Part shown: positions 1 through 47,061 of the stretch, in pieces
Layout of the letters: each line of letters opens with the position of its first letter
How positions within the stretch are numbered: position 1 is the stretch's first letter
DNA from: a virus
Virus record (IMG/VR): IMGVR_UViG_3300044730_000625
Coordinates: 1 to 47,061 of that record
DNA length: 47,061 nt
Reading direction: 5' to 3' (one strand)
Made by a program: the position numbers and the translations under genes
Notes under the pieces: model-generated
What the model saw: only the letters and a program-made list of their open reading frames with translations
The model's database searches: none
What the model was told of the DNA's origin: nothing

Positions 1-143
1 TTAGAAGGCTACAGAGAGTTTCTAGCGCTTTCCATGCAGGCTCGTTTTACATCAGTGGAACCTATCCCCCCAAATACAGATGTAGACCTTGCCTGTGACT
101 TGCTAGAGTTCCTGAACGGCGACGGTGTAACCAAGCCACCTAG
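1..143. repeat. Terminal overlap, left copy (matches 46919-47061)
   Basis: Bases 1-126 are identical to 46919-47044. The next 17 bases carry four differences, at 127, 133, 135 and 143, which change V to I and K to Q in the encoded protein. The simplest reading is an assembly overlap of a circular or circularly permuted genome whose two ends come from slightly different variants in the population. Confidence 0.85.
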
Positions 144-375
144 CCCAACAGTTGACTGTATTAAATCTTCTTGTGGTTATGCAAAGGCTGAAACAGTCTA
201 CTTTAATTTGCTTGGTCGTGGGCTAGATATTGAGGAGATTTATGCCCATTTTAAGCAAAATAAGGATTCATTAACAGAAGGTTTTAGTGTCAACAATAAT
301 TTTGGATTTGGTTATTTTATGAATGAAATAATCATCCCACGTTTGGAACTTGAACAAGCCCTTAAATTATCTTAG
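1..375 (+). CDS. C-terminal part of unknown phage protein split by the contig opening
   Basis: The frame is open from base 1 and ends at TAA in 373-375. It continues the gene that starts at 46739: position 1 corresponds to 46919, exactly 60 codons into that gene, so the joined protein would be 184 residues. An internal ATG at 34 has no Shine-Dalgarno (SD) sequence and is not the start. No family is recognised. The fragment is soluble-looking, with a Cys-containing middle and a helical C-terminus. It is followed after 26 bases by a membrane protein gene with its own SD. Confidence 0.8.
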   Translation, partial: LEGYREFLALSMQARFTSVEPIPPNTDVDLACDLLEFLNGDGVTKPPSPTVDCIKSSCGYAKAETVYFNLLGRGLDIEEIYAHFKQNKDSLTEGFSVNNNFGFGYFMNEIIIPRLELEQALKLS

Positions 376-401
376 TTTACAGAAAGAAAGGAAACTACAG
401 T

Positions 402-788
402 ATGAAAAACCAAGAAAAAAGCTCAAAGGATGCCCCTTTTAGATTCCATTTGAGCATTCAACAGATGTTGTTTTTCGTGCCAACCGTGGCAATTTTGGGG
501 GGGATGCTTTTCACTTTGCTTACCCATGTATTCAAGGAGCCAGTGGCAAATGCTGAAATGCAAGTTGTACATAGCGTATCCCCTACACATCCCCCCATTG
601 ACCGCTTGGAGTTTGAAAAGGCGATGAACAACTCATGTATTAGCTTTAAAGCTTTTAACGTCCTAGCGGTAGAATACGCAAAGCTTGGGTACGGCACAGC
701 CCCTTCTTATCTGCAAGTGTGTGGCGAGAAGGCTCCAGTACCTGAACAAGCGAATCAGGAGGCATCGAACACGCAGGGAAAGCCCTAA
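402..788 (+). CDS. Membrane-anchored protein, zero-frame product of a probable -1 frameshift pair
   Basis: 128 residues, with SD AAAGGAAA upstream of the ATG. A cytoplasmic N-terminus rich in Lys/Ser is followed by one membrane segment (about residues 23-43) and then a region expected to be periplasmic with two Cys (about 74 and 107). The last codons are GGA AAG CCC TAA. GGA AAG preceded by G forms the heptamer G_GGA_AAG, and a second frame open across this point encodes a lytic transglycosylase with no ATG of its own. Alone, this product would be a single-pass inner membrane protein of unknown role. In the fusion it would act as a signal anchor. Confidence 0.75.
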   Translation: MKNQEKSSKDAPFRFHLSIQQMLFFVPTVAILGGMLFTLLTHVFKEPVANAEMQVVHSVSPTHPPIDRLEFEKAMNNSCISFKAFNVLAVEYAKLGYGTAPSYLQVCGEKAPVPEQANQEASNTQGKP

Positions 789-1249
789 GCCCACGGAAGG
801 GCAAAACAGTTAAGCCTAGTGAAGGTTATGAGGCTTCACAAGGCTATCGGCTAGTAAAAGCAAAAATCGGAGATAAGCTTGCAAAGGTTGCCTATGATGA
901 AGTTTTGAAGCACCAAAGAACAGGAAGCACAATCACATTGACGATGTGGTACACGCTAGTTAATCATCGTGAAAATGCTAAGTGGAACTTTAGAGCTAAA
1001 AACCATAACTCAAATGGAACTTGGGATTGTGGTTTAGGGCAGGTCAATATGAAACGATGCACTACTCAAGCCTTTAATCCAGAATGGGCGATCAAAAAAA
1101 GCATCAGCATCTTGGCACACAAGAACTTGCATTTTGCTAATAAAGATACTCGCTTGACATTTAAGCGTTACAACGGCGACGGTGCAAGGGCGACAGAATA
1201 CGCCCGAGTGTGCATGAAGTATTATAACCAATATATGAAAGGAGCTTAA
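402..1249 (+). CDS. Predicted -1 frameshift fusion: membrane anchor plus lytic transglycosylase (282 aa)
   Basis: Translation from 402 to the AAG codon at 780-782 (127 aa), followed by a -1 slip that re-reads base 782, continues for 155 more residues to TAA at 1249. The second part looks like a lysozyme-like SLT domain: a probable catalytic Glu in LVNHREN, then NSNGTWDCGLGQVN (the usual GLxQ(V/I)N motif) and a C-terminal YNGDG...EYAR segment. The frame opens at 746 and contains no ATG; the first plausible initiator is a TTG at 905 without an SD. Its job would be peptidoglycan cleavage from the periplasmic face of the inner membrane. It sits beside small two-helix membrane proteins, as in a lysis or DNA-entry cassette. 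A sequencing indel or TTG initiation are the alternatives. Confidence 0.6.
757..844 (+). promoter_or_regulatory. Programmed -1 ribosomal frameshift signal
   Basis: Elements seen in order: internal SD-like AGGAGG at 757-762; slippery heptamer GGGAAAG at 776-782, in the correct phase (zero-frame codons GGA AAG); a six-base gap; hairpin GCCC (789-792)/GGGC (799-802); and a larger hairpin with arms 814-824 and 834-844 (GCCT-A-GTGAAG with CTTCAC-A-AGGC). GGGAAAG is the heptamer used by lambda G/GT, and an SD 10-14 bases upstream stimulates slippage in E. coli dnaX. The arrangement here is inferred to work the same way. Confidence 0.65.
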
Positions 1250-1251
1250 TC

Positions 1252-1422
1252 ATGGCAAAAAATATGGTTAGATTACTAGACTGTTTATTTGGCAGTTTAT
1301 TTGGAGTTAGTATTGTGGCTTACGCACTTGGAATTGATTTATGGGTTGTAGTTTTAACTGCTTTTTTAAATATGATTTATTTTATTATTTCTATTTACCT
1401 TTATTTAAAGAAAGGACCTTAA
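1252..1422 (+). CDS. Small two-helix membrane protein, holin candidate
   Basis: 56 residues, ATG preceded by AAAGGAGC. There are two hydrophobic segments (about residues 8-26 and 30-53) joined by a very short turn around GID, and a basic C-terminal tail (KKGP). The size, topology and position directly after a transglycosylase frame fit a class II holin or a pinholin-like protein. No family signature was recognised, so the role is inferred. It is separated by 3 bases from another two-helix membrane gene. Confidence 0.65.
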   Translation: MAKNMVRLLDCLFGSLFGVSIVAYALGIDLWVVVLTAFLNMIYFIISIYLYLKKGP

Positions 1423-1425
1423 CGG

Positions 1426-1668
1426 ATGAATGATTTTGAATACTTTTCAATGGTGGAAAATGTGCGTAAAAAGACAAAGCCCATTGCTACTATGCTTTGG
1501 CTTGCATTGCTTCTTTACTGCACGATTTGCAACTACCCCCACTGGATGTTCTTTTGGGCAGTTCTCTTTATAGGGGAAGTCATACCTTCAGATATTTACC
1601 CAGTTAAAACATTCTACGCAATCCGTGATGAATTAAAAAAGGAGTTTAACCATGGCAATGTTTCTTGA
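1426..1668 (+). CDS. Small membrane protein, second holin-like candidate
   Basis: 80 residues. The first 20 or so are polar, then come two hydrophobic stretches (about 22-38 and 40-58) and a charged C-terminus (RDELKKEF). The start follows the previous stop by three bases, so translation is probably coupled. The 3' end overlaps the next gene by 17 bases. Two consecutive small two-helix proteins could be a holin and antiholin pair, but nothing in the sequence decides this. Confidence 0.6.
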   Translation: MNDFEYFSMVENVRKKTKPIATMLWLALLLYCTICNYPHWMFFWAVLFIGEVIPSDIYPVKTFYAIRDELKKEFNHGNVS

Positions 1669-1807
1669 ATCTGTTAAACCGTTTTGTGCGTACTTTGTTT
1701 TATATCTACTATGCCCAACCATAGCATTATTGGCTATTATGGTGTGTATGCCTAAAACAGTGCGTGTGTTTTTAAATGTTATTAAGAAAGAAGGAGAAAC
1801 ACGATGA
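1652..1807 (+). CDS. Small single-helix membrane protein
   Basis: 51 residues (starts MAMFLES, ends KKEGETR), with SD AAGGAG upstream of ATG 1652. One long hydrophobic segment spans about residues 11-33, followed by a basic tail. It overlaps the preceding gene, and its TGA overlaps the next ATG in the ATGA arrangement, so it belongs to the same translation-coupled row. Unknown function; third member of the small membrane protein cluster behind the transglycosylase. Confidence 0.65.
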   Translation: MAMFLESVKPFCAYFVLYLLCPTIALLAIMVCMPKTVRVFLNVIKKEGETR

Positions 1808-2157
1808 CTAACTTAATGCAACAGCTCCAAGCGTGGGCGGATGATGGCTCCTATGATTGGGAGAATTACGCTTTCCGTGGTTGTAAACACAAAGACCAAA
1901 TTATTAGAATGGCAGAGCGATTTGATCCACCTTTGAGATATGTTAAGGATGTCCTCGACGGCACCATACAAGTGTGGCGACCTGTGGAGCATTATCCACC
2001 GCCTGAAAATGCAGAAGTGCTTGCTTTGTTTTTAGTAAGCGAAAATGCAGGCTATGAGCATGGTATTGTTGAAACAAATGTTGAAAAAGGTTTTACCCAC
2101 TGGCAACCTTTGCCTAACTCCGAGCTGGTGGCACGATTGAAAGGCGGTAAAGGGTGA
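1804..2157 (+). CDS. DUF551-like protein
   Basis: 117 residues, start overlapping the previous stop (ATGA). The C-terminal half has the pattern of the DUF551 family common in phages: PPENAEVLALF, then FTHWQPLP near the end, where the W-x-PLP motif is typical. DUF551 has no known biochemical role. It is the last plus-strand gene, and its stop lies one base from the stop of the convergent endolysin gene, so there is no room for a separate terminator between them. Confidence 0.6.
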   Translation: MTNLMQQLQAWADDGSYDWENYAFRGCKHKDQIIRMAERFDPPLRYVKDVLDGTIQVWRPVEHYPPPENAEVLALFLVSENAGYEHGIVETNVEKGFTHWQPLPNSELVARLKGGKG

Positions 2158-2158
2158 C

Positions 2159-2623
2159 CTAATACGTCCACTCTCTCTCTGCTCCTAAGTCGATGTGAAC
2201 AAAGTCCGCCCAGCCGTCCTTGTTGTAATCGGCTCTAGCAAGTCCTCCAGTGTGAAACTTATCTAAACGTGCCATTTGGTTTCTATCAAACGGCACGCCT
2301 TTTACTACAAAGTCCACCGCTAGCCCTGTCAAGTGCATGGACTTAGGCGCTCCACCAATACGCTTGTTATGACTAGGCACACGCAACCATGAAGTGATGA
2401 TAATCGGCTTGCCAAAGTAAGTCCGCAACGTCTCCAAGTATTCAGCCATTTTAACGGCATTTTCTAACATGGCTTTAGTGGCTTCGTCCCATTCATTGGG
2501 GCGAATACCTGTAAACACTTCACCCCATTTAAAGTTTTCGCTAATGTTCTTTTCACATAAAAACTTATACTCATAGGTTTTAATCAATGAAAATGCTGAT
2601 CCTGCGGTTAGTGGTTTTGGCAT
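2159..2623 (-). CDS. Endolysin, M15-family peptidoglycan peptidase
   Basis: 154 residues. Metal-binding motif SMHLTGLAVDF (His97, Asp104) and FVHIDL (His143) match the peptidase M15 (D-Ala-D-Ala carboxypeptidase / L-Ala-D-Glu endopeptidase) fold, with the usual upstream SWLR (Arg81) contact. There is no signal peptide, so a holin would be needed for release. The ATG has a strong SD (AGGAGG). It is the last gene of the minus-strand late block. Together with the transglycosylase at the other end of the plus block, the phage has two distinct cell-wall enzymes. Confidence 0.85.
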   Translation of the reverse strand: MPKPLTAGSAFSLIKTYEYKFLCEKNISENFKWGEVFTGIRPNEWDEATKAMLENAVKMAEYLETLRTYFGKPIIITSWLRVPSHNKRIGGAPKSMHLTGLAVDFVVKGVPFDRNQMARLDKFHTGGLARADYNKDGWADFVHIDLGAEREWTY

Positions 2624-2641
2624 AATATCCTCCTAAAGAAA

Positions 2642-2664
2642 AGGAGGGCGTGAAGAACCCTCCT
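2642..2664 (-). promoter_or_regulatory. Hairpin just upstream of the endolysin gene
   Basis: On the minus strand AGGAGGG pairs with CCCTCCT across a 9-base loop and is followed by TTTTCTTT, and then by the endolysin SD. The U-rich tail is imperfect, so it may be a leaky terminator that lowers endolysin expression or a structure that affects initiation. Confidence 0.4.
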
Positions 2665-2683
2665 AGGTCATGTTCGTCTGCAA

Positions 2684-2821
2684 TTATTTTAGCGTTTTTA
2701 AAACGCTTAACAAAGCTTTTAAGGCTATATCATCAATAGGGTTTTGGGTACTTTTTACAATGTCGTCCCCAAACTCTTCAAGCACATAAATCAATACTTT
2801 AATTACTGCATTCCAAATCAT
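2684..2821 (-). CDS. Small hypothetical protein
   Basis: 45 residues starting MIWNAVIKVLIYVLEEFGDD, with SD GGAGGA before the ATG. The N-terminus is amphipathic or hydrophobic (about residues 2-14) and the rest helical, ending LLSVLKTLK. Phage small proteins of this type sit next to lysis genes, but no family is recognised. It lies between the next small gene and the endolysin. Confidence 0.55.
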   Translation of the reverse strand: MIWNAVIKVLIYVLEEFGDDIVKSTQNPIDDIALKALLSVLKTLK

Positions 2822-2824
2822 AAT

Positions 2825-2995
2825 CTAGTCCTCCAATAAGTTTTCTAAACTAACACAATCTTTTGCCCAAAAAGGTTCAACTGCTAAAGGTATTTGTTGC
2901 ACCTCCATTTCTTGCCAAAATACAACTTCAATGCCTTGTAAAAAAGCAATATGGTGTAATAACATAAATCTACAAAAGGCTTTAAACTTTTTCAT
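2825..2995 (-). CDS. Small hypothetical protein
   Basis: 56 residues starting MKKFKAFCRF, with AAGGGG before the ATG. The start overlaps the 3' end of the upstream membrane/coiled-coil gene by 14 bases, and the SD of the next gene lies in its last codons, so it fits the tightly packed operon. It has a basic N-terminus, a moderately hydrophobic stretch around HHIAFLQGIEVVFW and an acidic tail. Unknown role in the late or lysis region. Confidence 0.5.
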   Translation of the reverse strand: MKKFKAFCRFMLLHHIAFLQGIEVVFWQEMEVQQIPLAVEPFWAKDCVSLENLLED

Positions 2996-3293
2996 CTTTC
3001 CCCTTTGTTGTTTTTGAGTTTGTATCCTGTTTTAATGATTTAAAAATACCTTTTAAATATCCTATTTCTTCTTTAAGCGTAAATAGATCCTTGCGTAATA
3101 AAAGATTTTCTGCTTCGCATTTGGCATTACTTTCTTTAAGAAGTTCTTTCATTTCAGCTTTATTGGCTTCGTCCTTGTCGTTTTGGCGCTTCCATAAAAT
3201 GCCAACAACTGTAGCCATTGTCCCTATAGCCGTTATAAATAAGGTTTGATCAGCAGGTGTCACATGAATTGCCCCCATCAGAAAAGTCTCCAC
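2982..3293 (-). CDS. Membrane/coiled-coil protein, inner-membrane spanin or holin candidate
   Basis: 103 residues. A short N-terminus is followed by one membrane segment (about residues 17-34, LFITAIGTMATVVGILW). A long charged helix follows, predicted coiled coil from about 36 to 90, with a Lys-rich end. This is the layout of Rz-type inner-membrane spanins and of some phage holin/haemolysin XhlA-type proteins. No overlapping outer-membrane lipoprotein frame with a lipobox was found, so the spanin call is tentative. Confidence 0.5.
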   Translation of the reverse strand: METFLMGAIHVTPADQTLFITAIGTMATVVGILWKRQNDKDEANKAEMKELLKESNAKCEAENLLLRKDLFTLKEEIGYLKGIFKSLKQDTNSKTTKGKDEKV

Positions 3294-3348
3294 CTCTTTT
3301 TTTTTAAAAATGGTGAAAAATGAAGGAAGTTTACCAATTCTGTCATTC

Positions 3349-3510
3349 TTAACTGCCTTGTAGTTTATATAAGAGTGCTTCTACCTCTTCTAATTTGGTT
3401 TCAATATCGGCTACTTGCTCTAAATCGCCTCTTTGAAAAGCCGAGCCTTTTCTTTCATTTAGTGATTTTTTTCTATTTTGCAATAGATTTATGATTTCGT
3501 TTTCAAGCAT
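3349..3510 (-). CDS. Small helical hypothetical protein
   Basis: 53 residues starting MLENEIINLLQ and ending YKLQGS, with SD AAGGA upstream. It is almost entirely charged helix with heptad-like Leu spacing, so a small coiled-coil oligomer is likely. It lies 19 bases downstream of the 557-aa tail protein. Small coiled-coil genes between fibres and lysis genes are common in phages, but the function is unknown. Confidence 0.55.
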   Translation of the reverse strand: MLENEIINLLQNRKKSLNERKGSAFQRGDLEQVADIETKLEEVEALLYKLQGS

Positions 3511-3529
3511 TTCTCTTTTCCTTTTCTCT

Positions 3530-5203
3530 TTAATACAGCAACAAACGATAAAGCAATGCTTGGGTGTTACCCAAGGCGTAAAGCCATTTAGTAGTACCCG
3601 TTGAGTCTAGGTTTTTTACCCATATTTTTTGACCTGCAACGGCGTTAGAATCAGGTACCAACAGTGTCGATAATGGCTCGACATAGTTACCTGTGATTGA
3701 ATACTTAAAGAATCGGTTGTTATTATTTTGTCTCATATAAAGATTACGACCGTCAACGCTGGCGTTTGAACCAGCAGCAAAGCTTTCCGTCCCTTGGTAA
3801 ACGACGTTAGCCCATGCTCCTGCACCGGCCGTACCGCCTGCAATGTCAAAGCGGTCAATTAAAGCCCCACCTGCCCCACGCATAGAATAAATATAACGTC
3901 CGTCTAATATGGCGTTTTCATCTGCCCATACGCTGTGGCCTGTTTTAATTACAACATCCGCACTCATACCTAATGCTGGTGCTGCTGCTCTAGCAGTCGT
4001 AGGAGCCATAACCGTCCAAGTGTTTGCACTGATTGAATAACGATACATTGTCACAGCGTTATTGCCTAACAAATAAAGGAAGTCTTCGTTACCTTCAATT
4101 ACATAAACACTGGTTGCATCGGGAGTGGTTGTCCATGCTGTCCCTACCGTTAAAACTGTGGCAGTATTACTAGCAATGGTTCGCACTTGACCTATACCTG
4201 TGCCTGATGCTATCCGTACTTGGTAGTTTGTCCACTGGTTGACCGTCCATGTTTTAGCGGAGTTTGTAAGCGTGGTAGAAGCGCCTGCTGTGGCTAAACC
4301 TACTGCATAACTATACTCGCTTAAAACTGCATAAACACTTGTAAGATCAGGATTAGTCGCCCAAGCAGAACTTACCGTTAGCACTGTAGGGGTATTGCTT
4401 TGGACTGTCCTAACCTGACCAATCCCTGTACCGCCAATAATTTGTATTTTATAATTAGCCCATTGATCCACTGACCATGTTTTAGTTGTATCAGTTAATG
4501 ATATCGAACCACCTGATGTAGCCGTTCCAGTTGTAATGTTACTGTTTGCACCTACAGCATACGCACAGGCAAGCTTCCCATCTGTACCCCAACTGCCTGC
4601 TAAGTTGGTTGTAGCTAAGTTTGCTTGCCATGCCATAGTTGCTAAATCAAAGACTTTCCATGAACCTGTGGCAACCGTGCCAGCGTTCATTACATAAAAA
4701 CGCCCAGTAGACAACCTAAACGTGTGCGTGTTTAGTACCGCTGTTGGCACAGCCGAATCTAAAACAAGGGTTACGTTTCCTGCACCTGCGTTTGTAATAA
4801 CATCCGTCACCGTGCGACGTAGACCACTATTGGTTCCTGAACTAATAAACTCAATCGTAGCGTTTCTAGCAATGCCTGTAATGTTGTGGGTAGTTGCCAG
4901 CACCGTTACAGTCGATGTTGACCCTCCGTTAGCGGTGTAGTTGATGCTCCATGGGTGGTAAATGCCACAAGTTCCCACTCCTGCTGTTCCAGCAAAAGTA
5001 CCTGAAGGAATCTGCGTGTAAGCATTTTCATCGTGGTGATAGAGCCAATGACTTCCGACACCCGTCCAAAACATAGCGACGTTTGCACTTCCTGTTTGGT
5101 CTTCAATAAACAGTGTTCCGTTTGCTGAAGAAGTCGGGGCTGGTGTCATCGGTTGCCACGCTTTGTCGTGTAATAGGCGGGTGTTCCGTTGTGTAATCGG
5201 CAT
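3530..5203 (-). CDS. Tail-associated structural protein with internal repeats and Kelch-like C-terminus
   Basis: 557 residues, rich in Thr, Ser, Ala and Gly. Two clear repeats of about 68 residues lie at roughly 226-293 and 302-369 (shared KTW-V-QW-NY, GTGIGQVRT, TVLTV, TSVY), and a diverged third copy at roughly 96-165. The C-terminal third has YSI...NTWTVM and GRYIYSMRG motifs typical of Kelch-type beta-propeller blades. It lies downstream of the fibre genes. A virion surface or receptor-contact role is inferred. Confidence 0.6.
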   Translation of the reverse strand: MPITQRNTRLLHDKAWQPMTPAPTSSANGTLFIEDQTGSANVAMFWTGVGSHWLYHHDENAYTQIPSGTFAGTAGVGTCGIYHPWSINYTANGGSTSTVTVLATTHNITGIARNATIEFISSGTNSGLRRTVTDVITNAGAGNVTLVLDSAVPTAVLNTHTFRLSTGRFYVMNAGTVATGSWKVFDLATMAWQANLATTNLAGSWGTDGKLACAYAVGANSNITTGTATSGGSISLTDTTKTWSVDQWANYKIQIIGGTGIGQVRTVQSNTPTVLTVSSAWATNPDLTSVYAVLSEYSYAVGLATAGASTTLTNSAKTWTVNQWTNYQVRIASGTGIGQVRTIASNTATVLTVGTAWTTTPDATSVYVIEGNEDFLYLLGNNAVTMYRYSISANTWTVMAPTTARAAAPALGMSADVVIKTGHSVWADENAILDGRYIYSMRGAGGALIDRFDIAGGTAGAGAWANVVYQGTESFAAGSNASVDGRNLYMRQNNNNRFFKYSITGNYVEPLSTLLVPDSNAVAGQKIWVKNLDSTGTTKWLYALGNTQALLYRLLLY

Positions 5204-5215
5204 TTTTAAATCTCC

Positions 5216-5734
5216 TTATGTCACAATGACGTTGTTAATGTTTAATAAAACGGCGTTAGCATTAAGTAAGTTAAGGGCTATGGTATTGGCTGAAAAACCA
5301 CCTATGTTCGTTATGTTTGCTAAGGTGGCTAAAGTATTAACGCTTGAAACAGTTGAAACAGTAGGTAAAGTACCCGAAATAATACCTGCTCGGATTGTGC
5401 CGTCTGATCCTCGCAAGCTGGATAGAAAATCTAAACGCTTAAGCGTTTCATACATTAACTCTAACATATCTTCTTGAAATGGGTCGTTATAAATCACTTG
5501 CAGAATATCGCCCGAAGCGTGAGTGCTAGTATCCACGTTCAGCGTTAATGTAGATCCGTTTAAATTGGTAAATCGGGCGTTTGTGTCAGCAGTCGAATAG
5601 ATTACCACGCCTCTCGTTTGGTTAATAATCGCCACCAACCGCCGAACATCAAATTGTGCAATCTTAAGTGTAATCGTCCCTGCTCCTGAAACCGCAGGTG
5701 TAAACGTATAACTTGGTGTAATAAAATCTTTCAT
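5216..5734 (-). CDS. Virion structural protein, unknown
   Basis: 172 residues. The first ~110 residues look beta-rich (FTPAVSGAGTITLKI, VIYSTADTNARFTNLNGSTLTLNV). A helical linker and a low-complexity Thr/Asn/Ala tail follow. This N-terminal pattern occurs in small phage tail proteins found next to Kelch-like ones. It is 11 bases after the long fibre gene and 12 before the Kelch-like gene, so it is probably translated with them. Function inferred from position only. Confidence 0.5.
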   Translation of the reverse strand: MKDFITPSYTFTPAVSGAGTITLKIAQFDVRRLVAIINQTRGVVIYSTADTNARFTNLNGSTLTLNVDTSTHASGDILQVIYNDPFQEDMLELMYETLKRLDFLSSLRGSDGTIRAGIISGTLPTVSTVSSVNTLATLANITNIGGFSANTIALNLLNANAVLLNINNVIVT

Positions 5735-5744
5735 GTTTGGTCTC

Positions 5745-7472
5745 CTAACCGAATATCAAAGCATTCACAATGCTTTGTGCGTTCGTAATACCACCGCCAC
5801 CTGTTATAACAAGGTTGCCACTTCCAAGAATGGAATCGCCGTTAATTGTCTTAATGTTCGTGCCACTTTGTAAGGTGGCTTGCTTTCCTGCCAAAGCGTC
5901 AAATACGGCGTTTTGAGAAGGGGCGATTGTTGTAACACCGTCTGTTATCGCATCCGCCACTTTGCCGTCTGCATAAGTGTTTGATGTTGTGTTCGTGGCA
6001 TCGTTACCAGTGTTTATTCCACTTGTGTTGCCCAAAACGGTTTGTTGTGCATCCGTTATAAAACGTTTATTGCTTGAATCCGTAATGTTAGCGGTCGTCG
6101 TTGTATCAGCGTTTACTACGTTGCCTAAACCAACCGCCGTTTTATCCAACGTGGCAAGGCTTAAATCACCTCTAAAATACTGGCTTATTGTACCTGTCGT
6201 AATTGTATTCTGTTTGGCATTTAAAGCAGTCTGCGTAGCGGTCGAAATTGGCTTATTGGCATCGCTTGTGTTGTCAACATTGCCTAAGCCTACGCTTGTT
6301 TTATCTAAAGCCAAGGGCTTCCATAATCCGTCCGCAAACTTGGCTAAAACATTGCCTGTTACTGCCCCTGTCAACAATACATCGTGCAGTTCATTAAGCT
6401 CTAAGCCGTTGTCCACCTTCACATAAAGTATGCCTGAAGCACCGCCACCTTGTTTTACACAATACCCACACACCACACCATGTGCAGGCTGTGTAGGTCT
6501 CGTCGTGGTTAATTGCCCAGCAGTCTCACTTAACCAAACAATCTGTCCCTCTGTCAATGCTGAAGTGTTTACGCCGTCTAAAAGCCCAACAGCTACCACA
6601 TAACCATTCGTATTGTTTGCAATCGCTTCTTGAGTAATTCCTAAAGTTTGTGAAGCCGTGGCTTCAAACGAAGCATCTGCTGGAGCCACCGTCATCACAA
6701 CACCTGAACTACCCAACTGGTAAACCGCCGTACCCTTCGGTATCGTTGCCCCTGTTTGGTTTCTTACCAGTTTACGCAGTATTGTTGCAGTCTCGCTTGA
6801 ACCACCCGAAATAACAATATCACCACTTCCCAGCAAAGTTTGGCTATTTATGGTTTTAATGTTTACACCACTAACCAAAGTATCTTGTTTGGCATTTAAA
6901 GCCGTTTGTGTAGCTGTTGAAATAGGCTTATTTGCGTCTGACGTATTGTCTACGTTTGCTAGCCCTACCGCAGTTTTATCAAGCGTTTGAAACGTCTTAT
7001 CGCCCCTGTAGTATTGTGAAACTGTCCCTGCGGTTATCGTATTTTCTTTTGTAGCCAAACCATTGGTCAATGCCGTATTTGTGGCATAATCACCAGTCGC
7101 CTGTTTGCCGTCTAAAGCTGTTTGTAAGCCTGTGACGGTGCTTATAGCTTGGCTTCCTGTGTGAGTGGTACGGTCTCTTAATTGGGCATCCGTACTATTC
7201 GCAGTCGCACCAGTAGCCACGCCATCTAGTTTTGTTTTATCCGCTGGTAACATTAAACTTGCATTAGTTGCTGAACCTGCAGGGATCGTCGCATCCGTCC
7301 CTGTGTCACTCGTTACAATACCATTGGTGGGTGAAGCTGTGTAAGCCAAGTTAGTGGCTCCACCACCACCACCAGTTAAAACAATACCACCAGTTAGCAC
7401 CTCAATAATTTTACCGTCACCACATACTTCAATGACTTTTGAATCGTTAGACACTTCAATTACACTATTCAT
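5745..7472 (-). CDS. Tail fibre protein with phage tail-repeat modules
   Basis: 575 residues. It contains repeated modules of the form DKTxVGLxNVDNTSDANKPIS followed by TATQTALNAKQ, twice nearly perfect and once degenerate, plus paired SQYxRGD segments. These are hallmarks of trimeric fibre shafts. The middle (about 225-365) is a more globular Ala/Gly/Val region. The N-terminus repeats IEV-DGKIIEV, as in proteins that dock to BppU-like partners. Its ATG overlaps the stop of the upstream BppU-like gene. The repeats make it a likely recombination hotspot. Confidence 0.75.
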   Translation of the reverse strand: MNSVIEVSNDSKVIEVCGDGKIIEVLTGGIVLTGGGGGATNLAYTASPTNGIVTSDTGTDATIPAGSATNASLMLPADKTKLDGVATGATANSTDAQLRDRTTHTGSQAISTVTGLQTALDGKQATGDYATNTALTNGLATKENTITAGTVSQYYRGDKTFQTLDKTAVGLANVDNTSDANKPISTATQTALNAKQDTLVSGVNIKTINSQTLLGSGDIVISGGSSETATILRKLVRNQTGATIPKGTAVYQLGSSGVVMTVAPADASFEATASQTLGITQEAIANNTNGYVVAVGLLDGVNTSALTEGQIVWLSETAGQLTTTRPTQPAHGVVCGYCVKQGGGASGILYVKVDNGLELNELHDVLLTGAVTGNVLAKFADGLWKPLALDKTSVGLGNVDNTSDANKPISTATQTALNAKQNTITTGTISQYFRGDLSLATLDKTAVGLGNVVNADTTTTANITDSSNKRFITDAQQTVLGNTSGINTGNDATNTTSNTYADGKVADAITDGVTTIAPSQNAVFDALAGKQATLQSGTNIKTINGDSILGSGNLVITGGGGITNAQSIVNALIFG

Positions 7473-7819
7473 TAGCGTGAAACATCCTTTTCAACTGTAA
7501 TAGTGCCACGAAACAACGTATCAACTACACCCCCAGCGTAAGTCAGTTGCAAGTCATAAACGCCTGTCGTCCATGTAATCGTAGCCCAGTGTGCCTGCGG
7601 TATCGTTATCGTAATTTCATTATTGGCAATCGTTGTCGTAAACGTGTAAAGCACCGTAGCACTATCAGGCGTTGCTCTTAATTGCATTAAAGCAGTAACA
7701 CCTGTTAAATCTTCAAGCTGTCGGGTTGCTCTATTTTTAACACGCACGGTTTTTACTTCCGTGTCATTGCGGTAAATTGTTATGTCCACTGTGGGCGGTG
7801 TGCCGTCTATTATTGTCAT
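7472..7819 (-). CDS. BppU-like baseplate/fibre docking protein
   Basis: 115 residues, all beta: DGTPPTVDITIYRNDTEVKTVRV, then LTGVTALMQLRA and WTTGVYDLQLTY. This matches the N-terminal domain of phage baseplate upper protein BppU, which anchors receptor-binding modules. It is the first gene after an 89-base gap and overlaps the fibre gene by one base, so it probably attaches that fibre to the virion. Confidence 0.6.
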   Translation of the reverse strand: MTIIDGTPPTVDITIYRNDTEVKTVRVKNRATRQLEDLTGVTALMQLRATPDSATVLYTFTTTIANNEITITIPQAHWATITWTTGVYDLQLTYAGGVVDTLFRGTITVEKDVSR

Positions 7820-7908
7820 TTGCCACCCCTAACAATTTGTTTCACGTCTTAATTCCTGTTACCTAGTTTAACATATTTTTTCTGTCATTTCTAGTTTACT
7901 TAAAGGCC

Positions 7909-8265
7909 CTAACTTTGAATCAAAACAATCATGCTTTGTAATAATTCAATGTTTGCACCTTCAACCGTTTTGGCGGTTTCTAGGTTTGCTACAGCTAGTT
8001 CAGCGTCTTCTAACCGCAAAGCACTATCTACCGTTACCGCTACGGCTTGAAACGCCACTCGTGTAGCCAATGGTAAGGCTTTAAAGCTTTCCGCTAGTTG
8101 TAAGCGTTTTTGATCAACCGTTACAGGTGGAACAATTACTTCTTGTTTCCAGTTTTTCAATGATTCAATAAACTGCTCGCCGTCGTTGACCTCCATGTCA
8201 GAAGTCGCACAACGGTAGCCTGTGTAAGTTTTGGCTTTAGTCCCTTTTGTGATGATGTAGCCCAT
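7909..8265 (-). CDS. Hypothetical protein after tail fibre, possible fibre assembly factor
   Basis: 118 residues, start overlapping the fibre stop by one base. A short beta N-terminus (MGYIITKGTKAKTYTGYRCATS) is followed by a helical C-terminus rich in Ala, Leu and Val. Its position directly behind a fibre gene is where fibre chaperones usually sit, but no recognised tail-fibre assembly motif is present. The next 89 bases (7820-7908) hold no gene and no clear promoter or terminator. Confidence 0.45.
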   Translation of the reverse strand: MGYIITKGTKAKTYTGYRCATSDMEVNDGEQFIESLKNWKQEVIVPPVTVDQKRLQLAESFKALPLATRVAFQAVAVTVDSALRLEDAELAVANLETAKTVEGANIELLQSMIVLIQS

Positions 8266-9404
8266 TAGATTGTCCCTTTGTAATTAAACACATAACCTTG
8301 AGAGTAGACAATACCTGTACATGCCGCTGCTCCACCACCACCAGCATCGTTTCTAATTCTGAACTGGCGTGTGGTTGGATACAAAGGGATATCCGCCAAA
8401 CGTTCAGCAACCCAAGGTGAAGTAGCGAAGCTTACCCAGTTTCCAGCGGTCGAAGGATCAATGCTCAATCGACTCCAACTCCCACTACCACCTGTATCTT
8501 GATAGATACGGGCGAATAGCTTGGCGTTTAAACCATTGCAAATAGGAGGGACTGAAGAACTGGCATCTACAACATAAGGGGTAGCACTACCCATGCTTTG
8601 AGTGATAAGTACCTCATCCGCTCTTGAAGCCAACCACTCGCACCGCAACAAGCCGTCTGAATGATACATGGTGAAAGACTGTAAGGTTGCTGAACCGCTA
8701 TTAGTCTTTACCACAAAAGGCAGTAGTCGGCGAATCGTGAATCCACTAGGCAACGTGGGAGATGTTGAAGATGTTGAAGCCAAAAAGCCTGTTGCTAGAG
8801 TCGTTGGGTTTAAGATAGCGTAGATGTAATACCATGTATCTGACGCAATAGAGCCAGCATCCAACCCATTAAGCCCTGTGGTGGCAAAGTTCAACGTGGT
8901 AGAAGCACAAGTGATTAAGCTCGTGCGTAAGCTATCTAAGCAGTTTAAAGTCCCCATGGTAAGGGTCGTACCACTAGCCCATACAGGGGTAGTCCCTTGA
9001 ATAATGTCTTTGCTAATAGCTTCTAATGCGGTGGCTCTATTGCTCAAGGCATCTGTAATGACTTTGGTGGAAAGGCGTGTCCAGTTTGTGTTTACATCCG
9101 TTGGGGCGGAGTTAGTGTTATTCACCAAGCACAACCACACACTGTTTGAATGTTGTACCACGTTACCCACTAAATAAGCAGTTGTGTTATTCCACTTACT
9201 ACCACCGTTTTGTAACACATGGTTAATTTTTTCACCTAATTGTTGATCTACATAGTTCATCCATTCGGCTGGTGGCTCCTGTCCCCCTACCCAGCCTGTC
9301 TCAAAAAGCGTTGAAGGTGGCACAACCACATTGCCTACTGGTGGGTTGTTGCCCCATGTTCTTAAAAGTGTTGAGTTACCAATTTTCTCGTATGCTTCTG
9401 CCAT
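8265..9404 (-). CDS. Tail fibre protein
   Basis: 379 residues. The N-terminal ~115 residues (GWVGGQEPPAEWMNY, GEKINHVLQNG, WNNTTAYLVGNVVQHSNSVW, NWTRLS) are paralogous to the first ~110 residues of the next fibre gene, so both probably use the same attachment domain. The C-terminal part is beta-rich with Ser/Thr and ends in a Gly-rich AGGGGAA region as in adhesin tips. It probably forms a receptor-binding fibre. Confidence 0.65.
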   Translation of the reverse strand: MAEAYEKIGNSTLLRTWGNNPPVGNVVVPPSTLFETGWVGGQEPPAEWMNYVDQQLGEKINHVLQNGGSKWNNTTAYLVGNVVQHSNSVWLCLVNNTNSAPTDVNTNWTRLSTKVITDALSNRATALEAISKDIIQGTTPVWASGTTLTMGTLNCLDSLRTSLITCASTTLNFATTGLNGLDAGSIASDTWYYIYAILNPTTLATGFLASTSSTSPTLPSGFTIRRLLPFVVKTNSGSATLQSFTMYHSDGLLRCEWLASRADEVLITQSMGSATPYVVDASSSVPPICNGLNAKLFARIYQDTGGSGSWSRLSIDPSTAGNWVSFATSPWVAERLADIPLYPTTRQFRIRNDAGGGGAAACTGIVYSQGYVFNYKGTI

Positions 9405-9416
9405 TGTTTAATTTCC

Positions 9417-10184
9417 TCAACTAATTTTAATCATGTAATGAAACGCAATGTTCGTCGGCTTAATACCTGTTACCGTACCATCACTTACCGCTTTTCTAAG
9501 TGATTCAAAAAACTCGCCTATTTCGCCTTGCCCACTTCCAACAATTAAACGCCCAGCAGTACCGCCACTCGTTACTTCACCAACCCCCCAGCCGTCTCTA
9601 CTTACTGTTCCTGTTTCATTCTGCACCGTGCCTACAGGTCTACCTGTTCCAGCTCCTTGAATAAAACGGTTTTCAGTCTGTGGTAAGTTAAACGTTGTCG
9701 TTCCATCACCTACACCGTAAGTCGTCCCAATCTTTGCAAATAAAGCACTATACGTTGCACGGCTCAAAGCCTGTCCATTACACAACGCCCAGCCTGCATC
9801 AGGTGTAGCGTAAGCCGTCATCTTAATATCGCCAATGCTTGAACCTAATACATCGCTCAATAAAGGTATTCCCACCCAGTTCGCATTCCCTAAACTAGGC
9901 GTACTATTCGTCGTCCCATTTAATGCAATGTACAATCTGCCTGAATGATTCACCGCTGAACCTACCACATAAGCAGTCGTCGCATTCCATAAAGGCACAC
10001 CATTTAATAAAATATGGTTGATCTTCTTGTCCGCTTGGTTTTGAAGAAAGTTCTGCTCACTACTTGGTGGCTTCTCTGTCGGACTCCACCCTGTGTTCTT
10101 TTTTGTAGAACTTGCTTCACTTTTCGTACCCGAAAACGCCCAAGCATCAATTAAATTGGAATTGCCTATTTCTATTGTCATCAT
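9417..10184 (-). CDS. Tail fibre with phage tail collar domain
   Basis: 255 residues. The N-terminus (GWSPTEKPPSSEQNFL, DKKINHILLNG, WNATTAYVVGSAVNHSG) is paralogous to that of the adjacent fibre. It is followed from about residue 115 by a Collar domain: GDIKMTAYATPDAGWALCNGQ, YSALFAKIGTTYGVGDG, TFNLPQ and a RFIQG segment. Collar domains are found in short tail fibres that contact the cell surface. Confidence 0.75.
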   Translation of the reverse strand: MMTIEIGNSNLIDAWAFSGTKSEASSTKKNTGWSPTEKPPSSEQNFLQNQADKKINHILLNGVPLWNATTAYVVGSAVNHSGRLYIALNGTTNSTPSLGNANWVGIPLLSDVLGSSIGDIKMTAYATPDAGWALCNGQALSRATYSALFAKIGTTYGVGDGTTTFNLPQTENRFIQGAGTGRPVGTVQNETGTVSRDGWGVGEVTSGGTAGRLIVGSGQGEIGEFFESLRKAVSDGTVTGIKPTNIAFHYMIKIS

Positions 10185-10209
10185 CTCTTAATTCGTCCCT
10201 TTAAGGTTT

Positions 10210-10929
10210 TCAAACTAATTCTATCATAGCACCGCCAATTATACTAGTATTCTGCGTGCTTGAAAAACCGTCCACGTTCTCAAAAGTTCTGTCAATACTT
10301 GCAAAACCAAACGCTTTTTTATTAACATTCGGGTTTTTAGCAACAAACACTCTAATACCACTTACAATTTCTAACGTTTCTTGGGCTACATGCAATGCAA
10401 CACTATTTAAAAAATAAGGAAACACCACCAATACACTACCAACAAATGGAAAAACTTGGCTAGCCTGCCCAAAAACAATCGTTCCGTATTGTTCGTAATC
10501 CGTTACAATCCCTCTACTGTTTCTTGCAAAAATATGCCCCTTTAATACTTTTCTGTAATCAATATCATTCAAGCTCTTTGCTTCAATCGTTCCTCTGTCC
10601 CAACGTCCCCCCACCAAAGGATTGTCAATATCCCCATACCCTAAGTTTGCATCAAACACAGGGTTAGGGTCTGTATTGCTCGCAAACTGAAAAATACCTT
10701 CTTGAAAAATATCCGCATCGTTAAAACTATCAGGGCGTGGTCTCCCTACAATTTCGCCTATTTTATCAAGTTGTATTCCTTCGCTTAAATCAATATCATA
10801 AAGCGTTCTTAAAGCATCCGCCTTTTCACCCAAATCAGCATAAGGGCTGTCATACAATGCCTCAAGCAACGCTAAAAGCTGTGGTGCTTGCTTATATTGT
10901 AAAAGCAACCTTTCATAACTGCCACTCAT
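10210..10929 (-). CDS. DUF2612 baseplate/tail protein
   Basis: 239 residues. The N-terminal half (LLQYKQAPQLLALLEALYDSP, GIQLDKIGEIVGRPRPD, YRKVLKGHIFARNSRG) matches the DUF2612 family found beside baseplate J genes. It corresponds by position to the Mu/P2 gpI-like tail protein linking the wedge to the fibres. The start overlaps the stop of the baseplate J gene by one base. Confidence 0.7.
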   Translation of the reverse strand: MSGSYERLLLQYKQAPQLLALLEALYDSPYADLGEKADALRTLYDIDLSEGIQLDKIGEIVGRPRPDSFNDADIFQEGIFQFASNTDPNPVFDANLGYGDIDNPLVGGRWDRGTIEAKSLNDIDYRKVLKGHIFARNSRGIVTDYEQYGTIVFGQASQVFPFVGSVLVVFPYFLNSVALHVAQETLEIVSGIRVFVAKNPNVNKKAFGFASIDRTFENVDGFSSTQNTSIIGGAMIELV

Positions 10930-12305
10930 TAAGGGGTCTCCGTTACTGTTATGTCCACTTCACGAATTACAACCAACTGGTTTTTAGCAACACTCAATGT
11001 ACTCGTACTGGCGTTAATCGTCAACGTGTCTACTTGGAATCCCTGCACCACGTTAATCGCACTAAACACACGGCTATGAACCAAGTCTTGCCCCATTTGA
11101 AAAGTCGCACCATACGCAACCAACGCCTGTTTAATCTGTGCTACACCGTCCGCAGGAAAGGTATTATCCTCTGTTGTCGTGTAAGTCAACACAATCAAAG
11201 GGTTCACTTCTGTAGGTCTATCAAAACGTGCAATTAAACTCAATCCTGTGTAAGGGCTTGTGTATGTTCCACTCTGCAAACCTCTCGTACCAATGCCTGC
11301 ACTATTATTTAACACAATCGCCTTTACAATATCCGCACTAGCACCGCCATTTACTACCGCCCAAATGTAATGAGCAGGTGTGCCATCCGCATCGGTTACA
11401 TCCGTGTTATTCTCAAAAACAATCGCTTGTTTCACATTTTCAACAGCCAATATCGCCTTAATAATGCTTTTTTCTAAACTTGCCGTGCGTCTTAAACGTA
11501 ACTCCGCATCCGTCTCTAAATCTTGCCCCTCAATTCCTACCTTTAAATTGTTGATCCTTCCCCAACCACTTACAGGCGTTTGTATCGTGTCTATGGCTTC
11601 AATCGGCACATTTAAAGAACCCTTTTCTAACGCTTCTAAAGCCATGCTTGTGCCAATCTCTTCAAAAGTCATATTGCCAGTTATGTCTACTGCAAAGTTC
11701 GTGTTCAAATTATACAACCGCAACACGTCCCCTGTTACTTGCTTTGTTACCGCTGTACTTGTAATTGCCGTCTGTAAGCCTAACGCAATGCTGTTTAACG
11801 TAGGCGTTCCTGTTGCTACAAAACTATAAGCCGTGCCGTTAATCGTCACCGTGTAAGTCCCTGTTACCGCTGAACTCGCCCTTACACTTACATCTCTTGC
11901 ACTTGCCTTGTCAATGGTTACATCATCAACGCTTACAAACGTCTTATTCGCTAAAGAATCTAACGCCTCTTGCCCTGCTTCTAAAAATGTCCCCTGTATC
12001 CCATAAGCTATCGCATCCACCGTTGAAGCAGTCGCTGGCTGTCTCACCACGTTCGTTAATGCACAAACCCGATCTAAACTAATACCACTGGCTGAATCAG
12101 GGTAAGCGTTCAAATAAATGTCATTTAACCATGCCCACATTTCCGCCCATATTTCACTTGAAATACCCACCAGTTGTCCAAACACGCTTTGTGAACGTAA
12201 ATCAATATCTACGCCAAACTTTGCTTGTAAAGCTTGCTCAAGCTCCAGCTTTTGTTCTTCTAGTGTTTTAGGATTAAATCCTTCAGGTGTCAATCCAAAT
12301 GTCAT
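10929..12305 (-). CDS. Baseplate J-like wedge protein
   Basis: 458 residues. The N-terminus (FGLTPEGFNPKTLEEQKLELEQALQAKFG and SQSVFGQLVGISSEIWAEMW) and the middle (GWGRINNLKVGIEGQDLETDAELRLRR) are characteristic of the BaseplateJ family, which forms the baseplate wedge of contractile tails. It lies between the gp25-like gene (4-base overlap) and DUF2612. The length is usual for the family in this phage group. Confidence 0.85.
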   Translation of the reverse strand: MTFGLTPEGFNPKTLEEQKLELEQALQAKFGVDIDLRSQSVFGQLVGISSEIWAEMWAWLNDIYLNAYPDSASGISLDRVCALTNVVRQPATASTVDAIAYGIQGTFLEAGQEALDSLANKTFVSVDDVTIDKASARDVSVRASSAVTGTYTVTINGTAYSFVATGTPTLNSIALGLQTAITSTAVTKQVTGDVLRLYNLNTNFAVDITGNMTFEEIGTSMALEALEKGSLNVPIEAIDTIQTPVSGWGRINNLKVGIEGQDLETDAELRLRRTASLEKSIIKAILAVENVKQAIVFENNTDVTDADGTPAHYIWAVVNGGASADIVKAIVLNNSAGIGTRGLQSGTYTSPYTGLSLIARFDRPTEVNPLIVLTYTTTEDNTFPADGVAQIKQALVAYGATFQMGQDLVHSRVFSAINVVQGFQVDTLTINASTSTLSVAKNQLVVIREVDITVTETP

Positions 12306-12655
12306 ACTGTCAACACCTCCGTTATTATACCTTCAGTCGATTCTACTACAAACTCAAGCGTGCCTTTTCGTGTTCTTGCATCCACTGTAAAAGACAAGCT
12401 ATTTAATTTTTCTACACCTTGCGTGTTTAAAATCTCTCTAATGTAAAGTTGTTTAATTCTGTTTTGTGTCGTGGCTTTCGTCAAAATCTCGTTAAAATAT
12501 GGTAAGCCTACGCTTGTGTCTAAAAACCATTCGCCTTGTAATGTTAGCAAGTTCTGTTTTAGTCGTTGTCTAACCAAGTCCGCACCACGCACCAATGCTA
12601 AATCACGGCGTTTTAAAACTAAATCGTGTGTTTCTAAATCAAGCAATAAGTCCAT
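12302..12655 (-). CDS. gp25-like baseplate wedge protein
   Basis: 117 residues. VRGADLVRQRLKQNLLTLQGEWFLDTSVGLPYFNEIL fits the small baseplate wedge component of the gp25/W/DUF2634 type. These proteins prime sheath polymerisation on the baseplate. The gene overlaps its neighbours by 1 and 4 bases. The assignment rests on the LLTLxGEWFLDxxxGLPY pattern and on gene order. Confidence 0.65.
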   Translation of the reverse strand: MDLLLDLETHDLVLKRRDLALVRGADLVRQRLKQNLLTLQGEWFLDTSVGLPYFNEILTKATTQNRIKQLYIREILNTQGVEKLNSLSFTVDARTRKGTLEFVVESTEGIITEVLTV

Positions 12656-13281
12656 TATTGTGCGTTTCCTGTTATGCCACCGCCTGTTGTAACACCGCCA
12701 TGCTTGTGCGTGTTAAAGGGTATGCCTCCAATGTTAGCACCCCCTGTAATTGTAACATTTCCGTTGAATGTTGTCGAACTAGCATTTACTGTAAGGGCTG
12801 GCGTGTTTACCGTAACCGCCCCACCAGTAACCACAATGCCTGTTTCTGTCAACAAAATTTCACTTGTGCCGTGCTTTAATGAAAGCCCAACCAAGCTACT
12901 AGGTCGTAAACCATGCGTCTGCGGAAAGAATACCGCATCCGTTAAATTGTGCCGTCTTTCGGATTGTGGCTCACTTTCATCTAAGCCCACAGCCCACTTG
13001 GCTATGTCCCAGTCACAAAAGACCACTAAGCCATAATCTCCACGCTTTAAAGGAAAGGTAACGCTTGTTGTCAATGTGGATAACCACATAACAGGCACGC
13101 TCGTTATAACAGGTATTTCAAAAACGCTCTCATCCTGCCTCACTTGCGGTATGGCTATTTTTACATCCACCAAGCTTTTAGTCGCATCGTAACTTTCAAT
13201 TCTAGCAGGCATCGCTACACGCATGGTTTCAAATATATTCGTGTTGTTACGTTTTATAAACTCAATGTTATTTTGACTCAT
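12655..13281 (-). CDS. Gp138-type membrane-puncturing spike protein
   Basis: 208 residues. The N-terminal OB-like domain matches Gp138_N (ARIESYDATKSLVDVKIAIP and FPLKRGDYGLVVFCDWDI). A repetitive beta region (TVNTPALTVNASSTTFNGNVTITGG) then forms a probable beta-helical needle. The C-terminal THKHGG is expected to bind a metal ion at the tip, as in short central spikes. It overlaps the baseplate hub gene by 14 bases. Confidence 0.75.
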   Translation of the reverse strand: MSQNNIEFIKRNNTNIFETMRVAMPARIESYDATKSLVDVKIAIPQVRQDESVFEIPVITSVPVMWLSTLTTSVTFPLKRGDYGLVVFCDWDIAKWAVGLDESEPQSERRHNLTDAVFFPQTHGLRPSSLVGLSLKHGTSEILLTETGIVVTGGAVTVNTPALTVNASSTTFNGNVTITGGANIGGIPFNTHKHGGVTTGGGITGNAQ

Positions 13282-14134
13282 AAACAGTAGCCCTCGTTAT
13301 GTATTCACCGCCCCTAGTGCTTCCTAAATGTTCTACTTGATCCACCACAAAAACACCATTTACAAAACGGCTCTGTATCTCTATTTTATCAAAAGGGTTT
13401 AAATTAGGTCGCATTAACATAGTCACTTGGTAACCCTTGGGTTCAATTTGCTTTTTTATAATTCTTTCCGTTGTGGCTACTTCATCTAAAACTTCGGGCT
13501 GTGCCAATAATCCATTCTCGGGGCTTATCACAAACCTAGTCGTTCCTAGTCCCTCTCCACGCTTTACAACAACCAGTTCGTTATCCACAATACCCCAACT
13601 GGCTTTAGCAATGCTTGTAAGGTCGTCTAATGCCCCTGTAAGCTTTCCTGAATGGGTGTAGCCTGACAATAAAGGGATATTTAACCTTAACCCCACCAAG
13701 CGTATTTTTAAGCCCGCCTGCTTGGCTATAATTTCAATGCCACGCCTTACTGTTTGCTTAGGGGCTAAACTTACTTTTATTTCCTTGTCTTTCATGGCAA
13801 TTAAGCCGTCTAAACTTAATATCTCGGTTACACTATCAGGCGGTTGCCAATTCGTCACTCGTCGTGAAACATCCATACGCATTACAAGCGTTCGTTCCTC
13901 ACCATAACCTGTCAATACTTCAATTCTATTGTTTGCTTTTATAAAATTGCGTGTCGTCTCACTCAAGTTCTTAATACGCACACTGGCTTCATTTGGCGTT
14001 GTGCTTCTATCCTTACGGCAAGTAAACTCAATGTCTAATTCCTCATTGATCACTAGCGTGTCATTCTTGCCTATAATTCTTACTTCAATGTGGCGGTTAA
14101 ATTGCTTCGTCATAACACAATACCACCTTGCCAC
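13268..14134 (-). CDS. Baseplate hub protein (gp27/gpD-like)
   Basis: 288 residues. Repeated beta modules (DIEFTCRKDRSTTPNEASVRIKNLS and NRIEVLTGYGEERTLVMRMDVSR) are typical of phage hub proteins related to T4 gp27 and P2 gpD. It lies between the baseplate plug and the spike and overlaps both, which supports hub function. The exact family name is inferred from context. Confidence 0.6.
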   Translation of the reverse strand: MARWYCVMTKQFNRHIEVRIIGKNDTLVINEELDIEFTCRKDRSTTPNEASVRIKNLSETTRNFIKANNRIEVLTGYGEERTLVMRMDVSRRVTNWQPPDSVTEILSLDGLIAMKDKEIKVSLAPKQTVRRGIEIIAKQAGLKIRLVGLRLNIPLLSGYTHSGKLTGALDDLTSIAKASWGIVDNELVVVKRGEGLGTTRFVISPENGLLAQPEVLDEVATTERIIKKQIEPKGYQVTMLMRPNLNPFDKIEIQSRFVNGVFVVDQVEHLGSTRGGEYITRATVYESK

Positions 14135-14423
14135 TTTTTAAATCGTCAGGGGTTGGGTAATCGCCCTCTATCTCGCCTTGGGCTACAAAAAATAACACAC
14201 CTTCAACGCCTGTACCGCTTCTAAACGCATAACGTGTGCCTAATACGGCTTTCATGCCTATTTCTACTGGCGTATCATCCGCCAACAACAAATCAAGCAT
14301 AAAATAAGGGGCTACATTCGGCGGATTCATTACACGCCCTTGTATCTTATAAGTCACGTCGTCTAATTCAATTTCATAAACCCAGTCGTCTAAATTGGGG
14401 AATGGTAAAGTTAATAATGCCAT
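14097..14423 (-). CDS. Baseplate plug-like protein
   Basis: 108 residues, beta-rich (DDWVYEIELDDVTYKIQG, FMLDLLLADDTPVEIGMKAVLGTRYAFR). This matches the small plug-family proteins coded between the Dit-like and hub genes in this phage group. It overlaps the hub gene by 38 bases and touches the upstream stop by one base. It probably helps seal the central channel of the baseplate. That role is inherited from the family, not visible here. Confidence 0.5.
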   Translation of the reverse strand: MALLTLPFPNLDDWVYEIELDDVTYKIQGRVMNPPNVAPYFMLDLLLADDTPVEIGMKAVLGTRYAFRSGTGVEGVLFFVAQGEIEGDYPTPDDLKSGKVVLCYDEAI

Positions 14424-14992
14424 TATGCACCCCCCGCCACGCTTAATTGCTCTAATGTGCCACTGGCTTTCGTCTGTATGCTTTCATTCGCTATAGTGCC
14501 TTGCTTACGCCCTACGTTTGCACGTTTACGCTTGTCTTTCTGAAAAACACTGTCCTTAATCTCCACTTGCACCATGTCCACATTAAACTTAATCGAATCA
14601 CCGTCTGCATTTTCTCTAGGGATTGATATGTTCGTTACCACCATGTTTGCAAACGTCTCAAGCCCTGTTACTACATCCACTGCTTGCTTTGCTTTCCATA
14701 AATCTCTTAATGCCTCATACGCCTCAAGCCGTGCAGAAGTAATAGGGCTATTGTTTTGTTTTTGGCGTTCTAAACGCTGGGGGTCACTATCACTTATAAT
14801 CGCTTCTAGCCTTAATTGCAAAGGCTCGCTGTATACATGGTCACTAATGCTTTCGCCTGTTTCAATCGGCGATTGTGTCACATTGTTACTCATGGTTATG
14901 TCTTCGCTCATTACGCAATCAAGTTCAAGAAAGCCAATCTTCTTTTTTAAGTTCTGTTGTGTTACATCCAGCAAGGCTACTTTAATTGCCAT
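14423..14992 (-). CDS. Dit-like baseplate protein
   Basis: 189 residues. The N-terminus (MAIKVALLDVTQQNLKKKIGFLELDC) and the middle (ESISDHVYSEPLQLRLEAIISD) resemble Dit-like N-terminal domains, which form the ring joining tube and baseplate. A helix-rich and a beta C-terminal part follow. It directly follows the tape measure gene with a one-base overlap, the normal place for a distal tail protein. Confidence 0.55.
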   Translation of the reverse strand: MAIKVALLDVTQQNLKKKIGFLELDCVMSEDITMSNNVTQSPIETGESISDHVYSEPLQLRLEAIISDSDPQRLERQKQNNSPITSARLEAYEALRDLWKAKQAVDVVTGLETFANMVVTNISIPRENADGDSIKFNVDMVQVEIKDSVFQKDKRKRANVGRKQGTIANESIQTKASGTLEQLSVAGGA

Positions 14993-16710
14993 TATTGCAT
15001 AGCTCCCCCTAGGGTAAGTGGCAATATACCAGCTACTTCCTTAGCAATTCCTTTGGGGTTTGAACCTGTAATGTTAAATACGTTATTGCTCGTTATTTTT
15101 ACATTCTTAGTTGTCGGGCTTTGGAAAAATTGCCCTTGTGAATAACCCTTTGGTAGGTTAGAAGTTAATGGTTGCGAAGTTCCTGTAATTCTTGGCATTA
15201 TTTCTTTTCTAGTTTGACTTGCCCCAAGTCTATTGCGTGAACTACCACCACCACTATAATTATTTTCATAAGGTGTGTTAAATTGATCTAAAAGCCCTAG
15301 TGTGGCTTTAATTGTTTTTGACAACAAGCCAAACTTGGTTTCTAAATAAATAACCACCATAGCGAGTGCCATAAAAACCCTAATTTTTGGGTCAAGGTTT
15401 AAAACCCACATAATGCCTTGAAATACTTTCAAAACTCCATTAAATAAATTAAACCCTACCACAAGCAAGGTTATGGCACTCGCTATCGCAATAAGGGCTG
15501 GTGCCATATCTTTTACAATTTTTAGTATCGTTCCACCATGTTTATTTAACCAATCCATAGCAGGCTGTAGCTTGTCTAACCCTAGTATTATTGCGTCTAG
15601 TCCTTTTTCTAAAGTTTTAAACACAACTTTAATTACTTTGCCTACAACTTCTTTATTTTTAACTAAAAACTTGTTTAAAAAGTCCATTTTATCATATAGA
15701 TTTTGAAAAAACCTATTGGCAGGCTCAAGCTGATCCTCTAAGGCAAGTCCCAACTGTAAAAAGGAGTTCATAAACTTGTTTTGAATACGTTGAAATGTAA
15801 TAGGGAACTTTTCAAAAGCTTTTGTTGCGTCTTCTTCTGCTTTTAAAATAGCATCAAATAATTCTCGCCCTGTTATTGAACCTGTTTTTCTTGCATCTTT
15901 AATAAATGATTGTAATTTACTTGCGGTCATCCCCATTGATTTTGCTATTGCTTGGTGTAAAGCTGGTAATTGTTCTACCACCGAACGATATTCATCTGCT
16001 TGCACTCTTGCACTTCCTAACGCTTGCCCTAGTTGTAATAAACCACCTTGTTGTGAAGCTGTTGGTGTTCCACCCATAATTGCCAATTTTGAAACTGTCC
16101 TTACTGCACGCATTGTGCTTTCAGGATTAGCATTTAAATCTACAGCACTCATTTGTATTTTATTATGCAATGAAGTAATTGTTTCTACATCTTGCCCTGT
16201 TTGTGTTGACAAGCCAAGTAATTCTTTAAAACGCCCTCTTGCTTGGGCTTTGCTTCCACCTGTTGCTGTTTGCACCCTTGCAACGCCCATATTTATTTTA
16301 TCGTTTACGTTAATAATAGCAAACGCTACTGCTGAAAAGGCTGCCTGTATTGCTGCGGCAGTTGCTATAGCCTTAGTGCCAAAGCTTTGTAGGTTGCTCA
16401 TGCCTTCTTGGAAAGAACGGCTTTTGGCTTGCTCTGTTTTTTTCTCAAGCATGGCATGGCGTGCCATTTCCTTTTCTTTCCACTTCAAATAACGCATCTG
16501 CATTCTAGTGCGTGCTTCATTTTCTCTTTGTTCAGCCTTTGCCCGCTTCTCTGCTTCTTTTTGTTTACTTTTAGTAATGGCTTCTTCTGTTTTTTCAAAG
16601 CTTTTTTTCTGTTTACTTAAAATCTCATTAGTTTTAGCGGTGGACTTTTTCAACACCGCATCATCTATTTTAAACGCTATTTTTACGATTAACTCTCTAA
16701 GGGTTGCCAT
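14992..16710 (-). CDS. Tail tape measure protein
   Basis: 572 residues from ATG 16710, chosen because AGGAA lies eight bases upstream; a TTG six codons earlier has no suitable SD. There is a Lys/Glu-rich coiled coil (about 15-95), then an Ala/Gly-rich segment and the core typical of TMP_2-type tape measures (ATGGSKAQARGRFKELLGLS and LGQALGSARVQADEYRSVVEQLP). A hydrophobic pair of segments follows (about 400-450). The tail length predicted from about 570 residues is short. The start overlaps the frameshifted chaperone. Confidence 0.8.
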   Translation of the reverse strand: MATLRELIVKIAFKIDDAVLKKSTAKTNEILSKQKKSFEKTEEAITKSKQKEAEKRAKAEQRENEARTRMQMRYLKWKEKEMARHAMLEKKTEQAKSRSFQEGMSNLQSFGTKAIATAAAIQAAFSAVAFAIINVNDKINMGVARVQTATGGSKAQARGRFKELLGLSTQTGQDVETITSLHNKIQMSAVDLNANPESTMRAVRTVSKLAIMGGTPTASQQGGLLQLGQALGSARVQADEYRSVVEQLPALHQAIAKSMGMTASKLQSFIKDARKTGSITGRELFDAILKAEEDATKAFEKFPITFQRIQNKFMNSFLQLGLALEDQLEPANRFFQNLYDKMDFLNKFLVKNKEVVGKVIKVVFKTLEKGLDAIILGLDKLQPAMDWLNKHGGTILKIVKDMAPALIAIASAITLLVVGFNLFNGVLKVFQGIMWVLNLDPKIRVFMALAMVVIYLETKFGLLSKTIKATLGLLDQFNTPYENNYSGGGSSRNRLGASQTRKEIMPRITGTSQPLTSNLPKGYSQGQFFQSPTTKNVKITSNNVFNITGSNPKGIAKEVAGILPLTLGGAMQ

Positions 16711-17343
16711 TCTTTTGTTTCCTGTCAAGTTCCTCGTGCATAATCGCTTCTATGTCGTCCTGCATATCCAATAAAGCGTTTAACTTCAAACAGTCACTAT
16801 AACTGTAAACCGTTTGTAATTCCTCTAAACTGGCTACTTTTTTTATCACTAAACGCCAAATGCACCATTCTTGCTGTAAAGTTTTAGAAAGTTTCCCATA
16901 TTCTCGATCAGAAGGCTTTACGGTTTTGTTAGCTACCCAAAAAGGCTCGCCATTTGCAAAAAATTGTTTGCACTTATAACCTCCATTGTCGCCTCTGCAA
17001 GCTCGCCATAATTTCCGCCAAAATGGTTGTCAAATCTATCTTTATTTAAAGTTTCACCATTTACTTGGGTATATTTAAACAAGTCTAAAAGCATCGTCAA
17101 CTTGGGGTCATCTGTAATAATTTTCTTACAAATAGAACCTGCCACTTTCATACTCTGTAATGGATCAACTTCTTTTGTACCGTCTTCGTTTTTTGTAAAC
17201 AAAGCTTTCTCTGCATTTATGGCATCAAGTAAGGCTGCAATTTTAAACGCTAAAGTCACGCCCTCTGTCGCAGGGTGCGGTAAAATATCATACTCATTCT
17301 CGTTGATGGTAGTCTTTACTCTTGCATCAATTAGTCCAGCCAT
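16697..17343 (-). CDS. Tail assembly chaperone, -1 frameshifted long form (215 aa)
   Basis: Translation from 17343 through TTG at 16957-16959 (129 aa), followed by a -1 slip at T_TTT_TTG, continues for 86 residues to TAG at 16697-16699. The shifted frame reads ANGEPFWVANKTVKPSD and then a helical, Trp-containing domain, with no start codon of its own. Paired short and long chaperones made by frameshift just before the tape measure gene are nearly universal in long-tailed phages (lambda G/GT). Confidence 0.75.
16933..17343 (-). CDS. Tail assembly chaperone, short form
   Basis: 136 residues, mostly helical (VTLAFKIAALLDAINAEKALF, LLDLFKYTQVNGETLNKDRFDNHFGGNYGELAEATMEVISANNFL). It lies two bases downstream of the tail tube gene and upstream of the tape measure, the position of gpG. 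The frameshift heptamer lies eight codons before its stop. Confidence 0.75.
   Translation of the reverse strand: MAGLIDARVKTTINENEYDILPHPATEGVTLAFKIAALLDAINAEKALFTKNEDGTKEVDPLQSMKVAGSICKKIITDDPKLTMLLDLFKYTQVNGETLNKDRFDNHFGGNYGELAEATMEVISANNFLQMASLFG
16957..16963 (-). promoter_or_regulatory. Frameshift slippery site TTTTTTG
   Basis: The minus strand reads AA-TTTTTTG-CAA with zero-frame codons TTT TTG, so both tRNAs can re-pair after a -1 shift (TTT, TTT). The downstream -1 frame is open for 86 codons. U_UUU_UUG is a known efficient slippery heptamer. Confidence 0.75.
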
Positions 17344-17345
17344 AT

Positions 17346-17756
17346 TTATAATGCCCCACTAAATGAATAAACTACATCAACGCATCTAAACTTATACTCT
17401 CTACCTGTGGCTTCAAGTTGCCCTGCAATACTTGGCAAGGTTTCTGCGTAAGCTTTACCAATCGCTAATGTTGCGAACGTGTTACCGTCACTCAACATAA
17501 AATTGGCAGTTTGCCCAGTTTGCAAGTACAAGTTTAAAAACGTATTCGTTGGTGAACCATTTTGTACGGTAAACGTAAGCTCCCATGAAATGTTTGTATT
17601 TCTGTTTTTTGTAGAACCTCCATCTACACCCATAGAAGTAGAAGAAACATCCGCTCCTGCAGTCAATGTAATCCCACTGCCTTCTTGAAACTCCTCGATT
17701 GCTCGACCGTCAAAAACCAGCTTTACTATTTTCGGATCATGGTTATACTGTGCCAT
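17346..17756 (-). CDS. Tail tube protein (DUF3277)
   Basis: 136 residues, beta-rich (AQYNHDPKIVKLVFDGRAIEEFQEGSGITL, NTNISWELTFTVQNGSPTN). Its size and position directly after the sheath gene match the DUF3277 tail tube proteins of this phage type. An SD AGGAGG lies before the ATG. The inner tube assembles on the tape measure and is surrounded by the sheath. Confidence 0.7.
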   Translation of the reverse strand: MAQYNHDPKIVKLVFDGRAIEEFQEGSGITLTAGADVSSTSMGVDGGSTKNRNTNISWELTFTVQNGSPTNTFLNLYLQTGQTANFMLSDGNTFATLAIGKAYAETLPSIAGQLEATGREYKFRCVDVVYSFSGAL

Positions 17757-17767
17757 TTCTAAACCTC

Positions 17768-19090
17768 CTAAACGGTTACAATGCCTTTTACTTCAATAAA
17801 CTTAACTGCACCTGTTAGTCGTGCAGTAAACTTCACATCTTTCAAAATACGGTTTGCTCTGTCCGCTGCTAAAGTTTCCTCCAACTTAGGCACACTTACC
17901 GTAAAATTAGAATCAATAAAGTTGCTTTGAACCGCCAACAATAAACGGCTTCTCAAAGTTTGCTCAACTTCTTTAATGCCTTTTACATCAAAAGTCACCT
18001 TTTGTTGTGCGTCCGCCTTGGCTACCAATAATTGATACATATCTTCACCAATGCGGGTTTTAAGCCATGCCGTTCCATGAATAACATCGCCCCATTCACC
18101 GCCAGCCATTTTACCGCCCAATGAACGAGTATTTGCTCCGTCATACTCAAACGCATCAGCATTTTTAGTATCTAAAACATTGCGTTCGGTTTGCGTAAAA
18201 GACTTTTTACCATTTATAGGGTTAAAGCTTGAAGTAATCCCTTTTACCGCCTGATTGTGCCAAGCAAAAGAACCAGGAGCAAACGTGGGGCTTTCTGTAA
18301 TCGCTAGAATTACACCCATGTAAGCCATTTCAGGAAATAAGCCTGCTGTATTCGTTCCGCTATAAGTGTTGTAATGGTATGTTACATGAACATAATCATT
18401 GTCATTCGCTTTTAACACACTTGCAATGTCGGTTGAAGATCCAGAGTTCAACGTGTTGGCATCACTTGTGCGGAAAAATGCAATTTTCTCTCCAGCCAAT
18501 CCTAAAATGCTTGTTGCAAAGGCAGTCTGAATCGCCAAGTCATTACTTTGAATGGCTATAGCGTAAAAGTCATCACGAAACCCACTAATTGCCGTCAACG
18601 CTTGCGAATAGGATTCGCTAGACTTTTTCCAGCCAATCATCAAGGGGTTTACGTCACCTTGGGCAAAGTACGCTTGGGCTGCCAAGTATTCAGGGTCAGT
18701 GTCAATGTAAACCGCTAATACTTCTGCTAAACTGGCGTAAGATTCTACTCTAAAAATAGGGGCGTAAGTTACGTTACCTGTGGTTGTTAAAGAAGTACCT
18801 GCAGTGTAAGTAAACGTACCTGAAGTAGGGGTTGCTAAAACCACATAATCACCGTCTACTGCCGTTCCTGTTAAAATATCTACTTCCAGTTCTTGTCCTA
18901 CAGTCAAGCCGTGGTTGGCTTTGGTTACTGTAACAGTATTGCCCGTTTGTGCATACGTTCCACCTGTTACACTAGCACCCGTTGGTTTAGTCTCACCAAT
19001 AAATAAAGGCGTGCCAAAACCTGTGCGTGGAATAAAGCTTGTTAAAAGCGTAATTTGTACATTTATAAAGTTTTCAATCAAACTCGCCAT
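17768..19090 (-). CDS. Contractile tail sheath protein (DUF3383)
   Basis: 440 residues. The N-terminus is FINVQITLLTSFIPRTGFGTPLFIGE. There is a substrate-like insert with TVTVTKANHGLTVG, then PEYLAAQAYFAQGDVNPLMIG and a C-terminal domain with AGGEWGDVIHGTAWLKTRI. These are the features of DUF3383 sheath proteins. Its presence makes the virion a myovirus. The gene is 11 bases upstream of the tube gene. Confidence 0.8.
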   Translation of the reverse strand: MASLIENFINVQITLLTSFIPRTGFGTPLFIGETKPTGASVTGGTYAQTGNTVTVTKANHGLTVGQELEVDILTGTAVDGDYVVLATPTSGTFTYTAGTSLTTTGNVTYAPIFRVESYASLAEVLAVYIDTDPEYLAAQAYFAQGDVNPLMIGWKKSSESYSQALTAISGFRDDFYAIAIQSNDLAIQTAFATSILGLAGEKIAFFRTSDANTLNSGSSTDIASVLKANDNDYVHVTYHYNTYSGTNTAGLFPEMAYMGVILAITESPTFAPGSFAWHNQAVKGITSSFNPINGKKSFTQTERNVLDTKNADAFEYDGANTRSLGGKMAGGEWGDVIHGTAWLKTRIGEDMYQLLVAKADAQQKVTFDVKGIKEVEQTLRSRLLLAVQSNFIDSNFTVSVPKLEETLAADRANRILKDVKFTARLTGAVKFIEVKGIVTV

Positions 19091-19102
19091 TTATCTATCC
19101 TC

Positions 19103-19642
19103 TTAACTCGTTAAGTTACCTGTAAAAAAAATATCATCTATTATCAATTCGTCATTCTCATTGTAAATCATTTTCTCAATTTCTACAACATCTATAATCC
19201 CATTGTTAAAAGTAAACGTCTTACTTGTGTTCCAACGCATCGCTATATTAAAGCGTGGCTGATATTGTTTGCCAATTAAAGCCGTTATGTCCGTTACTGG
19301 GCTTAGTATCTGTTGAAACGCTACATTCCCATTTGTTGCTATAATTCGCTGGGCGTGGTTTTCTAAACCATTTAAAATGTTGTGTGCGATTGTCTCCGCC
19401 TCGCTGGGATCTGATTCTTTCCCATAAACATTTAAATCTACCGTAAAATTAAAATTGCGTTGCATTTGCACCGTACCATTTAAAGCAACCGATTGTCTAA
19501 ACGCACCTACAGGTTGAACGCTTTGAATATCCACCGTGCAATAAGGGGCTAAAGGGGCTGGCACATTCTGCTGGGGTCTAATGCACGTTACGCCACTCAA
19601 TGTAGCAAAGTAAGGCACTAAAACGGTGTAAATCTCATTCAT
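19103..19642 (-). CDS. Neck/tail terminator protein (LIC_12616-like)
   Basis: 179 residues. MNEIYTVLVPYFATLSGV, APYCTVDIQSVQPVG and VDLNVYGKESDPSEAETIAHNIL match the small neck terminator family coded just before sheath genes. It probably caps the tail tube and joins it to the head. The start overlaps the upstream stop by four bases. Confidence 0.6.
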   Translation of the reverse strand: MNEIYTVLVPYFATLSGVTCIRPQQNVPAPLAPYCTVDIQSVQPVGAFRQSVALNGTVQMQRNFNFTVDLNVYGKESDPSEAETIAHNILNGLENHAQRIIATNGNVAFQQILSPVTDITALIGKQYQPRFNIAMRWNTSKTFTFNNGIIDVVEIEKMIYNENDELIIDDIFFTGNLTS

Positions 19643-20013
19643 AACATCACCAGTTGTGCAATATAAACATTATGGTTAATCAAACCGTTTTGCCATAATC
19701 GCATCCCTTGTAATTCAAAGTCTCTACCATTTATCTCTATTAAATCACCACGCTTTGCTGTTCTATCATCAGCCGTGTCTAATAAAGCATCCGTGTAAAT
19801 TAAGTAACTTTCTAAAACTCGTCTGTTTTCAGGTAAAGCTTGTAACATTTGCCCACCAACCGTTGTAACCGTGTTGCCCCCAACTGGTTGCACACTTGCT
19901 TTAATAGTTGTCGTTGTTACATTAGCTGTTACCGCTAAACCTGTGGCATCATAGCTTACAGTCCCACGCTTTTTAACTTTTACGTTACGTCTAAACGCAT
20001 TAAAGGGACTCAT
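19639..20013 (-). CDS. Head-tail connector candidate
   Basis: 124 residues. It has a basic N-terminus (SPFNAFRRNVKVKKRG) and then a beta-rich core (VTTTTIKASVQPVGG, RGDLIEINGRDFELQGMRLWQ). By position between the HK97 gp10-like and neck terminator genes it is probably a head closure or stopper protein. It overlaps both neighbours by four bases. No specific family signature is certain. Confidence 0.45.
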   Translation of the reverse strand: MSPFNAFRRNVKVKKRGTVSYDATGLAVTANVTTTTIKASVQPVGGNTVTTVGGQMLQALPENRRVLESYLIYTDALLDTADDRTAKRGDLIEINGRDFELQGMRLWQNGLINHNVYIAQLVML

Positions 20014-20474
20014 TTTTTCACTACCTCAAAATCTATAACACGGTACATTAAACCAGTGTCAATTAAGGTAATGTTACCTTCTTTCTGCCTTAGTGTTGCT
20101 TCAGAGTTCGGCGGTGGGACTCTGCTTGTTATTTTTCCTCTAATCGCTTCTTTCATAATTCGCCCTAGTTCTTGCGTAATTTTAGAAGCTCCATTATTTT
20201 CGGTTATAACAATTTCAGCTCTATTGCTTATTGTGTTAAACCAACTGCTTTCTTTATCATCAAAAGTCGTTCGTAAAAAAGAACGCTCTGGTATGTGTTT
20301 TGTTCCAAACTCGTTAAAAAAAGCATAGTTTACAACTTTTTCTTTACCTTTTCTGCTTTGAAGTTGTCCTACACGCTTTGTAATACCCGCTTTTATAGCA
20401 ACACCTTTCATTTGTGAAAGGTTGCGTACAAACTCTTGGCTGTGGTCTACATCCTTCTCAATTTTAAACTCCAT
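20010..20474 (-). CDS. HK97 gp10-like minor tail/neck protein
   Basis: 154 residues. MKGVAIKAGITKRVGQ, NEFGTKHIPERSFLRTTFDD and REAIRGKI-like helices with LIDTGLMYRVIDFEV at the end match the HK97 gp10/virion morphogenesis family (ERPFLR and DTGxMxxSI-like motifs). It probably acts in head-tail joining. It overlaps the DUF4054 gene by 11 bases. Confidence 0.65.
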   Translation of the reverse strand: MEFKIEKDVDHSQEFVRNLSQMKGVAIKAGITKRVGQLQSRKGKEKVVNYAFFNEFGTKHIPERSFLRTTFDDKESSWFNTISNRAEIVITENNGASKITQELGRIMKEAIRGKITSRVPPPNSEATLRQKEGNITLIDTGLMYRVIDFEVVKK

Positions 20475-20826
20475 AAGGCATTACCCCAGTTCTAAAAGTA
20501 ACACCACCTAAGCACTTGTTTAATAATCTTTTGTATTCTTGCCCATACGCACTACTCATTAAGGGATCTTTTGAAGAGTCTAACCCTTGCTTATAGGCAA
20601 TGTTTAATTGCCCTTCTTGCATTGAAGCAATCTCTCCACCTACTCCGCCACGATTTGAAATCGTTACTTGGTGTGCTGTTAAATACGCCACTAAGTACGG
20701 TCTCAAGTCGGGGCATAAAGAAACGCCCACTTCTAATTCCGCTAGTGCGTTTAAGTCTAGTACCTGTTGACTACTACAGTCAATTTCAGGGGCTATACTT
20801 GGCAATAACTCTATAGAAGTGGGCAT
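20464..20826 (-). CDS. DUF4054 head-tail adaptor
   Basis: 120 residues. ALAELEVGVSLCPDLRPYLVAYLTAHQVTI, GEIASMQEGQLNIAYKQG and SAYGQEYKRLLNKC are the characteristic DUF4054 segments, an all-helical adaptor that docks under the portal in related phages. It is the first connector gene after the capsid group. Confidence 0.75.
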   Translation of the reverse strand: MPTSIELLPSIAPEIDCSSQQVLDLNALAELEVGVSLCPDLRPYLVAYLTAHQVTISNRGGVGGEIASMQEGQLNIAYKQGLDSSKDPLMSSAYGQEYKRLLNKCLGGVTFRTGVMPYGV

Positions 20827-20841
20827 AGTTTGCTTTTCTCT

Positions 20842-21018
20842 TTACTTTTTATCTTTCAAAGGCTTTTCACCTTCAAGTTCTAAAATACCAAGTTCAATCG
20901 ATAAACTAGCCGTTTTTAATTTTTCTAGGTCTTCTTTTGAAACTTCGTTCCAATCAGGGAATAAAGTCACTCCGTCATATTGAAACATAGTATCTTGGTT
21001 TAATTTAACCTTCGGCAT
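20842..21018 (-). CDS. Small hypothetical protein of the head module
   Basis: 58 residues starting MPKVKLNQDTMFQYDGVTLF, with GGAGA before the ATG. A short beta N-terminus is followed by an acidic helix (EVSKEDLEKLKTA) and a basic tail. It lies between capsid and DUF4054 genes with tight spacing. Small genes at this place occur in related phages, but the function is unknown. Confidence 0.6.
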   Translation of the reverse strand: MPKVKLNQDTMFQYDGVTLFPDWNEVSKEDLEKLKTASLSIELGILELEGEKPLKDKK

Positions 21019-21029
21019 TGTCCAATCTC

Positions 21030-21959
21030 CTAAATACCGTACTTTTTAGTAAAAGCAAGTGGGTAACGAATAATTGCTCCACCATTACGTCCAGCAGCGG
21101 TTACTTCAAAAACAGGTCCATCTTGTTTAGGAGTAAACTCTTCGTAAACAATGGGGGCAACCAATCCGCAATAACGTGCTTCATTGCGTCCAATTAAAAA
21201 CCCTTCAGTCCCACCTTGGAAAGCACCTACAAGCTCGGGAGCTTGTACAATGTTCGTAATGCTAGGGTTGTCGTTTTGGAACTGCTCTAAAACAGTGCGC
21301 GTGTTATCCGTGTCAACTTTAGAAGTCGCCATAACGCGGTATCGTTGTGGACTAATCACAAGCAAGTTAGGGGCATTTTCTACGCCGTTTGTAGCGTTGA
21401 TAATATCCAAAACAGCGTTGTTTAAGTCACGCAAGATTTTATCACCAGTTTTGGTTGACCATAAAGCGGATGAACCAGTACCGTCGGCGGTAACTTGAGC
21501 GTTAGGAATAGAAGCGTTACTTAAAACACCCACAAGCCCAGTAACTGAATCACCTACCCAAAAAAGGCGGTTGTGCAGTTGAGCAATGGCTTCACGCGTT
21601 GCATCCGCTTTGCTTGCTAAAATATCCACGTTGGGAATTAAAGAAGCTTTGCGCAATTCGTTAATGCTATAAACACGCTTTGAACTAAGCGGTTTTACAA
21701 CAGAACTAAACGCTTTTCCGTTTACTTCTACCGTTGGTGCATCATTCGAGTATTCGACCGAAATCTTTGCCAATAACCGCTTGTCGTATTGGTAATACGT
21801 TACCGTTTCAGCGGTTGGGTCAATACCCGCAATTACATCAAACGTATTTAAAGCGGTCATACCAGCATATACAATTTCTTGCACATCAGGTAAAACAGCT
21901 TCTAAATGCCGTCTAAAATAAGCGGTTTCGTTTGCATCAAGGTTCATTTGAGCATTCAT
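21030..21959 (-). CDS. Major capsid protein (DUF2184)
   Basis: 309 residues. VLPDVQEIVYAGMTALNTFDVI, YYQYDKRLLAKISVEYSND, RREAIAQLHNRLFWVGD-like and PNLLVISPQRYRVMA match the DUF2184 major capsid family with an HK97-type fold. It is preceded by the cement-like protein and DUF2213. The length is normal for the family. Confidence 0.8.
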   Translation of the reverse strand: MNAQMNLDANETAYFRRHLEAVLPDVQEIVYAGMTALNTFDVIAGIDPTAETVTYYQYDKRLLAKISVEYSNDAPTVEVNGKAFSSVVKPLSSKRVYSINELRKASLIPNVDILASKADATREAIAQLHNRLFWVGDSVTGLVGVLSNASIPNAQVTADGTGSSALWSTKTGDKILRDLNNAVLDIINATNGVENAPNLLVISPQRYRVMATSKVDTDNTRTVLEQFQNDNPSITNIVQAPELVGAFQGGTEGFLIGRNEARYCGLVAPIVYEEFTPKQDGPVFEVTAAGRNGGAIIRYPLAFTKKYGI

Positions 21960-21974
21960 TTAATGTAATCCTTT

Positions 21975-22412
21975 CTAGGCTACGTTTACTTCAATTTCAA
22001 CAAGAGTATCAGTTCCGCCAGTAACAAACTTGCCTACTAAAAGGTTGCTTGTTGAAGTAGCCGTAAACTGACCTTGGGTTGCACCAACCGCAGTAATCGC
22101 ATAAGCCAAAGCGCCCTGCGTTACGGCTCCAACCGCTTTGCCATAAATCCGTCCACGACTTAAAACCGAAACTTCTTGACCAGTCAAAATATCTTCTGCT
22201 TGGTCGTTAGGGTTATTGTGGGTACGCACCGCCACGCCTTGAATGACTCCAGAAGCAGCAGTTAAGCCTACTTGGCGATCAGACGTAACACGTTGAACTG
22301 CACGTCCAAAAGCAATGTTGGCAGTTGCTACACGGCTTTCAATACGGTCACGTTGAAGGATTTGTCCTTCATAAGCAGCCGCGGGATATAAATTATAAGA
22401 AGTTTGAGACAT
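21975..22412 (-). CDS. Capsid decoration/cement-like protein
   Basis: 145 residues, beta-rich with many Val, Thr and Gly (RVATANIAFGRAVQRVTSDRQVGL, GQEVSVLSRGRIYGKAVGAV). By sequence style and position before the major capsid gene it resembles structural cement proteins of the DUF2190/gp24 kind. It begins one base after the stop of the DUF2213 gene, so it is probably translation-coupled. Confidence 0.6.
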   Translation of the reverse strand: MSQTSYNLYPAAAYEGQILQRDRIESRVATANIAFGRAVQRVTSDRQVGLTAASGVIQGVAVRTHNNPNDQAEDILTGQEVSVLSRGRIYGKAVGAVTQGALAYAITAVGATQGQFTATSTSNLLVGKFVTGGTDTLVEIEVNVA

Positions 22413-22413
22413 G

Positions 22414-23499
22414 TTATGCTCCTCTCTTTTTATGTTCTAATTGAAACTTGAAAGCGTCGTTGCAATCAATTCTTCGGCTTTTTGCTGAAGTAGAATCGTT
22501 GTTGGCACTTGCTACAACTTCACGTTGCTTGGCAAGGGCTTCGTCTTCAACGCTAGGCAATGCTTCCATAACGGCATCAAAACGAGCCTTAACATACTCG
22601 TCGCTTTTGCCCTCAAGGCTGATGCCTTCGTTTTTAGACTTTACTACCGCTTCGTGGATCGCACGTTCGCTAGCACCGATTAAACTGTCTACGTTTACAA
22701 CACGCTTTGCTTGCTCAAGCAATACTACACGTTTTGAAACGGCTTCATTCACCGCCTCGTCGTTGTGCGTTGCTTTCACGGTTTCAAGCTGTGCTTTCAA
22801 CTCGTCTACTTGCCCTTTTAAGGCTTCTGCATCATTGCGGGCTTGCTTTTCAGCTTGCACCGCTTTTTCGTATGCTTTAGCAACCTCGGCATCGGCTCGA
22901 TAGCTCAAACCGTCCAAGTTCACCGCCTGCATTTCTTTATCAGTCATGCTGTCGTCCTCTTTATCATCATGGTGTAACTGAACGGCTACTCCGTCCATAT
23001 TGATTCGTGCCAATCGCCCTGCTCTTGCTTTTTCAACAATCGCCAAGTGATTATAACGAACATTTGTTTGCCTGTGCGTGTAAGAATCACCATTAAACAC
23101 GCCAGCCTCTTCTACCAAGTCCAAAGTATACCCTAGACTTAATTCACGCTTTTTGTTTGATTTAATCTTCTCAACCGTTGCCTTATCCGTCACCACAAAC
23201 GAAACGGCTATGTTCCCACCGTCAATTCTTACGCTTTCGCCAGTCATCCCTACTTGGTAAGCGCTTGCATTGTCCGCATTTACTAAAACACTTGGGTGAT
23301 TATCTGTTACTGGTTTTAATTTTAAACTTGCTAAACTTTCATCTACTAAAATATCATCAGGGTGGCGTAATTCTTTTCGGATCGTGCCGTCATTATTTAC
23401 ATACTCAAAAACGCCAGTGCGTGTAGCAATCGCTTCACCTGCAAGGTATCCTTCAGGCGTGACGGAGGCTTTAAACTCTGCACGGTCTATTCTAAACAT
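22414..23499 (-). CDS. DUF2213 prohead protease with C-terminal scaffold
   Basis: 361 residues. Residues ~1-170 match DUF2213: FRIDRAEFKASVTPEGYL, LRHPDDILVDESL, KPVTDNHPSVLV and a YNHLAIVEKARAG segment whose His is a candidate catalytic residue. Residues ~195-265 form a long charged coiled coil (AEVAKAYEKAVQAEKQARND), as expected for a fused internal scaffold. The C-terminus is basic. It lies between MuF and the capsid genes, the normal order. Confidence 0.7.
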   Translation of the reverse strand: MFRIDRAEFKASVTPEGYLAGEAIATRTGVFEYVNNDGTIRKELRHPDDILVDESLASLKLKPVTDNHPSVLVNADNASAYQVGMTGESVRIDGGNIAVSFVVTDKATVEKIKSNKKRELSLGYTLDLVEEAGVFNGDSYTHRQTNVRYNHLAIVEKARAGRLARINMDGVAVQLHHDDKEDDSMTDKEMQAVNLDGLSYRADAEVAKAYEKAVQAEKQARNDAEALKGQVDELKAQLETVKATHNDEAVNEAVSKRVVLLEQAKRVVNVDSLIGASERAIHEAVVKSKNEGISLEGKSDEYVKARFDAVMEALPSVEDEALAKQREVVASANNDSTSAKSRRIDCNDAFKFQLEHKKRGA

Positions 23500-23561
23500 C
23501 TACTATTGTCCTCTAATTCGTCTCTTTAAGCTTAAAGCCTATGTTTTATTTTGTCAACTTT

Positions 23562-24455
23562 TCAAATAATGCCTAAATCAATCAGCCATTGTGAACGTCC
23601 GTTTTTTCTAATCTCATTCCGCTCACTTATATTTTCAGGGTTCGCCCCTGTTACTGTTTCAGCGTTACACCTGCACCTCATCGCCATTCTAGGGTGCTTC
23701 GTCGTGGCTCCTATTGCCCCTCGGCTTAACCATTCGCCCCTAATACTGGTTTTATAAATCGTTGAATCTTCCCATGAACATATCATCCCTTCTAAAGGGC
23801 GGTGTGTCCCACGCACACGCTCATCTAAAGCCGTACTCCATACATACAAATTAAAGCCAGTGCCTAGTGCGTTTAATCGCTCAAGGCTTCCGCTTAAATT
23901 GCCTATCTCATTCACCGCAATTAACTTGGCTTTATTTAACCCTTGCTTAAATCTTTCTTGGATCTCTTTCTTTAATTTATTCAAAGCAACGCCTGCTAAA
24001 AAGCCCCTTGCAATCGTCCCTAGCAATGCTTGCTTTTCATCGTCAAGCATCTTTTCAACCAGCCTAGCGTTTTCACTCGTCCATGCTTGTATCATTGCTT
24101 CTCTGTTGCGTATAATCCCGCCGTTTATTCCTTGCCCATTTTTTAACGCATCTTCCGCTAGGGCGTTAAATTGTGCAATGCTTGTCGCCTGCAACGCTCT
24201 CGCTTGGCTTAATACCTCTCGCGAAATCTTGGCTTTCTGTAGCAACAAATAAAGCACTAACGCAGTTTCTATTTCCTGCGTGGGGTCATTGCTCAACTCG
24301 TCTTCATCCAAACGCACTTTGTATCTTTCTAAAATTGGGTATACTTGCGTTTCTATTTGGTTTTCAAAGTCGTTAATTAAACCAATCAAAAAAGCTCTGT
24401 AACGCCTAAATGTCATCGTCGGGAAAGTTGTCTTTTTAGTTGTAAGCTTAGGCAT
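23562..24455 (-). CDS. MuF/SPP1 gp7-like head morphogenesis protein
   Basis: 297 residues. The N-terminal two-thirds are helical. The C-terminal part holds the MuF signature: IAVNEIGNLSGSL, STALDERVRGTHRPLEGMICSW and a HPRMAMRCRC end (Cys/His pattern typical of the family). These minor capsid proteins bind the portal and enter the head. The RBS region before its ATG overlaps a plus-strand promoter-like sequence (see 24455-24483). Confidence 0.75.
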   Translation of the reverse strand: MPKLTTKKTTFPTMTFRRYRAFLIGLINDFENQIETQVYPILERYKVRLDEDELSNDPTQEIETALVLYLLLQKAKISREVLSQARALQATSIAQFNALAEDALKNGQGINGGIIRNREAMIQAWTSENARLVEKMLDDEKQALLGTIARGFLAGVALNKLKKEIQERFKQGLNKAKLIAVNEIGNLSGSLERLNALGTGFNLYVWSTALDERVRGTHRPLEGMICSWEDSTIYKTSIRGEWLSRGAIGATTKHPRMAMRCRCNAETVTGANPENISERNEIRKNGRSQWLIDLGII

Positions 24456-24546
24456 TGCTTTCCCTTTTAAAATAGGCTATAATGTGCGCATTACATTGGT
24501 TGGTTTTTTCGATTCCCCTAGTTGTCAAACCCTAGGGGCTTTTTTT
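24455..24546 (+). ncRNA. Candidate plus-strand small RNA inside the late minus-strand block
   Basis: TTGCTT (24455-24460), 17 bases, TATAAT (24478-24483), then a start expected near 24490 and an intrinsic terminator: CCCCTAG (24515-24521), 10-base loop, CTAGGGG (24532-24538), then CTTTTTTT. The predicted RNA is about 57 nt and lies in an intergenic gap between two minus-strand genes, opposite the leader of the MuF gene. On the minus strand the same hairpin has no U-tract, so it is not a minus terminator. The -35 overlaps the MuF start codon and RBS, so part of the match may be chance. Confidence 0.45.
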
Positions 24547-24796
24547 ATACCTTGGGGTTCTGTGCTTCGTATATCATGCTAATTAAATCCGTATACAAGC
24601 TTAAACCATGGTCGCAGTAGTCGAACTTCACACGTCCAAGTTCAGTATAGCCGTTATCCGTAAAAGGTGAACCCCAAAAAATAACCTCGCCTATAGGCAT
24701 ATCATCAGGCACGACTTCCCATTCTACAAAGTCGTTCGTGTCAAACGTGCAAGCGTCTATTCCAAAATCAATCGTTACTGGTTTCGGTTCAGGCAT
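24545..24796 (-). CDS. Small methyltransferase-partner protein (paralogue of 37011-37523)
   Basis: 83 residues from ATG 24796 (AAGGGG upstream). An earlier in-frame codon at 24829 lies inside the methyltransferase gene and has no SD. The core CTFDTNDFVEWEV, GSPFTDNGYTELGR and FDYCDHGL is about two-thirds identical to the first ~80 residues of the protein at 37011. It overlaps the end of the upstream methyltransferase by 8 bases, so translation is coupled. No known family is recognised. Conserved Cys, His and acidic residues suggest a compact domain. Confidence 0.7.
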   Translation of the reverse strand: MPEPKPVTIDFGIDACTFDTNDFVEWEVVPDDMPIGEVIFWGSPFTDNGYTELGRVKFDYCDHGLSLYTDLISMIYEAQNPKV

Positions 24797-25982
24797 TAAA
24801 TAATCCCCTTTGTTGCCTTGCGTGTTCAATGCGTGCCTCTGCTATTTTAACATACTCTTCGCTTAATTCCATACCCACAAAGTTAAACCCCTCAAGCATA
24901 CACGCCTTGCCTGTGCTTCCACTCCCCATGAAGGGGTCAAGGACTAAACCGCCTTGTGGGGTTACAAGCTTTACAAGGTATCGCATCAACTGCGTGGGCT
25001 TCACGGTGGGATGTGGGTTCCCTTTGTTAAAAGCGGGTCTATCACCGTCTCTCAATGCCCCCACGCCTTCTGTTTCACTTAAAGCAACTACTCCCTCGTC
25101 CCTATCTGCCTTGCTTGCTTTGGCGTGGTAAAAAAACCGCTGTGTCTCGTTTGGAAACAACGCCTCGACGCTATCGGAGCCGTCTAATATGATGTTAGCA
25201 GGGTAACGCCCTTGTGTCTCACGCCCTTGTGTCATATACGCACACGCCGTTTTATTAGGCTGGTTAAAATTGCTTGGGTTATGCCTTTGTTCACTCCCCA
25301 CCCTACACGCATCTATATTCAAGCCCCCCACGCCGTGTTTTAGCACGTTATTGACGACTGTACCATCTAAAGGTTTACGAGCCATGATTATCGGCTCATA
25401 GGCTGGCTTTAAGTTCGTGTTCCAGCCTTCCCATTCTGAATTACCTTTAGAAAAATCTGTAGTTAAATCTGTTCTAGTGTCAATCCCATAAAGGTTGTCG
25501 CCATTATTTCTTCCGTTTGGATTTCTGCCATGAAAGGGATTCTGTATTTTTTCCCTTTTGTTACCTAGTTTTTTATCAACTGATTTTCCTATGTTCTGTC
25601 CTTTGGGGAAGCCCGACCCATACAGCCACAAGCAAGCGTCTCTCATCTCAAAGCCTGCTAGGCGTATGCTTAGGCTCATCAAGTCTTGCGTTCTAGCCCC
25701 TGCAAAACAAAGAATATGCCCGCCGTTCTTTAATACCCTGTAGCACTCCTTAAAAAGCATCGGGCTAGGCACGAAGGAATCCCAAGCCTTACCCATAAAG
25801 CCTTTTTTACCGTGTGTGTACTCTTCACCTGCTAGCCATGCTGTTAAGGCGTTGACAATATCGCCCTGTGAGTGTTGACTCAACCCATACGGCGGATCTG
25901 TTACGATTGCGTCCACGCTATTGTCTTCAATCGTCTTCAGTAGTTCTAGGCTGTTGCCCTGTAGAATCTGGTAAGTCGTCAT
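24789..25982 (-). CDS. DNA methyltransferase, N6-adenine/N4-cytosine beta-type
   Basis: 397 residues. The catalytic motif IV DPPYGLS is at 29-32 and the SAM-binding motif I-like LDPFMGSGSTGKA near 348-360, followed by FVGMELSEEYVKIAEAR. This motif order (DPPY before FxGxG) is the beta class of the N6_N4_Mtase family; DPPY favours m6A. The central ~200 residues probably hold the target-recognition domain. It overlaps the 3' end of the portal gene by 56 bases. No cognate restriction enzyme is visible, so protection from host restriction or epigenetic marking is the likely role. Confidence 0.85.
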   Translation of the reverse strand: MTTYQILQGNSLELLKTIEDNSVDAIVTDPPYGLSQHSQGDIVNALTAWLAGEEYTHGKKGFMGKAWDSFVPSPMLFKECYRVLKNGGHILCFAGARTQDLMSLSIRLAGFEMRDACLWLYGSGFPKGQNIGKSVDKKLGNKREKIQNPFHGRNPNGRNNGDNLYGIDTRTDLTTDFSKGNSEWEGWNTNLKPAYEPIIMARKPLDGTVVNNVLKHGVGGLNIDACRVGSEQRHNPSNFNQPNKTACAYMTQGRETQGRYPANIILDGSDSVEALFPNETQRFFYHAKASKADRDEGVVALSETEGVGALRDGDRPAFNKGNPHPTVKPTQLMRYLVKLVTPQGGLVLDPFMGSGSTGKACMLEGFNFVGMELSEEYVKIAEARIEHARQQRGLFNA

Positions 25983-27348
25983 CGCTCATACTCCCTGTTA
26001 GGTCGCTAATAAAATCGTCCTGTCCTTCTTTATCATACACTAAGTTACTGTTAAATCCGCCATTGTGTCTCAAGTCAAATAAATAACTCGGCTCAACGGC
26101 TTGGGCATCCATATAAATCTTATCACCTTGTGCCAGCTTCAAACGCTCCTCCGCCTTTTCAAGGTCTGTCATCGGTTTTAAACCGTACCACTCCCATTCA
26201 AAGGTTTCAGGTCTTTCGCCAGCCCACTCGCTCTGTTTTTCAAGTAAGCTAATCAACCGCTCTAACACTGGCTGTAGCGTCAAGGTTTGATACCGCTCCA
26301 CGCTTTTATACCACATATTCAAATCGCTTTCGCCGGTGCTGTTCATCCCTTCAGGTGAACGCCCATAAAGCAACGTCATAGGCATCCCCGCCTCTGCGGA
26401 TACCAGCTCCATTGCCTTGTTTATAAGCGAATCATAACCGCCTACTGGCACGGTTGAACGGATGAAGTCTTCCTTTTCCGCGTCTATTAAAATACTGTTC
26501 ATCATTGAAGTAGAATAATCAATGTCTCTCAAACGGTTGGCAATATACTCTTCATTTTGCGCGGCATAGGCTGAATGTAAACTTTCTACTTTAAAAATCT
26601 TTAAATCGTAGTCACTCGCCAGCTTGTTCAAAAATTTGTGCATGCCTAGGTAGTTCATAAAGCTTTTATAAACGCCTTGAATCGTGGATGCTCCCCAGCC
26701 TTGGTTGGTCTGCTTGATTCTGCTTGGCAAGTAGTCACCTTCAAGCTTCAAAAGCCGTGTATGGTGGATCTTTACCTGTTGATTATTAGTTAGCATCAGG
26801 CGGTAGTAAAGGTATTCGTTAAAAGTCTCACTCATTGGGTCTTTATCCCTGTCCTCATCCAGCATCAAAATGCTGTGTCGGTCAAACAAAGTCAACTTCT
26901 CAATGCGTACCAAGCCATTCTCATTTAACGGCTTTTCTAGGTCTGCCACGCCGTCCTTGGCTACAATTAAAGCAACCGCCCCGCCGTATAACCTCGCCAG
27001 CGTTGCCAGCTCTAAAAGCTTGTGAAACGCGTCTATTCTTTCAAGTTCCGTGTAAAGCTCATGGTCACACTCAATGCCACGCCCTAGTGCTTCGTTAGGC
27101 ATCAACTCAACTAAACGCCGTCCGATACCGCTCCCGGTGTAAACCGCCTCAACTGCGTAACGGTCTAGTAAGTTCTCCTGTTGAAAGAAGTTCGCCGTGC
27201 TTGCATCACGCCCAATCACGCCCAAGCCGTTAATCACGTTTACGATTCCGTCAAGGTTAAACCGTGGCAGTTTAAAACTAGGGCTTGCGTTTGTGGCTTC
27301 GGCGGTCTTTCCTGTGAAAATGTCTTTAATGTTGTTTAAAACGGTCAT
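25927..27348 (-). CDS. Portal protein (DUF1073)
   Basis: 473 residues. DASTANFFQQENLLDRYAVEAVYTGSGIGRRLVELMPNEALGRG and the GMPMTLLYGRSPEGMNSTGESDL segment are characteristic of the DUF1073 portal family. The dodecameric portal forms the DNA entry channel. It lies 14 bases after the large terminase, the normal order. The acidic C-terminal ~40 residues overlap the methyltransferase gene. Confidence 0.85.
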   Translation of the reverse strand: MTVLNNIKDIFTGKTAEATNASPSFKLPRFNLDGIVNVINGLGVIGRDASTANFFQQENLLDRYAVEAVYTGSGIGRRLVELMPNEALGRGIECDHELYTELERIDAFHKLLELATLARLYGGAVALIVAKDGVADLEKPLNENGLVRIEKLTLFDRHSILMLDEDRDKDPMSETFNEYLYYRLMLTNNQQVKIHHTRLLKLEGDYLPSRIKQTNQGWGASTIQGVYKSFMNYLGMHKFLNKLASDYDLKIFKVESLHSAYAAQNEEYIANRLRDIDYSTSMMNSILIDAEKEDFIRSTVPVGGYDSLINKAMELVSAEAGMPMTLLYGRSPEGMNSTGESDLNMWYKSVERYQTLTLQPVLERLISLLEKQSEWAGERPETFEWEWYGLKPMTDLEKAEERLKLAQGDKIYMDAQAVEPSYLFDLRHNGGFNSNLVYDKEGQDDFISDLTGSMSDDDLPDSTGQQPRTTEDD

Positions 27349-27362
27349 TCTTGCGTGTCCCT

Positions 27363-28661
27363 TTACTTGTAAGCGTCAAACGCTGAAACCTTGTGGTTTA
27401 TAAACGGCTCTAAGGCATAACGGATCGCATCTTGGCAATGGTCGTTCTTTTCATCAACCACTGTGCCAATAATACCAGTTCTTTTATCCACTTTGTACGA
27501 ATAAAGTATCATTTCGTTAATTGTTTCTTTGCACCGTGGATGCACTACGATCCGCTTATAAGCTCTCATGTGCATTATAGCGGAGTAACGGGCATTTGTC
27601 CACTTGATGCAAGCCTTTATTCGTGGCAAGCCGTGGTTTTTCAAGTAGCTGATTGATTGTGGGTCTGCGCAGTCCGCTCTTATAACGCCGTTTTCAATTT
27701 CAGGCATTGCTTGCTTAATAAAGTCGGCGGTCTCGTTTAATTCTAGTTTGACTTTTACGGCTTCTTTCTCAATGTAAAGGGTTTCATCATGTACCCATAC
27801 TTTCACGCACGCCATAGGGTCCTGCGAATAGCCAAAGTCCAAGCCATACAGTGGCAAGCCCCATGAAGGATCGTCCACCCATTCATGCACTGGCGTTTGT
27901 GACTTCACCAGCTCACCACTGGCTAGTTGTTGGGTGTGAACGTTGGTCTTCACCAATCGCTGTACCTTATTCGGCGTGAACTCTCTCACCTCCCACTTGT
28001 CTTTAAACACTTGCGCGTCCGTGTGTGTTAGACACTCACCCTCCCAAACGTGCTTGTAAAGGGCGGGGTCACGTTCAAGCATTAAACGGCGCTCCATTTC
28101 AAGTACGGCGGGGAAGTGTTTGTTCTCGGTGTAATTCACCTTGGCGATATACGCCTCAGGGTGGGGCGTGGCTATAAAAAGCTTATAGACTGGGTCGTCT
28201 TCGAGCCGTGGGTTCATCGTCATCCATATTTCAGAATCAGGCTCTCGTATTGTAGGAATCAGAATATCAAGGCTTTCTTGGCTTATGGTCTGTGCCTCTT
28301 CTATCCAACAGATATTTATGCCAGCGGTGGACTTGATGCTTTCGCTATTGTGGCGTAACCCCTTAAAGGTAAACTCACTGCCGTTCTTAGACGTTATGGT
28401 GTCCCGCTGTATAGTGAAGTAAGCTGATAGCCCTAGGTCGTCAATACGCTTGCTGAGGAGCCGGTGGACGCTATCGCTGATTGAGTTTTGAAACTCTCTA
28501 GCACATAAGACTCGCACCCGTGATGTTAAAGCTTTCACAATTAAGGCATCCGTGAAGGTGAATGACTTACCGCTCCCTCGCCCGCCATACGCTACTTTGT
28601 ACCGCTTGGGTCGGAATAAGCCTTGGCTCCATTGTGGAAAGGTCAAATCCAGCTGTTGCAA
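27363..28661 (-). CDS. terL: Terminase large subunit
   Basis: 432 residues. Walker A GGRGSGKS is at 26-33, Walker B CWIEEAQ near 119-125, and nuclease acidic residues are in YGLDFGYSQDP, RADCADPQ and KNDHCQDAIRYAL. It belongs to the Terminase_3/6-like group used for head filling. The start appears to be TTG with AAGGG nine bases upstream; no in-frame ATG is available. The 54 bases between its start and the small terminase stop hold nothing recognisable. Confidence 0.9.
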   Translation of the reverse strand: MQQLDLTFPQWSQGLFRPKRYKVAYGGRGSGKSFTFTDALIVKALTSRVRVLCAREFQNSISDSVHRLLSKRIDDLGLSAYFTIQRDTITSKNGSEFTFKGLRHNSESIKSTAGINICWIEEAQTISQESLDILIPTIREPDSEIWMTMNPRLEDDPVYKLFIATPHPEAYIAKVNYTENKHFPAVLEMERRLMLERDPALYKHVWEGECLTHTDAQVFKDKWEVREFTPNKVQRLVKTNVHTQQLASGELVKSQTPVHEWVDDPSWGLPLYGLDFGYSQDPMACVKVWVHDETLYIEKEAVKVKLELNETADFIKQAMPEIENGVIRADCADPQSISYLKNHGLPRIKACIKWTNARYSAIMHMRAYKRIVVHPRCKETINEMILYSYKVDKRTGIIGTVVDEKNDHCQDAIRYALEPFINHKVSAFDAYK

Positions 28662-28715
28662 CGGTTTAACCCTTTTTGCGTCTGATAATTAACATTATGG
28701 TCTAAACGCCGTGAT

Positions 28716-29096
28716 TTAAGCATCGCCAGGCTTGGCATCCGTGAAGTTCACGGTGAAAGAAGGCAAGCCGTCAAAACCGTGTGTGTTGTCCGTCGATTGC
28801 TTGTAGCCCATTTTTGAGTTCGCATAGAACTTCGTCGCATCCAGTGCGATTTTCGGATCTTCGTGGAAAATGTGGCGTTTCAGTTGCCTTGCTACCCTTG
28901 CATCAAATAACGGCTTCACGGACTTCAGGAAGTCGCCGTAATGCTTAACTAGCGTCTTATCGCATATGCCTAGGGCTTCAGCCATTTGCTTATGCGTTGC
29001 CCCATTCATAGCCATGCCTTCGAGGATCTCGTGGCTTTCTTCAGTTGGTATGTGAGAATTAAAATGCGGTACATCTTCTTTTTTCATATGAGGCAT
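28716..29096 (-). CDS. terS: Terminase small subunit
   Basis: 126 residues from ATG 29096, chosen for the strong SD GGAAGGAG seven bases upstream; an in-frame TTG at 29114 would lie at the transcription start. It has an N-terminal helix-turn-helix (ILEGMAMNGATHKQMAEALGICDKTLVKHYGDFL) for DNA recognition and a short oligomerisation part. It is the first gene of the late minus block, directly behind its promoter. Confidence 0.8.
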   Translation of the reverse strand: MPHMKKEDVPHFNSHIPTEESHEILEGMAMNGATHKQMAEALGICDKTLVKHYGDFLKSVKPLFDARVARQLKRHIFHEDPKIALDATKFYANSKMGYKQSTDNTHGFDGLPSFTVNFTDAKPGDA

Positions 29097-29117
29097 CGAA
29101 AAACTCCTTCCCAAGCC

Positions 29118-29146
29118 ATTATGCCTGATTCTTTCCGATTCGTCAA
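29118..29146 (-). promoter_or_regulatory. Late-block promoter, minus strand
   Basis: Minus-strand TTGACG (plus 29141-29146), 17 bases, CATAAT (plus 29118-29123). The start would be near 29111, leaving about 15 bases of leader with GGAAGGAG before the small terminase ATG. It is a near-consensus sigma70-type promoter, so the late block can be read by host RNA polymerase. Confidence 0.7.
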
Positions 29147-29174
29147 TATCACTATGTAACGAAATGTAAACTAT

Positions 29175-29187
29175 TTGAATGATTCAA
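29175..29187. promoter_or_regulatory. Palindromic operator candidate between divergent promoters
   Basis: TTGAATGATTCAA is a perfect 13-base inverted repeat centred between the leftward late promoter and the rightward early promoter. It could bind a dimeric regulator that affects both. No regulator gene is evident. Confidence 0.45.
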
Positions 29188-29198
29188 TAAGAAAAGTG

Positions 29199-29227
29199 TT
29201 GACAAGTTGTATACAATTTGTTAATAT
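29199..29227 (+). promoter_or_regulatory. Early promoter, plus strand
   Basis: TTGACA (29199-29204), 17 bases, TAATAT (29222-29227), a perfect -35 with near-consensus -10. It drives the gene at 29290 and the early plus-strand genes. Two palindromes overlap it (29207-29216 and 29225-29236). Confidence 0.8.
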
Positions 29228-29236
29228 GTATACATA
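29207..29236. promoter_or_regulatory. Paired palindromic operators over the early promoter
   Basis: TTGTATACAA (29207-29216) lies in the spacer, and TATGTATACATA (29225-29236) covers the -10 and start. Both are perfect palindromes with the shared core GTATAC, and their centres are 19 bp apart, close to two helical turns. A dimeric repressor bound to both would block the promoter. Confidence 0.6.
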
Positions 29237-29250
29237 AGGTTAATCAAACG

Positions 29251-29283
29251 AGACGCCTTAGAGTTACGATTTAAAAAGGAGTT
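29251..29283 (+). repeat. Repeated translation leader, copy 1
   Basis: Begins AGACGCCTTAGAGTTACG and ends AAAAAGGAGTT. It recurs at 29492-29523 with one T missing. Both copies stand directly before a small ORF and contain its SD, so the repeat is a duplicated initiation region. Confidence 0.8.
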
Positions 29284-29289
29284 ACGATT

Positions 29290-29493
29290 ATGTTAAAGCA
29301 AGACGAAAAAGAAAAAGTCCAAAAAGCTTGGCAATACGCCGAACAAAAAGGGATTGACCTTTCTAAAAACTATGTGAAGGTTGGCGGAATGAAAGTATAC
29401 GCAGATCGTGTTATTTATGATTACTCTAAAATGTTTGGGGCTGGTTGTATTGTAGAAAAGCCTTACTCCCCTAGTGATATTTTAATAGGCTAG
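29290..29493 (+). CDS. Early small hypothetical protein
   Basis: 67 residues, SD AAAAAGGAG. A Lys/Glu-rich helix (residues 1-20) is followed by a small beta region (NYVKVGGMKVYADRVIYDYSK) and a C-terminal CIVEKPYSPSDILIG. It is the first gene after the strong, operator-bearing early promoter, which is where host-takeover proteins are often coded. No family is recognised. Confidence 0.65.
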   Translation: MLKQDEKEKVQKAWQYAEQKGIDLSKNYVKVGGMKVYADRVIYDYSKMFGAGCIVEKPYSPSDILIG

Positions 29494-29523
29494 ACGCCTT
29501 AGAGTTACGATTAAAAAGGAGTT
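29492..29523 (+). repeat. Repeated translation leader, copy 2
   Basis: Same sequence as 29251-29283 except for one T. Its first bases overlap the TAG stop of the preceding gene and its last bases give the SD of the next. Confidence 0.8.
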
Positions 29524-29529
29524 TTGAAA

Positions 29530-29712
29530 ATGTTTGAAAATACTGAATTTGTAACAATAAATAAAATTGCGGTGGGTGATTGCATTTTTTTTGAAGGTGT
29601 TTGGCAAACCGCTACAAAAACAACAGTTAATCATTTTAAAAGTTGCTTTGAGTTTTCACCGATTTACTACAGTAAAGAAACTGAAAAGGTAAAAAGAGCC
29701 ATTACACACTAG
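29530..29712 (+). CDS. Early small hypothetical protein
   Basis: 60 residues from ATG 29530 (AAGGAG nine bases upstream); a TTG two codons earlier is less likely. Mostly beta-like (FVTINKIAVGDCIFFEGVWQTA) with a basic end. The duplicated leader suggests it arose with or is co-expressed with the previous gene, although the proteins are not obviously alike. A GGGGGC-TTT-GCCCCC hairpin follows directly at 29712-29726. Confidence 0.6.
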   Translation: MFENTEFVTINKIAVGDCIFFEGVWQTATKTTVNHFKSCFEFSPIYYSKETEKVKRAITH

Positions 29713-29726
29713 GGGGCTTTGCCCCC
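29712..29726 (+). terminator. GC-rich hairpin after early genes, weak terminator
   Basis: GGGGGC, TTT loop, GCCCCC with no good U-tract behind it (ACCGTTTACTTT). It may stabilise the upstream mRNA or act as a leaky terminator. The C-rich leaders downstream could also pair with its G-run. Confidence 0.35.
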
Positions 29727-29758
29727 ACCGTTTACTTTAAAGAAGGAGTCCCCCCTGT

Positions 29759-29932
29759 ATGAAAACCCTTGATTACATCCACAAGGTAGAAGCCCATAAG
29801 GTCAGGCCATGTACTGATGATGCGATTGATACCGAACGCCTTGATCGTGTCGCCCTTGCCAAGCTTCACAAGCTCAATCAGAAAATGCCAGTGCGTGTGT
29901 TTCAGTTAAACTTGAAGGAGTCCCCCCTGTGA
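29759..29932 (+). CDS. Small hypothetical protein
   Basis: 57 residues starting MKTLDYIHKVEAHKVRPC and ending NLKESPL. SD AAGGAG with the unusual C-rich spacer TCCCCCCTGT before ATG. Mostly helical and charged. Its stop overlaps the GTG of the next gene (GTGA), and the same GAAGGAGTCCCCCCTGT leader precedes that gene. Unknown function. Confidence 0.6.
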   Translation: MKTLDYIHKVEAHKVRPCTDDAIDTERLDRVALAKLHKLNQKMPVRVFQLNLKESPL

Positions 29933-30075
29933 AAAACTACCTCCGCCTGTGTGTCCTATCGCTTATCATGCTACTCTCCCTCATCACCACGCTAGGCCTG
30001 CTACTAGGGGAGCAAGTGCAAGTAAGCGAACACCTCGTCAACGTCCCTAGAAACCTTACAATGTTAGCCAAGTAG
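29929..30075 (+). CDS. Small membrane protein
   Basis: 48 residues starting at GTG, overlapping the previous stop by four bases. One hydrophobic segment runs from about residue 7 to 28 (LCVLSLIMLLSLITTLGLLLG), followed by a short polar tail. It may be a signal-anchor peptide exposed to the periplasm. The 17-base leader is an exact copy of that of the preceding gene (29742-29758 and 29913-29929). Superinfection-exclusion peptides can look like this, but nothing proves it. Confidence 0.55.
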   Translation: MKNYLRLCVLSLIMLLSLITTLGLLLGEQVQVSEHLVNVPRNLTMLAK

Positions 30076-30092
30076 AAAAGGAAATGCACACC

Positions 30093-30527
30093 ATGAACGG
30101 AACAGAAGCATTTGGATTATTTGTTATCTTGCCAGTTTTTATTTTGATTTTGAAATTAGCAACAGATCCTTTTCAAAAAACTGAAATGGTAAAAATAAAT
30201 CATTCCATAAGATTACAAGAAGAAGAATGGAAAAAAAATTATGAAATAAATAACCCACGCCCAATTATAGACTATAGCAAATTAACCCCCTTTGAGGCAG
30301 TTTGCGAAGATATTGAAGCCTATTTAAAAAAACACCCTGATGTTTCGTGCATTTTGTATACGCAAGAACACGAAGGGAAATTGCTCGCACTAAAAAAGTT
30401 TACATACAAAGCCGACAGGGATGATTTATCCCCAAAATATGTACACAACGCAATGCGACGCTCATTTAAAAAGTATACAGACAAAGCAGGGATCGACTAT
30501 AACCCTGATATAAAAATCTTTGACTGA
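30093..30527 (+). CDS. Membrane-anchored hypothetical protein
   Basis: 144 residues from ATG 30093, which has AAAGGA at about ten bases; the ATG at 30084 is too close to it. One N-terminal membrane helix (about 6-23, LFVILPVFILILKLA) is followed by a long soluble domain rich in Lys, Glu and Tyr (DYSKLTPFEAVCEDIEAYLKK, VHNAMRRSFKKYTDKAG). Unknown family. Confidence 0.6.
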   Translation: MNGTEAFGLFVILPVFILILKLATDPFQKTEMVKINHSIRLQEEEWKKNYEINNPRPIIDYSKLTPFEAVCEDIEAYLKKHPDVSCILYTQEHEGKLLALKKFTYKADRDDLSPKYVHNAMRRSFKKYTDKAGIDYNPDIKIFD

Positions 30528-30570
30528 TACACTAGACAAGCCACCTATAACCATAAAGGAAACTAAACCC

Positions 30571-30726
30571 ATGAAAAACAACATCCCAAAACGCACGGCA
30601 ATATGGCTCGGGGTTAGTGTCGTTGCCTACTTGTTAGATCCCCCGAACTTATGCCTAGTCTTCATAGCGTGGGTATTGGAGCCATTTTGGATGAAGTTAT
30701 TTCAAAAAAACAAAGAAGGGAATTAA
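30571..30726 (+). CDS. Small membrane protein
   Basis: 51 residues from ATG 30571 with AAAGGAAA upstream; an upstream TTG frame at 30520 overlaps the previous gene and lacks an SD. Basic start (MKNNIPKRT), then two short hydrophobic stretches (about 11-21 and 26-36) and a Lys-rich tail. Unknown role; one of several small membrane proteins in the early row. Confidence 0.5.
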   Translation: MKNNIPKRTAIWLGVSVVAYLLDPPNLCLVFIAWVLEPFWMKLFQKNKEGN

Positions 30727-30729
30727 AAA

Positions 30730-30990
30730 ATGAATCGAGAAAAGCTTATTGAAAGATTATTTGCGTTAAACAGTTCTTCTACGTTAAATGGCTACTGGAC
30801 GACTAAAAATGGTGAAAAAATCCCAATTGAAAAATTAACAGACTTTCATTTGCAAAATATCGTTAATCACTGCCAAAAAATAATGGATGCAAGAATGGAA
30901 GCTCTTAGGCAACCAAGATATGTAGAAAAGGATTCATATAACGGCGTTTTTTCAATGGGTGAAGATCCTTGCGATGATAGTATGTTTTAA
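30730..30990 (+). CDS. Hypothetical protein
   Basis: 86 residues, SD GAAGGGAA before the ATG three bases after the previous stop. Helical N-terminus (REKLIERLFALNSS), the segment GYWTTKNGEKIPIEKLTDFHLQNIVNHCQKIMD and an acidic end. The GYWTTKxGxxIPIxxLxDxHLxNI pattern occurs in many small phage proteins of unknown function. It is the last gene before a strong terminator. Confidence 0.6.
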   Translation: MNREKLIERLFALNSSSTLNGYWTTKNGEKIPIEKLTDFHLQNIVNHCQKIMDARMEALRQPRYVEKDSYNGVFSMGEDPCDDSMF

Positions 30991-31091
30991 ACTGCTCATT
31001 ATTTGGTTAAAGTTATAGCTTTCTTTTTCCCCGCATTTTTGTTATCTTAAAAATGCTCATAATTCAAAAAATCACACTCAAACGTAACTCA

Positions 31092-31117
31092 CCCCCTAGC
31101 AATAGGGGGCTTTTTTT
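31092..31117 (+). terminator. Intrinsic terminator of the first early operon
   Basis: CCCCCTA (31092-31098), GCAA tetraloop (GNRA type), TAGGGGG (31103-31109), then CTTTTTTT. A textbook intrinsic terminator in the plus direction. Bases 30991-31091 before it hold no gene. Confidence 0.9.
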
Positions 31118-31162
31118 AATTAGGGCGAATATGCCACAATTAAAATACAAGCCTCTGTAAGC

Positions 31163-31206
31163 CTTCAAAAAACAACTCCCCTTGTCTTTATACTCAACAG
31201 GGGAGT
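31163..31206 (-). terminator. Terminator of the minus-strand Cys-rich gene
   Basis: AACTCCCCT and AGGGGAGTT form a 9-bp stem, extended by weak pairs towards the loop. On the minus strand it is followed by GTTTTTTG. It lies 20 to 60 bases beyond the stop of the gene at 31224-31538. Confidence 0.75.
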
Positions 31207-31223
31207 TTCGTGGCTTGTGATAC

Positions 31224-31538
31224 CTAAATTAACGACGCAGAATTAAGCTTCAACTGTTTACCAAGTTTCAGTTTCAGCTTTTGCTCTTCAGTCATCACTT
31301 TGGGCGTGCGTTCTTTAAACACTCCACGATAGACACGACCAGCGTTTAAACATTCTTGACATTCCGTCTTGCAAGTAGGTGTTAGTTTTGATTGTGCGAC
31401 TACATCAATCCAAGCGTTATTACAAAGTGTATGACCCATGTAAGCTAAGCCTACCTCTTTCATTTCGCCATTTTTGCCTATTGCAATTTTGGCATTTAAG
31501 CAAACGTGTTGACCGTATAGCTTTTCTCGAGCAACCAT
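31224..31538 (-). CDS. Cys-containing hypothetical protein with own promoter and terminator
   Basis: 104 residues, SD AAGGAG. Contains TLCNNAW and then CKTECQECLNAGRVYRG, a possible partial zinc-binding cluster, and a Lys-rich C-terminus. The gene is opposite in direction to its surroundings and has a strong promoter, a 5' hairpin and a terminator of its own. This is the arrangement of a moron-type accessory gene. No function is assigned. Confidence 0.65.
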   Translation of the reverse strand: MVAREKLYGQHVCLNAKIAIGKNGEMKEVGLAYMGHTLCNNAWIDVVAQSKLTPTCKTECQECLNAGRVYRGVFKERTPKVMTEEQKLKLKLGKQLKLNSASLI

Positions 31539-31564
31539 GTTATAATCTCCTTAATATATATCAC

Positions 31565-31581
31565 GCCCCGACCTTTGGGGC
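31565..31581 (-). promoter_or_regulatory. 5' leader hairpin of the Cys-rich gene
   Basis: Minus-strand GCCCC-AAAGGTC-GGGGC lies about 8 bases from the predicted transcription start, behind a run of A. A stem at the extreme 5' end often protects mRNA from decay. On the plus strand the same bases look like a terminator (stem plus T7), but no plus gene lies upstream. Confidence 0.5.
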
Positions 31582-31588
31582 TTTTTTT

Positions 31589-31617
31589 ATTATACCACAA
31601 TTTTCACTACTCTTCAA
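31589..31617 (-). promoter_or_regulatory. Promoter of the Cys-rich gene
   Basis: Minus-strand TTGAAG (plus 31612-31617), 17 bases, TATAAT (plus 31589-31594), with TGG before the -10 as in extended -10 promoters. Strong sigma70-type match. Confidence 0.8.
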
Positions 31618-31619
31618 TA

Positions 31620-31686
31620 AAAAAAACTCGAGAGTCTGCGTCCCGAGTAAAAAAAAGGAGTAAAATGCTACTGTTAGCTGTAGCAC
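31620..31686 (-). terminator. Double terminator of the LHH nuclease gene
   Basis: On the minus strand, TGCTAC/GTAGCA (31667-31686) with loop is followed by TTTTACTCC and T8. Then ACTCG/CGAGT (about 31626-31649) is followed by another T8. They end transcription from the gene at 31699-32046 before the promoter of the next minus gene. Confidence 0.65.
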
Positions 31687-31698
31687 TTTCAGTATAAC

Positions 31699-32046
31699 CT
31701 AGTTTGCTTCAAAATTAAAGCCATTGGTTACATAGTCGAAAACAGTCATCCATATTGCCCGCTTTTCACGCTTGAATCGGCTTCTATTCACTTGCTCACC
31801 CTTGGGGGGTGGTATCCTATGGATCAAATCATTACACCGCTTGTGAAACGTATCCGTCAACATCGCCAAGTTGCTTGTGTGGCGTTGTCCTATGTGATGC
31901 AAATTAACATATTGCCCGTCTACTCCTATAGGTGCCGTACCGTTCGCCATACGTCTTAGGTTCTCAACCGTGGGTTCAAACGTGTTGGGGTTGAAGTACA
32001 CTTTGCGGTTCAACTCTTCAATGTGAATGGGTGTAAAGTATTTCAT
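31699..32046 (-). CDS. LHH-type HNH/Endo VII nuclease
   Basis: 115 residues. GQYVNLHHIGQRHTSNLAMLTDTFHKR carries the LHH signature (His50, His51) of the HNH/Endonuclease VII LHH family, with a further His near 68 and a basic C-terminus (RSRFKREKRAIW). It could be a free-standing homing-type or anti-competitor nuclease. No partner immunity gene is recognised. The SD is weak (GGTGG). It stands next to the origin, a place where homing nucleases often cut. Confidence 0.7.
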   Translation of the reverse strand: MKYFTPIHIEELNRKVYFNPNTFEPTVENLRRMANGTAPIGVDGQYVNLHHIGQRHTSNLAMLTDTFHKRCNDLIHRIPPPKGEQVNRSRFKREKRAIWMTVFDYVTNGFNFEAN

Positions 32047-32229
32047 GCCACCATTCTAACCAACCACTAGGGCGATTGTGTGACCATATTGCTGGCATCA
32101 ACAAAATGCTAGTGTCGTTTGTTGCATAGTTTCTTTGCAATTTTAGCCGTTTTTTAGCCATTATGGGGTGGATAGCCAGTGGTGGTGCGATTTATTTCTT
32201 TGCACGTTGTTTGCATATTTATGTTTCTA

Positions 32230-32290
32230 TTCCTATTTCTATAACCATAACTATTACCATAACTATTACTATTACTATTACTATTACTGC
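32230..32290. repeat. ACTATT tandem repeats of the origin region
   Basis: A run of six-base units (ACTATT, about five in series between 32259 and 32288) is preceded by two ATAACCATAACT-like units. AT-rich tandem repeats of this kind lie beside iterons in plasmid and phage origins. Confidence 0.65.
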
Positions 32291-32400
32291 TAGATTTGCT
32301 AGGGTTTGCTAGGGTTTGCTAAAGTTTGCTTAGCACTTCTAGCATTTGCTAGATTTGCTAGACCTTATTTAAATAAATAGTTTAAAAAGGGGCTTGATTT
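32289..32400. other. Probable replication origin: 10-bp phased iterons and AT-rich palindrome
   Basis: TTTGCTAG or a one- or two-base variant starts at 32295, 32305, 32315, 32325, 32345 and 32354, so five of six intervals are 10 bp or a multiple of it and one is 9. Protein bound to each copy would sit on the same helix face. The palindrome TTATTTAAATAA follows at about 32364-32375 and is a candidate unwinding element. The genes directly downstream are a DUF6291-like replication protein and a DnaC-like loader, which supports an origin. Confidence 0.7.
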
Positions 32401-32426
32401 TCTGATTCAAATATGTTATTCTGAAA

Positions 32427-32535
32427 TTGCAAGACGGTTAGGACTTATTTTTGTACTTATTTTTAATCAAAAAAACTACAATTTTCCCCCTGTCGCCTAG
32501 CTGTCTTGCAACACTTAGACCCGCAGGGGGTTTTT
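32427..32535 (+). promoter_or_regulatory. Pseudoknot/attenuator-like leader of the replication gene
   Basis: Arm A 32427-32442 (TTGCAAGACGGTTAGG) is fully complementary, with two G-U pairs, to arm A' 32496-32511. A terminator-like stem, CCCCCTG (32486-32492) with CAGGGGG (32524-32530) followed by TTTTT, interlocks with it in the order A-B-A'-B'. The RNA can therefore form an H-type pseudoknot or choose between the two stems. The SD and ATG 32553 follow directly. Confidence 0.6.
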
Positions 32536-32552
32536 CTATTAAGGATTTTATC

Positions 32553-33191
32553 ATGGTTGATGAGAAAAAAGGATTTATCATCTACAAAGATTGGTGCTTA
32601 ACCATTCTTGAACTAATGAAAGATAATGAAGATCCTTTAACTCATTCTGAACTTGGGATGCTTATGGAAGCCGTTTTTTCATATCAGTCAAATGGTGAAG
32701 ATTTAAGCAAAAACCTTCCAAAGCATATTCGTTTTTTATTTAAAAATATCTTGGATGTGTTTAATAGAGATTTAGATAAATGGCAAGTGACAAGAGAAAA
32801 AAGAAAAGAAAGTGGAAGATTGGGTGGATTGAAAAAAGCAAACAATTCTATTAAGCCACAAGAAGTGTCAAAAGTGCCAAAAGAAAAAAAAGTGCCTTTG
32901 TTTGATGATTTTTATAGTTTATATCCAAAAAAACAAGGTAAGGAACAAGCAATTAAAGCATATCAAAAAGCCCTTAAAAAAACTACGCACGAAGTAATTA
33001 TGGCTGGGGTTAAAAATTATAAAGCTCAAATAGCCAGTAAGAATACTGAAATGCAGTACATTAAACAACCTGCTACATGGTTAAATGCTGGGTGCTGGGA
33101 TGATGATTACACTATAGAAACCAAACAAAACTTAGCAGATATAAACGCTATGTGGGCGAATGAACCAAAGGGAGTTAGTTATGGATTTTAA
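32553..33191 (+). CDS. DUF6291-like replication initiation protein
   Basis: 212 residues from ATG 32553 (AAGGA upstream); the frame is open further upstream, but that part lies within the leader structure. KGFIIYKDWCLTILELMKDNEDPLTHSELGMLMEAVFSY and RKESGRLGGLKKAN are typical of the DUF6291 family and of the N-terminal region of phage O-like replication proteins. The C-terminal FYSLYPKKQGKEQAIKAYQKALKK and QPATWLNAGCWDDDY are found in phage replication/helicase-loader partners. It probably binds the iterons next door. Confidence 0.7.
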   Translation: MVDEKKGFIIYKDWCLTILELMKDNEDPLTHSELGMLMEAVFSYQSNGEDLSKNLPKHIRFLFKNILDVFNRDLDKWQVTREKRKESGRLGGLKKANNSIKPQEVSKVPKEKKVPLFDDFYSLYPKKQGKEQAIKAYQKALKKTTHEVIMAGVKNYKAQIASKNTEMQYIKQPATWLNAGCWDDDYTIETKQNLADINAMWANEPKGVSYGF

Positions 33192-33837
33192 CTTAAAAAG
33201 TCTTGCCTTGGATGTAAAGGAATATCACTATCAAAATGCGATTACAGAATTAGAAATTGGTGAGCGGTTTAATAATTGTTTTTTTGGTGCAAGCGGAGAG
33301 ATCCTTACAGAATGTCAAATAAAAGCTAAAGAATGGGCTTTTCAGTTTAAAGAAGGTAACAAAGAAAAGCCTTTTTTGTTAATGGTAGGAACTTGCGGAG
33401 CTGGTAAAACGTGGGCTGGCATATCCGCACTGTTGCACTTAGCGGTTACTTTTCGTGGCTGGGGTGGAGATAAGCCCGATAATTGGCAAAGTCAAGCTTT
33501 TGGCAGGTTTCACACACACTATCAACTTGCGGAGTCTGTTTTTAGAAATGATTATGCAGAAGAAAACAGACGTAAAATGTTAGAAACTCGTGTTCTAATG
33601 CTTGATGATTTAAGGGCAGAGGGGACAGGCAGAGTGAGTGAATCCTTACTTGCGTGGATGGATGAACTTATTAACTTTAGATATAACCATAATTTAGCAA
33701 CCATTTTAACAAGCAACACAACAACCGAACAATTTAGAGCAACTTATGGTGAAAAAATTGTTGACCGAATCCAACACGCAGGCATTGTTTTAAAAGTTAA
33801 TTCTGAAAGTTTAAGAAAGGAGAAAGCTAATGCCTAA
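33181..33837 (+). CDS. DnaC-like helicase loader ATPase
   Basis: 218 residues from ATG 33181 (GGGAG seven bases upstream). Walker A GTCGAGKT is at about 70-77, Walker B VLMLDDL near 136-142, and sensor-type TILTSNTT is near 180. This is the DnaC/IstB AAA+ pattern. It overlaps the replication protein by 11 bases, and the two probably load the host replicative helicase at the origin. No phage helicase, primase or polymerase gene was seen, so the phage depends on host replication enzymes. Confidence 0.8.
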   Translation: MDFNLKSLALDVKEYHYQNAITELEIGERFNNCFFGASGEILTECQIKAKEWAFQFKEGNKEKPFLLMVGTCGAGKTWAGISALLHLAVTFRGWGGDKPDNWQSQAFGRFHTHYQLAESVFRNDYAEENRRKMLETRVLMLDDLRAEGTGRVSESLLAWMDELINFRYNHNLATILTSNTTTEQFRATYGEKIVDRIQHAGIVLKVNSESLRKEKANA

Positions 33838-34207
33838 AAAAGAAGGACTTACTCAAGAAGTCGTACATTCCAATAAAAACCTTGTGTCCACTTCAAACGG
33901 TACTTTGCAAGTGGTAAGTGTAGCACACGGCACGTTTAAAAAACTTGCTGGCAAGGCTTCTAGCGTGTCCGATGTGGGGCGTGTTGCCAACTATGTGAGT
34001 GCTTGCTTCAAGAAGAAAAACTACACGCCTAAGTGTGCCAAGTGTGAAGACGTGGGTCACTTTACTGTAGTGGGTCAAACCCCGAATGGTGAATATACCT
34101 TTGGTGTGCCTTGTGAGTGTAGCCCCATTGTTGCGAGCGTAATGCACAGTGGGGAATATGAGAAAATGACGAGAACTGTTTTAAGCAATAAGGGGCTTAC
34201 AACATGA
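33830..34207 (+). CDS. Hypothetical protein with Cys4 zinc-ribbon-like centre
   Basis: 125 residues, overlapping the loader gene by 8 bases. The middle has PKCAKCEDVGHFTVVG and then VPCECSP, a C-x2-C...C-x-C pattern like the zinc ribbon found at the N-terminus of some DnaC/DnaI loaders. Here it stands as a separate small protein next to the loader, so a role in the loading complex is possible but unproven. Confidence 0.5.
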   Translation: MPKKEGLTQEVVHSNKNLVSTSNGTLQVVSVAHGTFKKLAGKASSVSDVGRVANYVSACFKKKNYTPKCAKCEDVGHFTVVGQTPNGEYTFGVPCECSPIVASVMHSGEYEKMTRTVLSNKGLTT

Positions 34208-34554
34208 GTAAAATGACACCCGAAGATTTGCAATACCATATTGAAGAACACGCCAAGTGGTTAAAAAACAACCGAAAAGGTGAATACTTTTACCTTGAAA
34301 AAATATGGAAAAATTATAGCGGAATGTACATTTTAAACGATTTTGATTTTAGCAATGCGGATTTAAGTAGATCCTATATAGCTAATTTTACATTTCGTAA
34401 TTGTGTTTTTAAAGATACCAATTTTAGCCAAGCCACGTTCAACAATTTAACTTTTATAAACTGCGATTTTACAAATGCGATTTTGGCGGATGTGGATTTG
34501 TCTAGTTGCGAGTTTGTCTATAATATCAATTTAGTAAAAAAGGAGACTGTATAA
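34204..34554 (+). CDS. Pentapeptide-repeat protein
   Basis: 116 residues. From about 38 to 105 the sequence follows the A(D/N)LxX-type five-residue periodicity (FSNADLSRSYIANFTFRNCVF, DTNFSQATFNNLTFINCDFTNAILADVDLSSCEF), giving about 13 coils of a quadrilateral beta helix. Proteins of this shape can mimic DNA and bind gyrase (Qnr, MfpA). It overlaps both neighbours (ATGA and TAATG). A gyrase or nuclease-inhibiting role is inference only. Confidence 0.7.
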   Translation: MSKMTPEDLQYHIEEHAKWLKNNRKGEYFYLEKIWKNYSGMYILNDFDFSNADLSRSYIANFTFRNCVFKDTNFSQATFNNLTFINCDFTNAILADVDLSSCEFVYNINLVKKETV

Positions 34555-35204
34555 TGACCGTATATTTGAAAATACAGGGGCAATTATTTAATTTAAGTCT
34601 GATTCCAAACATTAGAACAGAAAAGATTTATGTAATGATAGGAGGGTTTGGGGTTTGTTGTAAATATAAGGAAGTGGCACATCAGCTATTTGAAGATATT
34701 ACATTAGCCTTGATAGTGCATCAAGAAAAAGCGTCTGTCTTTCCAGTTGATACATTGATTGAGCCGTTTACAGGTGAAGACAAATATAGCCAACAAATAA
34801 AAGCGATAGAAGCCGTAATTGAAGAAAAAGAGAAGCAGGATCTATTAAATCGTGTTTTGGATGCGGTAGAGAAAAAGGCGACAAGATGCTTTATTGTAAC
34901 CGCTAATGTAGATTATGATGCAGATTTTGCCCCAAACCCATTTCGCTTAAATGAGCGTGTTTTTGCTAAAGACAAGCAAACTGTGGAAGCTTGGCTTCGA
35001 CAAAAGGTATGTAAGAAGAAGTCTGAATATGGCAATATATTAAAGGAAGAATCTCTTAAGATAACACCAGAGCCGAAAATGGATATATTTTATTGTCACG
35101 CATATTTAGATTATGGCAGTCAAGACAAAATACGTTTTATTTATAAAGAATATGATAGATTCTTAGACGCAAAAGACTACGAAACAGAAAAGGAGACCGT
35201 GTGA
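34554..35204 (+). CDS. Hypothetical protein
   Basis: 216 residues, start overlapping the previous stop (TAATG). N-terminal ~60 residues are beta-rich (VYLKIQGQLFNLSLIPN), the middle is a Lys/Glu helix (EAVIEEKEKQDLLNRVLDAVEKK), and the C-terminal half is alpha/beta with ACRFIV-like and acidic stretches. No family recognised. It lies in the middle of a translation-coupled row from 33160 to 35943. Confidence 0.6.
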   Translation: MTVYLKIQGQLFNLSLIPNIRTEKIYVMIGGFGVCCKYKEVAHQLFEDITLALIVHQEKASVFPVDTLIEPFTGEDKYSQQIKAIEAVIEEKEKQDLLNRVLDAVEKKATRCFIVTANVDYDADFAPNPFRLNERVFAKDKQTVEAWLRQKVCKKKSEYGNILKEESLKITPEPKMDIFYCHAYLDYGSQDKIRFIYKEYDRFLDAKDYETEKETV

Positions 35205-35464
35205 TATTTATCGACCTGAAATACCAAGACACTACCGAGTTTTTAGCGATTGATGCTATAGCCCTTGTGGAAAAAACGCATGAAGATGATTTTCCCTATC
35301 AGGTTTTGCTCAAAACAGGGCATATTAAAAAGCTTAGTCAACACTTGTACGATCAGATTTACGCCGTATTACACAAGCCTTGCGACCCTTCCCCACCAGT
35401 GGGTGAACCATTGCGGGAGATTGTCGGGAATGCCCTAGAAAACACGAAAGGACGGAACGCTTAA
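35201..35464 (+). CDS. Hypothetical protein
   Basis: 87 residues starting at GTG in a GTGA overlap with the previous stop; SD AAGGAG. Small alpha/beta domain (MIFIDLKYQDTTEFLAIDAIALVEK, FPYQVLLKTGHIKKLSQHLYDQIYAVL) with a Pro-rich tail. The first part resembles the short beta-hairpin proteins often coded between phage metabolism genes. Unknown role. Confidence 0.55.
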   Translation: MIFIDLKYQDTTEFLAIDAIALVEKTHEDDFPYQVLLKTGHIKKLSQHLYDQIYAVLHKPCDPSPPVGEPLREIVGNALENTKGRNA

Positions 35465-35943
35465 TGCTTTACATATTTGATATTGACGGCGTATTAGCAG
35501 GCGTAACGCACTTGCTTTACCTTATAAAAGGCGAAAATAAGGACTATGACGCTTACTATAGCCGTATAGGTGAAGCGTTGCCTATTGCACAGGGATGTGA
35601 AGTATTAAGGGCTATAACAATGTGTGCGTGGACGCAACAGACGTACCCGCACGGTGATATTTACTTTGTCACAGGTCGTAGTGAGTTGAGCCGTGAAACA
35701 ACAATCAAGTGGCTACAGAAACACGGGGCTTGTGGTGAACGCCCTAACTTGCACATGAGAAGCAATAAGGATCGTCGCCCAGCCCACGAGGTCAAGCATG
35801 ACATTATTCAACGTATAAGCCAAGAAACTGGCGTACCGTTTAGCGATATGGTAGTGTTTGAAGACGATCCGCAATGTGCGAAAATGTATGAGTCACTCGG
35901 CTGTTATGTGTGCCACGTTAGGCACGAAAAAGCCAAAAGTTAA
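35464..35943 (+). CDS. HAD-superfamily phosphatase (PNKP/5'-nucleotidase-like)
   Basis: 159 residues. HAD motif I DIDGV (Asp6, Asp8), motif II VTGR (~69-72), a Lys in MRSNKDRRP and motif IV VFEDDPQC (~138-145) are all present. The layout is close to the 3'-phosphatase domain of phage polynucleotide kinases and to small acid phosphatases. It may trim nucleic-acid ends or nucleotides. The start overlaps the previous stop (TAATG). Confidence 0.75.
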   Translation: MLYIFDIDGVLAGVTHLLYLIKGENKDYDAYYSRIGEALPIAQGCEVLRAITMCAWTQQTYPHGDIYFVTGRSELSRETTIKWLQKHGACGERPNLHMRSNKDRRPAHEVKHDIIQRISQETGVPFSDMVVFEDDPQCAKMYESLGCYVCHVRHEKAKS

Positions 35944-36191
35944 GGAGGTTTAACCATGTTTAGTTTAAAAAAGTTTCAACTATTAACAAAAGAAGTTTAC
36001 GCTTCTTTAGATCCTGAAAAACAGTATCTATTGGTTTTATATTGGATCGATCCTGTTGATTGTCATATCATGCGATTTTGCCAAAGTGAACAAAAGTTTC
36101 TTGCCTATCGGCATGAAAAAGGTATTGAGCTTCATCCAATGGATTACGAAGGTTATTTGATCGCTGAAATTGAAAAGGAGGTTTAACCATG
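35941..36191 (+). repeat. Duplicated SD leader AAGGAGGTTTAACCATG
   Basis: The same 17-base leader including ATG occurs at 35942-35958 and 36175-36191, before two successive genes. It is one of several leader families copied within this phage. Confidence 0.7.
35956..36186 (+). CDS. Hypothetical protein
   Basis: 76 residues with SD AAGGAGG. Alpha/beta pattern (LLVLYWIDPVDCHIMRFCQSEQKF, YEGYLIAEIEKEV). The leader is identical to that of the next gene. No family is recognised and no catalytic motif is visible. Confidence 0.55.
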   Translation: MFSLKKFQLLTKEVYASLDPEKQYLLVLYWIDPVDCHIMRFCQSEQKFLAYRHEKGIELHPMDYEGYLIAEIEKEV

Positions 36192-36377
36192 TATTTAAAC
36201 GATTTAGAAGCACTTTCAAAAGCACAAAACAACAAGCTTTTAGTTTGTGGTGCTGAAATTAAGTGTGTCTTGCAACACAAAAAAACAGGCACAATTTCTC
36301 TTGAAATTGAAGATGCCTCAAGTTTTAGCATTGACGAGAAAGAATACACCGTTTTGTGGGAGGCTGAAAATGTCTAG
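36189..36377 (+). CDS. Hypothetical protein
   Basis: 62 residues with SD AAAGGAGG. Starts MYLNDLEALSKAQNNKLLV; beta-rich core (GAEIKCVLQHKKTGTISLEIE) and an acidic end. It overlaps the methyltransferase start by 8 bases, so the two are probably translated together. Unknown function. Confidence 0.55.
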   Translation: MYLNDLEALSKAQNNKLLVCGAEIKCVLQHKKTGTISLEIEDASSFSIDEKEYTVLWEAENV

Positions 36378-36999
36378 CACATTGCGAGGTTACGACCGCC
36401 ACAAGTCGGATTACTATGTAACGCCTGACTGGATTATTGACGAACTGTTTGATGCAATCCCTGAATTGTTTGAAGAAATGGACGGACGCATTGCGTTAGA
36501 CCCTTGTGCAGGCGGTGGCATGGTCAACGGCACACAAGCCTTTGGTATGCCATACCCTGAAGCGTTAAAGCGTCAAGGGTGGGACACGATTCACACAATG
36601 GATATTAGAGAAGATTCACTAGCCGATATTAAAACGGATTTTCTACAGTGGAACAATTCCGACAATCTCGATTTTGACTTAATTATAACGAATCCACCGT
36701 TTGCTATTGCTGAAGAGATTACACGAAAAGCATTAAGTCTAGTGGATTCTGAAAGTGGCAAAGTCATTATGCTACAACGGCTCAACTGGCTAGGCAGTGC
36801 CTCAAGGGATGCTTTCTTTACTGAATACCCTCCCTCCCTTATTGTCTTTCACGCTAAACGCCCCTCGTTTGGCGGTACAAGTTCAACCGATTCTATTGAG
36901 TACGCCCACTTCATTTGGGACAATAGCGACAAGTCAGGATGTACTCAATTTGTGCGGGTGCGGGCTGATTATAGCAAAGAACAGGGCAAACTATTTTAA
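36370..36999 (+). CDS. DNA N6-adenine methyltransferase
   Basis: 209 residues from ATG 36370 (GGGAGG eight bases upstream). SAM-binding IALDPCAGGG is at 41-50 and catalytic TNPPF at 107-111, followed by KVIMLQRLNWLGSASRDAFF. The order (motif I first, NPPF second) differs from the methyltransferase at 24789. This short form is known as a phage solitary adenine methyltransferase. The N-terminal RGYDRHKSDYYVTPDWI is typical. It is followed by the partner protein at 37011. Confidence 0.75.
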   Translation: MSSTLRGYDRHKSDYYVTPDWIIDELFDAIPELFEEMDGRIALDPCAGGGMVNGTQAFGMPYPEALKRQGWDTIHTMDIREDSLADIKTDFLQWNNSDNLDFDLIITNPPFAIAEEITRKALSLVDSESGKVIMLQRLNWLGSASRDAFFTEYPPSLIVFHAKRPSFGGTSSTDSIEYAHFIWDNSDKSGCTQFVRVRADYSKEQGKLF

Positions 37000-37010
37000 G
37001 GAGATTAAAA

Positions 37011-37523
37011 ATGACTAAACAAGCAGAAAGACCTTTAACAGTAAGCTTTCAAGATGACTCATCTTGCACGTTTGATAGCAACGACTTTGTGGAGTTCGAG
37101 ATATTGACGCACGATTTACCTATGGGTGAGATTGTCTTCAAAGGATCTCCCTTTACAGACGCAGGCTTCACCGAACTAGGGCGGTGCGTGTTCGACTACT
37201 GCGATCACGGCTTGTATGTGTACCAAGAGCTAGCGAATATGCTCTATGAAGCACAGCATCCGTGGTTGGACTTAACCGACGCTTTAGAAAAAGGATGCCT
37301 TGAAATCTACAAAGATTATGAAACGATAGGCATCTTGGGCGGTGATTACGATTACAACATTCATTCATGTGAAGAAAATAAGTTGCCGATTGTGTGGACT
37401 ACGTTCAAAGATAAAGTTGAATGCCTAGCAATGGATAATGTGCTGGCGTTTAGACCCCTTGCTAGTGACATACAAGCATGGGTGCATTGTGCAAGTGTGA
37501 AAGTATGGCAACCGCCCGAATAG
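37011..37523 (+). CDS. Methyltransferase-partner protein, long paralogue
   Basis: 170 residues, SD AAGGAG. Residues ~17-85 (CTFDSNDFVEFEI, GSPFTDAGFTELGR, FDYCDHGL, YEAQHP) are about two-thirds identical to the small protein at 24545. The C-terminal half (ALEKGCLEIYKDYETIGILGGDYDYN and so on) is absent from that copy. It stands 11 bases after an unrelated methyltransferase. Recurrence of this protein next to both methyltransferases suggests a shared accessory role, but no known family is recognised. Confidence 0.7.
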   Translation: MTKQAERPLTVSFQDDSSCTFDSNDFVEFEILTHDLPMGEIVFKGSPFTDAGFTELGRCVFDYCDHGLYVYQELANMLYEAQHPWLDLTDALEKGCLEIYKDYETIGILGGDYDYNIHSCEENKLPIVWTTFKDKVECLAMDNVLAFRPLASDIQAWVHCASVKVWQPPE

Positions 37524-37525
37524 CA

Positions 37526-37559
37526 AAAAATATCCCCTAGTTTTTACGCTAGGGGATAC
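37526..37559 (-). terminator. Intrinsic terminator, minus strand (second)
   Basis: TATCCCCTAG (37532-37541), 8-base loop, CTAGGGGATA (37550-37559). On the minus strand a T6 tract follows. A 10-bp perfect stem. On the plus strand it lacks a T-tract but may still protect the end of the 37011 mRNA. Confidence 0.75.
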
Positions 37560-37583
37560 CCCGATTTAAAGAAAGGAGGGTCT

Positions 37584-37703
37584 ATGAGTCCCTATCGCTA
37601 CTTTAGCATAGGTTTCTATATTGTGCAAGTAGCCATTAAAAAAGCCCTAGAGTTTCCAACTAGGGCGCCATACCGACAAGGTAAGGTGGTACACTTATTT
37701 TAG
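37584..37703 (+). CDS. Possible 39-aa small protein
   Basis: ATG 37584 preceded by a strong AAAGGAGGG at four bases; protein begins MSPYRYFSIGFYIVQVAIKK. It runs across the minus-strand terminator at 37638-37666, so its coding may be incidental. The strong SD is the main support. One mildly hydrophobic segment and a basic C-terminus. Confidence 0.4.
   Translation: MSPYRYFSIGFYIVQVAIKKALEFPTRAPYRQGKVVHLF
37638..37666 (-). terminator. Intrinsic terminator, minus strand (first)
   Basis: GCCCTAG (37644-37650), 9-base loop, CTAGGGC (37660-37666), followed on the minus strand by TTTTTTAA. It ends the candidate small RNA that starts near 37798 and any read-through from the RusA operon. Confidence 0.85.
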
Positions 37704-37798
37704 TAGATTCTATAGAACATTTCAACCCTTTAAAGCAGATAAACGCCCCTTAATAGGAGCGGTTACTATACTTCTTTTACCGTTGGTAAATAAGCCTC
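37638..37798 (-). ncRNA. Candidate ~160-nt minus-strand structured RNA
   Basis: An extended -10 promoter, TGCTATAAT (plus 37805-37813), lies at the end of the 30-aa gene. No minus gene with an SD follows before the perfect terminator at 37638. The expected RNA folds into TTTACC-AAC-GGTAAA, a CGCTCC/GGGGCG stem, a TTCTATAGAA palindrome and the terminator stem. It could instead be just the 3' UTR of the RusA operon. Confidence 0.4.
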
Positions 37799-37805
37799 AT
37801 TACTA

Positions 37806-37898
37806 TTATAGCATACACCAAGTATAATTTCCCAATTTTCTTATATAGGCGTTTTTGAAGTATCTTTTTTTGTACCATGTTTTAAAAGCTTTAAGCAT
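37806..37898 (-). CDS. 30-aa basic small protein coupled to RusA
   Basis: Starts MLKAFKTWYKKRYFKN. Its ATG overlaps the RusA stop in a TAATG junction, and GGAGG lies seven bases upstream inside RusA. Strongly basic (nine Lys/Arg in 30) with several aromatic residues. The junction and SD support expression. Function unknown. Confidence 0.5.
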   Translation of the reverse strand: MLKAFKTWYKKRYFKNAYIRKLGNYTWCML

Positions 37899-38356
37899 TA
37901 CATAACCTCCAATAAAGCATCCATAGCCCATTGTGGGGCTTCAAATGGTGTATCGGTAACAAACTGAATAATCGTGTATTCTGTGTCAATATCCGCCCAT
38001 ACTTTACGTCCTTGTGATGAAACAGCCCTTGCATCGTTTGCGTTTAAATGTGGATAAATAGAATCTAAAGTTGGCTTTACAGGATTGTCCGAATCCATAA
38101 AGTTTAGACTCATTTCATTGTACTTGCTGGATTTAGTACACACGGACTTGGAAAAAACCACGATCTCAACGCTATGAGGTTTTTTCACTAAATCAGACAA
38201 GCTTTTTCTCTTATAAGCAGGCATACTCAAAATGTACTCTTCAACACGTCGCTTAAAAGCCACATACTTGGGGGTATTATAACGTCGTCCATTGTAAGTG
38301 CTTTTCTGCGTGTGATTGGCACTAGGTGGAATGAAAGGCAACACTAACTGAATCAT
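37898..38356 (-). CDS. RusA-type Holliday junction resolvase
   Basis: 152 residues. The N-terminus LPFIPPSANHTQKSTYNGRRYNTPKYVAFK and the acidic motif MDSDNPVKPTLD (Asp88, Asp90) with LNANDARAV (Asp108) match RusA, a dimeric junction-cutting nuclease. It would clear branched DNA before packaging or work with the Sak4-like recombinase. It is coded in a minus-strand operon with two unknown genes, overlapping by four bases. Confidence 0.75.
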   Translation of the reverse strand: MIQLVLPFIPPSANHTQKSTYNGRRYNTPKYVAFKRRVEEYILSMPAYKRKSLSDLVKKPHSVEIVVFSKSVCTKSSKYNEMSLNFMDSDNPVKPTLDSIYPHLNANDARAVSSQGRKVWADIDTEYTIIQFVTDTPFEAPQWAMDALLEVM

Positions 38357-38676
38357 TTAACACCTACTTTCTTCTTGTAGTTTTCAAAATCTGCTTCAAG
38401 TTCTCCACGCACAATATCAAGCAAATATAAAAAGATCTGAAAATCATTGTACTTTGTAAGTCGCATAAATACAAAAAAGTTTTTAGTCGGGAGTTGTTTT
38501 AACATACTCAAATACATCTTAGACTTTTCTTGATCCTTCATGCTTATTGTTGGAAGTGTATTTTTTTCAAAAGTATCAATTAAAAAATCCCTAAAATCTT
38601 GGCGAGCTTTTTCACCAATAGCATTGACAATAAAACTAGAAAACAAAAAATATAGAAAAAATGGAAACTTAATCAT
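38353..38676 (-). CDS. Hypothetical protein with hydrophobic N-terminus
   Basis: 107 residues. The first ~20 residues (KFPFFLYFLFSSFIVNAIG) form a signal- or anchor-like segment, with no lipobox. The rest is helical and charged. It overlaps both neighbours (ATGA-type junctions). Unknown role; possibly membrane-associated. Confidence 0.55.
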   Translation of the reverse strand: MIKFPFFLYFLFSSFIVNAIGEKARQDFRDFLIDTFEKNTLPTISMKDQEKSKMYLSMLKQLPTKNFFVFMRLTKYNDFQIFLYLLDIVRGELEADFENYKKKVGVK

Positions 38677-39025
38677 GGTTTAATTCCTTTTGAACAAATA
38701 AAACATACGGTTCGTATGTTTCTTTATAATATGGATTTTCTTCAATCTGCTTTATTTTTGCAGGATTGTTTTTTAAATACTCAATAACATCATCAACTAC
38801 AATGTTGTCGATATGTACCTCTAAACGCTCATCACTTAGTGGATTGTCAAATAGAAAATAAACGTGACTTGCTCTTTCAATTGTGCTTTGTTTTGTGATT
38901 GGGTTAAATAAGCGGTTGTATCCATTGCAAATAAAAGACCTAAACCCAAAAGGTCTCACTAAATAGTCAAGGTTAAATAATAAAGCAATTTCTAACCATT
39001 TTATTTTTTTTACTTTGTTAATCAT
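38669..39025 (-). CDS. Hypothetical protein
   Basis: 118 residues, AAAGGAG before the ATG. First gene of the RusA operon. WLEIALLFNLDYLVRPFGFRSFICNGYNRLF and a C-terminal acidic/aromatic part (EENPYYKETYEPYVLFVQ). No family recognised. The leader carries a GC hairpin (39048-39075). Confidence 0.55.
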   Translation of the reverse strand: MINKVKKIKWLEIALLFNLDYLVRPFGFRSFICNGYNRLFNPITKQSTIERASHVYFLFDNPLSDERLEVHIDNIVVDDVIEYLKNNPAKIKQIEENPYYKETYEPYVLFVQKELNHD

Positions 39026-39047
39026 ACTGTTACTCCTTTAAAAGAAC

Positions 39048-39075
39048 GCACCCAATCGCTAAACAGGGTGCGTCC
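39048..39075 (-). promoter_or_regulatory. Leader hairpin of the RusA operon
   Basis: ACGCACCC (39048-39055) pairs perfectly with GGGTGCGT (39068-39075) across a 12-base loop. On the minus strand TTCTTTT follows and then the SD of the first gene. It could be an attenuator or a stabilising stem. A TATACT -10 (plus 39092-39097, minus direction) lies upstream. Confidence 0.5.
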
Positions 39076-39165
39076 AACTCTTCAAATGTTTAGCTGGTAA
39101 TAGTATAACACACTTTTTGTTTTAAATGTAAATGTAAAGTTTTGTAAAATACTCCATTTTGTGGA

Positions 39166-39194
39166 TTGTTTTTATTTAAAATGTGTTGTATATT
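39166..39194 (+). promoter_or_regulatory. Plus-strand promoter of the recombination operon
   Basis: TTGTTT (39166-39171), 17 bases, TATATT (39189-39194), 24 bases before the ATG at 39219. It is divergent from the RusA operon promoter. The 193-base gap between the two operons holds only these signals and the leader hairpin. Confidence 0.6.
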
Positions 39195-39218
39195 AAAAAA
39201 GTCAAAGGAGTAAACCAA

Positions 39219-39362
39219 ATGTATTTAACCCCCGAACAAAAACTTGCTTTGGAAAACGTGATTGCCACGCTTGAAGAAGTGAGTGAAAGTTTATCAGAAT
39301 TGTCTAGTATGCAAGAACAGTTATTAAATGGAGGATTAAATGAAAATAGCCACGTATTTTAG
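39219..39362 (+). CDS. Small helical hypothetical protein
   Basis: 47 residues, AAAGGAG before the ATG with the leader GGAGTAAACCAAATG that recurs at 41707. Starts MYLTPEQKLALENVIATLEE; long acidic helix with heptad-like Leu. It overlaps the next gene by 23 bases, whose SD lies in its last codons. Unknown function. Confidence 0.55.
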   Translation: MYLTPEQKLALENVIATLEEVSESLSELSSMQEQLLNGGLNENSHVF

Positions 39363-39702
39363 CAAAGAAGAAGAGGAGTTTGTAAACGATTATGTGTTTC
39401 AGTACCGTGGGCGAAGCTTTAAAGGCTGGGCAGCCACAAAACTTGCTACATGGCTTGCAGGCGATGACTTTGAACAGCTTCAACTGGAAGACTTACGTTT
39501 TATGGATGAACCAAGTAACCTGATCCGTGCAAACCAAGAAAAATACGTCACCAAGTATGCGGATATTTCCCCAGAAGAACACAAGCTTTTTGTTGAAAAG
39601 GTTAAAGCCTTAAAGCAAGGCACTTTCCGTGAATATAAAATCAGCTTGTTTCTTATTTTACGTTCCTTAATTTTAAAGGAGGTGGGCTATAAAGACTCTT
39701 AG
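39340..39702 (+). CDS. Hypothetical protein whose 3' end is duplicated with the tandem RNA
   Basis: 120 residues, GGAGG before ATG. Helical and charged (TYFSKEEEEFVNDYVFQYRGRSFKGWAATKLATWL, PEEHKLFVEKVKALKQG). Its last codons (KEVGYKDS and stop) lie inside the 5' flank of the first tandem RNA unit, and the second unit carries a copy of them (KEVGYKEI and stop) without the rest of the gene. No family recognised. The association raises the possibility that protein and RNA work together. Confidence 0.6.
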   Translation: MKIATYFSKEEEEFVNDYVFQYRGRSFKGWAATKLATWLAGDDFEQLQLEDLRFMDEPSNLIRANQEKYVTKYADISPEEHKLFVEKVKALKQGTFREYKISLFLILRSLILKEVGYKDS

Positions 39703-39900
39703 AAGGCAAACTAAAGGCGATTGTTATTGTTTTTTACTATATGCGACGAATCATAATGACCCTATGAATTGTAACTCCGTAAGCAAATACCGTGTTAGTT
39801 ATGCGTGAAATTATAGATTATTGTAATGGATTTTACATTTAAAAAACTATAAGTAGAAACACGTCGGACTGTTTCTTGTGATCGCCTTTAATTTGTATTC
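39674..39900 (+). ncRNA. Tandem structured RNA, unit 1
   Basis: The non-coding core is closed by a 20-base stem: 39702-39721 pairs with 39881-39900 with two mismatches and one G-U pair. A 3' hairpin AGAAACA/TGTTTCT (39855-39861, 39870-39876) stands four bases before the 3' arm. Its loop CGTCG (39862-39866) can pair with CGACG (39744-39748), which would make a pseudoknot. There is no ORF with an SD inside. The flanks are shared with unit 2, but the core is not. Confidence 0.65.
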
Positions 39901-40140
39901 AAAAGGAGGTAGGCTATAAAGAGATTTAGAAAGCAAACTAAAGGTGTTGTATTTTACAGGTGTTTGTCTGTCGACGACATGAAAATGGATGGCACAACGG
40001 ATCATACGGGTTTTTAAGATCCTTCACATCAATAGACTTAAAAATGCTTGGCGTATGCGTGGCATGACCACAATTTAATCTGTATTAAAAATGTAAAAAC
40101 TGATGACTTTTACTGACAACATCTTTAATTTGTATTCAAA
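39901..40140 (+). ncRNA. Tandem structured RNA, unit 2
   Basis: Closing stem 39929-39950 with 40116-40137 (22 bases, two mismatches, two G-U pairs). The inner half differs from unit 1 (AAAGGTGTTGT/ACAACATCTTT against AAAGGCGAT/ATCGCCTTT), so pairing is kept by compensating changes. The 3' hairpin GTAAAA/TTTTAC (40093-40098, 40108-40113) stands two bases before the 3' arm. Further local stems are GGATC/GATCC and ATGC-GTG-GCAT. It is followed directly by the SD of the next small gene. Confidence 0.65.
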
Positions 40141-40151
40141 AGGAGATAAAA

Positions 40152-40250
40152 ATGGATGAAAACGAAGCGATCTACTGGTTCAACGGTAGCGGTGAAGATG
40201 AAGAAACGTACAATGATATTTCAGAAAGGGATTTACGAGGATGTTTATAA
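40152..40250 (+). CDS. 32-aa acidic small protein
   Basis: Starts MDENEAIYWFNGSGEDEE, ending RGCL. AAAAGGAG lies seven bases before the ATG, and the 3' end overlaps the Sak4-like gene by ten bases, so it probably couples translation. Eleven of 32 residues are acidic. Function unknown; a DNA-mimic or leader peptide is possible. Confidence 0.5.
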   Translation: MDENEAIYWFNGSGEDEETYNDISERDLRGCL

Positions 40251-41161
40251 AAAAAGCACAACGCCAAAAAGCAAAGCTTCGTATTGGTGTATTTGGTGCA
40301 AGTGGTAGCGGTAAAACCACATCTGCTTTATACCTCGCTTATGGTTTAGTAAAAGACTGGTCAAAGATTTGTGTAATTGACACCGAAAATCAATCGGCGG
40401 ATCTATACGCAAACCATACACCTGTTTTAAGTGGTGAAAAATGCGAAACGCTTGGAGATTATAACACGCTTACTTTGGAAGCTCCTTACACCCCTGAACG
40501 CTATGTTCAAGCAATTAAGCTTTGCGTTGACGCAGGAATAGAGGTTGTCGTTATTGATTCAATATCTCACGAATGGGAAGGCAAAGGCGGATGTCTTGAA
40601 ATTAAAGAGCAATTAGACTTAGGCGGTGGAAACTCTTATACAAATTGGGGGAAAGTTACGCCACGTCATAACGCTTTTATTCAAGCCATGCTTACGGCTC
40701 CGATTCATATCGTGGCAACTTCACGAGTAAAAACGGATGTTGCTTTAACCACGAACGAAAAAGGCAAGGCAGTACCTCAAAAAGTCGGTCTTAAATGTGT
40801 TACAAGAGACGGCTTTGATTATGAAATGACGACTTGCTTTGATGTTGAAGCAGGTAGTCACCTTGCTAAAGTATCTAAAGATAGAACAGGCATTTTTGAA
40901 GGTCGCCCTGAATGGGTTATTTCAAGTAATGACGGCGACTTATTGGCTCAATGGGCTGATAGTGGCTCTGAAGTGATTGAACGCCCCTTGTCAAAAGATG
41001 AGTTTTTAAATGAAGTAGTTAAGTATTCAAGAGAAACCAAAACTTCTTATCAAGACAGTGTTAAATTGTTTTTGATTGAGGGCGAAGCGGATCTTGGTCA
41101 AGTCCCTGAATCGGAACGCCGTAGCCGATTGAAGGAAGTTAGAACGGCACAAGGAGTCTAA
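40241..41161 (+). CDS. Sak4-like RecA-fold single-strand annealing/recombination ATPase
   Basis: 306 residues. Walker A FGASGSGKTTS is at ~18-28, Walker B VVVIDSISHEWEG is near 104-116, followed by the YTNWGKVTPRHNAFIQAML segment typical of phage AAA_24/Sak4 proteins. The C-terminal ~70 residues are helical. Sak4 proteins promote strand annealing with a partner SSB, which is coded next. SD CGAGG before the ATG. Confidence 0.8.
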   Translation: MFIKKAQRQKAKLRIGVFGASGSGKTTSALYLAYGLVKDWSKICVIDTENQSADLYANHTPVLSGEKCETLGDYNTLTLEAPYTPERYVQAIKLCVDAGIEVVVIDSISHEWEGKGGCLEIKEQLDLGGGNSYTNWGKVTPRHNAFIQAMLTAPIHIVATSRVKTDVALTTNEKGKAVPQKVGLKCVTRDGFDYEMTTCFDVEAGSHLAKVSKDRTGIFEGRPEWVISSNDGDLLAQWADSGSEVIERPLSKDEFLNEVVKYSRETKTSYQDSVKLFLIEGEADLGQVPESERRSRLKEVRTAQGV

Positions 41162-41163
41162 TT

Positions 41164-41664
41164 ATGTGGAATGATTTAAACACTGCATTTGAAACAGCAG
41201 AACTTGAAGTAAAATTGCCTATAGGTGAATATGTTGGAGCAATTATTGGTTGCTCTTTCACGGACGCTAAACAAGGCACAATGCGTTGGTTTAATTTTGA
41301 TGTTTTAATCCAAGTCGCAGAACAGAAAGAACTAATTGGCACGATTGCTAAAGAAAGCCTTTTGATTGGATCTGAAAAAAACGGTTTTATGGAACCAAAC
41401 AACATTAGCCTAGCGATTGTAAAGACGATTGCAAAGGGTGCGTTTGGCGATATTACAGGAATGGACTTTTCGACTATTCTTGCCACGTTGCCTACAAGCG
41501 TTGTAGACACCACGATTTCATTTTCAATCAAAGAAAACTTTGTAGAGAAGAAAAATCAAACGTACCGAAACTTTTACTTAAACTCTGCTAGTCGTGCAGA
41601 TTTTGCAACGCCCAAGCAAGCACCGCAAAGCGTTCAAGACGCTTACGGTGACCTCCCCTTCTAG
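41164..41664 (+). CDS. Phage single-stranded DNA-binding protein
   Basis: 166 residues starting two bases after the Sak4-like stop. OB-like beta strands (YVGAIIGCSFTDAKQGTMRWFNFDVLIQ) and an acidic tip ending GDLPF, which resembles the DDIPF tip of bacterial SSB that recruits partner proteins. The DUF669-type layout and the Sak4 neighbour support SSB. A strong terminator follows. Confidence 0.75.
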   Translation: MWNDLNTAFETAELEVKLPIGEYVGAIIGCSFTDAKQGTMRWFNFDVLIQVAEQKELIGTIAKESLLIGSEKNGFMEPNNISLAIVKTIAKGAFGDITGMDFSTILATLPTSVVDTTISFSIKENFVEKKNQTYRNFYLNSASRADFATPKQAPQSVQDAYGDLPF

Positions 41665-41667
41665 CTG

Positions 41668-41707
41668 TCACACTTGTGGGGGTGTATTCCCACCCCCTGT
41701 TTTTTTA
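41668..41707 (+). terminator. Intrinsic terminator after the SSB gene
   Basis: GGGGGTG and CACCCCC enclose a short loop (TATTCC) and are followed by TGTTTTTTT. It ends the Sak4-SSB transcript or lowers expression of the downstream genes. The T-tract leads straight into the next SD (AAGGAG). Confidence 0.85.
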
Positions 41708-41720
41708 AGGAGTAAACCAA

Positions 41721-42062
41721 ATGCCATTAACAATTAAAAGCATAAAAGGATACATTTATCACAACTTGATTAAAAAATCATGGGATGACGATAGAAAGAT
41801 GCTTACTTATTCGGTTTGCTATCAAAAACTGGCAGATGCCTTAAATGAACATTTTAAACCTGGTGTGTTATTTAGTTCTAAGATGTTTAAAAAAAATACG
41901 CTTTCTGAATATAAAGCCTTGTCATTTTGTTACTCGCTTTTGCAAGATCCCAATTTTCAAAAAGAACTTAAAAAAGATGTGAAAGAAGCTTTAGAAGAAT
42001 ACGAGAATACTGACAACATTTACTATATAAACCCAAGTGGAGATGATATATATGGAGGGTAA
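41721..42062 (+). CDS. Hypothetical protein
   Basis: 113 residues with leader AAGGAGTAAACCAAATG. Lys-rich N-terminus (LTIKSIKGYIYHNLIKKSWDDDRKM), helical middle and acidic/Tyr C-terminus (ENTDNIYYINPSGDDIYGG). No family recognised. Just downstream of the SSB terminator. Confidence 0.6.
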   Translation: MPLTIKSIKGYIYHNLIKKSWDDDRKMLTYSVCYQKLADALNEHFKPGVLFSSKMFKKNTLSEYKALSFCYSLLQDPNFQKELKKDVKEALEEYENTDNIYYINPSGDDIYGG

Positions 42063-42067
42063 ACCAA

Positions 42068-42448
42068 ATGCCTAACTTAACCGATTTATTTGCCAAGTGG
42101 GAACAAGCCAAAAGCCAGTGGGTTAGAACTGCTGACGACTTAGCACTTTCCACGCAAGAACACGCTGAAAGCAAGCGGTGGCTTGCAGAGATTGAAGCCG
42201 ACATCATGCTTGCGATGACCGAACAAGACATCCCTAACGCACAATTTAAAGACATGGTTTTTAAGCGTGGCAATAAAGAAGTTAAAGTCGTGGATGAACC
42301 ACTTGCTCGCTTGTTGATTGCAGAACGTGGCATTCAGGATGCGTTTATGAAAATTACACAAAAGGAGCTAAAGGCTCAAGGGCTTGATCGTGAATGTATT
42401 TCGATTGAACTTCACCCTAGCCTGAAAGTGGAGGTGACCGATGCTTAA
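42068..42448 (+). CDS. Hypothetical helical protein
   Basis: 126 residues, leader GGAGGGTAAACCAAATG. N-terminal coiled-coil-like helix (FAKWEQAKSQWVRTADDLALSTQEHAESKRWLAEIEADIM) followed by a beta region (FKRGNKEVKVVD) and C-terminal ELHPSLKVEV. A recombination or nuclease-inhibitor role is conceivable from its place next to Sak4/SSB, but no motif shows it. Confidence 0.55.
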   Translation: MPNLTDLFAKWEQAKSQWVRTADDLALSTQEHAESKRWLAEIEADIMLAMTEQDIPNAQFKDMVFKRGNKEVKVVDEPLARLLIAERGIQDAFMKITQKELKAQGLDRECISIELHPSLKVEVTDA

Positions 42449-42596
42449 AGCTACGTTTAACGTAAAAGGAAAGAACCTAGAACAGATTGTAGACCGCTTG
42501 GAGGAATACTTGATTGTGCTAAGGGGTGAAAAGTTTAGAGAAAACTTTTCTGATAGTCCCAATGTTGGTTTTTACTTAGAAGAAGGAGACGACTAA
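42441..42596 (+). CDS. Small hypothetical protein
   Basis: 51 residues starting MLKATFNVKGKNLEQIVDRL and ending FYLEEGDD. GGAGG lies before the ATG inside the end of the previous gene (8-base overlap); the next ATG follows the stop directly. Acidic alpha/beta. Unknown function. Confidence 0.6.
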   Translation: MLKATFNVKGKNLEQIVDRLEEYLIVLRGEKFRENFSDSPNVGFYLEEGDD

Positions 42597-42992
42597 ATGA
42601 CATTTGATATTGAGCAGATCAGAGGAACACATCTTGAATCTGTATTAAAAATGTTTCACAATTATTGTGTGTTACAAGGTAAACCATTAACAGAAGTGCT
42701 TGAATTGGAAGAGACTAAATTACTTATCGAAAAAGTGGACGTAAAAAAAACAACCTTTAGAGGTCTTGTATATTTTATTGCAAGATTGGCAAACATGAAA
42801 AGAAGTATAGGCGCTCCTCGTTTTTCTAAAGCAAAGAAATACACAAAAGACATTAAAGAAAAATACAAAGAGCTTATGTTGAGTGGTATGAAATCGGAAT
42901 CAGCAATAGCTACTTTAATGCTTGAATATCAGGCTTGTTATAGCACTATTAAAAATTGCTTGAAAAGGGAAGAAAAGGAGTTAAGCGAATGA
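42597..42992 (+). CDS. Hypothetical helical protein with HTH-like C-terminus
   Basis: 131 residues, SD AGAAGGAG in the previous gene. All helical. The C-terminal part (YKELMLSGMKSESAIATLMLEYQACYSTIKNCLKREE) has helix-turn-helix-like spacing, so DNA binding is possible. It is the best candidate in the window for a small regulator, but this is a weak inference. Confidence 0.55.
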   Translation: MTFDIEQIRGTHLESVLKMFHNYCVLQGKPLTEVLELEETKLLIEKVDVKKTTFRGLVYFIARLANMKRSIGAPRFSKAKKYTKDIKEKYKELMLSGMKSESAIATLMLEYQACYSTIKNCLKREEKELSE

Positions 42993-43327
42993 CTCAAAAC
43001 ACACACCGAGTGTTACTAATTATAATGGCTTACCTTTTGTGGGCGTTTCCATTATCTGCCCCATTTGGTTTGTATGCCCTTATGCTTGGCAAAAAGAACA
43101 TTGCTAAAAATATGACGACAATTACTTTGCTATGCCCAGTTCTTTTGATTGTGTCCTTACCCTTTGCTGGTGAAGCTGGCTCCAATGGTGGACTTGCCAC
43201 TTTCGCCATTATCGCTAACGGCTTGCTGATCCTTTGCAACTTGTTTCTTTGGGCTAGCCATGCTTTTTACATTCCCAGTTGGGTGGATCAAGAACTTCAA
43301 AAAGAAGGAGTACCGAAAGATGACTAA
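42989..43327 (+). CDS. Multi-pass small membrane protein
   Basis: 112 residues from ATG 42989 (AAGGAG upstream, ATGA overlap with the previous stop). Three hydrophobic segments (about 8-28, 37-55, 67-88) and a charged C-terminus. A superinfection-exclusion or holin-like role is possible. No family recognised. Confidence 0.6.
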   Translation: MTQNTHRVLLIIMAYLLWAFPLSAPFGLYALMLGKKNIAKNMTTITLLCPVLLIVSLPFAGEAGSNGGLATFAIIANGLLILCNLFLWASHAFYIPSWVDQELQKEGVPKDD

Positions 43328-43502
43328 CGAACAGTTGAAACGACTATATCCTATCGTGTGTTTAATTGCCGTTTTCATGTCTTTCATGTTTTTTTACACT
43401 ATCTATCAATCAGAACATGAGTCAATGATGAGACTAAAGACAGAGTATGAGAAGGTATTGATATTATACAAGACAAGACTAGAGGATTGCAGAAATGACT
43501 AA
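43320..43502 (+). CDS. Small membrane protein with coiled-coil tail
   Basis: 60 residues from ATG 43320 (GAAGGAG upstream), overlapping the previous gene by 8 bases. One membrane segment (about 10-28) followed by a charged helix (HESMMRLKTEYEKVLILYKTRLEDC). This is the layout of an inner-membrane spanin, though very short. Confidence 0.55.
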   Translation: MTNEQLKRLYPIVCLIAVFMSFMFFYTIYQSEHESMMRLKTEYEKVLILYKTRLEDCRND

Positions 43503-43983
43503 CGAAATGATGAGACCGTGTACCTTGTGGGGTCAAACGTTTGATGCGATGCGTGTTAAGATACTTGAAATTAACATGGCTACTTCAAGTGAGCCTTTTC
43601 AAGTGTGGGTTGAGATTTGGGAAGAAAACCCTGACGGAGCAACCCCAATTACGCATAAAAAGTGTTTTTCAGAACATGAGATTATTATTGCGAATAGAGA
43701 AGCCATAACCACCATAGCCGACGCTCTCAACGCCCCTGTGCTGGCGACTGAAGAGGTGCTGGCAGGGTTGCCGAAGGATGCGAAGGTTTACACCTTTGAC
43801 GAGAAAACAGGCGACGCTCTTAGGTGTACGTTTGATAATGAGTTTGGGTGGGTGTGTCGAACAGGTCACTTTAACGAAGCCTTAAAGCTTCGTAGACCTT
43901 ATCGAATCTTTGCTATCAACGACTCCAAAACAGCCGACTACCTCCACCAGTTCACGCTTGAAGGCGTAAGGAGGGTGGGATGA
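43495..43983 (+). CDS. Hypothetical protein
   Basis: 162 residues, overlapping the previous gene by 8 bases. Alpha/beta (VWVEIWEENPDGATPITHKKCFS, LAGLPKDAKVYTFDEKTGDALRC). The end YLHQFTLEG is coded by bases repeated at 44563-44583 in the small ORF at 44542, so the 3' end has been duplicated. No family recognised. Confidence 0.6.
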   Translation: MTNEMMRPCTLWGQTFDAMRVKILEINMATSSEPFQVWVEIWEENPDGATPITHKKCFSEHEIIIANREAITTIADALNAPVLATEEVLAGLPKDAKVYTFDEKTGDALRCTFDNEFGWVCRTGHFNEALKLRRPYRIFAINDSKTADYLHQFTLEGVRRVG

Positions 43984-44549
43984 GTAATTCAAAAGAAATA
44001 AAGGCTATTCAAGAACTTCTAGCTAATCACGCTAGGGGCTTAGGATTGATAATAAATCGTAATTGTGATGATGTACGTTATGAAAACACCTATGATAAAG
44101 CACAAGTTGAAGACTTGGGGGTTCTTTTTGAAATATACAAAATCTTGGAGCAGATAGATGAGCCTATTGAAAATGTTGTTTTTATCAAGGGCAAAACTTT
44201 AAGAACTGGATTCACTCTTAAAGGTTGGGAAAACACTGTTTTCTTTGGGGTTGATATAACTTTCAGCTCCGAAAGAGTCAAGGTAAACCTAGAAGAACTC
44301 AACTTTGCACTATTGAAAAAGGGTGCATTGAAGAACGATATAGACAAAGACCCATATCCTAAAAGCAAGAAAGAATACTTTAGGGATAATCTTTCAGAGG
44401 ACTATATGCTTTTTAAGAAGTATAAATCTGATTTGAAATCATGGTTTTTAGATTGTTTGCTTGAAGAAAAAAAGAAACGTCTAAAAGAAGAGATTTTAAA
44501 AAAGAATGTGGAGTTAGCTAAGCTAGAAAAGGAAACGAAAGATGTTTAA
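43980..44549 (+). CDS. Hypothetical protein
   Basis: 189 residues, ATGA overlap with the previous stop and GGAGGG upstream. Alpha/beta N-terminal domain and a long Lys/Glu coiled coil at the C-terminus (about 150-189). No family recognised. Confidence 0.6.
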   Translation: MSNSKEIKAIQELLANHARGLGLIINRNCDDVRYENTYDKAQVEDLGVLFEIYKILEQIDEPIENVVFIKGKTLRTGFTLKGWENTVFFGVDITFSSERVKVNLEELNFALLKKGALKNDIDKDPYPKSKKEYFRDNLSEDYMLFKKYKSDLKSWFLDCLLEEKKKRLKEEILKKNVELAKLEKETKDV

Positions 44550-44613
44550 TTACCCATGCCTCCGCCAGTTCACGCTTGAAGGCAAACTAAATAAACAAAA
44601 GGAGATGAACTAA
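44542..44613 (+). CDS. 23-aa coupling peptide or remnant of a duplicated gene end
   Basis: Starts MFNYPCLRQFTLEGKLNKQ. ATG lies inside the end of the previous gene, and its TAA overlaps the next ATG (TAATG). LRQFTLEG matches the end of the 162-aa protein at 43495, so it is probably a leftover from a recombination event that now couples translation. Confidence 0.45.
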   Translation: MFNYPCLRQFTLEGKLNKQKEMN

Positions 44614-45110
44614 TGAATTACGATCAACTTATGGGATTTTTACTTGGAAACGCTGCGATGCTTGGTGTGGTGTCTGTTGTTTACACACTCAGCAAAGCGA
44701 AAAACGTTATTTTCCACAATCCTGAATCCAAAACGCATCCATTGCCATTAAACATTCCTAAGCCCGATATTATGGTCGTGGCTCAATTATACGCAGACGG
44801 TTCCGCTACGATTGACGCTAAGGACTATATGGGTACACCATACGCCCCCACTATGCAAAAATTCGCTACACACAGAACGCTGAACGCTCTGAACTTCTTT
44901 TTTGATACAAGTACACCCGAAGTAGAGAAAGAAGCCGTCAGAGAAGCGTCAACGACGTTGCAGGGCGTTGAGGTGGAAGTGCCACAGTCGCCAGTGGATG
45001 AAGGGCTAGATGTTGTGTTTCCTGATACACCAGTAAGTAAACAAACCAAGCTTGAAGACATTAAGGCAGGCATTCAACCAAAAGGAGTAGCCGATGCTGA
45101 AACATCCTAA
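44613..45110 (+). CDS. Membrane-anchored hypothetical protein
   Basis: 165 residues, AAAGGAG upstream. N-terminal membrane segment (about 6-25, MGFLLGNAAMLGVVSVVYTL), then a Pro-containing linker and a soluble domain with an acidic Ser/Pro/Val-rich tail (EVEVPQSPVDEGLDVVFPDTPVS). No family recognised. Confidence 0.6.
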   Translation: MNYDQLMGFLLGNAAMLGVVSVVYTLSKAKNVIFHNPESKTHPLPLNIPKPDIMVVAQLYADGSATIDAKDYMGTPYAPTMQKFATHRTLNALNFFFDTSTPEVEKEAVREASTTLQGVEVEVPQSPVDEGLDVVFPDTPVSKQTKLEDIKAGIQPKGVADAETS

Positions 45111-45363
45111 TTTGCTCTATATCCGCAGTTTCTATCGCATTGAAGACTTGCAAAATTACGTCAAACACACGTTCGGCAAGGTTGTGTTCTTTCACCCCAT
45201 TAAACCATGCCATTACAAGGTGTTTGAAGATAGGATGCAAGGTTCAGTGCAACTTGGAACCACGCAGGACTTGTACGTTATCTCACAATCTGATACTAAC
45301 GGCGAAAAGTGTTTTATATTGTACCGTATTGTCGATATAGACCCAGTGCGATTTAAGTATTAA
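45094..45363 (+). CDS. Hypothetical protein
   Basis: 89 residues, AAAGGAG upstream, overlapping the previous gene by 17 bases. Aromatic-rich alpha/beta (NLLYIRSFYRIEDLQNYVKHTFGKVVFFHP). The stop lies at the base of a hairpin (45364-45383) that recurs after 46192. Confidence 0.55.
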   Translation: MLKHPNLLYIRSFYRIEDLQNYVKHTFGKVVFFHPIKPCHYKVFEDRMQGSVQLGTTQDLYVISQSDTNGEKCFILYRIVDIDPVRFKY

Positions 45364-45386
45364 ATATCCTCCATTTGGAGGATGCC
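45361..45386 (+). repeat. Repeated post-stop hairpin, copy 1
   Basis: TAAATATCCTCCATTTGGAGGATGCC: ATCCTCCA pairs with TGGAGGAT. The second copy after 46190 differs at two stem or loop positions but keeps the pairing. Both begin with the stop codon of a gene. Confidence 0.65.
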
Positions 45387-45428
45387 CAAAGTTCTAAAAC
45401 TTACTAAAGTAAACAAAAGGAATAAAAA

Positions 45429-45572
45429 ATGAATCCGATTCTTGCGTATTTAATTAACTATTTCTTTGGCTACGTTTTAATGACAAGTTGCCAAAATGTA
45501 ATTTGGCAAGATTTTTCTATACTTTTAGAACTTATTTTTTTAGTGTTTGTTTATCCATTTGAAAGGAAATAA
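45429..45572 (+). CDS. Small two-helix membrane protein
   Basis: 47 residues starting MNPILAYLINYFFGYVLMT, with AAAAGGAA upstream. Two hydrophobic segments (about 3-20 and 30-43) and a short basic end (FERK). The bases 45387-45428 before it hold only its SD. Unknown function. Confidence 0.5.
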   Translation: MNPILAYLINYFFGYVLMTSCQNVIWQDFSILLELIFLVFVYPFERK

Positions 45573-45574
45573 AA

Positions 45575-46192
45575 ATGTTTTTTAATACTCAACCCAGTCA
45601 ACCTAGTGAACCTAGTCACGTTAATGCTGACGTAATTGTTTCAAGTGCATATTTTATCTTGCCGTGTACTCGCAACGGAGTAAAGAGTTTTTATATTCAA
45701 GAAGTTCAAAAACGCACATTTAAAAAAGAAGTGCGTGAGCTTAATCAAGTTTTTTATGGAGAAAAGTTTTTTACAAAAAATGGAGATCCAATTAAACCTG
45801 CTGAAATGAAAGACTATAAACATTATTGCGATTTTAGTGATTATTATTCATTAGGGATTGTTGATTGGATTTTTGACACCAAAGAGGATGCTGAATTAGC
45901 TTTGCAAAAAATAGATGAACATAAAGTTTATTTTGATATGATTAACATATTTTATAATTGTATGATTAACCAACAAGTGGATCACTATCAAACAATTTAT
46001 CGTGATTTTATTCCATATTTTCAAGGGTTCGCAGAAATTAAAAAAAAGATATTAAAACTAAAAATAGATAAAAATAATTTTTATAATTGTTTTGAAGATT
46101 TAACAAAAGAATGGCAAATTTGGATTAAATCAGAAATTGTATTGATAGATAAAGACAAAAAAGCTAATCCCGAAAAATATAGAACTTGGTAA
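45575..46192 (+). CDS. Hypothetical protein
   Basis: 205 residues, GAAAGGAAA upstream. Alpha/beta N-terminal part (NADVIVSSAYFILPCTRNGVKSFYIQEVQKRTFK) and helical C-terminal part rich in Lys, Tyr and Phe. Higher AT content than neighbouring genes. No family recognised. Its stop starts the second post-stop hairpin. Confidence 0.6.
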   Translation: MFFNTQPSQPSEPSHVNADVIVSSAYFILPCTRNGVKSFYIQEVQKRTFKKEVRELNQVFYGEKFFTKNGDPIKPAEMKDYKHYCDFSDYYSLGIVDWIFDTKEDAELALQKIDEHKVYFDMINIFYNCMINQQVDHYQTIYRDFIPYFQGFAEIKKKILKLKIDKNNFYNCFEDLTKEWQIWIKSEIVLIDKDKKANPEKYRTW

Positions 46193-46215
46193 ATATCCTC
46201 TATATGGAGGATGCC
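46190..46215 (+). repeat. Repeated post-stop hairpin, copy 2
   Basis: TAAATATCCTCTATATGGAGGATGCC. ATCCTCTA pairs with TATGGAGGAT using one G-U pair. Compared with copy 1 the changes keep the stem. It lies between the 205-aa gene and the promoter at 46211. Confidence 0.65.
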
Positions 46216-46239
46216 AGCAAGCAAACCCCTGTGTATAAT
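46211..46239 (+). promoter_or_regulatory. Plus-strand promoter before the last gene cluster
   Basis: ATGCCA (46211-46216), 17 bases, TATAAT (46234-46239). Start expected near 46246. A leader hairpin AAGCCT-AAGTG-AGGCTT (46248-46264) follows, then AAAGGAAA and ATG 46282. It would drive the genes from 46282 across the contig join into the lysis cluster at 402-2157. Confidence 0.65.
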
Positions 46240-46281
46240 GATTTTATAAGCCTAAGTGAGGCTTAAAGAAAGGAAACCCCT

Positions 46282-46497
46282 ATGTCCTCAATCGTCCCTC
46301 GCGTGTTCAATCCGTTGAACCCCTATAAAGCCCCTAGTCCGAACACACAACGCCGTATTAACGGCAAACACGGTGAAGAAGCCATTGTTAGCGTAAACAT
46401 CTCAATCCGTGAAGAAACCGCAGAAAGGGCTAAACAAATACTTGAAGAAGCGACTGCCCATTTAGATCGTGACGAATATATTGGAGGAGCCTACTAA
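46282..46497 (+). CDS. Small hypothetical protein
   Basis: 71 residues. Pro/Asn-rich N-terminus (VPRVFNPLNPYKAPSPNTQ) and an acidic helical C-terminus (REETAERAKQILEEATAHLDRDEY). It is the first gene after a good promoter. The stop overlaps the next ATG (TAATG). Unknown function. Confidence 0.6.
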   Translation: MSSIVPRVFNPLNPYKAPSPNTQRRINGKHGEEAIVSVNISIREETAERAKQILEEATAHLDRDEYIGGAY

Positions 46498-46739
46498 TGA
46501 CACTTACAGAAAAACCAGTTAAAAAAACTGTTAAAATTGACCAAGCGTTTTTATCCCTTGTTGTACTTGTTACCGCAACCATAGCGCTTGCAATGGTAAG
46601 TTACAAAGCAGGCGTAAATGACGGTATGGATGAAAGCGAGCGTCAGTTTAAAAAAGTGCTTAAAAAAATGACGGTTGTTGAAAACAAATGCGTCAACGTC
46701 CCCAGCTACGACTGCTACCCTATTAAGGAGTTTAACTAA
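46497..46739 (+). CDS. Small membrane protein
   Basis: 80 residues, GGAGG upstream, TAATG overlap on both sides. Basic N-terminus, one membrane segment (about 17-37), then a charged helix and two Cys near the end (NKCVNVPSYDCY) that could form a periplasmic disulphide. Topology as in small spanin-like or exclusion proteins. Confidence 0.6.
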   Translation: MTLTEKPVKKTVKIDQAFLSLVVLVTATIALAMVSYKAGVNDGMDESERQFKKVLKKMTVVENKCVNVPSYDCYPIKEFN

Positions 46740-47061
46740 TGTTTGAGTTTTTAAACAAAAAACCCCTTACCTTTAAAATGGGTTTTAATGACGCTAAACG
46801 TCACTTTAATGATTTGCTAGACGCAGGCTATTGTGAAGACACCGCCGTGGATAAATTAACCTATTTGTATCACAAGGAACCTTCTATGTTCCCCAATGGT
46901 AAGAACAAGGCAGACTATTTAGAAGGCTACAGAGAGTTTCTAGCGCTTTCCATGCAGGCTCGTTTTACATCAGTGGAACCTATCCCCCCAAATACAGATG
47001 TAGACCTTGCCTGTGACTTGCTAGAGTTCCTGAACGGCGACGGTATAACCCAACCACCTAT
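46739..47061 (+). CDS. N-terminal part of the unknown protein split by the contig opening
   Basis: AAGGAG upstream, and the ATG overlaps the previous stop. Starts MFEFLNKKPLTFKMGFNDAK. The frame runs off the contig end and continues at position 1-375. At the very end it differs from the left copy (ITQ against VTK). The whole protein would be 184 residues, with no recognised family. Confidence 0.75.
   Translation, partial: MFEFLNKKPLTFKMGFNDAKRHFNDLLDAGYCEDTAVDKLTYLYHKEPSMFPNGKNKADYLEGYREFLALSMQARFTSVEPIPPNTDVDLACDLLEFLNGDGITQPP
46919..47061. repeat. Terminal overlap, right copy (matches 1-143)
   Basis: See the left copy: 139 of 143 bases identical, with all four differences in the last 17. 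The unique genome length would be 46918 bases. Confidence 0.85.

Follow-up and report, generated by a model that had tools for sequence, protein, structure and literature searches.

Do the two neighbouring units behind a 120-aa gene of an uncultured phage form an RNA that is kept for its structure, and what could such an RNA do? The window, by which we mean the whole stretch of 47,061 nt analysed (IMG/VR record IMGVR_UViG_3300044730_000625), had been predicted to carry two tandem non-coding units with shared flanks and unlike cores. The tandem of unit 1 (u1) and unit 2 (u2) was found to be real, with 85% identity between the 5′ flanks over 48 nt and 96% identity between the 3′ flanks over 26 nt. 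The second 5′ flank is a copy of the end of the 120-aa gene, so u2 does repeat the last codons of that gene, and the 3′ flank of u1 stands before this copy. The units are joined at AAAGGAG, a sequence that occurs both where the 120-aa gene ends and before the small downstream ORF. We infer, as the simplest reading, that the tandem arose by recombination at AAAGGAG between phages carrying u1-type and u2-type alleles. The element is known from three instances in two genomes: u1, u2 and one unit in a relative, L003. The features are collected in the table. Another sequence, L009, continues from the right end of the window (46190-47061) straight into its left end (1-136), which makes the window near complete and the genome either circular or circularly permuted.

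Table. Positions of the two units, their helices and the neighbouring genes in the window
Feature	Position	Strand	Remarks
Upstream gene P0001, 120 aa	39340..39702	+	last codons form the 5′ flank of u1
AAAGGAGG, Shine-Dalgarno-like, start of u1 region	39675..39682	+	6 nt before ATA at 39689
Possible AUA-start small ORF, u1	39689..39808	+	39 aa
Possible AUA-start small ORF, u2	39916..40017	+	33 aa
u1	39706..39900	+	195 nt
u2	39933..40137	+	205 nt; same type as L003:4367-4571
5′ flank, copy 1	39670..39717	+	repeat family D2
5′ flank, copy 2	39897..39944	+	repeat family D2; repeats end of 120-aa gene
3′ flank, copy 1	39886..39911	+	repeat family D1; runs straight into second 5′ flank at AAAAGGAGG
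3′ flank, copy 2	40123..40148	+	repeat family D1; ends in Shine-Dalgarno sequence of next ORF
P1 of u1, 5′ arm	39706..39724	+	pairs with 39878..39896
P1 of u1, 3′ arm	39878..39896	+	pairs with 39706..39724
P1 of u2, 5′ arm	39933..39950	+	pairs with 40116..40133
P1 of u2, 3′ arm	40116..40133	+	pairs with 39933..39950
P2 of u2, 5′ strand (tentative)	39955..39961	+	pairs with 40078-40084
P2 of u2, 3′ strand (tentative)	40078..40084	+	pairs with 39955-39961
P3 of u1, 5′ strand	39746..39757	+	ACG-AAU-CAUAAU
P3 of u1, 3′ strand	39798..39806	+	GUUAUG-CGU
P3 of u2, 5′ strand	39997..40008	+	ACG-GAU-CAUACG
P3 of u2, 3′ strand	40052..40060	+	CGUAUG-CGU
P4 (3′ hairpin) of u1	39855..39876	+	
P4 (3′ hairpin) of u2	40093..40113	+	stem the same in L003, loop altered
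Small downstream ORF, 32 aa	40152..40250	+	end overlaps start of recombinase gene
Sak4-like recombinase gene	40241..41161	+	PHROG 1366 and 124, Pfam AAA_24; ERF-family gene instead in L003

Each unit is closed by a stem, P1, of 18-19 bp, and the compensating changes that had been claimed for its inner half were recovered. In an ungapped register the 19 positions of P1 in u1 comprise 14 Watson-Crick pairs, 4 G-U pairs and 1 mismatch, and the 18 positions in u2 comprise 15, 2 and 1. Past the conserved outer arms the stem extends inwards by 8 pairs in u1 and 7 pairs in u2, an extension that was matched by shuffled cores with a frequency of 0.001 (u1) and 0.0016 (u2). The comparable inner pairs, given as u1/u2, are G-C/G-U, C-G/U-A, G-C/G-C, A-U/U-A, U-A/U-A, U-G/G-C and G-U/U-A; four of the seven are altered on both sides, and pairing is retained in all seven. 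When positions 28001-47061 were scanned for helices with spans of up to 260 nt, both P1 stems tied for second place with a score of 40, and the best scores in three shuffles were 35, 32 and 43. A single P1 stem is thus not extraordinary for a 19-kb stretch; what is extraordinary is to have two in the same register. The predicted ensemble gave P1 a probability near 1 in u1, u2 and L003. On the plus strand the non-Watson-Crick positions of P1 in u1 are 4 G-U pairs and 1 mismatch, and on the minus strand 1 G-U pair and 4 mismatches, which favours an RNA of the operon strand.

The folding energy of the whole units was ordinary, with z-scores of -0.14 and -0.11 against shuffled sequence. The evidence is therefore the pairing retained between divergent copies and not stability, and whole-unit folding energy alone would have missed the element. 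For u2 and the unit of L003 together, the consensus energy of the whole unit had a z-score of -3.0 against column-shuffled alignments (2 of 300), whereas that of the core without P1 was not significant (z -0.5).

The relative (IMGVR_UViG_3300034272_001457, L003) encodes the 120-aa gene product at 92% identity. Directly behind that gene it carries a single unit of the u2 type (4367-4571, 205 nt), in the equivalent place between counterparts of the same two genes. P1 and P4 had both been proposed before L003 was known, and for these two stems it provides an independent test. A relative without the closing stem had been named as the outcome that would speak against the prediction; between u2 and L003 none of the 34 stem positions of P1 differs. 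In P4 the stem is unchanged (0/12), whereas 6 of the 9 loop positions have changed (P 0.0015), and in the tip of P3 changes were found at 22 of 43 positions. Taken over all four helices, 1 of 78 stem positions has changed as compared to 39 of 127 other positions, a contrast that is inflated and partly circular because P2 and P3 were chosen partly for their invariant columns. With the stems of P1 and P4 retained and the hairpin tips varying in this single relative, the claim of selection for structure gained support.

The cores had been described as lacking any evident identity. They are largely divergent, but a colinear motif and a bulged helix, P3, are common to u1, u2 and L003. The helix has the form ACG-RAU-CAUA/UAUG-CGU with RAU as a 3-nt bulge, and in direct comparison its motif pair reads ACGAATCATA ... 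TATGCGTG in u1 and ACGGATCATA ... TATGCGTG in u2 and L003. From u2 to u1 its two innermost pairs change on both sides (C-G to A-U and G-C to U-G), and RNAalifold recovered P3 from the three stretches alone, with one double-changed pair. Stems held through two-sided changes were accordingly found in the inner halves of P1 and in P3, with few events in the three sequences. None of 2000 shuffles equalled the P3 motif score of u1, a figure that is optimistic as the motif was defined after u1 had been seen; corrected for this, we roughly estimate the chance of the u1 match at a few in a thousand. For the pattern ATCATA-N(38-60)-TATGCG, 0.09 occurrences are expected in the window, and both units contain it. 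A third match, on the minus strand at 35099-35156, lies inside a coding gene and was set aside. The tip enclosed by P3 measures 40 nt in u1 and 43 nt in each of the other two units. When a model was made from u2 and L003, it detected u1 at 38.9 bits, chiefly via the flanks. Judged by the shared colinear P3 motifs, u1 and u2 are most likely deeply diverged homologues rather than two unrelated inserts. The 3′ hairpin was also predicted for both units, and P4 is indeed present in each, but such a hairpin arises in about 20% of shuffled cores.

Further members were sought in several collections. Pattern scans of viral contigs returned the L003 contig only, with the gap of two of the scans too narrow for the 178-nt core of L003. 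DNA similarity searches of phage and plasmid collections gave no real match, and bacterial genomes scanned with either the 120-aa protein or the terminase likewise gave none. The stretches read from 32 terminase relatives and from L060 do not contain the genes that flank the RNA, and its absence from them is therefore uninformative. Among named phages, the relatives of the window terminase are all below 60% identity. Several matches were rejected as chance: a match of model R1 at 42614-42647 and a flank-like match at 42634 fall within a coding gene, P3-like pattern matches in L031 and L032 lie in coding genes, and the end of a decayed gene accounts for a flank-like match at 44577. The stretch 44556-44612 is a gene-end remnant (RQFTLEGKLN); it is similar to the C-termini of two proteins, the 43495-43983 protein and a related one in L060 (14020-14047).

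The 120-aa gene ends in TAG (39700-39702), and P1 of u1 starts 3 nt past this stop codon; the last P1 pair of u2 lies 5 nt upstream of AAAAGGAG, the Shine-Dalgarno sequence of the small ORF. With P1 formed, this Shine-Dalgarno sequence and its AUG were predicted to be mostly unpaired, with values of 0.71 and 0.63 in the window and 0.72 and 0.79 in L003. No terminator-like sites were detected between 38800 and 41400, and promoter-like sites in that stretch were fewer than in shuffles, so an independent small-RNA gene is unsupported. Searches of Pfam, NCBIfam and PADLOC with the 120-aa protein returned nothing; its only PHROG match was non-significant (E 0.058), and its AlphaFold model (pLDDT 57) was too weak for use. 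Upstream of the minus-strand gene 38669-39025, in a divergent promoter region, a perfect 7-bp hairpin (CGCACCC...GGGTGCG) was seen at 39048-39073.

The original prediction had suggested a link to a Sak4 operon. Such a link is not specific, as L003 carries the same RNA ahead of an ERF-family gene: what follows the small ORF is ERF-family in L003 and Sak4-like in the window. The recombinase, Sak4 or ERF, is thus swapped between the two phages, whereas the 120-aa gene, the element and the small ORF remain together. The exchanged stretch spans 40197-41604 in the window and 4676-5593 in L003, and homology resumes at PKQAPQSVQDAYGDLPF, the C-terminal end of the following protein. That protein looks like a single-strand binding protein; the one after ERF in L003 has only its C-terminal end in common with the 41164-41664 protein of the window. 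The recombinase product of the window matched PHROG 1366 at 278 bits and the Sak4-like PHROG 124 at E 9e-7. Taken together, the two matches suggest that the former, a family of unknown function, is Sak4-like as well. The 36247-36999 protein is 90% identical in L029, where the terminase is only 55% identical, and is absent from the closer relative L003; on these identities the gene is a recently moved one. The stretches 37011-37523 and about 24603-24753 encode one protein family in two places, as is also the case in L012, L013, L016, L028 and L029, and one of the two places is on the opposite strand, past the terminase region.

Our best explanation for these observations, held tentatively and at somewhat less than an even chance, is that u1 and u2 are versions of one structured, cis-acting intercistronic element of an early mRNA, for which we infer the following function. 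The spacer that the element fills runs from the 120-aa stop codon to the ribosome-binding site of the small ORF heading the recombination genes. By forming P1 the element would fold out this 200-nt spacer, so that this stop codon and that ribosome-binding site come to lie close together, and the folded-out spacer would then be unable to mask that site. The closed domain may set the translation level of the recombination genes or the processing of the mRNA, and a protein could perhaps bind at the bulge of P3. The features observed are a long P1, the inner bulged P3, a hairpin beside the 3′ arm, conserved stems against variable tips, and the position between the two genes. A fold-out role alone leaves the retention of 200 nt and of a conserved bulged helix unexplained.

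Some of these features could also suit a structured small RNA that acts in trans, cut from the operon transcript at P1 and binding a protein or an RNA of the phage or the host, with the variable tips following changing targets. The closed 5′-3′ stem, the compact unit with its defined ends, the variable tips on a conserved frame and the two divergent versions side by side would all agree with it. We consider it unlikely, since neither a promoter nor a terminator of its own was found between 38800 and 41400, the unit ends exactly between the stop codon and the next ribosome-binding site, and no relative was found in Rfam. Complementarity to the rest of the window was moreover not clearly above shuffles in both u2 and L003. 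One 18-nt stretch of u2 is identical to other sequence of the window on one strand; it is absent from L003. A transcription antiterminator read by RNA polymerase, like the put RNA of HK022, is a more doubtful proposal and one we regard as quite improbable. The position near the start of the early operon, after its first small genes, would fit, and put elements are structured and protein-independent, with related copies in one phage (PMC9378689). However, the unit has three times the size of put and is built on a closing stem, there is no Rfam match, and no terminator lies downstream in the scanned stretch.

The units could also be read as protein-coding, each holding a small gene with an AUA start behind the extended Shine-Dalgarno sequence AAAGGAGG, which precedes ATA by 6 nt in all three units. 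In L003 the frame encodes 49 aa, and the frames have a common N-terminus, IK-(T/R)-(L/F)-R-(R/K)-QTKG. The chance probability is 0.04 for an open frame of 39 codons and 0.03 for one of 49, the P3 motif strands are in frame in all three units, the length differences between u1 and u2 before and between these strands are 24 and 3 nt, and AUA starts aided by an extended Shine-Dalgarno sequence have been documented in Staphylococcus aureus (PMC13009471). Against this, the changes between u2 and L003 show no bias by codon position (2/2/3, as compared to 10/3/27 in the 120-aa gene), although seven changes give low power. The frame of u2 meets an early stop with more stops after it, an ATG, GTG or TTG start is lacking, a homologue was not found, and the 3′ arm of P1 is left unexplained. 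On balance a coding role appears distinctly unlikely. Least credible, with a very small chance of being right, is a feature of the DNA itself, an inverted-repeat cassette or recombination hot spot whose structure acts as DNA at a module border. The element does lie at the border of the exchanged Sak4/ERF modules, and the tandem resembles unequal recombination at AAAGGAG. But the departures from Watson-Crick pairing are mostly G-U pairs on the plus strand and mostly mismatches on the minus strand, hairpin stems away from the ends are retained although their loops vary, and the position is equal in both phages rather than scattered.

Returning to the intercistronic mRNA domain, it is possible, though short of probable, that the units represent a new family of structured phage RNA, defined by a long closing stem, a helix with the 3-nt RAU bulge and fast-changing tips, and held at a fixed position of the early operon while core and recombinase are exchanged. 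If confirmed, it would add a structured RNA family for a group of uncultured phages and provide a clear case of secondary structure held through sequence replacement. It would also mark a position at which phages swap single-strand annealing recombinases yet retain an RNA domain in the mRNA.

The suggestion that the units belong to no described RNA class was borne out by the Rfam searches. Rfam 15 gave no match at gathering score in the whole window, and with E up to 5 the region 39600-40250 gave only a chance match at E 4.9; a search for tRNA and tmRNA found none. The type III toxin-antitoxin RNAs (ToxI, CptI) resemble the locus in having tandem RNA units beside a small protein gene, and an RNA antitoxin acting with the 120-aa protein had been proposed. 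Their repeats are short pseudoknots of 36-45 nt, near-identical and located upstream of an endoribonuclease toxin (PMC4627078), whereas u1 and u2 have 195 and 205 nt, divergent cores and a place downstream of the protein gene. The 120-aa protein showed no match to a ToxN/CptN/TenpN-type toxin in Pfam, NCBIfam or PADLOC. With no toxin family match, and with gene order and unit length unlike those of type III loci, the antitoxin proposal is unsupported, and nothing points to the decoy RNA that was also suggested. The RNA of the phage-encoded AbiF system is likewise a structured non-coding RNA borne by a phage beside a protein gene (PMC12373285). The units u1 and u2 differ in giving no Rfam match and in having a neighbouring protein with no match in PADLOC.

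The HK022 put RNA is comparable as a structured RNA without a protein gene in an early phage operon, present in more than one divergent copy per genome. It is about 70 nt long with two stem-loops, and its copies lie behind two promoters (PMC9378689), whereas u1 and u2 are arranged in tandem as domains of about 200 nt with a closing stem of 18-19 bp. The intercistronic structures of translational coupling (PMC12548453) are alike in that, on one mRNA, structured RNA separates a stop codon from the ribosome-binding site that follows. Coupling by termination and reinitiation is reported to require overlaps or very short spacers (PMC10666635). In contrast, u1 and u2 place a conserved domain of 200 nt in the spacer, with the next site predicted to be accessible.
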